A stretch of DNA of 64,000 bases from NCBI RefSeq assembly GCF_020520425.1, contig NC_079490.1, positions 2,356,001-2,420,000 of the forward strand, given 5' to 3'. This DNA is from Spinacia oleracea. Its lineage: Eukaryota; Streptophyta; Magnoliopsida; Caryophyllales; Amaranthaceae. Below, piece by piece: positions 1 to 64,000 of this stretch. Under the pieces are notes generated by a model, which searched no databases, was not told the DNA's origin, and saw only the letters and a list, made by a program, of their open reading frames with translations. Position numbers and translations under genes: made by a program. Each line of letters starts with the position of its first letter. Within the stretch, counting starts at the first letter, position 1.

Positions 1-604
1 TCTAGGTCGAATCCATCGGTGTATTTTTTACGGAGTAATCCTGAATTATTGATTGAAAAATGTTTTAATTTATGCATTTATCCAAACTGATTTTCATAAT
101 TGGCCTCAACAACACCAACTATGACTTGGGTGAGAGGAGCACAACCTAATAATTTCGTTTTTTTTGTACAAATATTGCTGGTAATTATGATGAACATTTC
201 TCTATATATGTATTTGTATGTTGACAATGAAGTTTCAGATTTAAGTATGGGATATAAAATTCTATATTTCTTTTTTCTAATATGATTCATTTTAATGTCC
301 ATAAATGTTTAATAATCAATTAAACGAGGTATTTTTAGGGTCTGTTTATTTCAACTTATTTCCAAATTCACGTGAATTTTTACCGATAGTGCGCACAATG
401 GATGTAATTGCAATAGTGGGAGGAGGCCACTACTTAATAAAATAGACTAATTACAATGTGGAGTACAAACTAACAAAGTAAAAGGTTTTCTTTCATAATG
501 GTTGTACCCATTGTTTTTAAGAATTCAATTTCATCGATTGATCAAACAATAATACTCTATGTAGTGATTCAATAATGATAGAATTTGAAAAACAATCGGT
601 ATGA
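1..604. other. Intergenic, 3' flank of an off-window GH17 gene
   Basis: No gene seen. Bases 178-360 closely resemble 7995-8185, which lies just downstream of the intact glucanase gene at 6187-7757 (shared stretches such as 'ttatgatgaacatt' and 'attcattttaat'). Bases 360-540 resemble 11979-12100 ('ccaaattcacgtgaatttt'). I infer that another GH17 copy of the canonical type ends at or just left of the window start. Confidence 0.5.
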
Positions 605-875
605 CGGCTTGGAAAAATTGTACCATTAACGACGAGAAATCCCGTCGTTAAAGGCCAATAATCGTTGATTAATGACGCGATTTTCCGTCGTGAACCCGTC
701 ATAAAAGGGGTCTTCGTTAATGGAAAATACCGTCGTTAACCCGTCGTAAAAAGACATTTGCGACGGTTGTTCTCGTCTGTGTTTGGTTGTTAGCCCCGTC
801 TTAAAAGGCTTTTGCCACGAGATTTTTGACCCGTCATAATTAGATTGTCATTAAAGATACAAATTCGCCTTAGTG
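605..875 (+). mobile_element. CACTA-like MITE, CGACGGG-rich, degraded ends
   Basis: Same order of motifs as the better copies at 2168-2649 and 5699-5962: 'taccattaacgacg', 'cccgtcgttaaaggcc', 'cccgtcataaaaggggtc', 'tttggttgttagccccgtc'. The terminal CACTACAAGAAA is eroded. The repeated CGACGGG/CCCGTCG motif resembles subterminal transposase-binding repeats of CACTA (En/Spm) elements. Confidence 0.6.
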
Positions 876-1415
876 CAACACCACATAATTAGGGTTATCT
901 GTTTTGGAGCCTATTTTCTGGACTTTTTCACATCTATCTGTTTTGGAGTACTATTTAAACACTCTAGATTATAGCTTAGTTGTATTCTGTAATCTATACT
1001 TCTCAAAATCAACTTTTATCTCCTCTACATATAGACATAGCGCGTTAATACATTGTCAGTGAACCATATTCAATCTCCATGTTCTGTATTTAACTCCTTA
1101 TATTTTCAATTCAAGATTGGCCTATTGTAACTAATTTGGTGCGCAAGTGTGCAACAATACATGTAAAAGAATTCTGACCAAAAAAAAGAACATTGTATAA
1201 GAAGATAATTCCCAACTTTTTTCTCAGACATAGACGACCATCACATTAATTATTTCGTCAACTAGATAGAGTTTAATTATTTTGTTAGGATGTCACATCT
1301 AAGCATTGTTGAATCTTCCTATTTAAAAAAACTAATTGTACGTAAAAGTGCCATACTGACTAGACTACTGAATGACTAATATGCTTCAAACTATTGCCTT
1401 TCTAGCTCATTCGTC
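876..1415. other. Duplicated GH17 upstream flank
   Basis: No gene seen. Bases 1095-1330 match 12768-13000 upstream of the third glucanase gene, with 'actagatagagtttaatt' and 'ttgttaggatgtcacatct' in both. This shows that the genes at 1842 and 15023 were duplicated together with about 0.7 kb of upstream DNA. Confidence 0.65.
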
Positions 1416-1675
1416 CACTACTAGAAATTTGATCACTTCTAGAAATTTGATCATTAATGACAATACAATAATAACGGTAAAAGACGGGACTAACAATCAA
1501 ATAAGACAGGAATAACTGTCGCAAATGTCTTTTTACGACGGAATAATGACGAGATTTTACATCAACGATGCCCCTTTTATGACGGGTTGATCCATGTCAG
1601 AAAATTCAGCCACCATTAACCTTTAACGACGAAATTTCCCATCATTAATAATACGAAGTACAATTTCTTATAATG
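1416..1675 (-). mobile_element. CACTA-like MITE, reverse orientation, in GH17 promoter
   Basis: Begins with 'cactactagaaattt' and ends with 'caatttcttataatg', degraded forms of CACTACAAGAAATT in inverted order. Internal CGACGG motifs run opposite to the other copies. It ends about 40 bases before the TATA box of the glucanase gene at 1842. Confidence 0.6.
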
Positions 1676-1676
1676 A

Positions 1677-1693
1677 CCCCCCCCCCCCCCCCC
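1677..1693 (+). repeat. Homopolymer C run
   Basis: Seventeen consecutive C between the MITE and the TATA box of the first GH17 gene. Length may be unstable or an assembly estimate. Confidence 0.9.
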
Positions 1694-1712
1694 AAAAGTT
1701 TAAAGCTCCCTC

Positions 1713-1720
1713 TATATAAA
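1713..1720 (+). promoter_or_regulatory. TATA box of GH17 gene 1
   Basis: 'tatataaa' about 120 bases before the start codon. The surrounding 'cctctatataaagggacata' context is shared with the TATA region of the third GH17 gene near 14905. Confidence 0.75.
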
Positions 1721-1841
1721 GGGACATATAAGGTAGGAGTTACAACTTACAAGCATCAAAGAAGTAAATAGTATTTGTTTTCCTTTTTACCAAATATACT
1801 CCATCTATTTCTTTTCTAAGGCCACCCATAGGAAACCTCCC

Positions 1842-3806
1842 ATGGCGGTCGCTGCCTCATGGTTGATCGTCGCGTTTTTATTGCTTGGCATACACTCCAC
1901 AGGTATATATCTCTTCCTCCATCCTCCGTCTAAGGCCGACCATTCTAATTAATGCGGGTGTCTGGTCTCATATATACATATATAATGTGTACAATTTACA
2001 ATAACTATGAGAATACCCTTAGTATCCTCTATTAAGGGTGAATTTTATTCACCTGATTTTCACTTATTTTTCAGGAACTTATCTTATATGAACTTAACAA
2101 AACTTATTTTAGTTACAAATTGTACTTGATCAACCCTTATTTTTCCTAAACACATCTCATCTGAATTCACTACAAGAAATTGTACCATTAACGACAGAAT
2201 ATCCCCTCGCTAGGGACAATAGTGATGAGATTTCTTGTCGCGAACTCGTCATAAAAGGGGCCCGTCATTGATGGAAAATCTCGTCGTTAACCCGTCGTAA
2301 AAGGAATTTGCGACGGTTGTTCCTCTCTTTATTTGGTTGTTAGCCCTGTCGTAAAAGGATTTTGCGACGGGATTTTTACCCCGTGGTTATTGGTTAGGGT
2401 GTGTTCTCTTCATTCTTCAACTTATAAGGTATGAACTTATCTTATATGAACTTTTCTGAACTTATCTAAATTTATAGGACCTTATTAGAACTTATAGGAC
2501 CTTATGGCACCTTATTGGAACTTATAACACCTTATTAAAATTTATTGGAACTTATCAGAACTTATCTCAACTTATAGGACCTGAAAATAAGGTCCTATAA
2601 GTTAAAGATAATAAGGGCTTAGTCATTAATGATACAAATTATTGTAGTGATTGAACTGAACTTATTTTCCCTGAAATAAGGTGAACATAACAGAGACTAA
2701 CTTGAAATGACGATAATTTAACCGATGCAGAGGCACAAATTGGAGTATGTTACGGAAGGTTGGGAGATAACCTACCATGCGCAGAAGAAGTGGTTAACCT
2801 CTACGAATACTACAACATAGGGGCAATGAGACTCTACGAACCCGATTTACCGACACTCGAAGCCCTACAAGGAACCAACATCCAACTCATGTTAGGGGTC
2901 CGAAACCAAGACATTTCGTGTATCGGGTCGGACCAATCGAACGCCGACGATTGGGTCGAGACTAACGTCCTCCCTTACGCTACAACGATCAAGTACATCG
3001 CGGTCGGAAACGAGATCAAACCGAACAGTACGGAAGCCCCGTGGGTCGAACCAGCGATGCAAAATATTCTATGTACACTAAATGCAAACGGGTTAGGAAC
3101 CGAAATTAAGGTATCCACGGCGATTGATACGGGCTTAATAAAAAACTCGTATCCGCCGTCTAATGCCGAATTTAGTAACTTAACTTACATTACTCCAATC
3201 ATAAATTTCTTAAGAGTGAATGACTTTCCATTATTAGTAAACATTCAACCTTACATTGCTTATATGAATGCCCCAAAAGGTAGTATTCCACTTGATTACT
3301 TACTATTTAGGGAAACTCATTGTGTGCTTAATGATACTTATAATGGGGTTAATTTATGTTACAAGAACTTATTTGATGCGATGTATGATGCGATGTATAT
3401 AGCGACACAAAAAGTTTGTGAGTGTCATAATAATAGCAATAAGACACTCTGTCAAGATAAAAAGAGCATGAGTAATTATAAACCGGTTCAACAGGCGGTT
3501 TCCGAAAGTGGACAATCATCCGGTAAATTCAAGAAGCATCATAGGTTTCCGGTAAACTTTCCGGCGAACTTTCCGGCAAATGGCGACGGCGATGTTGTGA
3601 CGACGGTGGAAAATGCAAAGACATACTACAAGAATTTGATCAAGCATGTGAAAAAAGAAGGTACTCCTTTGAGACCAGGGGCAATTGAGACATACTTATT
3701 TGCAATGTTTGATGAGGATAAGAAACCCGGGGATGAATCGGAGCGGTTTTATGGGCTTTTTACTAATGATGGACACCCTAAGTATGGAAAACTTGATTTT
3801 AGCTGA
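1842..3806 (+). CDS. GH17 glucan endo-1,3-beta-glucosidase, divergent active-site loop
   Basis: Two exons, 1842-1902 and 2731-3806, giving 378 residues. Exon 1 encodes a hydrophobic signal peptide (MAVAASWLIVAFLLLGIHST); the phase-1 intron right after it is the usual GH17 position. The mature protein starts with EAQIGVCYGR, the normal GH17 N-terminus. The acid/base motif AVGNEIKP is intact. The nucleophile region is unusual: SESGQSSGKF replaces the family SE(S/T)GWPS, so the Glu stays but the Trp is Gln, and it is flanked by extra residues (Cys-rich CECHNNSNK before, FPVNFPANFPAN after) missing from the canonical neighbour. The C-terminal FAMFDEDKKPGDESERFYGLF matches the family. No CBM43 domain or GPI signal, so probably secreted to the cell wall. 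In plants the family cleaves callose or fungal glucan; activity here is uncertain. Closest relative is the gene at 15023-16712. Confidence 0.88.
2168..2649 (+). mobile_element. CACTA-like MITE nested in a Tourist MITE
   Basis: Starts CACTACAAGAAATTG and ends with an AATTATTGTAGTG inverted end. It has an ATT target duplication at 2165-2167 and 2650-2652, the 3-bp size typical of CACTA elements. Internal CGACGG motifs as in the other copies. It is itself interrupted at 2397-2618. Confidence 0.85.
2397..2618 (+). mobile_element. Innermost 'gaacttat' MITE
   Basis: Tandem 'aacttat' units flanked by TTA (2394-2396 and 2619-2621), the Harbinger-type target size. Removing it restores the CACTA-MITE consensus across the junction (compare 5930-5945). 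Confidence 0.7.
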
Positions 3807-3825
3807 TAGTAGCTAGTAGAGCTGT

Positions 3826-3960
3826 CAAAACAGGTTATCAGGTTGGATGCGGACCGGGTCATCTCAGGTCATGATCATGTCGAGTCGGGTCACTTTATTA
3901 TTTGGGTACAAGTCGAGTTCGGTTGGGTTTGTTTTCGGATCACAAGGTGAGTTTCCAACA
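3826..3960 (+). mobile_element. hAT-like GC-rich MITE fragment
   Basis: 'agagctgtcaaaac' followed by repeated 'cgggtc' words resembles the left ends of the hAT-like MITEs elsewhere in the window (for example 62124-62306). No right end found, so a fragment only. Confidence 0.35.
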
Positions 3961-4153
3961 GTTTCCCCATATATGTGGCGAGTCCATTATTCTTACTAAA
4001 CATGTCACTTATGATGTGTGCGTGTGTTCGTGTGTGCGTGTTGTATGTGAAATTGGACATATGATGTAATAAGTATTATATATAGAACATCTTTTCATGT
4101 TTGTTGGAGTGGAACTTTGTTGAGGGATGAATTAAATAAAAAATTATGATTTT

Positions 4154-4267
4154 CATCTTTGTTGTAAACTTAACCTTATTATAATAGCGTTCATCTTTGT
4201 TGAAAACTTAACCTTATTATAATAGCGTTCATCTTTATTGAAAACTTAACCTTATTATAATAGCGTT
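4154..4267 (+). repeat. Three tandem 38-bp repeats
   Basis: Three near-identical units, each starting 'catcttt' and containing 'aacttaaccttattataa', at 4154, 4192 and 4230. Lies 350 bp past the first GH17 stop codon. Confidence 0.85.
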
Positions 4268-4293
4268 CATCTTGACATATATCTTTGGGGTGA

Positions 4294-4626
4294 TGATAAA
4301 GGTGGCAAGTTGCGACAACATTTAGTTGTCACAATCATACGTGTCGCAGTTTAATTGGTACATATAGGTGCCACATGCATAGACTATGTGTCATCACAAT
4401 ATTTTTACTATCAATTCAATATTTTTACTATAAAAATATGTAAATAAGGTAGTCGATATAAAGAAGGAAACAAATTATAATATTAAGATTTTTCTACCTT
4501 TTTTGAAACATATATAATAGATTATATAAGTTAAATATTTTAGTTTCCAATTTAAATCATGACACATAAACATGTCATGTCATCATTATGACACGGCTTT
4601 AAAGGTCGCATGTTACGACCTTTATC
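4294..4626 (+). mobile_element. TIR element (Mutator-like MITE?), copy 1
   Basis: Ends are inverted: 'gataaaggtggcaagttgcg' against 'cgcatgttacgacctttatc'. A related copy lies in reverse orientation at 17256-17652, with the shared core 'catgacacataaacatgtca'-like. I could not find a clear target duplication, so the superfamily is a guess. Confidence 0.55.
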
Positions 4627-4929
4627 ATTTTTCGATATCTTTGATCTATTATGAATTTATAAAGCTTCTATACCTAGAGAATAAAATGAAACAAGGCTAG
4701 GTTACTGGTTAGTCTTCTTTCAAGACAAAATCCTATTTTTATGCAGGAGATCGAATAAGTTTATGAATGTAGTCTTTGGACGTGATTAAATTTGATTTTG
4801 AAAGAGATCAAATACTTCTATTTAATTAACTTTTCAATAATGCCTTACCAAACTTCTTGTTATATATAAACACGTAGGAAATTAAAACTCATACTACATT
4901 CAGTTCGATCTGTGATTAATTGTAAGATA

Positions 4930-5215
4930 CTTCTTCCGTATTTATTTAAGAGATACACTTGGTTGGACACGGGTATTAAGAAAAAAAATTGAATGAAATA
5001 AAGTAATTAAACAAGTGGGATTGAGTAGATATTTTAATACGTAAAACAAGTGGGGACCATGTCATTTTAGGGGTGAGGGGTGGGTTGGGGTGTAGATAGA
5101 TTATTTAATTAGATGGTGGGGTTGATAAGTTACTAAAAATGACAAGTGTATATCCTAAATAAATACTATACGGCCGGAAAAAACAAGTGTATCTCTTAAA
5201 TAAATACAGAGGGAG
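4930..5215 (+). mobile_element. Stowaway-type MITE
   Basis: TA at each end (4928-4929, 5216-5217). Inverted ends 'cttcttccgtatttattta' and 'taaataaatacagagggag'. Typical mariner-derived MITE. Confidence 0.8.
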
Positions 5216-5427
5216 TATGTAAAAACTCAATTGCATTCACGTACTATACGTCGACGTTTAGTAGACATATTGGTCCCAACTCCCAAGTACACAGTAAACA
5301 CAACCCACAAAATTATGCAAGTGGTAGGAAGCCATCGATCTTCAAGTGGAGGGCAATACAAGGTTCCACACATTTTCCACTACTTGTTGAAGAACTTGTT
5401 CAACACTTCGGAGTAAGGAGTACATAA

Positions 5428-5675
5428 CTATTACAAGAAATTGTACTATTAACGACGGGAAACCTCATCGCTAAAATTGGATTTTCTGACGCGAACCTGT
5501 TATAAAAGGGTCTGTCATTGATCGAAAATCCCGTCGTTAGCTCGTTGTAAAAGGCATAAACGACTACTGCTCCTGTCCTTATTTGGTTGTTAGCCCCGTC
5601 GCAAAATGACTTTTAGGACGAGATTTTTAACCCTTCATTATTGGGTTGTCATTAATGGTCAAAAATCCCGTCGCA
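5428..5675 (+). mobile_element. CACTA-like MITE, right end incomplete
   Basis: 'ctattacaagaaattgta' start, then the same CGACGGG motif series as 5699-5962. The right end runs into the next copy and is not clearly bounded. Confidence 0.6.
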
Positions 5676-5698
5676 AACTACAAGAAATTGCACATTTG

Positions 5699-5962
5699 CA
5701 CTACAAGAAATTATACCATTAACGACGGGATTTGGAAATCCCGTCGCTAAAGGCCAATAATAGTGGTATTTGCTATCCCGAACCCGTCATAAAAAGGGGC
5801 CGCCATTGATGGAAAATCACGTCATTAGCCCATCGTAAAAGGCATTTGCGATGGTTGTTCCCGTCTTTATTTGGTTGTTATTCCCGCCGCAAAAGACTTT
5901 TACGACGTGATTTTTGACCTGTCGTTATTGGGTTGTCATTAGTGATATTAATTCTTGTTGTG
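5699..5962 (+). mobile_element. CACTA-like MITE, best-bounded copy
   Basis: Starts CACTACAAGAAATT and ends AATTCTTGTTGTG, with a TTG target duplication at 5696-5698 and 5963-5965. Full length 264 bp, uninterrupted. Lies upstream of the second GH17 gene. Confidence 0.85.
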
Positions 5963-6112
5963 TTGGATCAATATTGCTAAAACATTTTTGTGGAAATTAA
6001 AAGAATTAATCACAATCCATGTACGTCCATGAGTATTATTTGTGTTTTGGAACCATTGACTTGGTAGTTGACCTGATAATTCAAGCTTATGTTCTCACAC
6101 TGCTATTGCTTC

Positions 6113-6120
6113 TATATAAA
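6113..6120 (+). promoter_or_regulatory. TATA box of GH17 gene 2
   Basis: 'tatataaa' about 70 bases before the start codon at 6187. Confidence 0.7.
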
Positions 6121-6186
6121 GAGCCATATACAAAGGACATTAAGCTATCAAGTAAATCAATACTTCAAAATTTTCGATATTTTTCC

Positions 6187-7757
6187 ATGGCTGTCCTAAG
6201 CAACAATCCTCACAAGGCTATTGCCGCGACATTGTTCATCGTGGCATTCGTATCGCTTAGTCTGCACTTTACAGGTATCTTTTTCCCTATCCCTATCCCT
6301 TATCACTATTTTCACGAGATGAACCCTGGTTTTGTGAATTTTAGTTGAAGCAAGCTAAGTCATATTACGTATTACTCCGTATTATTTTAGGACTTCGTAT
6401 TAATTAAAGATATTATAAAAATGCGAGAGGTAATAACTAATAAGGTGTTAATAACCGGTCAGGATTGAGAAAAATATTATTTTCCGGCCAAGTCCGGTCC
6501 AAATCCCTTTAAAATAGAGTTTTGGACCAGATGAGGTGCATTTCACTAAATTTATTGTGCTTGTCGTGTCATGCATGTCTTATCATATTTTTTCCAAAAA
6601 AAAAAAAAATATGTGGTCTACCTAAGCCCGATCTACGACTTTGTGACCGTGCTTTTTTATTTATGTCATTTCCGGCCGTGTTTTTCGTATCCGTATCCGA
6701 CCGTGCTTTTCGTTTCCGTATCGTGCCGTACCTCGGCCCAGAGGCATCTTTGCTTATGTACTGCAAAGCTTGTACTAATTCCTATTGACAATTTATTGTA
6801 GATGCACAAGTTGGAGTATGCTATGGAATGCTTGGAGACAACTTACCTACCGAAAAAGATGTAGTGCACCTCTACAAATCCAACGGCATAAGGGCAATGA
6901 GACTCTATAGTCCTAACTTAGCAACTCTCCAAGCCCTACAAGGCTCGGGCATTAAACTCATGCTAGATGTACCGAACGAAACGGTCCCATCCCTCGCGTC
7001 ATCCGATCCATCATCGGCGATGCAATGGGTCACGACTTATGTCGTCCCCTTTGCATCGTCGATTAAATACATCGTCGTAGGGAACGAGATTCACCCGTCC
7101 GATAAACAAGCCTCCTCGGTCTTACCCGCCATGCAAAATGTTCTAAATGCACTCAAACAAAACAAATTAGGAGACCTAATTAAGGTTTCTACGTCAATTG
7201 ATACAACCCTAATCGTAAACTCGTACCCGCCATCCGACGGTCAATTTAACGACACGTCGTCGTCGTATACCGCCCCGATAATAAAGTTTTTATCCACTAA
7301 TAAATCCCCCTTGTTAGTGAACGTGTACACTTATTTTGCTTACGTTAGTAACCAGCGCGATATTAGCCTTAATTACGCGTTATTTACCTCCCCCGGGACC
7401 GTGGTTACCGACCCTAATAACAACAAGAATTACAAAAACTTGTTCGATGCAATGGTAGACTCGGTGTACGCGGCGCTGGCGAAGGCCGGTGCGCCGAACA
7501 CGGCCGTCGTGGTGTCAGAAACCGGATGGCCGTCGGACGGCGGTGACGCGGCTACGGTGAATAATGCGGGGACTTATTATAGGAACTTGATTAATCATGT
7601 GGAGCAAGGGACTCCTTTAAGACCAGGGCAGGCTATTGAGACATACTTGTTTGCAATGTTTGATGAGGATAAGAAAATTGGGGCTAATACTGAGCGCAAT
7701 TTTGGACTTTTTACTCCCACTAAGCATCCTAAATATGGCCAACTCAACTTTAGTTGA
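6187..7757 (+). CDS. GH17 glucan endo-1,3-beta-glucosidase, canonical
   Basis: Two exons, 6187-6274 and 6802-7757, giving 347 residues, the usual length for a GH17 enzyme without appended domains. Exon 1 encodes a signal peptide with the hydrophobic core IAATLFIVAFVSLSLHF. The intron is phase 1 at the same place as in its neighbours; the mature protein begins DAQVGVCYGMLGDNLP. Acid/base Glu sits in VVGNEIHPSD and the nucleophile Glu in [16 protein letters not shown], both intact. It lacks the inserted residues of genes 1 and 3, and no C-terminal extension is present, so the product is probably secreted. Predicted role from the family: hydrolysis of internal beta-1,3-glucan bonds in callose or fungal walls. 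The intron (6275-6801) carries a GC-rich remnant near 6640-6750. This is the most likely active enzyme of the cluster. Confidence 0.93.
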
Positions 7758-7821
7758 TAAGAACTCTTTTTTTTCCCCAATTATTCCAACTTTCTTTTCT
7801 TTTGTTATAAAAATTAAATGT

Positions 7822-7990
7822 TTTTTTTGTGTGTGTACCACCCGGTTCACCTTTATGGCTAATCCGGATTCGGGGCGAGTTCTGAGTGGATATGTTTCAT
7901 TCCCCTCCCAATTGTTGTTGCGGGGGATCGAACACGGGTCCTCCCTACCAAGTTCAGCCTCAATCACCACTGAACCAACAATCAATTGGT
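7822..7990 (-). mobile_element. tRNA-derived SINE, minus orientation
   Basis: Read on the minus strand it has a box A-like 'tggttcagtggtgatt', then a box B 'gttcgatcccc', a body 'caacaattgggagggga', and an A-rich tail ('acacaaaaaaaa'). The same family lies in plus orientation at 8445-8617, only 450 bp away. Confidence 0.75.
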
Positions 7991-8444
7991 ATAACACGTT
8001 TGCCGGTTATGATGAACATTTTACGTATGTATTTGTATTTCACAATGAAGTTTAAGATTGAAGTATGAGATATAAAATGTTATGTTTCCCCTTTTTTTTT
8101 TTTGTTGGATTCATTTTAATATCTATATATGTTTTATCACCAATGAAACGAGGCATTTTTAGGGGCTACCCTATTTGTTTCAACGTATTTTGACTTATTT
8201 AGTTCAGATACGTTCAGCAAAAACAAGGCTTTTTCCATATTATTAAACACGCATATAAATAGTTCTTTTCTGCAAAAATAAGTTCGAATAATTAAGTTAA
8301 TTTCATACAAGTTCAGTTATACTAAACACAGCTTTATACTTCGTACATAGTAACTATGTTATAGAAGTTCATACAAATATAGGAGGAGAATTTGAATGTG
8401 TGATCCATCTATTATGTAATAAGTACTTCCGTTATTACTCCATA

Positions 8445-8617
8445 CGTAACCAATTGTCTGTTAATTCAGTAGTGATTGAGGCTGAATTTAATAGGGCGAA
8501 CCGCGTGTTCGGTCCCCGCAACAATTGGGAGGGGACTGCAAGTCTGCAACCTATCCACCTAAAACTCCCCCCGAATCCGAATTAACCCTAAGGGTGAACC
8601 AGATAGTTAAAAAAATA
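8445..8617 (+). mobile_element. tRNA-derived SINE, plus orientation
   Basis: 'aattcagtagtgattgaggc' (box A region), 'gttcggtcccc' (box B region), 'caacaattgggagggga' body, and an A-rich tail 'aaaaaaataa'. Inverted relative to the copy at 7822-7990; more diverged. Confidence 0.75.
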
Positions 8618-9066
8618 ATTATTACTATATACGTAGTACATCTTTGTCATTTACTTAGTAAATGCAAGAATCTTTGTAAAGAATCTTTGTAAAGACAAAC
8701 ATCATCGTATTAATTTTGTTTTTAGCATAATTTTGTGGACTAAAATATGAGAGTGGGTCGTAGGTTATCAACTTATCACTTTGCTATGGACTTTCTAAGA
8801 CAGACATTCACATAAATTTATTTACAATAATTCAAAATTCTAGATATTATTTTTTGATGCGTACTAGACATCTTTTATTAGTGAAAATGATGATGATTTT
8901 GTTTCATATGTTACTGAAAGATGTTGATTGATAACGTTATACAACTATTCAGCATATCAAGATCATCGGATCATTTCAAATATATATATATAAAAAAAAA
9001 CTCATACGTAAAGAAAATAATAATGAACAATTATATCATGTACTTTAATTCCGGCATATATAAGGG

Positions 9067-9102
<36 letters not shown>

Positions 9103-9640
9103 CCCTTATATATGATAATGAATGGTGAGGATGAGAGTTCTCACCATAAGAGTGGTTCTCACCATAGGGTGGTTCTCATGTGAACCTATATATATATATA
9201 TATATGAGGACTATCATTTTGGTGGGCATTTTTTTAAGGAAACATCTATAGTGGGTAAAGAATCAACGTAGTAGTACAATATATGTAAAAGAAAGGGAAG
9301 AAAATAAAATAGTAGTATAATTAGGGAACAAATTAATAAAAATATAAGTGGGCTAAAAATCTAACTTTAATTAGCTATGGAGAATATTTAATTGCTTAAT
9401 ATTAAACTTTAGTCTACCACCTTACTATTTACCAAAAAAATAAAATAAATTATCCATTATAATCTCCATATCAAATTAATTTAAAACATAAAAATTAATC
9501 TAGTTTAATTAGATAACTTTATTATTTAACGATTATTTTCGTTTTTGGTTTACTAGTTAAATTTAGTTGCATATATTCCTACAAAAATAAAACTAATCGC
9601 CAAAAAATGTAAATTACAAACAACAATTTCAAATCACGCA
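8618..9640. other. AT-rich intergenic DNA with a perfect palindrome
   Basis: No gene seen. At 9055-9114 the arms 'catatataagggaaat' and 'atttcccttatatatg' flank about 14 TA dinucleotides, so the whole 60 bp can fold into one hairpin. Downstream, 9125-9185 has three 'gttctca(c/t)' repeats. Confidence 0.7.
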
Positions 9641-9654
9641 TGATATGAATTACA

Positions 9655-9900
9655 CCAAAATTGTTAAGCGTCCGGTCAAAATTGTGTCGTCAAAAAGAGG
9701 ATACCCTTCGGGTGGCGGATTTCACCACCGTCCAGTGGATTTTCCGGCGGGTGCTTCGGACGGTGGAGGTGTTACGACGGTGGAAAATGCGAAGACGTTC
9801 TACACCAATTTGATCAAGCATGTGAAAGGAGGTAGTCCTTTGAGGCCAGGGGTGCCAATTGAGTCGTACTTGTTCGCAATGTTTGATGAGAATGAGAAAC
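9655..9900 (+). pseudogene. GH17 3' fragment, divergent subfamily
   Basis: About 80 codons matching only the C-terminal quarter of a GH17 enzyme: [17 protein letters not shown], then [18 protein letters not shown] and [12 protein letters not shown]. The HH-x-PV-x-FPA stretch links it to genes 1 and 3, not to gene 2. There is no upstream catalytic domain, and homology ends abruptly after ENEK. The nucleophile Glu position reads SSKRGYPS, so that Glu is absent. A dead duplicate. Confidence 0.85.
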
Positions 9901-10147
9901 AATATATATTTAGAGAGGTGAATTAATGAATCGAGACTCTCAATAAACTACTGGGGATCAGGCTCGTTCAACAAAATTATTGTTGTTACTAATCTCGTTA
10001 GACAGGCTTTAGTTTTCATGATGGGTGTGCATGTACGTGCGTATGTTCGTGTAAGTGTGTAACCCGGATGTACTCGACCTTGTCATGCTAAATTAATAGA
10101 CCAATTACATGCATATCTCCCTGGTGACCAATTACATGTTCGTGTAA

Positions 10148-10454
10148 GAGCAACTCCAATGGTTGAGAAAAAGGACTAGCTTGCAAATATTAAAATGTTA
10201 AGCTAGTAGCTAGACCGACCATTGTTGTACATTTTCTAAATTAGCTTTGTTTGGCCAATTAGCTTTGTAGAGATAATTAGCTTGAAAATATGTCAGACAC
10301 ATATTTTTCTTGAAAACGTAAATAAAATACAAAAAAATAATAATTTAGAAGTATCTAACCAATGGATTAACAAGTGGCTGAAAATTGTATAGCTTAAAAA
10401 GTTGATGTGGCATTCCAAGTTATAAAATGATTTAGCCAACCATTGGAGTTGCTC
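10148..10454 (+). mobile_element. Harbinger-type MITE, 307 bp
   Basis: Inverted ends 'gagcaactccaatggtt' and 'aaccattggagttgctc', with a TAA target duplication at 10145-10147 and 10455-10457. Same family and the same length as the copy in the intron at 15236-15542. Confidence 0.85.
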
Positions 10455-10484
10455 TAAGTGCGTCTGTTATGACAGTTACGTACG

Positions 10485-10700
10485 TTATTGGTGTAATGGT
10501 ATTTCAAAAGGCGAAATTCTCGTCCTCAGGGTCACCGCCCTACCACTTGAGCATCGCGATGCTAAATGAATTAAACAAATTACACATACGACTAAGTTAT
10601 GACGGTTTGTTGATTACGTAATTAGTCTAATAATATTTTAAAAGGCGAAATCCTCGCCTCACCGGCCCCACTGCCCGACCACTTGAGGATCGTGAAGGAG
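10485..10700 (-). repeat. Two copies of a SINE-like fragment
   Basis: On the minus strand, 10485-10560 contains 'gatgctcaagtggtagggcg' followed by 'gacgagaatttcgcctttt'. A second, diverged copy lies at 10622-10700. Related sequence is at 19083-19125 and 18158-18200 on the plus strand. The 'gctcaagtggt' word resembles a tRNA box A; no clear box B, so the class is uncertain. Confidence 0.4.
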
Positions 10701-11056
10701 GTACGTAAGTTGCAATATGAGCCGCAATTATTAAATTTACAAAGTGTTATGTTTTCGTAAGCATAGTGGTTTTTTTTTTTTTTTTTTTTTTCAAATATAA
10801 GGAGAATGATATATTGTAGCAAAAAATAATGTACACATTGACGTCGTACCATAATGACGTCATCCACTTTGTATCATCAGTCAATTAATTTCCTCCTCCT
10901 ATTTGTATATCACCTGCTTCTTATCCATTTATTCAAATTTTCGACCATTTATCAATAACGAATAGATCAGATAATTGGATATCCATTTTATATTTTTATC
11001 CTTAATTAATCACAACCATTACTTGAAAGAAAAAGAAACATTGTGCTAGTTCGGAA

Positions 11057-11643
11057 TAGGGATGGAAATGGGTGGGATTTGGGTCGGGTGGAGCATCACC
11101 CGCATTCATCATCCGCTTCCATCCGCTCCACCCGGTCCATCCGTCACCCGCTTTACTCATCACCCGCATTCCGTCCATCCATCACCCGCGGGTGAACCGG
11201 GTGGATCGGGTGATATTCGGGTGAAAATTATTAACTATTAAAAATTCACCATCTAATAATATGCATAATAATTTACGAAAAGAAAAAGGTTACATACCTT
11301 CACTTATTTCTAAAACATATAATTAGTTCTTATCACGCATAACTTATAACCAAAAAAGAAAATTAAATAAGCACTAACATTAATACATAATGGATTTATA
11401 CACATTTTATGTTTAAATATTAATATAAATAATATATTTAAAATAAATGGGTGACGGATCGGGTGATAAACGGGTGATGGATCGAGTGATGGATAAAAAA
11501 ACATCACCCGCATCCGACCCGCATCCATCACCCGCTTCACCCATCACCCGCTTTTCATCCATTTAATTCGGGTTTTCACCCATTTAATTATAGCGGGTGA
11601 CCGCGCGGGTTAATGGATCATCCACTGGATATTTCCATCCCTA
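11057..11643 (+). mobile_element. hAT-type non-autonomous element
   Basis: Ends 'tagggatggaaat' and 'atttccatccct a' are inverted, with a perfect 8-bp target duplication 'gttcggaa' at 11049-11056 and 11644-11651. Near each end are dense 'catcacccgc'/'gcgggtgat' repeats. No transposase. Confidence 0.92.
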
Positions 11644-11978
11644 GTTCGGAATGGAGGGATTAGATAATACAGAGTATGGAGCCCATGCGTTGGCAACTTG
11701 GCACTGATGACAAACAATGGAGGCGCAACCTTCGCTATACATGCACTGGAACCCGACTAGGTTTTTTTGTTTTGTTTTTATTTTTTGTACTTTTACTATA
11801 CATCCATGAAAAAAAAACACATCAAACCATTTTCTATTATTATATTGGACAAATATAATTCGAGGACAAGGAGGAAAATAACAAATGCAAGAAATAAATA
11901 TCCTCAAATTATCTCACTATCGCTATTGACAAGTGAGTAGTGACTTTTTATTTTATTTTATTTTAAGGAGTTTATAAT

Positions 11979-13000
11979 TTCCAAATTCACGTGAATTTTG
12001 TACCAATAGTGCGTGTGATTGATAAAGAGACTAATTACAAAGTACAAATTCAGTAATAGGTTTTTTTTCATAGTGGATGTACCCATTGTTTTTAAGAATT
12101 CAATTACATTTATGTAGTGATTCAATAATGAAATCGAGATTCTTTTTATTTCCAAATCAATATTTATTTATATATTTCAGTGAATGAGCTATAAGGCATT
12201 AAAAATTACCAGTAGAAGGATGAAAGATCTGAACTTGTGACCTATCAATCATCGTACATAGACTATTAATCATACTCTCTCCGTCCCATAATATAGTGCC
12301 CGTTTGACCAAAATCACGGTTATTAAGGTAAAGTATAACATTGATAATAAAAACAATAATTATTTGTTCTTTCAAGATAAAGTACATGTTAGTTGGCTTT
12401 TATGGAGAGAGAAATTAGAGATTAAAGGTGTGTACATAATAAATAGGCCTAAAAAAGACAAAAATCAAGCACATGGGTTGAATAAAAGTCAAAAAATACA
12501 ATTTTCAAAGTAAAAATTAATGGTTTAAAATAGAAATAGGCACATCATTTAGGGACACCATTTTAGGAAAACAGGCACTATATTATGGGACGGAGGGAGT
12601 ATAACCTAATTGTATTTTTGTAATATGTACTCCTCAAGATCCGGCCAGTCAAGATTAATAAAACTTTCCTTTCTTCCGTCTGTAAAATCTTTCATTTCTT
12701 GTTTTTGTTTTACGTTATTCGTAATCTTTCTTGTTTCCCTTTACAACGGGCCAACAGTCCCAGAACCTCCTTATATTTTCAATTCAAGATTGACGTATTG
12801 TAACTAATTTGGTGCAACAGCAAATGTGTAACAATACATTGTACTAGATAGAGTTTAATTATTCTGCCCCCCCAAAAAAAAAACCTTGTATAAGAAGATA
12901 ATTCCCAATTTTTTTCTCAGTCATAGACGACCATCATATTAATTATTGCGTCAACTAGATAGAGTTTAATTATTTTGTTAGGATGTCACATCTTTAAGCA
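11979..13000. other. Duplicated GH17 upstream flank, copy 2
   Basis: No gene. 11979-12100 matches 360-540 and 12768-13000 matches 1095-1330, in the same order, so this is the left flank of the duplicated unit that carries gene 3. A Stowaway MITE sits at 12275-12599. Confidence 0.65.
12275..12599 (+). mobile_element. Stowaway-type MITE
   Basis: Ends 'ctctctccgtcccataata' and 'tattatgggacggagggag', with TA on both sides (12273-12274, 12600-12601). Confidence 0.92.
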
Positions 13001-13007
13001 TTATTGA

Positions 13008-13341
13008 TTAGACCGGATCAAAATGCGGGCCGGGTCGAGTTCGGGCCGGGTCGAGAGTTTAGAAAACTGCCCATTGTGTCGGGCTGGGCCAAGGTTTGGG
13101 CCACTTTTGTGTGCCCAAAACCCGCTATTTCGGACCACAACTAGCGGGCTTTTCGGGCCATTTTCGGGGCGGACCAAATTTATAACTAAAATTGTTGTTT
13201 TGCGTTGCCCAAAGCCCGCTATTTTTTTAAAAAAATTCGGGCAGGGCCGGGCCCGAAAACCGAGTCGGAATAGGCTGCCCAAAACCCGCTAATTGTCGGG
13301 TCGGGCCGGGCCAGCGGGCCTGGCCAGTGATGATCAGCTCT
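13008..13341 (+). mobile_element. hAT-type MITE, GC-rich
   Basis: Ends 'ttagaccggatcaaaa' and 'gatgatcagctct'. 8-bp target duplication 'attattga' at 13000-13007 and 13342-13349. The inside is repeated 'cgggccgggt' and 'cccaaaacccgct' words. Same family as the two elements in the transporter introns (34782-35052, 36731-37014). Confidence 0.88.
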
Positions 13342-13455
13342 ATTATTGATACTTTTATTTAATTGAAAAACAAATTGTAAAAGTGTTATACTAAGGGTGC
13401 GTTTTGTTCAACTTATTTGATCTGAACTTATCTGAACTTATTGGAACTTATTACT

Positions 13456-14898
13456 AATTATAAATAATAAATAATAAATGATAAATAATAAATAATAAAT
13501 AATAAATAATAAATAATAAATAATAAATAATAAATAATAAATATAAATAATAAATAATAAATAATAAATAATAAATAATAATAATAATAATAAATAATAA
13601 ATAATAAATAATAAATAATAATAATAAATAATAAATAATAAATAATAAATAATAAATAATAATAATAAATAATAAATAATAAATAATAAATAATAAATAA
13701 TAAATAATAAATAATAAATAATAAATAATAAATAATAAATAATAAATAATAAATAAAATAATAAATAATAAATAATAAATAATAAATAATAAATAATAAA
13801 TAATAAATAATAAATATAAATAATAAATAATAAATAATAAATATAAATAATAAATAATAAATAATAATAATAAATAATAATAAATAATAATATAATAATA
13901 ATAATAAATAATAAATAATAAATAATAAATAATAAATAATAAATAATAAATAATAAATAATAAATAATAATAATAATAATAAATAATAAATAATAAATAA
14001 TAAATAATAAATAATAAATAATAAATAATAAATAATAATAATAAATAATAAATAATAATAATAAATAATAATAATAAATAATAAATAATAAATAATAAAT
14101 ATAATAAATAATAAATAATAAATAATAAATAATAAATAATAATAATAATAATAAATAATAAATATAAATAATAAATAATAAATAATAAATAATAAATAAT
14201 AAATAATAAATAATAAATAATAAATAATAAATAATAATATAATAATAATAATAATAATAAATACTAAATAATAAATAATAATAATAAATAATAAATAATA
14301 AATAATATAAATAATAAATAATAAATAATAAATAATAAATAATAAATAATAAATAATAAATAATAAATAATAAATAATAAATAATAAATAATAAATAATA
14401 AATAATAAATAATAAATAATAAATAATAAATAATAAATAATAAATAATAAATAATAAATAATAAATAATAAATAATAAATAATAAATAATAAATAATAAA
14501 TAATAAAATAATAATAAATAATAAATAATAAAAATAAATAATAAATAATAAATAATAAATAATAAATACTCCGTAATAAATAATAAATAATAAATAATAA
14601 ATAATAAATAATAAATAATAAATAATAAATAATAAATAATAAATAATAAATAATAAATAATAAATAATAAATAATAAATAATAAATAATAAATAATAAAT
14701 AATAAATAATAAATAATAAATAATAAATAATAAATAATAAATAATAAATAATAAATAATAAATAATAAATAATAAATAATAAATAATAAATAATAAATAA
14801 TAAATAATAAATAATAAATAATAAATAATAAATAATAAATAATAAATAATAAATAATAAAATAATAAATAATAACTACTAATAATAATAAATAATAAT
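13456..14898 (+). repeat. 1.4-kb (TAATAAA)n array next to a promoter
   Basis: Mainly the heptamer TAATAAA repeated about 200 times, with short (TAA)n stretches and one 'tactccgtaa' interruption near 14567. It begins right after a partial 'gaacttatctgaacttat' MITE (13396-13450) and ends about 6 bases before the TATA box of the third GH17 gene. Confidence 0.97.
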
Positions 14899-14904
14899 CT
14901 CCTC

Positions 14905-14912
14905 TATATAAA
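14905..14912 (+). promoter_or_regulatory. TATA box of GH17 gene 3
   Basis: 'tatataaa' in the same context as gene 1 ('ctctatataaagggacata'), about 118 bases before the first start codon. The heptamer array abuts it. Confidence 0.75.
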
Positions 14913-15022
14913 GGGACATAAGAAAGGAGTTACAAGCATCAAAAAGTAAATAGTACTACGTTGTAGTATTTGATTTCCTAGCTTCTGACCAATTTTACTC
15001 CATCAATTTCTTTTCTTGAACT

Positions 15023-16712
15023 ATGTCTATGGCCACCCATAGGAAACCTCCCATGGCGGTCGCCACCTCGCCGCTCTTCGTCGCATTTTTATTGCTTGGC
15101 CTACACTCCACAGGTATATACTCTCCCTCCATTCTCCGTCCAAGGCCACCTTAATACTGGTGTATGATCTTGTATATATACATATATAATGTGTATATCA
15201 TATTATATAATGTGTATACCCTTAGGGTTTTCTAAGAGCAATTCCAAATGGTGAGCTACAAGATGGTAATTTAGCTAAGTTTGTCACATCAAATTTCTAG
15301 CTACAATTGATTTAAGCTACAATTTGTCACATTGGTGAGCTACAATACCTTATAACTCACGTACTATAAGAATTAATTTAAATAATTTATTTCTTTTTCC
15401 TCTTTCTTCTTTCCACCTACCTCCTCAAACATCTACAAAATTTTAATAGCTGCTTATGTCATTAATGCACGAATAATTGACTGCTTGCTCACATATTTTA
15501 GTTTTTTTTAACATGTTCCTTTTTTAACTATTGGAGTTGCTCTAATTAACTTGTACTGACGATAATTTAATTGATGCAGAGGCACAAATTGGAGTATGTT
15601 ATGGAAGATTGGGAGACAACTTACCATGCGCAGAAGATGTGGTTAACCTCTACAAATACTACAACATAGGGGCAATGAGACTCTACGAACCCGATTTGCC
15701 GACACTCGAAGCCCTACAAGGAACCAACATCCAACTCATGTTAGGGGTCCGAAACCAAGACATTCAATGTATCGGGTCGGACCAATCGAACGCCGACGAT
15801 TGGGTCGGGACCAACGTCCTCCCATACGCTACAACGATCAAGTACATAGCCGTCGGAAACGAGATCAAACCGAACGATAAGGAAGCCTCGTGGGTCGAAC
15901 CAGCGATGCAAAATATTTTGTGTGCACTAAATGCGAACGAGTTAGGAACCCAAATTAAGGTTTCCACGGCGATTGATACGGGCTTAATACAAAAATCGTA
16001 TCCACCGTCCTTGGCCGAATTTAGTAACTTGACGTACATTACACCGATAATCGAGTTTCTAACGACTAATGATTCACCATTGTTGGTAAACATTGAACCC
16101 TACATTGCTTATGTGAGTGATCGTCGTTATATTAAACTTGATTATGCACTATTCAAAAACCATAGTATTACTTTTAATGATACTTATAATGGGGTTAACC
16201 GAGGTTACAAGAATTTATTCGACGCGACATATGATGCGGTGTATATAGCGTTACAAAAAGTCGTTACACCCCGTAACGAAAAGGACACGGATTCATTATT
16301 GTATGATGTCAAACAGAAGAAGAACAACATCAAGCCGCCCCGCCCGCCCGTGAACTCCGAGAGCGGGTGGCCGTCAAAGGGTGGATTACATCACCCCACA
16401 ATGATGAAAAATAATGGTGGGAGAATAATGTCCGGCGGCGGCCAACAACTCCGCTATCAGACGGCGGCGGCGGCGCCGCAATCGGAGGAAAAACATGATG
16501 ACGTGGCAACAGTTGAAAATGCAAAGGCGTACTACACGAATTTGATCAAGCATGTGAAGGAAGGGACACCATTGACAAAAGGTCAAGAGATTGAGTCATA
16601 CTTATTTGCAATGTTTGATGAGGATAAGAAAGCCGGGGATGATGATTCGGAGCGGTTTTACGGGCTTTTTATGCCCGATCAACAACCTAAGTACGGCCAT
16701 CTCGCCTTTTAA
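15023..16712 (+). CDS. GH17 glucan endo-1,3-beta-glucosidase, extended nucleophile loop
   Basis: Two exons, 15023-15113 and 15580-16712, giving 407 residues. Two later in-frame ATGs (15029; 15053, which matches the start of gene 1) would give 405 or 397; I chose the first. The signal peptide core is SPLFVAFLLLGLHST, and the mature start EAQIGVCYGRLGDNLP is nearly identical to gene 1. Acid/base AVGNEIKPND and nucleophile NSESGWPSKGG are intact. After the nucleophile comes an insertion of roughly 40 residues, rich in Gly, Gln and Ala (LHHP..., GGRIMSGGGQQ, TAAAAPQSEE), before the conserved VATVENAKAYYTNL. A second insert with KKKNNIK precedes it. The insertion should enlarge a loop beside the substrate groove. 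Secreted; no CBM43 or GPI signal. The intron holds a 307-bp MITE. Confidence 0.9.
15236..15542 (+). mobile_element. Harbinger-type MITE in GH17 intron
   Basis: Ends 'gagcaattccaaatggt' and 'actattggagttgctc', TAA at 15233-15235 and 15543-15545. 307 bp, equal to the copy at 10148-10454. Absent from the gene 1 intron, so it arrived after that duplication. Confidence 0.87.
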
Positions 16713-17255
16713 TTTCTTGAAAGTATATTTTTTTTTTTCGCGAATGAGCCACAAGGACAAATGTATATGTATTATTTTTTTTAAAGCATATTTTATTGCC
16801 AATATAAATAACTAATAAGGCTTATCTTAATGGTTAGTTAATTCTGTTCGCGCGTTAAGTATAATTAATTACTGCCATTTATTACTAGCTACCTAGCTAT
16901 TAAACACGCCGTAAGTGACAAATCTTCGAATGAGTCGAGACACCGATTGACAACGACAACGAAAACGAAAACGACGGTAGTGCAACACAATGTAGGGCTA
17001 GTCGTTGCACTAGCTACAACGTAGTACTATTTGTTCTCTTCCAAGCAATTATTTGTGTAGGTTTAGTATAGCTAAGTCAATTGCCATAGTCGTCGGGTAA
17101 ATGCAAAATCCCAAACGTATTTTTATGCACATTGGTGGGTCCTTTTATATTTTCTCTCCACATATAAGAAAATGAAAAAGGGCGCACGGTACAGCCGGTG
17201 CACCTTATATGTATTGTCGATCGGATTAGTGCGATAGTACAACCAATGCGAAATT
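16713..17255. other. 3' flank of GH17 gene 3
   Basis: No gene. A T-rich run and 'cgcgaatgagccacaag' at 16727-16760 resemble the tail region of the SINE near 28985. Otherwise nothing recognised. Confidence 0.4.
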
Positions 17256-17652
17256 GATAAAGGTCGTAATTTGGGACCTTTAAACCGTGTCACAATGATG
17301 ACATGACATGCTTATGTGTTATGATTTAAATTGAAAACTAGAATATTTAACTTATATAACCTATTATACACGTTACAAACAAAAAAAAGTAGGAAAAACT
17401 AATTTACAAATTGAATAATGTAATTTTTTATTTAAAAAAAATATTATGATATGTATAGGAAATACTTCGCATGTGTTTCCTTCTTTGTATCGATTACCTT
17501 ATTTAAATACTTTCGTAGTACAAAATATTGCATTGATAGTAAAAATATTTTGATGACGCATGACCTACGTGAGTCCATATGACCATATGTATAATTTATC
17601 CGACACGCAGGATTGCGACAACTAAATGTTGTCTTAACTTACGACCTTTATC
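17256..17652 (-). mobile_element. TIR element (Mutator-like MITE?), copy 2, inverted
   Basis: Ends 'gataaaggtcgtaattt' and 'cttacgacctttatc'. The interior matches 4294-4626 in reverse orientation. It sits about 540 bp after the gene 3 stop; copy 1 sits about 490 bp after the gene 1 stop. Confidence 0.55.
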
Positions 17653-18157
17653 AACATCGATATCCCAACCAATGAACCCCTTGGGTGTATTTGAATCTTG
17701 GTTTATTATTGTTCGACCATCAATATATAGTTTGGCTAATGTACATCAAATTTTCCCTATTAACTTCAATTCAATTCAAAGGCGTTTCGGATTTTTGTTT
17801 TCTTGGTGTTATAGTGCGAATACAAATTACAAAATATAAATGGTTAATTTTGCGACCTATTGTATATTTGTATACAGGTCAAGATCTCATTGGTACCTCG
17901 CTCAAAGGTGTTTTACAAAATTTGTTAGTAGATGTTAATGTGAATGATAAATAAAGATAGCTAGAAATAAAAAAAACTTTTTTTTTAATAAAAAAAAAAA
18001 GAAATTGTACCCTTACTTCAATATACTTGGATTCTCTTTTGGTATAGTAATACAAGAACGCTTATCTTATCTGAACTTATTTAGCGTAATTCAAATCCAG
18101 TATAAGAGAACATTTTATAATTAGCAACATGTTACGAACTAACTTACCTCCTTTACA
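17653..18157. other. Intergenic, AT-rich
   Basis: No gene seen. A short 'cttatctgaacttattt' word at 18063-18080 is a remnant of the 'gaacttat' MITE family. Confidence 0.4.
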
Positions 18158-18540
18158 ATGCTCGAGCGGTCGAGCGGTGAGGGGTCGTGGGCCAGGGTTT
18201 GGCCTTTTAAACATGTATTACGGGCTGAAATTGTGTTGGCCATATTTTGACTGTTGTTTTGGACTAAAAAGCCCAAAATGACGCTAAGTTTCATCCTTAT
18301 TTTCTGATCCTCATCTTTTTTTACGCAAGAAAGGAGATTATATTATATTACACAAACATAACAAAGTTCCGAACTTTACAAAAGACACAGGCAATGACGC
18401 CAAAAACTTTCAGCCCGTCAACCCAAAAACTGAAAACAACTAACTTTGATCTACCCAAAAAACCCCTTCCCCCCTTATACCAGTAAGCACACTCCAAACA
18501 TTGCGAACAAGTATGTCTCAAATAAAACATTGCGAACGAT
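18158..18540 (-). pseudogene. GH17 3' fragment, split by an insertion
   Basis: On the minus strand, 18495-18540 encodes ETYLFAMF (GH17 C-terminal motif) and 18210-18314 aligns with the end of the copy at 19142-19525 (shared 'ttttggactaaaaagccc'). About 180 bp at 18315-18494, starting with a T run and 'acgcaagaaaggagatt', separates the two parts; reversed, it looks like a LINE 3' end with an A tail. A dead copy. Confidence 0.6.
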
Positions 18541-19141
18541 TGAGTTGGCTTACCTCTGTTGGAAATACTTAGGAAAGTGTAATGGACTTTAGTTGTTTGA
18601 AGTTAATTAATTAGGTAATATTGATGATCTTAGAGTATAGTAATGGAGTTACAAAGTTGACTTTACTGGAAATTCTTCTTGTTTTATTGGCTACTAATCT
18701 TATATACATGCGATGCGTGCGAATATAAAAAACAGTTTTGTGCTATTACATTTAAACCTAAAATAACATGTAAAAACTATAATATAAATATGATGTGTGC
18801 GAATATAAGAAACATATAAGTTAGATAGAGCCGAACGCATATAAACAGATTGATTAAAATGTAAGAATTTATTTAAGGGACTAGATTGATTAAAATGTTT
18901 TTTGGGCTTTTCCTATTGAGTATGTTGTCATTATTTTTTATTTTTTTTTCTAGACTACAATACTCTAAACTATTCTACTTATAAATTTATAATTCTAGGT
19001 TTTTCTACTCTTAGATATTTTTTTAGAATAGTCTAGATATTTTATTACATGTTTCTAGAATTTTCTAAATTATAGTTTTAACATCCCTCCTCTACGATGC
19101 TCGAGTGGTCGGGCAGGGGTGAGGTATCACAAGAAAAATGA

Positions 19142-19525
19142 TCAACTGAGATTGAGTTGGCCATATTTGGGCTGTTGATTTGGACTAAAAAGCCCAAAAT
19201 GACACTCATTTTCATCCCCATTTTTCTAATCCTCATCAAACATTGCGAACAAGTATGTCTCAATCGGTTGGCCGAGTTTTAACGAAGTCTCCTTGTTCAC
19301 ATGACTGATCAAGTTCCTATAGTAAGTCCCGACATTATCGGACGTGGCCGATTCTTCACCGTCCGATGGCCACCCGGTCTCGGACACCACGGTCGTGGGC
19401 GTTAAATAAAGCATACTCTAGGGTAATACTTTGCTTATTATCTTTGTAAGCAAAGTAAGGGTAAATATTAACCAACAAAGGTGAACCATTGTTATTTTGC
19501 TTAAAAAAGATTTTGAGATCTGTTC
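19142..19525 (-). pseudogene. GH17 C-terminal pseudogene, canonical subfamily
   Basis: Minus-strand reading gives [16 protein letters not shown] and ITLEYALF. A deletion then removes the usual YKNLFDAMVDSVYAAL helix, and the reading continues as [42 protein letters not shown] stop follows FDED, but downstream codons still match (FGLFSPNQQPKYGQLNLS, stop at 19142-19144). The nucleophile motif is canonical, so it descends from a gene 2-like copy. Nothing upstream of the SPLLVN region remains. Confidence 0.85.
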
Positions 19526-19595
19526 AAATTAAGGTGTCACTATATTGTTATTTTGCTTAAAAAAGATTTTGAGATCTGTTCAAATTAAGGTGTCA
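19490..19595 (+). repeat. 50-bp direct tandem duplication
   Basis: 'tgttattttgcttaaaa' through 'aaattaaggtgtca' occurs at 19490-19539 and again at 19546-19595, apparently identical, so recent. The left copy overlaps the 5' end of the GH17 pseudogene. Confidence 0.9.
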
Positions 19596-19779
19596 ATGTC
19601 TTTTAAATGCGCAATTAAGTGTCATAAACAAAATGTTATTAGCTACTACATGCAATTCAATGGGCTTTTACCCGCTTGAAAACTTGCATGGTAATAGTAG
19701 TATATTTACTCGCTCTAGAATTGTAAAACAAATATATATTTTAGGTTAATGTGAAACGATTTACAAAATATTAATATAT

Positions 19780-20275
19780 TAGGTAACGACGTCACTTATA
19801 ACTCACAAATGTTAATTAACATTTAATTAAAATATTTATACATAATAAAATCATTTATGAAATAATAATACACAATAAAATAATTACATAAAATAATTAA
19901 CAAGTATAAAACTATTACCTGAAACTATTTACGAAATAATAATTTAAAGTAATAATAAACAAAAGGAAAACTTACAAAATCATAAATCTTCTGCTCTATT
20001 TGCGATAAATTTTGGAGGGAAAAAAATTATAAACAATAAATAAAATTAACAAGTACTTAAGAATAATAAATGAAATTAAGATTATTACCATGTTGGATAG
20101 TCTCTCTACACGGGCAACAGGTGTTCTCTCCCTGAATTCAATTGTATACAACGCAAAAGTTGCTCCTCTATATTGGTCATTCCGATAGTTATCTTCTCGC
20201 AAAATAGGTATCTCTTTCGAAGTATGCGGCATGAAATGATAGAAGAAGAAAATAGGATGTACTATGTTCACCTGA
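19780..20275. repeat. AT-rich duplicated block, copy 1
   Basis: 19785-19950 matches 20535-20558 plus 21771-21920 ('cacaaatgttaattaacatt' in both), and 19955-20130 matches 22735-22920 ('tctgctctatttgcgataa', 'ctctacacgggcaac'). No coding function recognised. Confidence 0.7.
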
Positions 20276-20558
20276 TTTCACTTATATTATCAATAACATT
20301 ATTCCACTTTAAATAAACCAAGGGACAACCAACTAGAACTAGGATCATCATTTCTTTCTGAATAACACATAATCAACCAACTTCTTTGTTGTCCAACAAA
20401 AATGCATCATTAATAAGTGTTGTAGTGGAGAAACTAACAAAAAAATTCCATATTTGTTGATTTCTTCAAAAATAAAAATAAAAATAAAGGCATATCACCA
20501 AAATGAATAATCCTGATAGGCAAGAATATTTATATTAGGTTACGACATCACTTATTAC

Positions 20559-21770
20559 TAGGGGTGTTCATTAGCGGGTACCCGGCTTAGCGGGTACCTG
20601 AAATGACGGGTACCCGCTCTTGCGGGTAGTCAAAATATTGCCACGTGACCCGACCCGCGAAAACCGGGTACCCGGCTTAACGGGTACTCGATTTTTACGG
20701 ATCAGGTTACAGGGTACCCAGTTACTTTAGCTTGTTTTCTTAAAAAAAATTTGAAAGTCCTCAGTGTAACATTGTAAACATCCATTAAATTTGACAAGCA
20801 TTCCTGACTTCCTATGTACAACCATAACACCATCTTAACATTTAACAAGCACTTCCAAAATCAACAGGTTCACTACTTCACTGCCATAGTTTGAGATTAC
20901 CATCATCCCTTACATCTGCATATTGATACAAATTGTTAGTACTATATTCATACAAATTGTTAGTACTATATTCATATTATCACTGCAAGTTCTTAAGAGT
21001 CCTTAATATTCATATTATAACTGCAAGTCCTTAATTTTCGGATTATGGTCTGCAAGTGGTAATTTGAATATTCAGATTGTACAACTAGTAATATTTAGAT
21101 TATACAATCCAAAAGTACTAAAGTACTAATCAGGCTAATACTTGAAGTGTGCTGCTAAATTCATTGAATATACTACTCTAATAATCTATTATTATACCAT
21201 TACTCTAGCTACAAATTTGATCCATGTCGTTGATGGACAAAAATTAGTTTCATTGAAGGGTAGAAACAAGAAAGGACGGCAAGATTAACAAAGGTAACAT
21301 TAAAATACATGAAATTATCAACAAAATCTTATGCGACTCCCTCTATTAATTTACTTACATGATTTAACAGATTGCTATGCAAAGAGCTCACCTTGAAGGA
21401 TATTATAGGCCGAAGAGAGAAGAAGAGATGTGGCATCGTTTGAGTGGAGAAGAGGAGACCGACGCCATTTGACAACATATAAGATCTACTGGGTGGGGTT
21501 AGCCGCCGTTTGAGAGGAGAGGGGAGAGTGAAAGAAAACCTAACACTAGAAACAGTAGCAACCTCTACCCAAATTTCACTAAAAAAAAAAACTCACGGGT
21601 ATTCGGGTACCCGCTAACAAGAAAATTATGACCCGTACCCGACCCGTATACCCGTAATTTTTAACGGATCGGGTACCCGCCCCTAGAATTCCTGTTTTTT
21701 CTTAAAAAATACCCTGCTAATTTGAAGCGGGGAAGCGGGATAGCGGGTCGGGTATTTTTGAACACCCCTA
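20559..21770 (+). mobile_element. hAT-type non-autonomous element, 1.2 kb
   Basis: Ends 'taggggtgttcattagcgg' and 'gggtatttttgaacacccct' (then a) are inverted, with a perfect 8-bp target duplication 'cttattac' at 20551-20558 and 21771-21778. Subterminal repeats of 'cgggtaccc' lie within 150 bp of each end. The uninterrupted target survives in the related block at about 19790. No transposase; the middle has no convincing ORF. Confidence 0.95.
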
Positions 21771-21992
21771 CTTATTACTCACAAATGTTAATTAACATTT
21801 ATTTATAATATTTATATATAAAATCATTTATGAAGTAATAATATACAAAACAAAATGACATAATATAATTAACAGGTATAAAACTATTACATGAAACTAT
21901 TACCGAAATAATAAAATTTTGTAAAAATATTTATGAATTAGTATTAAAAAACCAATTATTTGTGTCATATCAGCTACTTCTAACGTGATTTT

Positions 21993-23894
21993 AATTTTCC
22001 CCGAAAAAGTGAAAATTTTGAAAATAAAAAAGTCTATATTATACATAGTATAACGCACACCTTATTTAATTTGATAATTTGAAAAAAATTTGTTTTACAT
22101 AAGTTTAATATTTCTCTACGTCGTTATTTTTAATTTCTATCTCATATTTTCTCAATCACATATAACAAAATACAAATAAATTATATATTATTATAAATAT
22201 TTCCTAATTATAAATTATTGTTTACGAGTAATTAATAGTATTTCGTAATCGAATTTAGTAACATAGATCCACCATTTCTTTAGACAGGTAGGTAACCAGT
22301 AGAAGAAGTATATATAACAACGCTAATAAGTAATAAACATCAATTGATTCACGGTTAATTAAGATGAGATGTGTTCAAAATATTTCTTTCTCAGTTTAAT
22401 TGTCATACTTTATCTTTTATTTCAATGTAAGATAATTAAGAACTTTTTATACCGATTTAGTTAAACTTTAATTCCTTATTGGTTAAAACTTAAAAGGCTA
22501 AGTTTGTCATAGTTAAATTACTTTAGACTCTTATCGAAGAGTGCAGAAAAATGCATCACAAATTCACAAAGACATAAAAGTTGACTAAGCTTTTCTTATT
22601 TTAGACCTTTATAGTTTTTTTCAACTTATTATCATTATCCTAATTTGATTTTACCACAACACTTTGAAAGTGACTTGTTTTCAAAACAAATAGAGTTGCT
22701 AAAAATGTTATTTATATAATTTTAAGTAATAATAAACAAAAGAAAAACTCACAAAATCATAAATCATCTGCTCTATTTGCGATAAATTTTGGAAAGAAAA
22801 GAAAAATAAAAACAAAAAACAAATTATAAATAATAAATAAAATTAACAAGTACTTAACAATAATAAATGAAATTAAGATTATTCCATGTTGGGTAGTCGC
22901 TCTACACGGGCAACTGGTATTCTCTTGATTTTGTACGGCCGACAAGCAAATTGAATGGATAAGTTGAATGGTGGTCAAGAAGATTTTCAATGTTTTGCAC
23001 AGGAAGCAATGCATGGTCGATAGGGAGACCATCATGGGAATCATCAGAAGGAGCATCATCAGGAGGAGCAGGATCAGAGATTGAATCCGTAGAAATTTGA
23101 TAATTAGAATCTGATTTCATAACGGCGTGTTTAGGATTTTCAAAGTTTAAAGTGAGAGAAAGGGTTTTCACGAAGGTTTTGAGAACCTACTTCTAACATA
23201 CTTTCTCTTTAATTTTTTCCCGAAAAAATCAAAATGTTAAAAATAAAAAAATCTATATTGTACGTACACCTTGCTTAATTAGATAATTTGAAACAATTGT
23301 GTTTTTACATAAATTTAATGTTTCTCTACGTTGTTATTTTTAATTTCTATCTCATATTTTCTCAATCACACATAACAAAATACAAATAAATTGTATATTA
23401 TTATAAATATTTCATAATTGTAAAGTATTGTTTACGAGTAATTAATAGTATTTCGTAACCAAACTTAGTAACATAGATCCACCACTTCTTTAGACGGGTT
23501 AATTAAAAAGAGATGTGTTCAAATTAAATATTCCTTTCTCAGCTTAATTGTCATACTTTATCTTTTATTTCAATGGTAAGATAATTAAGAACCTTATATA
23601 CCGATCGAGTTAAACTTTAATTGCTTATTGATTAAAAACTTAAAACTTAAAAGCCTAAGTTTGTCATAGTTAAATTACTTTAGACTCTTATGGAAGAGTG
23701 CAGAAAAATGCATCACAGATTCACAATGACATAAAAGTTGACTAAACTTTTCTTATTTTAGACCTTTATAGTTTTTTTCATCAACTTATTATCTTTATCC
23801 TAATTCGATTTTACCACAACACTTTGAGAGTGACTTGTTTTCAAAACAAATAGAGTTGCTAAAAATGTTATTTATATAATTTAAAGTAATAATA
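21993..23894. repeat. Direct repeats of about 700 bp flanking a 470-bp spacer
   Basis: 21993-22738 and 23210-23894 align over their length ('tttctctacgtcgttattttt', 'gaagagtgcagaaaaatgca' and others shared). The spacer 22739-23209 resembles 19955-20130 and encodes on the minus strand an 89-residue acidic reading frame (22902-23171, DPAPPDDAPSDDSHDG) with no family I recognise. It could be a tandem duplication of a larger repeat or a small relict LTR-type element; I saw no TG/CA ends or primer site. Confidence 0.65.
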
Positions 23895-24031
23895 AGATGA
23901 GAATGATAGGATTTGCATAAAATATATGCTTATTTGGTCAAAAGTTACTCAAATAACTACGAGTAATCCCTTTGGAATATCGTGTGCATTTTAAGAATTG
24001 TCGAATTAGAAGGATATATAATGCGTACAAA

Positions 24032-24386
24032 GTAAAGATGGTTGTTGGGTGGGCGGGCAGTGCTTTGGCCCGAGCTCACGTGCCTTAAGTTTGAACGGGC
24101 CTGATCCACGCAAATCTCACTTGTTAACTGACGGATGCGCCAAAATTTTCAAAAATGCGGCCCAGACACATCCAAACTCAAATGTCAGGTGGGTCGGAGC
24201 CACCTTACCCAAGTGTAATTTTATCCACTTTAACGTGCTTTGTTGTGTCGGGTCATGTCATGCCTTCTCGTGCTTTCCCCCAAAAATGCAGCCCGGACTA
24301 GCCCACGTACGACCCATGACTTTGTGCTTATGTCAAGTCGTGTTGCATCGTGCCTTCGAACGAGCCGGTCCGATTCAATACCATCT
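24032..24386 (+). mobile_element. GC-rich hAT-like element (probable)
   Basis: Possible inverted ends 'aagatggttgttgg' and 'ttcaataccatctt'. The GC-rich interior has 'cgggcc', 'gtgtcgggtcatgtcatgc' and similar words, like the remnant in the gene 2 intron (6640-6750). Target duplication not clear. Confidence 0.45.
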
Positions 24387-25095
24387 TTAATTAGTATGGA
24401 GTACATTTAATTCAAAAGTTTCGCTTTAGGGATTACAACCGAAAGCTTCACATACATATGACACACATTCCCCAAAAGGTTAATACCCTTGAATAGTTGG
24501 ATTAATCTATTAAGCTGCCGGTTTTCTTTGATTTTAATTTTGACCCGATTGAAAAAGCCAGTGTGAATGGGTTAGAGAGAAGTGGGTTAGATACTTAGAT
24601 ATCAGGCTTGGATTGTGACAATTATTGGGCCAGATAATCCGGGTCAACGGACTCAACCCCAACTTGATAGGCTCATATTGTTGACCAACTTCAGTTACGG
24701 GTCAGCCTTAACCAAACTAGTCTTGCGGATCTACTATATTATGGACTAATCAAAAAGCTAAATAATTTTTTATTTTTTTAAGTTTTAAATTTCAAAACTT
24801 AATTTAATGAACTAAGATAGTCTAGGTGTTCAAAAGTTGACTCGACAAAACTGACATGTAACTGATTACTCCTAATCTTAGTTTTTTCAAGTAGTCACAA
24901 CAAAATTCTACAGAAAATAGAAATGTATGACGTATCATACTATCATGTGTGAGTGGTATTGATTAATTTTCACAATAAACTAATTTGAAACGATTTAGGT
25001 CGAATCTGACTCGATCTGAATCAACATGCTAAAACTTGTCAAGAACCAAAAACGACACATAGGTACTTACCCAAATTGAGTCCAACATATACTGA
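24387..25095. other. Intergenic, nothing recognised
   Basis: AT-rich DNA with short 'gacccg' words but no gene, clear repeat or TIR pair that I could define. Confidence 0.4.
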
Positions 25096-25546
25096 CTAGT
25101 ATTCTATGCACGCAATGCGTGTAGATATTTTTAAAAATCCGAGTTGATATATATGCAAGCATATTCTAACGTTTTATAAATTTTTTAACAATTTTTATAA
25201 ATGTATTATCGATATCTTATGTGGACACTTAAGTTCTAAATTAGGGTATGATTAAAGGTAAGACTAAGTTTAATTTGGTACTAAAAAAATGTAAGATTGA
25301 AGGGATGGATTCCAATTTTTTTTACTGCCTTAATAATTGATATGTTTGGTATAGGAATTAAATTAAATTGTTGTTGACTTTAGGTTGTCACGTGCATTGA
25401 AATTTAATTTTTTACAGTATGACATTAATTATAAGTTTTTAGAATTATTATCATTAAATTAAATTAAAACTTATTAAGGGCGTTATAGTCTATTTCATAG
25501 GGGGGCCAAAATGCCATTTATCATAAATTCCCTTATAAAATAGAGA
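25096..25546 (-). mobile_element. Small Helitron-like element, minus
   Basis: On the minus strand it starts A|TCTCTATTTTATAAGGG and ends with a small hairpin (cacgcattgcgtg) 13 bases before ...CTAG|T. That is the Helitron pattern: TC start, hairpin, CTAG end, insertion between A and T, no target duplication. Non-autonomous, 451 bp. Confidence 0.75.
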
Positions 25547-25550
25547 TATA

Positions 25551-26011
25551 TATCATATATGCACGCGATGCATACAAAATTAATAAAAACTTAAAATTGT
25601 ATTTTTACTTAATATTGATGTATGGGCGTAAGCAAAGATCTTGTACATACTACGTGCAACTATACTCTTATAGTCTTTTCTACATAATCATATGTTACCA
25701 TTCTTATGGAAAATAAATACCATAATAGTTTTTCTAATTTTATAGAAAGTCAAAGATCTCCAAATATAGACCATTAAATTTTATACGTAAGGGGATTTGC
25801 CCAGAATGTAGTCACCAAAAAACTTTCCTGATTTGTTATTGATTTTCAGTTTTTAAAATCAATAAATAATCAGATTTTTAAATCAATAAATAATTAGCTT
25901 TTTAATTGAATTTAATTGTGGAATTTTAGAGGGTAATTTAGTCTTATCCTAGGGGACACCAAAAGTGGTGTTACCGAAATACCCCTCCCCTCTTCACTTA
26001 TATAATAGAGA
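25551..26011 (-). mobile_element. Second Helitron-like element, minus, 3' end degraded
   Basis: Minus-strand start A|TCTCTATTATATAAGTG at 26011, and a hairpin-like 'gcatcgcgtgc' near 25560. The CTAG end is not intact. It abuts the previous element head to tail. Confidence 0.5.
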
Positions 26012-26390
26012 TACGTAAGTTCTAATTTTATACACATGTGTAGTATGGACGCGCTAAAAATCAACATCCGACCCATTAAATTTTCACATTAAGCGAATTA
26101 GAAACAAAGTCGAATTTGACTCGATCCAAATCACCAGGAACAACATACCAAAATTAGTCAAGAATAAAAAATGACACGTACAAACTTAATTACCCAAATT
26201 GAGTCCAACATATACTCATACATAAATTCTAATTTTATACATAGGTGTGTCCCTTACCCAAATTTAGTCCAACATATACCGATACATAAGTTCTAATTTT
26301 ATACATGGGTGCATAATAAACGCGTTAAAAATCAACATCAAAACCATTAATTAATACTTTGTATTAGAAATGTTGAATTATCTATACTAA

Positions 26391-26989
26391 TATATTAAAA
26401 GGCGTTTGTGAAAACGTATATGTGTCACGTGGACTCCCTCCGTATTACGCCATGTCACCATTAATAAGCATCATGTAGCAAGGATCGAACATCAAACTCA
26501 TGGATTAAAAGTTTCACTTCCTACCATCTCAACTACCCCCTCCGTCTCTTTTTGATTTTTTACGTTTGATGTTATTCACGCGATTTAACGACTATTTAAT
26601 GTGCATTGAGATTACTCTACTTTTTTTATTTAAACAAGAAAAATTACGTTTATTTATAATGTTTTCACTTTTATCAAAAATCTGACATTGGGAAAATGAG
26701 AAATATTTAATGTCTAATAGATTTAATTGGTTAAAATAATATTTGGGCACAAATTCTGATAGAATATTAATACATTATGTGATAATATAAAAAGAAATGT
26801 AAAGAACAAAATGAGACACCCGAAATGAAATACGTAAAAAAACAAAAAGAGACAGAGGGAGTAGCTACAATGTTTGTCATATTTTCACATATAAATGTAA
26901 AATACAATCTTTTAAAATTGGGCACATTTTTCGAAAACGTAAACCAGACTAAAAGTAAAACCCGGAGCAACGCTCGGGCCACACACTAG
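26391..26989 (+). mobile_element. Helitron-like element carrying a Stowaway MITE
   Basis: Starts A|TCTATACTAATATATTAAA at 26391. It ends with the hairpin 'cccggagcaacgctcggg' followed by 'ccacacactag' and a host T at 26990. A complete MITE is nested at 26536-26861. Lies just upstream of the transporter gene. Confidence 0.82.
26536..26861 (+). mobile_element. Stowaway-type MITE inside a Helitron
   Basis: Ends 'ccccctccgtctctttttg' and 'aaaaagagacagagggag', TA at 26534-26535 and 26862-26863. Confidence 0.88.
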
Positions 26990-27217
26990 TTATAGCTTAA
27001 AACAAGGAAACTAGTTTCGTAGAATTTTCGCAAGGTAGAGAAGTTAAGAAGTCTATAAGTCAACGGGATATACGTCAACACAATAATCCTCCAACTTGTA
27101 TTAGTATTAATTAAATGTTTCACACACAACTCATTTTCTTCATCTTTGCCCCCATATATAGCATATAAGCATATTATCACATTTCCAACCCCCATCTTCA
27201 TTCACATTATTTCAAAC

Positions 27218-27227
27218 TATATAATAT
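27218..27227 (+). promoter_or_regulatory. TATA-like box for transporter first exon a
   Basis: 'ctatataata' about 130 bases before the ATG at 27350. Confidence 0.5.
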
Positions 27228-27349
27228 ATAGTTTCTTACTTTGTTAATATCACAAGCTAAAGGAGATTCATTAGCTTGAGATTAAGTTTGTTAATCTTCT
27301 TTAATTTACGGTTAATTAAGCTCGGTTTCGGCCTTTCGAAACCATTAAT

Positions 27350-27961
27350 ATGGGTACTCAAGCTCCTTCTCAACCTAATAATAACTCAGTAAGTTTTCTT
27401 CTTCTTCATCAAGTTTTCTTTATTGTTTTGGTTTTTTGGACTTCATTTTATTATTAGAAATATTTTTTTATTATGTATGAACTTCTTGTTCATACCATTA
27501 TTTGTTTTTTTGTTTTTTGTTTTTTTTTTTTTTTTGCAAATGAGTACAATAAGCTAATTAAAGGGTGATACAAATTACAAACGGGGAAATGATGTTTCGA
27601 ACCAGTGATATGTCATACTGTACACATGTCATCAGTTTTAACCACTACGTTAGAACCTCATTAGTTCATTTCATTATTAGTGATAGTCATTAATTGCAAA
27701 TGGTTCTTTCATTCTTCTTTATAGACTTTGATGGAGAACTAATTAGTACCCTTGTTCATAAGTGTTTATCTAGTGGTCACGTTATGACTTGTAAATTTAA
27801 GTTACACTATCAACGTGACATACAAATCAAATATGGTCGAAAGTAGTGCATATGTATAGGTGTGATTAGTTTTTTTTTTTATTACTTAGGTTGAAAATTC
27901 TAGTCAACCGGACCATATTTTATTTAATTTCGAAATTTCGTTTGATTTATGTCGATGTAAT

Positions 27962-28026
<65 letters not shown>

Positions 28027-29954
28027 AGTATTAGATATTTAGTTTAGAAATAATTTATACGGGATATACAAATAAGTATATATTCAAAAGAGAAATACGA
28101 TATTTATTCAACCGAGGTTTTTTAAATAAAAGAAAATTCAAACTATATTAAAAGAAAATGATACATGACAAAGTAACAAACGTACTATATGTTGAGGTGT
28201 TCCTTTCAAGTAACAGTTTTAAATTAAATTGTTTTAATTTATATAATTAAGATACTAGTTTACTACTATAGTACTATGCACGACCTTTGGTCATGTTGAT
28301 ACAACTAAAATATTAACTCATTTAATTACGTAGTATTTCAATCTCCCAAGAAAATAATAATCTACTCTTCATATCCCTAAAATTATGCTGAAAATTGACT
28401 TAAAATACGAGGATATCAACTTACCACCATGTGAAGTATTTGGTATTATGAGATGGCAATTGGCAATCAAGGTTTGTCATGTGTATTATGAGAAAAATCG
28501 TGTTACAGATTGACTTGTCAATAAAAGAGTTTTACAACATATTCGTATTAGTTTTATCGACTTTAGTCGGTTAGACTTGTTTGGTATATACAAAGTATAA
28601 TAAAGGAGGACGTTAGAGGCGTGGCCAAACCGCGAGTTTCCATGACTATTATATTCCTCCTTAATTAAGGCTGCGTTCTATTCACCTGATTTTCACTTAT
28701 TTTTTCTGAACTTATCTTATCTGAACTTATCTGAACTTATGAAAACTTATTATAGTTATAAATTATACTTGGACAACCCTTATTTTTCCTGAACTTATCT
28801 TATCTGAACTTATCTGAACTTAATTGAACTTATCTGAACTGAAATAAGTGGAAATAAGGTGAACAGAACAGGGCCTAAGCTACTTTTCTACCTTTGTTTT
28901 TTTTTTTTTTTTATTCTTTAGCTTTTTCTTTCTTTCGAAGCTTGGTTTCCACATCTAAATTCAAAAAAAAAAAGGCAATTGGCAATAAGTTTTTTTTATG
29001 TTGCGAATAAGCTACAAAGATAATGCACATTATAAACGGGGGTAAGAGATTTGAACCCGAGACCTATTTTATATAGACCCGTAATCTTAACTATTAGGCG
29101 AAAAGTACCTTGTTGGTTCAATTGGCAACAAGTTAGTTTGTCTAATACTTTTATAATTGCAAGGTTCAATTATCTAAGCATAGTTTTAAAATGCTTAGTG
29201 TGAGTTTTTTTTTTAATATATATTCATAAATATAAAGTTTTTAATATTGATGTTTTGTCTAGTATTGTACTTTTGTACGTGGTGCCATGGTACGTGGTAC
29301 ACATAACCTTTATAACTAGTTTGGACATATATGTGTGATCATAACTCCATATAAGGCCATAAAGGTGAGAGGAAAATCTTTACTTTGTAGGTAGTGAAGC
29401 GAAAATATAATACAATATAATACTCGTATCGCCATTAGAGTTTAACTATTTCGAAATTAATTTAGTTTTTCTATTATTTTCTCAGTCTCATTTTACATGC
29501 CGCATTTTAACAGTAAACTCTTCCAAAACTGATTAAATGGAATAAATAAAACGACAGAGGGAGTATGATGTTTTCAGTGAATATGATTTTAAACCCTAAA
29601 CCAATAAAATATAAATATCTTTAAACCTACATTTTCCTAACTATAGTGAGGGTGTAACAATTTTTAAGTGGATAAAAGACCTTCAATTTAAATTAAAAAT
29701 ACACTAATACTTATCCATTGTGCCTACAAAATCTTTTATTAAAAATAAAGTAAAAAATGGAAGACACCTCACAAATTCAAACACCTAATTTCACTCTCCT
29801 ATCCTTACCAAAATTCATGAATCAAAATTCAGCAGGATCGGGTTCGCCATCGCTAGAGGAGTGGGGGCCCAGATTGTATCTCGGCTCCTCTCCAACTTCT
29901 TGTAGTTTACTTGATCTTTGTAGCTTGTTAAGCTTGTAAAAATAATAATAATAA

Positions 29955-29985
<31 letters not shown>

Positions 29986-30106
29986 AATAATAAACACCAT
30001 CGCTAGAGGAGTGAGGGCCCAGATTGTATCTCGGCTCCCCTCCAACTTCTTGTAGTTCACTTGATCTTTGTAGCTTGTTAAGCTTGTAACATTTTGGTGT
30101 TTTCTC

Positions 30107-30150
<44 letters not shown>

Positions 30151-33100
30151 GAAAATAATTAGCGAATAATATAGTTTGACTTATTCCCCGACATTTAATG
30201 TGTTTAGCCCGCTAACCCAGGTCGGGTTAATCCGATAGGAATTTCACCTTTATTCATTTGACCTTGTAAAACCGAAAAATAGTGTATCTCCGTAATTAAA
30301 GGTAAGACTACGTATAAAGGGTAAAAAATCATAAGGAATCACAAGATTCAGTGATCCACAACAACTCATTGACAGAAGGGATAAAATTTCAAGATTCCAC
30401 CTCATTATATAAATAATATTCTATTATTATTATAATTATTTTCTTAAGAAAAAAACAGAAGGAGATTCCCACAAATTAATCTCCTTCTGCTAATTATTCA
30501 ACAATGGCGAATATGGGCACTCAACCTTCTTCCAATTATACTGTATGTTCTCTTCAATTACTTTCTTTTTCTCAATTTTAAATATGATATTTTTTTATGA
30601 TTTCATAAAATATATTTTATGAGATATTAATTTCGAAATGTATGTTGTTTTTAGACGTTTTGAGTGTTTATATGCATGAAATCGATCATACTTTAATTTA
30701 ATAGAGTATCATAAACGAATGGAGTAATTTTAAAATATGAATATTATCTAGAGGTTTTGAATGTTTAGATTACTTTGATGGAGAATGTTATGTTATGTTC
30801 CATTCGTTTGTACGTTTCATGGTTTAAAATATGTATGAAATCGTAGTTTAATTCGATAGAAGTATTCAGAAACGAATAAAATAATTATAAAATTAGTAAG
30901 TATGTGAATTTTTTTGTTTGAATTACGAATCCGAAGCATGTGGGGTGTTGTTTGATTCGTGTGAGTGTTGTTTGATTCATGTTGATGAGTTAAAATAGGA
31001 ATAACGAAAAAAATGGGAAGGAGTATTATAAAATTGCTAATTTTAAATTGTTGTTTTATGCATGAAGTTAAGAAAATTGTTATTTTAATTTAGCACGATC
31101 TTTGATAATCTTGATAAGGTTAATCTTCTTTCTCTTGTAATTTGATCAATATTTATGAATTTCTAACCCTTAAATTAAGATCATGAATTTCGGATCATAG
31201 CTTCCAACCATGTGACATTTTTTGTCTACTAGTGAAATTCAAATTAACCAACCATTATATAATTCAAATTACATAATCACCCTTAAAATTAGATATAATT
31301 ATTCTTTTAAGGAAACTATGCAATTACATAATCACCCTTAAATTAGATAAAAAAAGTTGTTCATTTTTGGAAACTAAGTAATCAATTTTTATGCTAATGT
31401 ATTAAAAGATTTTAAGCCATGAACCTAGTCAAACATTTTGTTCAAGTACATTGCTTATTATTCCGTATATTTTATACCCGTTTTAGGTAATGTGATTATG
31501 TGAATGGAACTCTATCTTTTTCTCCTCACTATGTGAAACTAGACAGGCTATAATTATAAGGACCTTACATGTGGACAAAATTCTATATATACACCATACA
31601 TTACTTATTATAATTTTATAGCCATTTTAGGTAACATGATTATGTGAAAGGAACTCTACTCTTTTCTCCTCCTCACACACTTTTGGTTGTTTAAAATATA
31701 CAGAGTACTACGTACTTATAAGGACCTTGCATGTGGACAAAGTTCTTTACATACATCATTCATGGTCATTTTATTCAACCGTAGTTATTTTTATTGATTT
31801 TTTTTTTTGTTTTTGGAATATTGATCAATAACACAATGACCAACATAGATAGACTTTTTATTTGAAACTTATAATGAGAAAAGTCTAAAGTGAATGACGA
31901 GGATATATTTCCTTTTACACATAAAATATTATTAAATAGATCGAGAAAAATCAAATGAAATACTCTGTAATCGACTAATTAATGTTATGTGTGTACTACT
32001 AGTTCATGGTAGGAATGTAAGGTTAAGGTTTGAGGGTGTGAAGTTGACTCGTTGACTTTTAGTAATCCTATAAAAGTCATCTAATGAAAACATCACAAAA
32101 ACAAGACTTCCAAAAGTTCATCATTTGGAAGTTTCCAACCTTTTTTTTTTTTGTTGTGTGTGAATTGCTTTAATTTCTGCACCAAATCTATCTCCAACCT
32201 TTTTGGTTCATTTTTGCACAAAATAATGGCTTCTTCTGATCCCAACACTTTATACGGGCGTCTCAGTGTAAATATCTTCTTTTCCCATCTTTACATTACT
32301 GAAAAATTTGTGAATTTCTTTATCCCATTTGATATGATTTTTCTAATTTTTGGTCTGGTCTGTGTGTTTTCTAGTTAGTATTTTTTATTTTTTCTAATAT
32401 GATCTGATTTAATCCACAAGACTAAGATGAAGAGAACCAAGTCATTAGGAACATTGTTTGATTGTCGTATTTTTCATTTCACATTGGTATTCCATCTTCG
32501 TCAGCAAGAGAAAATAGATATTGTCGTGTTTTTTCTTCAAAAATAGGTCTTCTTCCATGTGTTGAAGTGAATTTTGTCAACTTAAGATGATCACGTTTTT
32601 CTCCAAAGGTGGTAAATCGAATTACGCAGAACAAAAACATAACCAAAATCAATTTCTAATTAATTGTATTATGTTATCCTTCAATATGATTTATATCGAT
32701 TAAGAGGGTAAAATGGGAAATCCAAATCCTTAATTATGTCCATTCAAATTGTCTAAATAGGTGGCCTGGCTACTCCATGTGAGAAGGATTAGTTGACTTT
32801 GACTCACCAATGTGTAAGCTGTATTCATGCTGTCAATTTCTAATTTCCGTTTATTAACAAAATTAAAATTTTCCATTTTTAAATGCTACTATAATTATTT
32901 ATTTTTTAAATATTAAATATTAAATATTAAATATTAAATATTAAATATTAAATATTAAATATTAAATATTAAATATTAAATATTAATTGGCCTCGTGAAG
33001 CCACCGTTACCATAAAGATCATATTATAACTTATAAGATCAATTCACGGGAATAAGTAACTTGTTCTTATGACAATATATTTCTTTGTTTGTGATTTTGA

Positions 33101-36100
33101 TTCACCAATATGATTGTTTTCCCATGGTAATTTCAAGTATATTAATGGTTAAAGTTAGCGAACTTAATTAACGTGTTATATTTACGCAAAGGGTACATGA
33201 ACAAAGTTATTTTGAATGTTTAGTGTGACGTTGTTTTGAGTGAACTTTAATTAATTAACGTGAATTATGTTTTATCAGGACGTGGAAGCGAAGTTGCAGA
33301 AACAAAAGGAGATCGATGATTGGCTACCGATCACTTCTTCAAGAAACGCGAAATGGTGGTACTCGGCTTTCCACAACGTCACGGCCATGGTCGGCGCCGG
33401 AGTCCTTAGTCTTCCGTACGCCATGTCTAACTTAGGATGGTAAGTTGTTACAAATTTTGTAACATTTTTTTTGTATCCAAGGACTAGATAATAATACGCA
33501 TGCACTCCATTTTCTATATTGGCCATTCTAATGTTTTGTTTCATCACCAATTTAGAAGATATTTTCAATTTTAACAAAAAGAAAAAGGTACATTAATTGC
33601 CTAAATCTGCATGTTACAAACTTACAATGGGTATGTTTGACAATTAGCGGTTAGTTGTTAGCTGTTTGGCTAGTTGTTATATTTAGCTGTTTTTATTAGG
33701 CGGTTGAAATAGCTACATTAGTTGTTAGTTGTTTAAAGTGGAAATTTACCATTAGGGACAATGCCATAAAATGATGTAGCCATGTAGCTAGGTAAGTAAA
33801 AGTTTGTAATTAAATTTATTCAATAATAGGATAAAATTGTCATTTTACACCCATTTCTTCAAACATCTAATTGAAAATTTTCATTTATTGAGATTTTTTA
33901 ATTTTAGCTTTTTTTCATCTCAAAACTCTCTTATAAACCTCTCCTAACAAAACATTGTCATTAGTATTTTGAAATGGTCATACCTAAACCTCTAAATCAC
34001 CTTAATTTATTTATTTTCCTCCAAACCTCTTATAACCAAACACCCTAAATCTTGTAACAATTTTATGCTGTTGTTTATTTTGTACCATGGACGAAATGGT
34101 GCACTTTTGTATGTTGTTTAATGTTTATTTTGTACCACGGACGAAATGTTGCATTTTTATACACCAAAATGGTAACATAAATTACAATGTTTTATTATTT
34201 TTTTTATTTTTTTTGCAGGGGACCAGGAGTGGTAATCCTAGTACTATCATGGGTCATAACCCTATACACCCTATGGCAAATGGTGGAGATGCACGAAATG
34301 GTGCCCGGAAAGCGGTTCGACCGGTACCACGAGCTCGGACAATACGCGTTCGGCGAGAAGCTAGGGTTATGGATTGTGGTGCCACAACAACTTATTGTTG
34401 AAGTTGGTGTCAACATTGTATACATGGTCACAGGAGGAAGGTCACTCCAAAAGGTCCATGATATTATTTGTGCTAACAAAACTAGTTGTGCACCCATGAA
34501 AACCACATACTTTATCATGATCTTCTCCTCCGTACACTTCGTGTTGTCTCACCTCCCTAACTTGAACTCCATCGCCGGTGTCTCGTTGGCCGCGGCGGTC
34601 ATGTCTCTCAGGTACGCGCCCAAATACTGAAACGTACATTTTTTAACATTGTGTTTGGGAACCAATTTAATATGGAAATGTGAGAAAAAGTAAAACTGTG
34701 CAAATCTAAAGAAAAGTAAATATGCATATATATGTGGAAATATTCACTTGTTTTAACGAGTTTCACATAATTGCTAATTGGTTTAAACGACCTGATCATA
34801 TTGAGGCCGACCCAAAATAGGGGGTTTTGGGCATTTTAGGCCCATGTTTCGGGCCCAACCAAGCACAAATTTTATTTTTTTGGCAACTTAAAATTGGCAT
34901 GGCTAGAAAAGCCCCTTATTAATGGCCCCAAATAACGGGTTTTGAACACAATAAGTGACCCAAAATTTGGCATAGTCTGACATAATAGGCTGAATTTTTC
35001 GTGGCTTGGCTCGAACCCGGCCCGTCCCATTTGTTGAACAGATCTAGTCTTAACAAAGTATTTGGTCAGACTGTCTGATAGAAGACCTTCTCAACCAGTG
35101 ACTGTGTTTTGTTTGTTATGATGTTATTATGCAGCTACTCAACAATTGCATGGGCAGCATCATTAGGCAAAGGTGTACAACCACAAGTTTCATACGGGTC
35201 AAGGCACAGTAGTGATGTAGGCAAGATGTTTGGCTTCTTCAACGCCCTCGGCGACGTGGCATTCGCCTACGCCGGCCACAACGTGGTGCTCGAGATCCAA
35301 GCCACCATCCCTTCCACCCCGGAAAAGCCGTCCAAGGGACCGATGTGGAAGGGTGTCATCGTCGCATACATCGTCGTTGCCATTTGCTATTTCCCTGTTG
35401 CCTTGATTGGTTACTGGGTTTTTGGCAATAGTGTTAAGGATAACATCCTTCTTTCTCTTGAGAAACCTGGATGGCTTATTGGTATGGCCAACATCTTCGT
35501 CGTCATCCACGTCATCGGAAGTTATCAGGTAATCTTTAGCGCTTCGAAAAGCATAGCTTTAGCTGTTACATACATTAACATTCCTGCATAAGAAATGAAT
35601 TTGTGACTTTATTTCACAAGCATAGCTTTGGCTATTACATTCCTGCATGGGAAAGGAATTTACGACTTCATTTTAAAAGCATAACTTTAACTCTTACGTT
35701 CATGCATAAGAAATGAATTTGCGACTTCATTTTAAAAGCATAGCTTTAGCTGCATAAGAAATGAATTTGCGACTTTATTTTAAAAGCATAGCTTTAGCTC
35801 TTACTTTCATGCATAAGAAATAAATATGCGACTTCATTCCAAAAGCATAGCTTTAGCTATTACATTCCTGTGTGAGAAATGAATCTACGACTTCATTTCA
35901 AAAGCATAGCTTTAGCTGTTACTTTCCTGCATAAGAAATGAATTTTACCGTCCAAGATCTAGCCTTTTCTAAAATCTTATCAATGTTACTTGTATTATGA
36001 ACCCTCACTATAATTTTTACATAAATTTCCTCGATTTTGATCTCGAGCTTCATTGTTTCGCTTCTTCAGATATACGCCATGCCCGTGTTTGACATGATTG

Positions 36101-37162
36101 AGACTGTGCTAGTGAAGAAGTTGAGCTTCAGGCCCACTTGGTACCTTAGATTTATTTCTCGCAACCTTTACGTTGGTAAGTATCAATATCTTCGGATTTT
36201 GTTATCACGTTACTAGTAACACGCGTAACTATTAGTTCATCTTGTTTATAATTTGATTTTCTTTTTGCAGCATTTACAATGTTTGTTGCCATTACATTCC
36301 CTTTCTTTGGTGGACTTCTTGGATTCTTCGGAGGATTTGCCTTCGCCCCAACTACATACTTCGTAAGTCCTTTTAAAAAAACATGAATTCATTCACATTT
36401 TGAGTTCAATTATTCACATTTTGAGTTCAATTTTGAAGTGTATTGCATTTGTTAAATGTTCATGTTTTTTATGTTCTTCTCTTGTATTTGCAGCTTCCTT
36501 GCATCATGTGGCTTGCTATCCACAAACCCAGAAAGTTTGGGCTCTCATGGTGGGCCAATTGGGTATGTCACTCTTTTATTACCTCCTAGCTATCAAGTAT
36601 GCTCTGGTCCAGCCCGATTTTCATCGATTCCGGTTATTTTCAGTCCGGAAACTTTTTCGGGCCGCATCTTGGCACAAATCAGACAATCAGCTATACTATA
36701 CTGATTTTGCAACTTTGTTGTTAATTTTAGTTAGAGCTGATCATCTCGAGCCCGCCCCAAAAATACCGGTTTTTTGGTGGATTTCAGGCCCATTCTGGCC
36801 CGACCCGACACTATTATTAAAAAAAATGGACGGGCGTTTGGTCAATTCAAAACTACCAGGCCCAAAAAACGTGTTATTTTTTGCCCAAAACAGCGGGTTA
36901 TGCCGTTATGGGCACAAAAAATCAACCCAAAGTTTTGTCCCAGCCCGACACAATGGGAAGAACTTTTTGGGCCCAAACCCGACCCAGCATGGCCCGGATT
37001 TTGATCATGTCTAACTTTCGTCTCGTAACATTGGCCTAAACTGTTTTCATGTTCATGCTTCAGGTTTGCATTGTTTTCGGAGTTATGCTGATGGTGTTAG
37101 CACCAATCGGAGGACTAAGACAGATCATAATTGACGCGAGATCCTACAAATTCTACTCATAA
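27350..37162 (+). CDS. LHT1: LHT1-type lysine/histidine (amino acid) transporter
   Basis: Eight coding exons: first exon 27350-27388 (or alternatives 30504-30542 or 32226-32267), then 33279-33439, 34219-34611, 35135-35528, 36070-36175, 36271-36362, 36494-36562, 37064-37162. All junctions are GT-AG and the frame closes at 450 residues (451 with the third first exon), the normal LHT length. The body is highly conserved: [83 protein letters not shown], ending SYKFYS. About ten membrane segments. The family (AAAP/ATF) carries out proton-coupled uptake of neutral and basic amino acids at the plasma membrane; Arabidopsis LHT1 acts in root and mesophyll uptake. Introns hold two hAT-like MITEs and a minisatellite. 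Orthology to LHT1 rather than a close paralog is likely but not proven. Confidence 0.95.
27528..27665 (-). mobile_element. tRNA-derived SINE in transporter intron 1
   Basis: On the minus strand: 'taacgtagtggttaaa' (box A-like), 'ctggttcgaaacatc' (box B), then 'gcttattgtactcatttgc' and an A-rich tail. Related to 28985-29110. Confidence 0.65.
27966..28021 (+). repeat. (TA)n microsatellite
   Basis: About 28 uninterrupted TA dinucleotides in intron 1. Confidence 0.95.
28669..28875 (+). mobile_element. Tourist/Harbinger-type 'gaacttat' MITE, complete
   Basis: Ends 'ggctgcgttctattcacct' and 'aggtgaacagaacagggcc' are inverted. TAA at 28666-28668 and 28876-28878. 207 bp with internal 'ctgaacttatct' repeats. 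This is the clearest reference copy of the family seen also at 2036, 2397, 13396 and 63774. Confidence 0.88.
28985..29110 (-). mobile_element. tRNA-derived SINE in transporter intron 1
   Basis: On the minus strand: 'taatagttaagattacggg' then 'gggttcaaatctctta' (box B), 'agcttattcgcaacat' and an A-rich tail. Same layout as 27528-27665. Confidence 0.6.
29837..30148 (+). repeat. Two tandem retroelement-like 3' ends with (TAA)n tails
   Basis: 'catcgctagaggagtg', 'cccagattgtatctcggctc' and 'cttgatctttgtagcttgtt' occur at 29848-29940 and again at 29999-30091, each followed by a (TAA)n tail (29939-29993, 30106-30147). This looks like two 5'-truncated LINE or SINE copies, or one copy duplicated through its tail. 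Confidence 0.6.
30404..30413 (+). promoter_or_regulatory. TATA-like box for transporter first exon b
   Basis: 'attatataaata' context about 95 bases before the ATG at 30504. Confidence 0.5.
32044..32057 (+). promoter_or_regulatory. Paired W-box cores before first exon c
   Basis: Two TTGACT words at 32044 and 32052, directly before a TATA-like box at 32068. W-boxes bind WRKY factors, so pathogen or salicylate control is possible; that is inference. Confidence 0.4.
32068..32076 (+). promoter_or_regulatory. TATA-like box for transporter first exon c
   Basis: 'ctataaaag' about 155 bases before the ATG at 32226. Confidence 0.5.
32906..32983 (+). repeat. (TAAATAT)n heptamer array
   Basis: About 11 units of 7 bp in the intron before exon 2 of the transporter gene. 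Confidence 0.92.
34782..35052 (+). mobile_element. hAT-like GC-rich MITE in transporter intron
   Basis: 'ttaaacgacctgatcat' start and 'ttgaacagatctagtctta' end are a weak inverted pair. Interior 'gggccc', 'cccaaaat' words match the 13008-13341 family. Target duplication not clear. The intron runs 34612-35134. Confidence 0.6.
35546..35945 (+). repeat. Minisatellite, about 60-bp unit, transporter intron 4
   Basis: Seven or so units, each with 'aaaagcatagctttagct', 'gcataagaaatgaattt' and 'gcgacttcatttt', varying slightly; one unit is shortened. It starts 18 bases after the exon 4 donor. Confidence 0.9.
36731..37014 (+). mobile_element. hAT-like GC-rich MITE in transporter last intron
   Basis: Ends 'ttagagctgatcat' and 'tgatcatgtctaa' are inverted. 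Interior words as in 13008-13341. No exact 8-bp target duplication found. It fills most of the intron 36563-37063. Confidence 0.7.
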
Positions 37163-38924
37163 GAAGCTTTTTTACAGTCTGAAGAACAGCATCAGAGTTT
37201 CTGGTTTTGATTTGATAATGGCGAAAATGATGATGAAATCCTTCTAAATTGCTCGTCTATTATAGTCAGTCAGAATTATACAGTTTTTTAAGCTAGGGTA
37301 CAGTTGGGTCTGATACATTTTCTGAATCTGCAGCTAGTTTTATGTTCTTCATTTTGTCAGTTGTGTGCATATAGAAAAAGGTTTTCTGCTCTGAGTTTCC
37401 AAACAGATACAGATTTATTTACAAATTCATGTAAAAAGGGGTTGTTTTGTTCTTTTGCCAGTTTAATTACACAGTTTTAGACTCTTATTTTGAAGTATAA
37501 AGAATCAGTTTCAGATTTTCAGAACATTTCCTGAGTTACACTACTGTTTCCCTGTCCGAAGGTCGCCTTACGCTTACTCTAAGGCCCTGTTCTTTTGGAA
37601 TTAATTTCAGTTCGTTCAGATTTCCAGAACATCTTTTGAGTTATACTCCCTTCGTTTCTTTTTGTTTGTTACGTTTGGATTTTGCACGTTTATTAACGTA
37701 TAATAAAGATTATTTTTCTTTTTCATTAAAAAAATAAACCCAAGTAAAACCTCAATCCATATTACAACAACCAATAAGATTGTTTTATTTATCAAAATAA
37801 GCCAATAATGGAAAAGCACAAAGATTAAAAGATGACACAAAAAATGATAGTATAATAAGTTTATAAAAAGAAAAGAATCCCCACGTAACAATCATTGTGA
37901 AACACCCTAAAAGGCATACGTAACAAACAAAAAGAAACGGAGGGGTACTATTGTTTCCCTGCGCGAAGGTCGCCTTATTCTTACAGCCCTGTTTTTTTGG
38001 ACTTAATTTCAGTCCAGTTCAACTCCATTTAGTTCATTTTAATTCAATTCAGCCAAAAAAAGCTCAGAAGGGGGATAAATAGACTTTAAGAACAATGCTA
38101 TACATATGCAAACACAAACACTATCATCATACTTTGATTTCAATCGAAAGCAAATTCTTCGTGCTATACAAATTTTTTTCCTGTATTTACATCTCAAACT
38201 AGAAAAATAAATCGATTTCTCACATACAAAAAAACCCCTTCACACCCGGAGAAAAGAAAATCGATAAATAGTTTGAATAAGGAAAAAGAATCTGAAAGAA
38301 ATTTGTCTCTTTTTTTTTTGTTTTTTGTTTTTCATCATCTATGTACTCTAGAAGGAAGAAAGACACTTCTGGCTTCAGTTAGTCACCAACATTCTGATGG
38401 GAAGTCTTTCTCAACAGTGCTTCTGAACTTCAAGCTAATCACCAGGTTTAGTTGAAGAAGTCCTCTATCCTTGCTTCTGAGTTCTGACTTCTGAGCAATG
38501 GATATTCTATACCTAGTATTTAAAAAGGAAAACCATAGATTATTAGATCACACGTGCCACCTTTATCTTCCATCCATAATTCTTTTTCTTTTTTTTTTTC
38601 AATTTTTCCTTTTGTTTGTTCGTCATATGAAATATTTTACAGCTTCAACACCTCTTCAACTCGATCTCTTTCGTTCAACAATCAATATCAATCCACCATT
38701 TAATTCATATATTCATTCAACCTCTTCAACTTCATCTCCCTCTAACCCTGTTTTAACACTCAATATTAATTCACCAGATATCCCCACTAAAATCACACCC
38801 TAAATAAAATTAGCACTTTAAACTTTCATTGAACGGGCTCAAAACTGTGCGAGTCATACCGTGATTTATCTACTGGTTTTCGCTCCATATGTCCATATCG
38901 TGATTCAACTGCATGTCTTTTCTG
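37163..38924. other. Convergent intergenic region
   Basis: 3' UTRs of the transporter (plus) and the TPR-J gene (minus) face each other here. A Stowaway MITE lies at 37646-37945 between two copies of a short sequence ('aggtcgccttacgctta' at 37561 and 'aggtcgccttattctta' at 37967). No gene seen. Confidence 0.55.
37646..37945 (+). mobile_element. Stowaway-type MITE
   Basis: Ends 'ctcccttcgtttctttttg' and 'caaaaagaaacggagggg', TA at 37644-37645 and 37946-37947. Confidence 0.88.
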
Positions 38925-41900
38925 TCAATAGTATCTACTACCGGGTCTAGTAGGCTCAAACCCTCGAGAATAAGGGTTGGCAGAATATCTCCACGTCTCA
39001 CGCCATTGTCCTCCATTACCACCACTTCTTTCTGCAGTTGTGTTAAATGAAGTTTCAGTGTGCATTCTTGAACTGCTTTTCCTTTGGCCGTTCCTTGTCT
39101 CCTCTTCCATATCATACTGCAAACGCTGCAAATGAAAACCAATAAAAGCAATAATTTTAGTAAATAACATCATTCAGTCTCGGAAAATGGTATATTATTC
39201 ATAATAGCGCAAAAAGATACTCCCTCCGTCCCAATTTATTCTTTACGCTTTCCGTTTCTAGTGTCCCTTTTTAATCTTTACACTTAGAATCTTTCCTTTT
39301 ATATTGTACTAGCATAAAAGTCCCTAATATTCTATCAAAAATCGTGTCAAATGATTATTTCAACCAATCAAATTCATTGAGCCATTTTAACCATTAAATC
39401 TATTATTAAAAAAAATCATTATATCTATCACATTCTCATTGGAACATTAAATCTTTCTCACTTTTCCAATGTCAAATTTTTGATAAAAGTGAAATATTAT
39501 TAATAAAACGTAATTTGTATTGTTTAAGTAAAACAAAAAGAGAATCTTTATCCATATTAATTATTTGTTAAATCGCGTGCATGATAGCAAACGTAAAGAA
39601 TAAAAAGGGACGGAGGGAGTAGCTGTAATTTTTGGAACTCGAATGTCATCTCTCATTCAACAGTACGTTTGTGGAAGTGTGTCACGTATGCTCTACGTTG
39701 CAAAGTTAAGGAGCAACCCCTGACCATAACCATAGACATTGCGCGAGCGAGCGCGCACACACACACATAACAAAAAAAAAGTCTAGGTGAGTTCATCTGC
39801 CTATGGTAATGAAAATCTCTTGGCTATACAATTCAAAGAAAAATTCATCAATTTCTGTTCAGTTTCAGAAGTAAACTTGATTTATTTGGTATAATTCACT
39901 TCACCAGTAAAGTTTGATATATATTGGACTAAGCCATTACAAAATTTTCATAGTAATAATCGGTGGCTACCACAGACCCGCAGCAAAACAACCAACAACC
40001 AGTATAAGATTATTTGTGAATGAATATGGCTTCATTTGATTCTTTTCAACACAAAGTACCATATTTAACTTTGTGGCATGGTAACTAACTAGAAATCTCA
40101 AATAATTAGGAGGAAACTTAACCTCTAAAAGACCATTAATTTCCCCCCCTAAAAGATATTTCAGTGTCTAGAGTTACAAGGAGGTCTTTTCTTTCTAAAA
40201 TCTCTTTAAATAAAATCAAACTTTAAAACCCCTGTCAATGAATAATATGAAGTGTTAGATTTTGAAGCAAAATTATCCTCTCAGCTAACTTATCAATGGC
40301 TAATTTTCACCATTTTTTTTTTGCGTTTCTAAACTTACATGCATCATAGATATACTGATCAATAGCAGATGTTTTTTTTTCATGTTATAACTTCCTCTTT
40401 ACCCCTTTATATGAAAGGAAACTAGATTAAATTTCATTCAACAAAAGGAGATCATTGTTTGCATAATTAAACCAACACCCTCTAAAACTTCTTCAATCCA
40501 CACTCTAATTTCCTTAAAACTTGAATTAAACTTATGAGCTACCATAATCCCTTCTCTTCTTACAAGAGAAAAAGATCATGAAGTAAAAAATAGTTACAAG
40601 CTTAGGGAAGTTCGTAACTACATTACCAACTTCGTAAATATACCCGTTCTTGATGAATGATGTTTCATAAATGTTGCAGAGGCTCGCTCATTTAAATACC
40701 AAAAACTAAAGAGGTCACAATTCTGGTCCTGAAGTTTACCTCCCAAACATGCAACAAATGTTGAAGAATCCATGACATTTATAAAAGACTCGGGAATAAA
40801 AAAAATGTATACTTTGCCAAGTATATATTAAAAAATGAGCTTCAGATAACTAGATGTGTAAACATCACCTTATCAGGGTCTGAAAGAACTGCATATGCCT
40901 CGCCAATCATCTTGAAAAGCTTGTCAGCATCCTTATAGTCCCCCTCTGCTATTTCTTTCCAGAGACCATCATCTCCACTCTCGACTCTTGCTAGTGATTG
41001 ACCAGCCTAAATTAGCAAAAAATCATGTCAACTACAAGATATAGGAAAATATGAAACAACAATGTGAAAGGCTCAAATGCCTATCCCTCATCAAGCTTCA
41101 TGGATGATCAAAGAGGTATTTCGAGCTGCTGATTATATTTCTCAAATACCGCAGGCTGTCAACCTCATGCATAATGATCATTTCTCTATAAGAAAAATGT
41201 ATAACAGCCTTTGAGGTGTAAGTACACAAGTACCATGGAGAAAATTCATACTACCTCCGTTTCAAAATGATCTTTACACTTTCCGTTTTAGTCCGTTTCA
41301 TAATGTTCTTTACACTTTGCCTTATTCTATTTTTGGACATGAAAATTTACAAACTTACTCTTCTTACCCCACAATATTTACAATTTTATACTCACTTTCT
41401 CTTACTTTATTCATTTTTTTTCTTACAACTACCCACATTTTTACACATTTCTCTTACTTTATCCATATTTTATTATATTCAACCAACTTTAGTACTTTTA
41501 TCTTAATATTTGCGCAAACAGTAACCGTAAAGATCTTTATGAAATGGAGGTAGTATGTAATAATCTGGCTCCTCCGAAGTGTGTGTTTATTAGCTGGTTA
41601 ACCACCCATAAAGACTAGCTACATGTGACTGATTGAATAAACTGGGAATTCAATATGATCCTATATGAAGGTTATGCAATCAGGAATTCAGGAGTTGGAA
41701 AGTGTTGATCATCTCTTCTTTTGAGTGCAGTTACTGCTCAGATTTGGAGTAATATTCTGAGATGGATGGGCTACTCAAGACATGTTGAAGATTGGTCCAT
41801 GGAAATGCAAATTTTGCAAACGCAGTTTAGAGGAATATCAGGAAAAAGTCAAGTTTATAGGATGGCACTCGCTGTTGCAGTTTATCAAATCTGGAGGGAG

Positions 41901-44900
41901 AGGAACATGAGAAGATTTCAAGATATTGATACTGATACACAAGGCATTATTCGGCAGATTCAATATATTGTTTTTGTTCGTTGCTTTAAGAGTAAAATCT
42001 CTATGTTTTGGAGTTGTGCTTTTTTCCCCCTTTTTTTGGGGTTCCTTAGTTATGTTCCTAGAAGGACTGTTAACTTTGGTTTGTTCCCCCTCTTTCGTCT
42101 GTATGTTGTATAGCTTATACTCCAATGTTTTGGTTAATATAATTCATCATTTACCAAAAAAAAAAGTGAAAGGCTCAAACCTTATCAGGGTGATGCCTCA
42201 AAGCAGCTTTACGATAAGCTTTCTTCAGATCTTTTGCTGTAACAGATGGCTCTACTCCCCTGCCACCAGGATTGAGACAAAAACTGATGTAAGAAGACAG
42301 TAGTCCATTTTCTCACTACTTAGCCCAAGAAAGAAAAACTAAGTCTAAAATTCAGGAACAGAAAATAACAACTGCTATAAAAACACTCACAAAATGAGGT
42401 AAAAATTCAAAGGTAGTCCTTTCTTAGCTTGCTCCTCCATCAGATAAAGCCGCTGCCGAGCTTGTCTTAGATCAGCTACAGAGCCCAATGGCAAATATGC
42501 TCCTGCATGAGTTGACTTTTCCTCTGCCTGCTTAGTTAGAAGAGACACAAGTCTCTCAAGATCTTTCGCTGCCTGTTCATAGTCTCTAATCATCTCAAAT
42601 AAGGTGGCTCTTCTTGATATTGCCTGAAACATAAAGAATTTTAAATGGGATTCAGTTTAGATATCATTTCAGAAACATAACCCGTATCCTGTACTTCCAA
42701 AAGAAAAAAAAACTATTAGCTCAAGCAAAGCCTTCGAAGGCATCGTTTCAATGATAGAAAGATTAATAGCCAAGGATGAAAGACAAGTTGGGCTTCACAC
42801 TTAAACTCTCTCTGTGAACACTAGACTCTACCTTTTCGACTTTTCCAGTAACCAAATGTGAATTATGACAGTGGGAAAAGCCATCAATTAGGGAATTTTT
42901 CTAACCAATAACCTGGAGTAAGGTATAAGTAATACCAACTAATACCCTGAACTGTTTTGAGCGATTGTCTGCAAAGAACTCATTGTGCTCACTTATTCTA
43001 GAATGAACTCTGAGGGTAAGTAGGGAAAGGCATAATTAGTTAGTAATATCAGAAAAGGGAAGGGTAATTCTGTTTCATAAAGTTAGTTATGAGGAAAAGT
43101 GGGTTATATAATAAATAAGGAGAAAAGCTGTCACTAAGGGTTCCTATGTCTCCACTTTTGTTCGTTTTGGCTATGGAATACTTTACTAGATTGCTACAGA
43201 AAGTAAGCAATACTAGGGGTTTTAGCTTTCATTATAGATGCAGAGGTTTGAAGCTTAATCACCTAATATTTGCTGATGATCTTATGATATTCACAAAAGG
43301 GGAAGTTAAGTCTGTGAGAATGGTTACCAGAGCTCTAAATAGATTTGCAGTATGTTCTGGTCTTATGGCAAATATTGATAAAACTGCTATTTATTTTGGT
43401 AGTGTTTCAGAGGACATTCAACAAGATATTCTGAATGGTTCATGATTTGTCAAGGGTACTTTTCCTTTTCGATACTTGGGGGTTCCTTTGAATGCAAAAA
43501 GGGTTTCCGTTGCTGATTGTGATATCTTGGTTAACAAGATTACCAATATAACTATGTGCTAGAGTAACAGACATCTTTCATATGCTGCCAGAACTGTGTT
43601 GGTAAATGCTGTTTTGATGAGTATAAATACCTACTGGGCTCAAGTGTTCACTATGCCCAAAATGGCGCTTCAGAAAAGTGTTCAATTGTGTAGAGCTTTC
43701 TTATGGGAGGGAAAGGCTATCCTTTCTAAGTCACCATAGATAGCTTGGGATTGGATTTGTAGGCCTAAATGTTGTGGTGGTCTAGGTGTTAGGGACTGTA
43801 TTGGCTGGAACAAGGCTTCACAAGGGAAGTATGTCTGGCAGATTGCAATGAAGGCTGACATGTTGTGGGTTAAATGGATCCACAGTGTGTACATAAAGGA
43901 TCAAAATTGGTGGGACTATGTTCCACCTCGGGGTGCCAGTTGGAGGTTGAAGAATATTTTTAGAGTAAAGGATGAAATGAAGGAGGGCTTTGTTTCTAAT
44001 GGATGGGCAACTGTTGGTAAGCACTATACTATTTCTGCTGGTTATAAGTGGTTGAAGGGAGATATGCCCAAGGCCCCTTGGTCACATTGGGTATGAAGTA
44101 AACTGAATGTGCCACGACATTCTTGTATTGCTTGGATGGCAGTTCAAGGGCGATTACGAAACAAAGATAGGCTACTGAGAGTAGGGGAAAATGTTGATGC
44201 AGACTGTTTTCTTTGTGGTCAGGCAGATGAAGAGGCTAAACATGTGTTCTTCTTGTGCCCTGTAAGTAGCATTTGTATGACTGTGATCAGCAGATGGGTT
44301 GGGATTAATTACAGAAATCAGGAAGATACTTTCACTATGTGGAGGAGATGGGAAAGAACATATAAGAGTAAGCATAGGAGGGAAATTGTGTATGCTACAC
44401 TTGCTGCTATGGTATACTTACTATACTATATCTGGCAAGCTCGAAACGAGGTCCTTTGGTATGCAAAGTTAGTCATGCCTTCTGTTTTGATGAAGAGAAT
44501 GCAATATGATGTTTGCAGTCGAGTCAAAGCTTGATAACAGCAAAATGGAATGCTGAGGATCTAGCCTGGTTCAATAGTCTGCAGAATTCTAGGAGTTGTT
44601 AACCTTTTTGTTTTGTCTTAGCCTTTCCAAGGTTGACCTTTGGTAATTTTAGGCAGGTAGTAGGTGCTGATGCTGTTAGTGTTTTTTTTGTTGGAGTGTT
44701 GTTTGGTTTTTTTTGTAGTGGTTAGGGTTGTAGCCTTGTAGGTAGTTTGTATAGTGAGGATTTGCCTCCCTGTCTCTCTTTGTACATTTTTTGACATCAA
44801 TGTTATTATTTACTTATCAAAAAAAAAAAAAAAAAAAGAGAGAAGCTGTAAAAGGTGATTATGCTGATTGTTGTGACAGAAACTTTATTGGGAGGGAATA

Positions 44901-47900
44901 TACCCCTCAAAGTGCGGTTAGTTTGTAGTTGATGTGATTACACTGATCATTCAATACAAACTTCTATCAAGCTTTCCCCTAAATTCTTCTTATCTAAATC
45001 TCCCTATATTCTTAGCAAAGTGGTATAACAGAGAAAATTTATGTGTAGAAAATTGCATCATCGAACCTGACTATCACTGGTCAGGGGTTTCTGACGGCAC
45101 CCCTCGAGGTGGGAAAACCATACCAGTAGCTAAACCATTTGAGGAGATCAGGAGACTCAATGTTAAGGAGTTTCAAAACAAGAAAGAAAAGGGGCTACCT
45201 TGTCGTTATGATGGTAAATAGGTAATTGGTCAGATCTGTAATAAGAAGGAATTTGTGTTGCTGACTCGTGAAGAGGAGAAAGAGGTGTTTTCAGGGAATT
45301 TGTGTTGCTGACTCGGTACAGGCCTTGGTGCAGAATGTGGTGTCGATGGTGGACCTTAGAGCAGCCTAGAAATTTCATTTCAAAAGAATACAAATAACTC
45401 CTTCCAAGACTTTAGGGTTTCATTGGGAGGACACTAATTAAATGGTTATCACTTCAATTAAGCAACAAAATTATCCCCCAACTCCAAAAAATACCCAGAC
45501 ACAAACACATATCCCCAACGGACCCAAGCTCCCAAAAAATCCAAACACATTCCTAACTTCAAAAAAACCTTTTTTTCGCCTCCAAAAATATTCCCCATCG
45601 AATTGAAAGAGAAAAATCCCGAGCGTTAGTGATAGTTTTCCGCCAAAGCGAGGTATCACTTTTGGATCCTAAAGGAGTAAGATAAACTCAAGTGTGAGTA
45701 CATGTTAATTTTGGTTAAACTCAACGATATAAGTAAGGAGTCCTTTTATGTCGTGGCAAATGGGATAGGTTTTCCTAATAAGTTCTTAGATGTGCCTATC
45801 AGAGTCTAAGTAGGGTGGAGGGGTATCAAAACTTAGAGTATGTTTCTCCAAAAGACGTGGCAAAGTTATAAACTTTGGCCCGGTAACTATAATAGTGTTC
45901 TCCACGAAGCACCACCTAAGCTGGAGTTGCAATTTCACATGCTTCAAGCATACCATATCTCATAAACACGTAATAAAAATAGATCTACTGCTCTGATGAA
46001 TTAGGTGATAATTGGTCCAAACCTTCAAGTAATTTTCATCCAAAGCTATTGCTAAACTGCAGTCTGCAATTGCATCAGTGATCTGCCCCAATGCTTGGTA
46101 AGCTGCAGCACGGTTGGCAAAACATACAGCACTGAAAGGACGGGACTCAACATTGAAAGACAAAGCAGCAGTATAATGCTCAACAGCTTCTTTATGCTTT
46201 CCGGCTTGAAAGGCTCCATTTCCTGCAGACTGTAAACAGCAGCAAATGTCTTACGCCACAAATTTATGAAACATAGAAAAAGAAACTAGAACAAATATAG
46301 TTCATAACAAGAAACTATAACTCTACCAGGGTAGGAAATCTTTGATAGAATCTAAACAACAGTTCTTGGACCAAAAATGGAATACTATGGTATTACTATT
46401 ACCACAAATGTGAAATATAGAATATCCTCGATCACAGTAGTATGTCTCACTTTAACACAGTAACTGTCTAAGAATTAGCCATAAAGGAGGGAATCATAAA
46501 AAAAATTGGGAAGAAAACTTTTAAATACAACAAGAAAAGGTTTGAATACAGGGTAAGATGCAGCTAATTAAGCGCATACCCCAGCCATAAAATGAAAGCC
46601 TGTTTCCAACAGTCAAACAGATGTAATTCAAGCAAGAAACATAGCAGAAATGGGAGAGGAGTCAAATACCACGGGAAGACATAACATATACAAGAAATTT
46701 CTGACATAAATGCTGACAAAAGCAAACAAAACCAGAAGGAAGTGCAAGTTTGGCTTGAAGACTTAGGAGGCCAAGTGGCCGACACACAAAAACCAACTCC
46801 AATCAGGCAGTTATCAGCTTGCAGCAAATTTTGCTGCTGTAACAGGACGACATGAGTTAAGTTAACAGGAACAGTGTCAGTATGCCTTTGCACAGAAGTT
46901 TTTAGAACACTTGTCCTGGACATTTAGGAAAGAATAAAAGTTTCTTTCCGAACTTTTGTCCATTTTTTCACAACACAAAAGGACTATACATAGTAGTAAA
47001 ATTTCCAAATCATGGAACCCCACCCACCCCTGTTTTCTTTGAAGCTGAGTAGTGGTGTGTGGGTGTGTGGGTGGGTGGGGGGGGGGGGGGGGGGGGGGGG
47101 GGTGCTGCACTCGTGTGCAACTGCCTATGTCTGGGAACAGCTAAACAAGGCTACAGGAGAGCATGACGAAATATACTATGGTGTACAAATAAATAGTTAG
47201 CTGTTCTGTGGGTGACAACAAAGAGACACTAATTTGGAGAGTTCAAGGATCTCCTAGTTTGAACATGAAAGGTATCAGTAGAAATAAGCTCCTCTCAATT
47301 TGCACATAATGGGTGCTCGTCACCACAAGTTAAATGCAGAATTAAATTTGAACAGAGTCACAAAAGAAAAAAGCAATTGCATACCTTATGGTTTATCAGC
47401 TCACGGGCTGTGGAAAGTTGAGGTATAAATGACTCAAGGGTCTCATTTCCAAACCTAAAATATTTTATTAGCATTTAGAATCATAAAATCTGAGAACAGT
47501 ACTCAAGTTATTCCTAACAGAAAAGGGTCAAAAATAAAATAAAATAGAGGATGCATTACTTGGCCACCATAGACATCCAGCACTCTTGCTTCCCCAGAAA
47601 CTCAACAGCTTCTTCCAGTTTCCCTAAATAGAAGTTTGATTTGAACATATCACAACAGCGCCAAATCCGGAAAGAATAACTCTTCAAGAGTTGCTCTGAA
47701 GCCTCCAAATATAATGACTGTCCATCAGCACTTAGTAAAGGAGAGTTCTTCTCAGCAGTTTCCAGAGTCTGCCCACACAGCTGTATCACCTCTTCATACC
47801 TCCGCAACTGCACATGGGAAAGTCTCCTATTCAAAATTGTCAAGGGAAAACCATTGTCTAGAAAGGAGGAAATAAAAGAACATTGACAAAACTACAAACC

Positions 47901-50900
47901 ATGAGAAGTGCTTCTGCTTTACTCTCAAGTAACTTCTCTGAGTATGGACTTATAATTAGAGCCTCAGCAATAACTCCTAGAGCACTTTCTGCATCAACCA
48001 ATGTCCTTTGCAGCAAAAGTCCAGAAGAACGATCCATGAACTCAGATGCTTTCTGCCAGTCAACACATTTTAAGTCAATATCATTTCCAGTGTTGTCAAA
48101 AAAATTATCATTTCCAGGGAAATGCTCTTTTTACACCCCTATGTGTGCATACATTATCGTGACTTAGTAATCACTTCCAAGTACTCCCTCTGTCCCGAAT
48201 TACTCGCTCCGCTTTGCCTGACACAGGATTTTATGCAATATAATTGACTTCATATTTAATTAAGTGGTAGTTGATAGTGGGGCTTTTTTTTAATATAGTT
48301 AGTAGGAAATGTGTCAAACCTTTTTAGAAAGTAGGAATACAAGTGGGTCCTTTAAGTGAGAGAAATTATATAAAATTAGTAAACTCATGCCATTTATAGA
48401 AACAGGGCTAGTAAATTGGGACGGCTTTATAAGGAAAGCGGGGAAAGTAATCCGGGACGGAGGGAGTAGATGTTAAAATGTTTTCAGAATGAAATATGAA
48501 AATACTAACACCCCCCTGACTCTCATGACTAGCAGGCAGCAGCGTATGGTCAAGACGATTAACTAAGGGAGCATAACTTTAACTAGGAAATAATGGATCA
48601 ATCCAAGATCATGAACTACATTCAAGTATTGGCTAAAACTAATTCCCTTATATATCTGATAAATCATCTTTTGTATTGGTTAAATTCCCCTAGATTTCCT
48701 CTTTGGTGTCAAAATACCTGAGGCCAATTTATTGGTCCTGAATATCTTGCCTATGCTGTTGATATGAAACGCACATATTTCAGCCTACATTCCCCCTTTT
48801 GGACTCAGCTACAATGCAACTTTATAATCGTTTTATATAAGATGCAATTCTGTCATTATTCTACTTGAAAATGAAGCATGGGGGAAAAAATGTAGTTTGC
48901 AATACCCAACCAACAGCATATTGACAAATTAACTACGGTACCTGTGCCTTTTGTAAGCCGTCAGAAGCCTCTAGAATAATTTTCCGCTCCACACAGACAT
49001 CAGTTGACTGCAACAATTTCTTGAAATGTAGTGATGCATCGCCAATTTCACCAAGAGCAAGGTAACAGCTACAACAGAAAATAAGAGATGAGGGTGAAAA
49101 GAAAAAAAAACGAAAAAAAAAAATTAAAATAAAAGGCAAGGACCAAACTAAGTTCTACCACTTTGATGAAGCAATTTATTTCTTTAATTTCTAACAAGCT
49201 TAAATTACATAAGTAACAGAACAAAGACATTAGAACATGAACGTTACTTTGCAGCTCTGAGTTGAACTCTGAAGAATTTGGGATCTATCTCAGCAGCAAC
49301 CAGGCAATCTCGTAATGCTTCTCTCATTCTTCCGCGAGACATACGAGCTGCAGCTCGATTACTATAGCAAAGCACTAAAGCCCGGAGGCAGTCCCTAGAT
49401 GTTTCATGTTGAGGAATACAGCTCAACCCCTGGCTATAGTAATATTCCGCTTTCTCCAGATCCCCATTCGCATAAGCTTGGTTTCCCCTGTAAGTGTTTG
49501 TCATGGTTAACATTTAGTAATATTCAACAAATCAAACAGAATGGTAATCTATGAGAACTGGAAGAACGATAAATTGTTTTTTACCACCTAAAAAACTAAA
49601 AATTGTATTTTACCACCTAAAAAATTAAAACTTGTTTTTACCACCTTAAAATGGGTAGATGAAACTGTTATGTGGGGGGGCCAAAATAATGGTAATATTA
49701 ATGATATTTTCGCTTCTACCAGGATTTCATGTACTTAACTCCCTTCTCTTCCTTTGTTTCCTTCTCTTCCATGAATTCAAATAATTTTTCCTCCCATTAA
49801 TTCACAAAATTGACAAAATTCAATGGCAGCAAAGAGAGGAGGGTGAAGAAGTTAAAGAAAATCGAAGAGGGAGTGTAAAAATTGAAAGGAAATTGAGATA
49901 GTGGGCCCTACAAAACGGTTTAATCTATTTTTCCGTTTCCAGGTGGTAAACAAACAAGTTTTAATATTTTTTTAGGTGGTAAAAAACAAATTTTCAAATT
50001 TTGTAGGTGGTAAAAACACCTTGAAAGAAAACTATAAACTCCAAACAATCAGAATAGCCAAACATGAAAAGGCACCTCAGGCGCCACTTCTCACAAGCTT
50101 CTTGTGCTGCACGAGCTGGACCAGATGAAGTCCTTGGAAGTGAAGTAACTTTCTTTGCATCCCCAATAACATTACCTTCCATTGCCATGCTTGTTGTTGG
50201 AGAGGTAATCTTTTTACCTTCTTTTGGAGGAGCAGTTGGTAAAACATCACTTTGCACCACCTGTGACGGGAGCACAGAAACTCTAGCAATTGGAGAAAAC
50301 TGTGCATCAGATAGTACAGAAGCCCTAGTGGGAATATAGATATCTGAGCCACCTTTCATACGGATTTTCTTCTTATTAAAGCGCATAGCAGCTGATGCTT
50401 GATCTTGGTTAGAAGATGAAGCGGCAAAAGTGAAGGAAGATTCTCCATGGCTTGCAAAACTTGCAGCAGAGAAATACCCACATTCCTCGCTGTTTGACTC
50501 GACTTCATTTTCTCCATTCTCGTCTAAATTCTCCGATGCAGACATAAAACTTTCACTTTCAACTGCAGACACACAATCCACTTGAACTTGGTCATCTGCT
50601 TCATCATGCTTAACAGCATTGCTTTCATTAATGTCCATGCTTTCTGTAGCTCTAATCAGATCCTCATCTATTGCATCATTAGAAACCATTGATGTCTGTG
50701 AACCCAATGATGTCTGGTTCTCAGATGTCAATGAATGCTCTCTACTTAATTGTTCGTCATACTCAGTTTCACGATAAGGAGAAACATCCATTGGTGAGTA
50801 AGACTCGGAAGGTTCAGGTTGCATGTTGTTCTCTTTTGATGTAAAATTGTTCGCAAAGGACAATAAAACTGACTTAGGTTCTTTAACTTTTGCCTTCCTC

Positions 50901-52204
50901 CCCTTGGATTTAGCGTCTTTAACTAATCCTTTCTTGGCGCTGAATCCGGTTTGCACTTTAGACCCAGTGAACAAATTCCCTTTTGAATCAGGTGTTAATT
51001 CAACATGGGGAATCCTTAAACCATCCTGCTTGCTACTAAAAGTAAAACCTTCCTTCTTCTCAGCACCATCGGTACAAGGCGCTTGAAATTCATGCCTCAC
51101 CGGCTGAAAGTGAACACCAGCAGAGGAAAAAGATGATGTAGATGCATCATAAAATCCAAAGCCCTTATCCGATTGTGTTTCAGCTACTTGAGGACCAATA
51201 AAATGTTCATCATGTTCGTTGATTTGGTTTCGAGATTTGGGTTGACATGGTATTCTACTGTCTTCCTTACTCATGCTTCCAACCTGTTTTGTTCTTGGAT
51301 GATCACTAGATTCCTGTGAATCACCTAGAATTTCCAACTTCGCCATCTCATCCAAAATCATTGTATCCACTTCACCAGATTCAGTTCTATTAGCAGTCCG
51401 ATTGTTCTGGTTGATGTTCATTTCCTTCTTAGTGCCACTATTTTTGTCGGGGTCCGCTATGTTTAAGTTCTTAATCCTATTAGGAAGTGTGCTTGCTATG
51501 CTCGGGTCAGTCGAATCCTTCATTGTCCTAGTACTCCCAAACACAAAACTATTACTACCAGAAGCACCAAAAACAACATTAGGGTTACCCATTTCACCAG
51601 TATCTTTAAGATTCAATCTCTCCAAATCAATAGGAAGTTCAGATTCCATTGAAGTACCAAATGAACCACTCACATTATCAACTACAACACCGGATACTCT
51701 CGAGTTTTCTCTACCTGAACCTCCAAGGTTCAAATTTTTTATCTTATCAGGAAGCTCAGATGGCAAGTCATTAGAAACACCTTTACTTTGTCTAGCAATA
51801 TTTTGATTCTCAATTCTCAGTTTCCTAATTTCATCAATAAGTTCATCCCCCACTTTCTCAACCTTACTTGTAACCTTCAAATTCAAATGTTTACTACTAT
51901 TACTACTGTTCATAAATGCTCCATTATCATCCTCACTCTCTAACCTAGATGAAACCCCTGCAAGATTATCCAAAACGGGTCGAAAAGGATTAAAACCCGG
52001 ATCGATTCTCCGGGTTTCTGAGCTGCCCATTGACTTGGCATTCTGAGATTTCCTAGACTTCATCAATCTCGGCTTTGAAAGACCAGATATTGAACTAAAT
52101 GTGGGAATTTCAGACCCCAAATTCGAGGTTGACGGGGAACTAAACTCAAATTTCGCATTCATTTCACTCGAGTTCACAAACCCAGATTGCCTATACGAAT
52201 TCAT
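38925..52204 (-). CDS. TPR and J-domain co-chaperone (DNAJC7-like), 1274 residues
   Basis: Eleven exons on the minus strand: 50076-52204, 49248-49487, 48942-49068, 47900-48052, 47560-47807, 47385-47454, 46023-46229, 42391-42623, 42181-42259, 40869-41006, 38925-39125. All junctions are GT-AG and the frame closes. Residues 1-709 (exon 1) are low-complexity and probably disordered, rich in Ser, Asn and Lys. TPR repeats follow: [20 protein letters not shown] near 711, [58 protein letters not shown] domain at about 1131-1217 reads [20 protein letters not shown] with the HPD triad (RHHPDK). Family knowledge: such proteins pass clients between Hsp70 and Hsp90, with HPD stimulating Hsp70. Arabidopsis has two similar TPR-J proteins of about 1100 residues. 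Introns carry LINEs, MITEs and an LTR relict. Confidence 0.93.
39220..39619 (+). mobile_element. Stowaway-type MITE in last intron of TPR-J gene
   Basis: Ends 'ctccctccgtcccaattta' and 'aaaaagggacggagggag', TA at 39218-39219 and 39620-39621. Confidence 0.9.
41078..42165 (+). mobile_element. 5'-truncated L1-type LINE, with MITE inside
   Basis: Perfect 14-bp target duplication 'gtgaaaggctcaaa' at 41064-41077 and 42166-42179, and an A tail at 42156-42165. The body encodes pieces typical of a LINE C-terminus: [34 protein letters not shown] and [17 protein letters not shown]. Stops break it. A Stowaway MITE sits at 41251-41553. Antisense to the host gene. Confidence 0.88.
41251..41553 (+). mobile_element. 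Stowaway-type MITE inside LINE
   Basis: Ends 'ctacctccgtttcaaaatg' and 'tttatgaaatggaggtag', TA at 41249-41250 and 41554-41555. Younger than the LINE it entered. Confidence 0.88.
42945..45370 (+). mobile_element. Relict Ty3-type LTR element, split by a LINE
   Basis: Fossil. 42945-43131 and 44838-45010 look like two halves of one LTR-like stretch, interrupted by the LINE at 43132-44837. Next come a primer-site-like 'tggtataacagag' near 45020 and a gag-like piece ([18 protein letters not shown]) at about 45140-45300, resembling the zinc-knuckle lead-in of Ty3/gypsy gag. No pol seen. Broken, incomplete and old; family call moderate. Confidence 0.5.
43132..44837 (+). mobile_element. 5'-truncated L1-type LINE, RT and C-terminal domain
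   Basis: 12-bp target duplication with one mismatch ('gagaaaagctgt' at 43120-43131, 'gagagaagctgt' at 44838-44849) and an A tail near 44818-44837. Encodes [17 protein letters not shown], then [11 protein letters not shown] with the reverse transcriptase FADD active site, [28 protein letters not shown], and a zf-RVT domain ([39 protein letters not shown]). In-frame stops near 43561, 43739 and 44095 make it inactive. Inserted antisense to the TPR-J gene in its largest intron. Confidence 0.92.
47043..47102 (+). repeat. GT-rich tract ending in 26 consecutive G
   Basis: 'gtgtgtgggtgtgtgggtgg' then a G run at 47077-47102, in the intron between exons 46023-46229 and 47385-47454. The transcript would carry C; the plus strand could form a G-quadruplex. 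Run length may be unreliable. Confidence 0.85.
48184..48466 (+). mobile_element. Stowaway-type MITE in TPR-J intron
   Basis: Ends 'ctccctctgtcccgaatta' and 'aatccgggacggagggag', TA at 48182-48183 and 48467-48468. Confidence 0.9.
49566..50018 (+). mobile_element. MITE with tandem 'ttttaccacctaaaaa' ends
   Basis: Three 'ttttaccacct(a/t)aaaa' words at the left and three 'aggtggtaaa' words at the right form long inverted ends. It fills the intron between the first two exons of the TPR-J gene. Superfamily not assigned. Confidence 0.65.
51326..51846 (-). other. Five short repeat motifs in TPR-J disordered tail
   Basis: Within exon 1 the protein repeats a hydrophobic pattern: [13 protein letters not shown] (about 121), [13 protein letters not shown] (150), [13 protein letters not shown] (189), [13 protein letters not shown] (239), [14 protein letters not shown] (282). 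The shared form is L-P-x-x-I-x-x-L-N-(L/I). Confidence 0.8.
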
Positions 52205-52279
52205 ATCAAATAATTGAAGCAAATTCGATCGTTTGAAACAAACCCAGAAAATCCCAACGAAGAAATAAGTTTAAAGTGC

Positions 52280-52354
52280 TCAAAATCTTACCTTTCTTAG
52301 GTGGGAAGTATCGGAAAACTCTCCGCCGGTGTCTAGCAACGCCGGCGGCGACAT
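52280..52354 (-). other. Upstream ORF or alternative first exon of TPR-J gene
   Basis: ATG at 52354 opens MSPPALLDTGGEFSDTSHLR, with a good donor (aag|gtaag) after the 21st codon. Unspliced, it is a 24-codon upstream ORF ending 76 bases before the main ATG. Splicing from that donor to the only nearby acceptor (tatag, before 52192) does not restore the main frame, so I treat it as an upstream ORF. Confidence 0.45.
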
Positions 52355-54815
52355 ATCAAGAAACGCTTCATCATCAAATCAACAAATAATCGATTCTCAA
52401 TCTTCACAGTTCATCCCCCTTTGTGTCAAGATGCATGCTATGTATGTGTTCGACGAAATGCCTGAATGAGATGTCAACCGTTATTTCAATTTTGATGCTT
52501 AGGTTAGAAGGTGAAATCAAAAGAAAGATGATTGTGTTTGTAAGGATTGTTCTTGGATTAGGCACGACAATTTAATTTTATGTTTGTTTTATTTATTTTT
52601 TTAATTTTGGTGTGAATTGATAGCAACGTTTCTTGATCTGGGTCACCAAAAGTGAAAACTTCATGTGATCACTTCTTTCCCTTTCCTTTTCCGGTTTTCT
52701 AGTTTTTTTTTCCCCTTTTGATTTTCATTTATGTAATTTTTTGTCTTAAATGTTCGGAAAAAGTTATCATACAGAGTAAATTTTAAAACAACTGAATTTA
52801 TTTTAAAAATGTTACTAAAAATGAATAACGTAATGAGTGTGGAAATGGTCCAACTATCGACCTTTTATTCAAAAAAGAAAACCTAAAATCATTTAAAATG
52901 AGTATATTTTGTCTTAAATCTGCCTCTAACTTTCACAAAAGATAGGAGTAATTGGTAAATATTATGCTACATCTTTACTTTGGAGATTATCTTTTTTGTA
53001 AATTTGAACAGATAGAGTGTAAACGTAGTCGATCACACAAGGGAAGAGGTAATTTGTGTTTGGATAAGAGGTTTATAAATGACCATGTTTCATACTATTA
53101 TATGAAGTAGAAGAGAAACCTTTTTACATGACTATACAAGTTTGTTTTCTTCTCCTTTGAACTTCTTGACCTGTGAAGTTATTATGACTTGTTTTATGTT
53201 TTTAGTTTTTTCTACTCTTAACATTTTAATAGAGATGATGAGACATGATTGGAGGTGTCAACAATCCAATGTGAACTGTGAAGTGCAACACAAAAGTAAA
53301 TATGTTAGGACAACTAACTTCAATTATTAGATTTGTCATTAATGTATAGATTATGTTAGCCACAAATACATTTTTAAGGTAATGATATATGCAACCATTT
53401 GAGCTACAAATAAGCATTTAAAGTGTTTTTGTAAATTAGAATAAATTTAAGAATACATGACAAAATCATGCATCGGTCGGTGTAATTAATATTTTAGTAC
53501 AAGTAAATGTTTTCATTTCCAGTCTCTCATATGTAGTCTTTAGAGTTGCATATATCATTTTCCTAATTAACAAGATTACATTGAGTGAGGATACTACTAG
53601 AAGCTACATAATATACAAGATACTTTCCGAAATTATTTCCCTTTTACACCGTATGTTATAATAAATTGCAAAATATTCTTAATTATTTTAGTTAACCTTT
53701 TTACAGCCGAAATTAACAACCCTCTTTTTACAGTCGAGTTTAACAACGCTCTTTTTCCGACCGAGTTAAATAATCATACTTAAATCCACCAATGGACCTC
53801 AAAGCTTTATTTGATGATAAAATTTCAAAAAAGAAGAAAAAGAAAAGGAAATATTCTTCTTTTGAGGGGGTTCTCCAATTTGCTGTTTATGGGGGGGAAT
53901 TATAATTGTTTAGCAAAGATTAATTGAAGATGTACTTGTCAATCACCTATATGAATATATATATGATGCCATATGCAGTGGGCCCATATCAATTGACCTA
54001 TCCCTTAGCCATAATCTTTGGACACTTGGCTCCTCCTAATTGTTGGAGCCAAAGACTATTTGTATTAACATTAATTAGTAACATCACTTGCAATAAACCA
54101 AATTAATACTTGATTTGTCTAATATTCATGTGATAGATTCCACTTACCAAAGCAATCAATCACCTTTATATATCAGTCATTGTATTGCCGGGTGGCTCAT
54201 TCGCAACCAAAAAACTCTATATATTAGTCATTTTGAAAAAGCCACAAAACCAATAATCATTCGATCTGAAAATAACTATACCTAGATAGTAGACATCTAT
54301 AATACTACTCCCCCTATATCAGATTCGATCCCAATTGAAAATTCTTGAGGGTAAGTTTCCGTTACCTTCTCCCTACTCTTAAGTACCTACCCGTAAATAC
54401 TGAACCAAAAAAACCGTGAGGGTTAAGGCCTCAGTGGTCTTGTTCAAGATCTTGATCAAGGATTGAATACGACACCAAAGATAAACTATGTGTTATCTCA
54501 AATCATTTACAAATTTATTTCTACCATTATATTTATCAGCCTTGATCATTTACAAATTCACCAGACTTTCCCCAAAACAAATCAAAGGGATTTTGTCAGA
54601 TGATAAGAGACACTTTACTTCCTTCACTCTTTTGTTACCATTCATCTGTCTATGTTGCAGGGCATTTCATTTAACAGTAACTTATGATCCAATTCCAACC
54701 TGCTGTTTCCTACGGTTTTTCGTCAATCTCGTGCACACAGAAACAGCAAAGTTAGAACTGTGGCGGTCTGAAAGCTATCAGCTGAACCAGTTATTGAAAT
54801 CCGGTTGAGTATTCC
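52355..54815. other. Intergenic, promoter side of TPR-J gene
   Basis: No gene found. AT-rich. Near 53702-53775 three degenerate 'ctttttacag(c/t)cgaa' words lie in tandem. Bases 54405-54480 hold a possible tRNA-like word ('aaggcctcagtggtctt'). Nothing firmer. Confidence 0.4.
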
Positions 54816-57800
54816 TCAGACATATATGCCTAAACCAACCTCTTTCGGGTTGGTCTCTATCATCCAAGGAGCCCTGTTAAATCATGCAAAATGAAGATCA
54901 TGAAATTTGCAGAGGATTAACCAAAGCCAAACAACTTAATTAGTGTTAGGTCAATAAAAACTGTACTTGTTCATTGCAAAGTTGATCGTTCCTTGGGAAG
55001 CACGCTCCAATAAAACATTCCTTGCCTCCACTGCAATTCCTTCAGGCTATACACAAAATATTCATGGTTAATAAACTTGAAAAAGATGCAGATATTAGCA
55101 AGTTTAACTAGTAAATTGTTACACATACATTTCATATACTTCGTATGTGGGAGTTTTCTCCCACATGGAAGAAATATGTTTTGTTGAATATCTTTAGGAA
55201 AATTTATATACCTATGTGCTATATATATTGGGTTGATAATATGACTATATATTATTAATCAAGACTAGCACTGGATATAATTAACCTTAATATTATCCTA
55301 AGGAAAGAGACTAACTCGTCCTATTCTAGTTGACAGAGATTAACTCGTCCTATTCTAGTTTCTGTATTTTTCTTTATTGTAATTTAAAGCATAGTTTTTA
55401 GCATAAAGTCAAGCATGAAAACATAGGATTGAAGTTCAAAAAAATGGGATCTGAAGCATGTACCTCTTCTGGAAACCACACGCCGGGCTGTGTACTACCC
55501 TCTAGGACTGCAAGGACAAACGCAGCAGTAGATACTCCAACGGATCTGCGAACAAGTATAAGACACTCGTACTGTGAAAGAAAGATTTTTATGAAAGTAG
55601 TGGGCCTTATACATGACTTTATAATAGTACTCCATAAGCCTAAAGCCAATAATTTGATAATGCAGTTGAAAAGGATCTCAAAACAACAGCATAAGATGAA
55701 GGCTAGAAGATTCCTAGTGTTGAAGTGGCAAAGTCATTATCTTGATTTGTCAGGTAGCAGTGCATCAATACTAAGACCATTCCAAAAGTAGGGTCCTACT
55801 TCCCTTTATGGAAAGCATTTCAGAATAATTCCCCATCACCCAATATCTAGTTCTATAGTAATTTTTTTTTTACGGCATGCTATATCAGAAGATCCTACAT
55901 ATATATACAATTTTTTTACTGCATCTAACATTTCTTTTAATGCAGCAAACTCTGATCCAAACAATAGAACACCAAACCGGCTAGTCAGAACTATAGGTAA
56001 GAGAGCTAGCTAAGACTGATACTCACACAGACAAGCTCTTATGAGTAAAAACACCAACTGTAGTGCGCCCGTTTGAACAATCCAGATCAACCTGTCAAAA
56101 AAAGGAGTGAAAAAAATAGTTTGTAAGTAACCACTTACCTAGCCTGGGATAACAAGAAATGCACTACTAGAACAATCATACAAGGGGGACTGTAACAGAT
56201 TTATCAAAGTATTGCTTCAGTTCTACTATGTTTACTCTAGGGGACTTATTAGAAGTACATATTAGCCTAATAGGTATAACACTAATCAGTTTATAGACCT
56301 TACCCTCATTGAGACACGCTCCCCAGCGATACCATCAACTGCCCGAACCACAGGGTCAAACAAGTCAACCAGCTGTTGTACCTTTTTTCTGTCCGTTAAA
56401 TATTCCTGCATAATCCAGTCACATAAGGTCATGGTTGTAAATTATGAGATGCAGTCACCCGACTGCAGAAATCTACATGGCCACATGTAGAATGTTTTTT
56501 TTCCCTATCAATACCTATATGGCTACAATCCGCTACATGATGAGTATGACTATTTAGTAAAATGCTATCAGTAGCCGTCATAAGTTATACTGTACTTCAT
56601 TTAAAAAAAAAATCTGGCAATGAAACTTTTTTTGCTTTATGCTGAGTTACAGCTGCTACTGTCACTTTCTTTGAGTATCCCTCTTTATGTAAGGCAATTG
56701 CTATTTCTGTTATTCAGAGTTTCAGACAGTTGTTCACTAGCCCAACAATAGGACCAGTCAACAACAGCTGAAACTAGCAATGGGACAGAAGAGTGAATTA
56801 TACCCGTGGTAGAAGGTTTGTCATTATGGCCATTCCCCAGTTCCAAAAGAAGGGCGCAGTCCCGAATCTAGCACTGACAGTTGGAACCCCCAGAACTTCA
56901 TGTGTACTTCTTACTTCTGGCAAATTCCTGGAGAAAAATTAGTAAACCTTTTAACTTTGAAGAACTTTCTCCGGTGAAAAGTAGATAGATGCTATACCAT
57001 ATACACTAGAATCATTGATGACAACATCAAGTGAATAAAACATTCACAGACACTTTCCAAGGTTCAACTATTTTAGTCGGGAAAAAAAGGAAGAGGAGAA
57101 TTCACCCTATATCATGCAAATGAGTACTACGTATATTGGACTCAAATGAGGGTAATTAAGCACTGAGTTCCATTCATTCATTGAATAAGAAGCACAACAA
57201 TATACATCCAAGATTGTAGCTGCATCTACTGAAATTAGGACCTGGAGTCGTAGATTATTTGAAGGTACTATAGCCCTTCCAGTCCTACAGGAGATCCAGA
57301 AAATGTGAACATTTTATCGCCATGATTTCAAAAACAATCCAGAAATCTATACCATTTAACGATGGCCAATAGCAGTTGAATGAAATTCACAACCACCAAT
57401 GCAGTGGTATAGCATTCTTGACAGTAAGTAGTACTAGTTATTACTGTAATAATTTTCACTTTAGTACTTACAGCAAAAATACATCCTTCTTATTGATCCC
57501 TCTTCCAAAATCAACACTTAGCATCCCACTGTAAGGCTTTAGTTTGACCTTTTCTCCTGAAATGCCAACAAGATGTCAAAAATAATAGATGATGCTAGTA
57601 AACAAGTTAAACAACAAGAACCGAATAAGGGAATAAAACCTTTGTTGTAGGCAACAACCTCTTCTCCTAAAAGTAAAAAGCTAGTAGACAATATTGTTGG
57701 GCCAGCACCTCCAGTACCCGCTGTAAAGTACGAGAATCTGAGAATAACACCCAGGAAACTCACATAAGATGTCAATCCATAAAGGCACGAAAATTAACAT

Positions 57801-60306
57801 AGGCAAGTCAAGAGATGAATGATCACCCCCACACACAAATGATATGACAAGAATTACATAAAGATTTAAATGAAATATATAAGCAGACATTAATTTATAA
57901 AGGGTTGACCAAGGGTTAACAAGACTCGGTTTCAAAATTTAATGAACAGAAAAGGTCACCTAAGCCTTTCAGGGTCACCCTTGCCTTCATCTCTTGCCAC
58001 ACGAACAAGCTCTGCGGCCATCACTGTCATCATAATTCCAGGGAACAGGAAAAATAGGGTATGTCAATCAAACAAAATATAAACAATAGAAATCAAATCA
58101 TTTACCAACACTCGTAAGCTTTGATAATCATATTTATCCCTAACCTAACTGTAACAAAAGTTTCTCTGCAAGGACTTACAGTCCTAACTGTAATAGAATA
58201 AATTCGACTCTAGTCCTTAGAATGCCCAGAACAGTTCATGCCAAATGTTAAGAAAATGGAAGGACAAGAAGAAACAAGAATACTAGAATGTTCAAATATA
58301 AGAACCATTGCTCACTCCAGGGTAAATCCCGGCAGTTGTGATAGCTGGAATATTAGCAGCAATTGCATCTTTGCAAAACGATTTGGCACGAAATGCATAA
58401 CTTGTATCATCACAAACATCAACATATGCCGTCTGTAAGAAGATCCAGAAAGTATGCATCAATAAAATATAAATTACTCCGTACACAAAATGACCCACAC
58501 TAGTACTGATTATTAAACAAGGAACACCGAAGAAAAAAACCCACTAGCAATCAACCATCAACAAAATCGTTTAAAAAAAGCGCTTAGACAATTACCTCAT
58601 CTCACCTTGGTACGAATAGCAGCTTCAAGTACAGGGCATTTATCTGTTTGCTGGAAAGGCCCTGCGGTATGAACTACAAGATCGACATCTACAAAGGAAA
58701 CGATTAATGTTCATTACTTTATTACACCAAGTTACAAAATTTAGTATAGAGAGGCACGCAAAATCTCAACATGGTTCAAAAGTATCAAATCAAAGACAAT
58801 AAAAGTAAGAGGTGTAGTCAATAACACCTCGTAAATTGACTCTTCAATCACTAAGTTTTCTCTTACTAGCTCAAAGTGATCAACAAGTTACTTCATGCAT
58901 CGCAACTTTTGAATTTCATCCAGCAAATTAAAGCAAGTATATTTTTTGGTAAGCAAGTAGGAATTCTTAGTGCAATCCAACACCCATTTACAACCAAGAG
59001 TAAACCGGCGCCACAAACCACCTAGGATGTACAGAGTACTATCGAACAAACCAGCAAACTCAAAAAACAACTAGCCTAACAAGCCTAAGTAACAAACTCA
59101 ATACATCAAAAAAACAAGAGAAAACTTAGTGACAAATGTTGTCAAACCAAGTTTTATCCCGAGCTCTTATCCTAGAATTTACAACTGTAACTCTATATCT
59201 AACACTCCGTATCACTCTTTACATTCTTTACAAAACATCTACACATATCAAGTGCCAATCCCAAAGAACGATATTCCTGGTTTTCCATAGCTGATAAGTG
59301 ACAAGTTAAAAAGCAAGATTTGAAGACACCTCTCCTGAATTTTGAACACTTAATTCTCCTCATACCTCTGATCAGACCACTTAAGTACCTGAATCCGTAC
59401 CTTAAAACCAATCCAGTTTTGCACAGCTTATCAAATTGAACTACTTGATTTAGCTAGGTTCCAAATTAAATTTATGCAAAATTATGGAAGTTTGGATTCA
59501 TTTGATAGTATTAAATCTGAATTATGATTTGTAATTACCTGAAAAATCCCTACAGCACTTAAATTAAACAACTTTCCTACCACATTTTCTGCAATTCCCA
59601 GAAAATGAAGTAATAATCACCTTGTAGAGCTGCCTCCAATGCATCAACGTTATCAATATCGAATTCGACAAACTCCGATTTCTCCCCGAGACGTATCTAA
59701 GTTCCAAATTAAATTATGCAAAATTCTGGAAGTTTGAATTTATTTGAATATTTTGATAGTATTAAATATTAATTGTGATTTTTAATTACATGAAAAATCC
59801 CTACATCACTTAAATTAAACAACTTCCCTACAACATTTTCTTCAATTCCAAAAAAAATTAACAATAATCACCTTGTAGAGCAGCCTCTAATGCATCAACA
59901 TTATCAATATCGAATTCCGCAAACTCCGATTTCTCCCCAAGATTCTTCACCATCGCTGCTCCTTTCTCCCTAACAAAATCAAATCAAACCTCAAAAAATC
60001 TCACTCCCAAACAACAACCCATAAAATTCGATTACAAACAAAGAGAAGAGAAATACGGATTAAGAAATACCGATTTCGACCGCCGACGACGATGCGAAGT
60101 TCAGGAGAAAGCTTCGATAGAGCGACGGCAGTAGAACCACCAACTCTTCCGGTACCACCCAAAACCAAAACCCTAGAATTCCGAATTTTATCTGCGATAT
60201 CAATCTTCTTCGGTTTGTTAGTTTCTTTTTCTTTAATTGAGCTCGCAACCGCCATTAATGGCGACGCTGAGGTTTTGAAGTGAAGGAGCACACAACCTCC
60301 CGCCAT
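54816..60306 (-). CDS. Saccharopine dehydrogenase-like NAD(P)-binding protein, 433 residues
   Basis: Thirteen exons on the minus strand: 60071-60306, 59872-59969, 58606-58688, 58306-58432, 57960-58023, 57640-57737, 57472-57556, 56804-56927, 56304-56405, 56027-56091, 55464-55545, 54967-55046, 54816-54873. All GT-AG; frame closes. A basic N-terminus could be a plastid transit peptide. Then comes a Rossmann fold: VLVLGGTGRVGGSTAVALSK (nucleotide loop at 50-57), DVDLVVHTAGPFQ, VDVCDDTSYA, TTAGIYPGVSNVMAAELV, YFTAGTGGAGPTILSTSF, VSVGVSTAAFV, ending WMIETNPKEVGLGIYV. It matches a conserved plant protein of about 430 residues annotated 'saccharopine dehydrogenase', but this is not the bifunctional LKR/SDH enzyme and its substrate is unknown. 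Length and both ends look complete. Confidence 0.93.
59459..59935 (-). repeat. Tandem duplication covering exon 2 of the SDH-like gene
   Basis: 59459-59698 and 59702-59935 align: 'ccaaattaaat' start, 'ttgatagtattaaat', 'tgaaaaatccctaca', 'ataatcaccttgtagag', then exon sequence. The right copy carries the working exon 2. The left copy keeps the donor and most of the exon, with a different 5' edge. Confidence 0.92.
59621..59696 (-). other. Pseudo-exon (possible poison exon) in SDH-like gene
   Basis: 76 bases bounded by 'ctta g|atacg' and 'ctacaag|gtgatt'. Inclusion after exon 2, or in place of it, brings an early stop (TGA within 15 codons, or TAG early in the next exon). Splice signals look usable; whether it is ever included is not known. 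Confidence 0.5.
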
Positions 60307-60752
60307 ATTTTCTCTCTCCTCTTTGAAAATGGAAGATGGTAGACTGACTGAGTGAGAGAGGAGTAGTTGATTCAGTTATCTTGGTTTATCGTTGATGATG
60401 ACGTGGTATTTTGTGGCTCGGTGGTTTTGGGTTGGTATACGTGGCAATTCTTTTGTTGGGCTTCACATCTTAATCAAGTTTTTGGGCTTCGTTTGAACAT
60501 GGTGATCTTATGGCATTTTTAAAATGTAAAAACATTGAAATTAGGCTTTGTTATCTTCACCTGATCTAAAGCGGTTTTTCTAGTTTTTGGTCTGATTTGT
60601 TCTGATTTTTCTTCGGGTAGTATAGTCTGATTTGATTATTTCAAGTCTAGTTGTATCTGAACTGAATGTTTTTTGTGAGCGTTTTTTCTTTTTGTGGTCT
60701 GGTATGGTCTATTTTTTATTTATTTTTTGGTCAGAGTTTAAGAAGAATAGTA
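60307..60752. other. Promoter side of SDH-like gene
   Basis: No gene. 5' UTR and promoter of the minus-strand gene, with CT-rich 'ttctctctcctctttg' just past the start codon. No clear TATA box. Confidence 0.4.
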
Positions 60753-60971
60753 CTCCCTCTGTATCTTAATACTCGCACCGTTTTGACTTTTTCACTATTC
60801 ACATAATTCATTTTGATATAATATATTGTTGGCTTCATCTTAATATATATTTTCAAAATATTAATATTTTTATAAGTTTTAATAATAAGTAGTTAAAAAT
60901 ATTGGTGGTCAAAGTTATGCATTGAAAAACGTGTCCAGTCAAAACAATACGAGTATTAAGGAAAGGATGAG
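60753..60971 (+). mobile_element. Stowaway-type MITE, subfamily copy 1
   Basis: 'ctccctctgtatcttaata' and 'tattaaggaaaggatgag' ends with TA outside (60751-60752, 60972-60973). Shares 'tgttggcttcatcttaata' with the next MITE at 61547. Confidence 0.8.
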
Positions 60972-61546
60972 TACACCATAATAAGAAATAAGACTAAGGT
61001 GAAAAAAAAAACATAAACATCTAGCATGGTAGTGTGTGCATCATGTAGATTAATTTTTGATTCACCAAACAATATCTCACATTATTATGTTTTTTTTTAT
61101 AATGAGAATTGGTGGTCAAAGGGTTCTTGTTACTTGGTTAGTGATGATAATGATGAGAGTTTGGCCCAGTTTTTGGCCCATGAAACGGCCCATGCTTTCC
61201 AAGTACCTTCATAATCGATGGCCTCACACGAGTGGACTTGTTGTCAGATAATTGTATGGGCTTCAGGTTGGGTTTATTGTTTTTATAATTTCTTCTCTAG
61301 CAAAATGCTAGAGATGCCTTTTAATTTACTAGAAGTAGAAGAAGAATTAGTTAGTAGGTTATCAAACTGAATATTCCGGTATTAAATTTGGATTATTTCA
61401 AATATTTAAATCAATAAATACTGCTTTGATATTTTAGGATATTATAAGAGAGCACGAGTCATTAATCTTAATCACTAGGCTAAGTCTTTGATGTTAGAGA
61501 TAATATATACCCTTGATAAAGAAATTTCATTTTGGAAAAAGAAATA

Positions 61547-61801
61547 CTCCCTCCGTTCCGGAATAGTCGCAGTGTTTTGAGTTTTCGCGCTATTCACGTA
61601 ATTTACTTTGACCCTATTTTATTTCAAATATATGAAAATAAATGTGAGTAATATATTGTTGGCTTCATCTTAATATATATTTTCAAAATATTAATATTTT
61701 ATAAGTTTTTATAACATGTAGTTAAAGATACTGATGGTCAAAGTTATGCATTGACAAGCGTGTCCAGTCAAAACGTTGCGAGTATTCCGTGACCGAATGA
61801 G
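61547..61801 (+). mobile_element. Stowaway-type MITE, subfamily copy 2
   Basis: 'ctccctccgttccggaata' and 'tattccgtgaccgaatgag' ends, TA at 61545-61546 and 61802-61803. Internal sequence nearly the same as 60753-60971. Confidence 0.85.
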
Positions 61802-61899
61802 TAATATTTTTTTTCTTTAAAAAAAAAGAGGATAGATTGGTTAAATACTACATAAACTGTGTATCTATTTATACTTACGAGTATACAAAACAAACACTA

Positions 61900-62000
61900 A
61901 CGTAGGGCTCTCAAGTGGTAAGCATTTTGATGTCTTTTAACGAAAGTCTCGGACCGATCCTCACCGTATGTAGAAATTCTAATAAAGAATCCCACCTACC
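61900..62000 (+). repeat. Possible SINE fragment
   Basis: 'gggctctcaagtggtaagc' resembles a tRNA box A, and 'tctcggaccgatcct' could be an eroded box B. Weak. Confidence 0.3.
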
Positions 62001-62123
62001 ATAAAAATATGATGTGCAACCTGAATCGGATGATCTTAAAGGTAGTCAGAGTTAAGTTTAAGTGAACCATGTAAAAAATATATTAAAAACAAACAAACAA
62101 CGAAAATGGGATGATCTTAAAGG

Positions 62124-62306
62124 TAGGGTTATCAAAAACTGACCCGATCCAACTGATTTCTGACAAAAAACCGAAGTGACCCAAAAAAAAAATCACACAT
62201 TCAATCCGCATAAGTACAAAGACCCTATACAACTACATTATCCGATTATACCCGACCCGATTATACCCGACCCTTAACCAACCGATGACCCGAATTGACA
62301 CCTCTG
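62124..62306 (+). mobile_element. hAT-type MITE, 183 bp
   Basis: 'tagggttatcaaaaactgac' start and 'cgaattgacacctctg' end, with the 8-bp target duplication 'cttaaagg' at 62116-62123 and 62307-62314. Confidence 0.88.
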
Positions 62307-63773
62307 CTTAAAGGCTAGGGTTAGTGGCCCAGCCCAAAATGGAAGAAATACAGGTTGAGAATATAGCACGTGGTGAAGCAAGTAGAACCAAGTAAAAAAA
62401 ATATGGGGAGGGGTACCCTCAAAATATATATATGGCGCGCGGAAAATCGTTTAAGGCTGTGTTTGGATTGGTCCCCTTTGGAAAACGAATTTGGTTCTTC
62501 CTTTGCTTTTTTTCCTCCCTTAGATTTTTTTCATTATTTATATTATATTTTACAAAAGACAATATGAGAATTGAAAAGGAAGGGGCATTTTTGTAATTAT
62601 GTAATGGTCCCTAGTAGGAGTAGCATGCAATAAAATTTTATGGTCAAAATTATAATAATATGGTCCTTTCCCTTAATTTATACTTCTTCTTAGACTTCTC
62701 CTTTTTTTTTTCTTTCTATATAATAATAATTAAGTAAAAATAGCCGGTAAATCCTTGTATAATACTTTCTCCGTTTTCTTTACTTGGTCAATGGTCATTT
62801 GGACTATGACACGTAGTTTTGTGAAACATATTAGAGAAGGTAAAGAACAATAAATCAAAATAAACTACTACTATAGGTCAATTTACCTTACTCGGGGGAA
62901 GTTCTCTTTACCTTTAAAAAAAAATAAGTTTTAGGTCTAATAAGTTCGGGTAAATTAAGATAAGTTGCAATCATATCCTATAAGGTCTTATAAGTTCAAT
63001 CAGATCCTATAAATTAACTCGATCTCTCAAGTTTACTTTCTTAAAATCATGTATGGTCAGATTTAATAAGTTCCAATCATATTCTAATCAATTTCAATAA
63101 GTTCGGATTCGTAAAAGCACCCCCTAATTGATTTTTAATTCTTATATTAAATTATATGTTTACATTCTCTAATAATCTCTTGTTAAATTGTTTGTTCTAA
63201 GATCATAAGTGAAGGGAAAAAATGGATAAAGTGTTGTTCTTTTTTTTATCTTTAAGAACATGTCAAACCCACAACTTATATCTAATCCTTTTCAATTTTG
63301 TTTTCTTGTAACTCGGAGTTATTGCGTTGATATCGACTTAAGTGTGATCATACATCACATTGATGCATCTAGAGCTCTTGACAATTCAAGGATGATGACT
63401 ATGTTAGTTGAAAATTATTAGGTTGATCTAGAGGTGATCATCATTTGCGTGCTTGGACGAGTAGCGGGTCGGACCTAAGCTTATTTTTTTTGTCCAACGG
63501 ACCTAGAATGGAAAAAGGCAAGTCTTTTTTGCGGGTTTGACTTCTTGTCCGTACCCGTGTTAAACACGGGTCGGGTGAACATTTTATTCTTTTTCATATA
63601 CTTGTTATAACTTTATCATCCCACATGGTAATTCCATTCTTTTTCACATACGCGTTATAACTGCATGACACATACTCATATCGTCCATATCTAGCATAAT
63701 AGTGTAGTATATTCTTGTACATTGTAATGGCCATAAGTTGATGTTGGCTAACACGTAAACAACGTCCCTGTTT
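62307..63773. other. Intergenic, no gene seen
   Basis: AT-rich. 63440-63580 has 'agcgggtcgg', 'aacacgggtcgggtgaac' words like the hAT MITEs. 62920-63120 has scattered 'taagttc' words like the Tourist family. Nothing coding. Confidence 0.4.
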
Positions 63774-63965
63774 TGTTCACCTTATTTCCAGTTATTTCAG
63801 GAAAAATAAGTTCATGTAAGTTCAGGAAAAATAAGAGTTGACCAAGTACAATTTATAACTAAAATAAATTTTGATAAGTTCTAATAAGTTCAGATAAATT
63901 CAGTTAAGTTCAGATAAAATAAGTTCAGGAAAAATAAGTGGAAATCAGGTGAATAAAACGCAGCC
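63774..63965 (+). mobile_element. Tourist/Harbinger-type 'gaacttat' MITE
   Basis: Ends 'gtccctgttttgttcacc' and 'ggtgaataaaacgcagcc' are inverted; the body is 'ataagttcaggaaaaataag' repeats, the reverse of 28669-28875. Flanking TAA not preserved. Confidence 0.75.
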
Positions 63966-64000
63966 TAGCTTCAGCTTCAGTTTCCTAGCTATGTTATGTC

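Follow-up and report, generated by a model that had tools for sequence, protein, structure and literature searches.

Does the amino acid transporter gene in this stretch of spinach DNA (64,000 nucleotides, hereafter the window) begin at one place, or does it take its first coding exon from several promoters? Seven exons between 33279 and 37162, with GT-AG junctions throughout, encode the transporter. All lie on the forward strand: exon 2 (33279..33439), which opens with GAC at 33279 and is common to all three starts considered below, exon 3 (34219..34611), exon 4 (35135..35528), exon 5 (36070..36175), exon 6 (36271..36362), exon 7 (36494..36562) and exon 8 (37064..37162), which runs to the stop codon. 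With a first exon, the transporter gene is complete, with eight exons. The probable answer, and the reading preferred here, is that the gene has three first exons used in a mutually exclusive way (type I alternative first exons, AFEs), each with its own putative TATA promoter and 5′ leader.

The transporter gene and its probable need for an upstream first exon

The Aa_trans domain (PF01490) extends over most of the protein, from residue 37 to residue 435 of the 451 in the isoform that would begin with first exon 1c (Pfam search, E 6.7e-113). From the Pfam result and from resemblance to Arabidopsis LHT1, we take the gene to be a putative LHT1-type amino acid importer of the AAAP superfamily; the LHT1 label rests on the Arabidopsis sequence. 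A PDB search with the transporter returned only distant family members, six sequences of AUX1, proton-coupled amino acid transporter 1 and sodium-coupled neutral amino acid transporter 9. No relatives were confirmed in viral_contigs (query exon 4, 131 aa) or in genome_contigs (query the whole protein). The window contains no known RNA family at gathering score, and no tRNA was found in it.

Weaker matches to exon 2 occur at other places in the spinach genome. A protein search of the spinach genome gave 12 places, and reading frames were compared for five of them, the window gene itself and the four paralogues nearest to it. In each of these four LHT paralogues, the frame of the equivalent exon has an in-frame ATG about 15–30 codons in, at which, as far as the sequence indicates, the gene could start. 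Among the five genes compared, only the window gene is without a good start in that exon. Its frame has a single poor ATG, at 33267 (MFYQDVEAK...), and for this reason the window gene probably needs an upstream first exon. Were the upstream sites products of chance, the true start would be this ATG or an unseen non-coding first exon. In keeping with such a start, 33267 is in frame and the closest paralogues have their in-frame ATG in the equivalent exon, but the ATG at 33267 has T at +4 and another ATG 51 bases upstream, and no TATAWA box is listed between 32069 and 33278. The simulations given in the next section bear on the same explanation.

Three candidate first exons and the role of chance

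Three short candidate exons on the forward strand upstream of 33279 begin with ATG and end in phase 0 at a GT donor: 1a (27350..27388, donor GTAAGT), 1b (30504..30542, donor GTATGT) and 1c (32226..32267, donor GTAAAT), the last two donors pairing weakly with U1. Each contains 13–14 codons, and all are in frame to the GAC at 33279, after ...TTTTATCAG. A second in-frame ATG is present in 1b, at 30513. The coordinates, peptides, phase, donors and in-frame joining to 33279 are all as proposed in an earlier, sequence-only reading of this DNA. That reading also placed a TATA-like box 95–155 bases upstream of each ATG, and the distances found are close to this. In 1a, a pattern listing gives TATAWA on the forward strand at 27155, 27218 and 27225 (27155..27230), which is 125–132 bases upstream of the ATG for the latter two and 195 for the first. 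The forward-strand box of 1b (TATATAAATA, 30406..30415, with TATAWA at 30406/30408) lies 96–98 bases upstream and that of 1c (TATAAA, 32069..32074), also on the forward strand, 157 bases upstream. The ATGs of 1a and 1b are 3,154 bases apart and those of 1b and 1c 1,722, so that the predicted starts are separated by more than the 500 bp used to define type I AFEs.

An ATG, a GT donor and a TATA-like box, the features on which the sequence-only reading relied, are not evidence by themselves, because the number of such sites matches simulated chance. With a loose donor rule (GT[AG], 10–16 codons) the region 27000–33278 holds 9 candidates, 5 of them with a TATA box, against simulated means of 7.1–8.3 and 3.0–4.5, respectively. 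A strict donor rule (GT[AG][AT]GT or GTAAAT), a set chosen after the three sites were in view, leaves exactly 1a, 1b and 1c against simulated means of 0.50–0.58. Under the strict rule at least three sites occur in 2.0–2.4 % of 1000 runs, and in 0.3–0.8 % when a TATA box is required.

A composite filter was also applied, comprising A at −3 and G at +4 (A-3/G+4), 100 bases upstream that are free of ATG, and a phase-0 GT[AG] donor after 8–20 codons. With thresholds fixed while the three sites were already in view, the filter passes 1a, 1b and 1c only in 6,279 bases, against a simulated mean of 0.116–0.146. At least three sites were reached in 0 of 3000 runs of a first-order simulation and in 2 of 3000 runs of a third-order one. 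As a control on real DNA, 11 other loci of the spinach genome gave 3 matches in 95,762 bases, both strands included, which is a rate of 0.20 per 6,279 bases. Both strands of the whole window hold 10 matches, with 1a, 1b and 1c among them. A chance origin of the set of three is thus made unlikely by the composite filter and not by the features named in the sequence-only reading. The explanation in which the three sites are accidental, and the gene starts at 33267 or from a non-coding first exon, is highly improbable.

The start context of the three exons is rare in the surrounding DNA. A-3 together with G+4 is found at 12 of the 175 ATGs of 24000–33278, and 1a, 1b and 1c are all among the 12. 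The ATG-free stretch upstream measures 235 bases for 1a, 306 for 1b and 142 for 1c against a median of 33, ranking 4th, 2nd and 13th among the 175. When A-3/G+4 is combined with at least 100 ATG-free bases, five ATGs are left: those of 1a, 1b and 1c, and two others at 24741 and 29757 which are without a donor that passes the composite filter.

Origin of the first exons and predicted hairpins in their leaders

Local alignment of 1a with 1b extends from the TATA region through the leader and the exon and on into the intron. Its score is 63, and of 500 shuffle pairs one attained that value (with 77). The flanks of the exon have 133 identical positions among 182 aligned (73 %). Gaps within the exon number three, each of 3 bases; in the flanks, 2 of 14 are multiples of three. 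With the 1a region as query, the 1b tile is the best of 818 tiles. The reverse test is not clean, as the 1a tiles come third and fourth after two minus-strand tiles when the 1b region is the query. The resemblance of 1a and 1b noted from the sequence is borne out by the alignment and the 818-tile scan, and fits an old duplication of a promoter plus first exon. With substitutions alone, at the divergence of the flanks, 12 % of copies would keep ATG, frame and donor all intact; for that reason the intactness of both 1a and 1b is mild evidence only. Exon 1c, which had been described as unrelated to the other two, indeed has no similarity to 1a or 1b beyond that of shuffles. Searched against the spinach genome, the 1a and 1c regions each match themselves only. 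Copies as diverged as 1b would be missed in this search, because the 1a query missed 1b.

The predicted leaders, which would start about 26–32 bases after a TATA box, comprise 27187–27349 for 1a, 30434–30503 for 1b and 32100–32225 for 1c, and a forward-strand hairpin is predicted in each. That of 1b is a perfect 12 bp stem (30456..30489; dG −16.4 kcal/mol, z −6.4 when isolated) located 14 bases before the ATG. The 1a leader contains an 11 bp stem with one G-U pair (27258..27303; arms TAAAGGAGATT / AATCTTCTTTA; z −3.4 when isolated), and the 1c leader an 11 bp stem (32104..32134; dG −11.6 kcal/mol, z −4.3 when isolated). If the nearer TATA box of 1a (27218/27225) is used, the 1a stem sits at the very start of its leader. 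The stems of 1a and 1b are homologous in the 1a–1b alignment, a G-C pair in 1b corresponding to the G-U pair in 1a, and therefore these two hairpins are not independent; their loops differ, with 24 bases in 1a and 10 in 1b.

A scan of the forward strand of the window for stems of 11 bp or more, containing two or more G-C pairs and no more than one G-U pair, gave 8 distinct sites; three are in the leaders of 1a, 1b and 1c against 0.04 expected, in statistics made after the fact. Of 16 threshold settings on that strand, 6 retain the stems of all three leaders, another 6 those of 1b and 1c, and the remaining 4 only that of 1b. When each leader is compared with 400 GC-matched random segments, the folding energy falls at 0.5 % for 1b, 9.5 % for 1a and 9.3 % for 1c, and only 1b is exceptional. 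A longer stretch of the 1c region (32100–32240) is not unusual (z −1.09), and 28 of 200 shuffled versions fold equally well. Among the four paralogues, the 160 bases that precede the ATG hold a strong hairpin in one, a weak hairpin in another and none in the other two; leader hairpins are thus not general in the family.

ViennaRNA predicts that the stems remain paired from 10 to 42 °C, with a nearly constant mean pair probability of 0.81–0.99, and heat melting is unlikely on that account. An RNA ThermoSwitch is accordingly not supported for these hairpins. The PIF7 RNA ThermoSwitch (PMC13353011) is formed by a hairpin located 25 nt from the start in the 5′ leader of a plant mRNA. The 1b hairpin is similarly near its start, at 14 nt, but the modelled stems here do not relax between 22 and 27 °C, as is required of a plant RNA ThermoSwitch. 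The predicted stems would be modelled more closely by fixed damping or by protein binding than by heat melting. A further proposal is that promoter choice sets both the N-terminus and a functional leader hairpin, so that one importer would be made at three translation levels, the hairpin having been kept through the 1a/1b duplication and having arisen again independently in 1c. We consider this proposal unlikely.

Use of the first exons and comparison with known systems

The strength of the donors differs among the three exons. U1 pairing is −5.1 kcal/mol for the 1a donor (rank 29 of 349 GTs), −1.1 kcal/mol for 1b (rank 198 of 349) and −2.6 kcal/mol for 1c (rank 93 of 349), and the gene's remaining six donors range from −5.2 to −8.6 kcal/mol. 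If the donor rule of the start filter is swapped for U1 pairing of −4 kcal/mol or below, 1a alone survives; at −3 or below, 1a survives and the 1c ATG takes another donor, at 32358. Because their donors are weak by U1 pairing, 1b and/or 1c could be little used. The common acceptor, at 33278, is only moderately rich in pyrimidines (9 of 15 positions), and counts of 10 or higher are found at no fewer than 15 other YAGs in the region.

These donor values favour the explanation in which the gene makes appreciable use of a single first exon, most probably 1a, the others being relics of promoter/exon duplication or chance look-alikes. The proportion of copies that would still appear intact while decaying by substitution, and the failure of the loose criteria to yield more candidates than chance, point the same way. 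Against this, 1a, 1b and 1c all keep A-3/G+4, a long ATG-free stretch and a TATA box, and every gap between 1a and 1b within the exon has a length divisible by three. Use of a single first exon is therefore judged unlikely, though it deserves serious weight.

Type II AFEs would offer another arrangement, in which transcripts start at 1a and may include 1b, 1c or both as internal exons. The three exons do lie in series on one strand, and most AFEs of rice and Arabidopsis are of type II according to PMC2174465. Against this arrangement, a separate TATA box precedes each exon, no AG occurs between 32131 and 32264, which leaves 1c without a close acceptor, and the AGs shortly before 1b (30447–30463) have no pyrimidine tract. 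The lack of an AG near 1c and of a pyrimidine tract before 1b makes it unlikely that either is an internal exon, and type II AFEs are very improbable here.

With three mutually exclusive first exons, transcription would start after each TATA box, and each first exon would be spliced past any downstream first exons to 33279. The isoforms would differ only in the first 13–14 residues of a cytosolic, probably unstructured N-terminus, and the leader hairpin may add promoter-specific tuning of translation. Since the isoforms would differ only at the N-terminus, the main effect would be on the place, time and level of transporter production. The transport function probably stays the same, given that the N-terminus of Arabidopsis LHT1 is predicted to be intracellular (PMC8359683). 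The LHT1 transcript of Arabidopsis rises in infections (PMC9213295).

Type I AFEs are same-strand first exons that exclude one another and are joined to a common exon 2; the predicted anatomy of the window gene fits this definition, with two of the donors being weak. Chen et al. 2007 counted 137 type I AFEs in rice, 3 of them combining an N-terminal change with a putative alternative promoter, and 99 in Arabidopsis, 7 of them with this combination (Table 2 of PMC2174465). The window gene would resemble these plant type I AFEs in its putatively exclusive first exons, common downstream exons, predicted starts more than 500 bp apart and altered N-terminus. It differs from those listed in offering three candidate first exons, proposed from DNA sequence, and additionally in that two of these are of apparent duplicate origin (PMC2174465). 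The gene design is of a known kind, and three first exons are unusual.

By Pfam and by sequence resemblance the window gene belongs to the same amino acid importer family as Arabidopsis LHT1, and it would offer up to three N-termini. None of the literature matches listed describes alternative first exons for LHT1; one match was on OsAAP11. Literature on spinach lysine histidine transporters contained nothing on the window gene, judged by title, and no mention of LHT was found in the spinach papers searched for it. The peptide letters had no match in the literature text.

LHT1 is reportedly a transporter of root epidermis and leaf mesophyll, to go by the title of a 2006 study. If three promoters divide those jobs in this leafy crop, a single locus would allow root uptake to be studied and bred separately from leaf supply, and would also illustrate how a promoter and its first exon persist after duplication. 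Otherwise, the window gene is an ordinary gene design. For the tissue- or stress-specific promoters that the sequence-only reading also proposed, the only sequence hint, to be taken as a lead only, is a pair of TTGACT motifs at 32044 and 32052 (32044..32057, forward strand), 17–25 bases upstream of the 1c TATA box. We take this pair to be W-box-like. TTGACT occurs 19 times in 24000–33278.

Repeats in and around the transporter gene

Upstream of the promoter of candidate first exon 1b lies a pair of 93-base repeats (29847-29939 and 29997-30089; 97% identical), with a (TAA)n run a short distance after each copy; by appearance, they look like retroelement 3′ ends. Two stretches with inverted repeats of 33-35 bases at their ends are MITE-like: 28668-28876 lies inside the long first intron of the transporter gene, and 26533-26864 lies ahead of that intron. 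Further downstream, the intron after exon 4 holds a tandem repeat at 35525-35974 whose period is roughly 59 bases, the listed copies being spaced at 59, 59, 48, 59 and 59.

Leader hairpin in an LHT paralogue

A strong hairpin is also predicted in the presumed leader of a related LHT gene, at locus L012 (45 nt, dG -15.4), from about 79 bases upstream of the ATG onward. Unlike it, the paralogues at L009 and L010 are without such a strong hairpin in their presumed leaders.

Other elements of the window

Reverse transcriptase remnants at 43119-44534, with matches to RVT_1 and zf-RVT, are LINE-like in type. The large AT-rich low-complexity stretch at 13438-14903 gives rise to long repetitive frames on the minus strand. 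Three plus-strand reading frames (2706-3806, 6789-7757 and 15546-16712) have Pfam matches to GH17, of the beta-1,3-glucanase type. Judged by eye, a further fragment at about 9597-9926 looks similar to these three frames.
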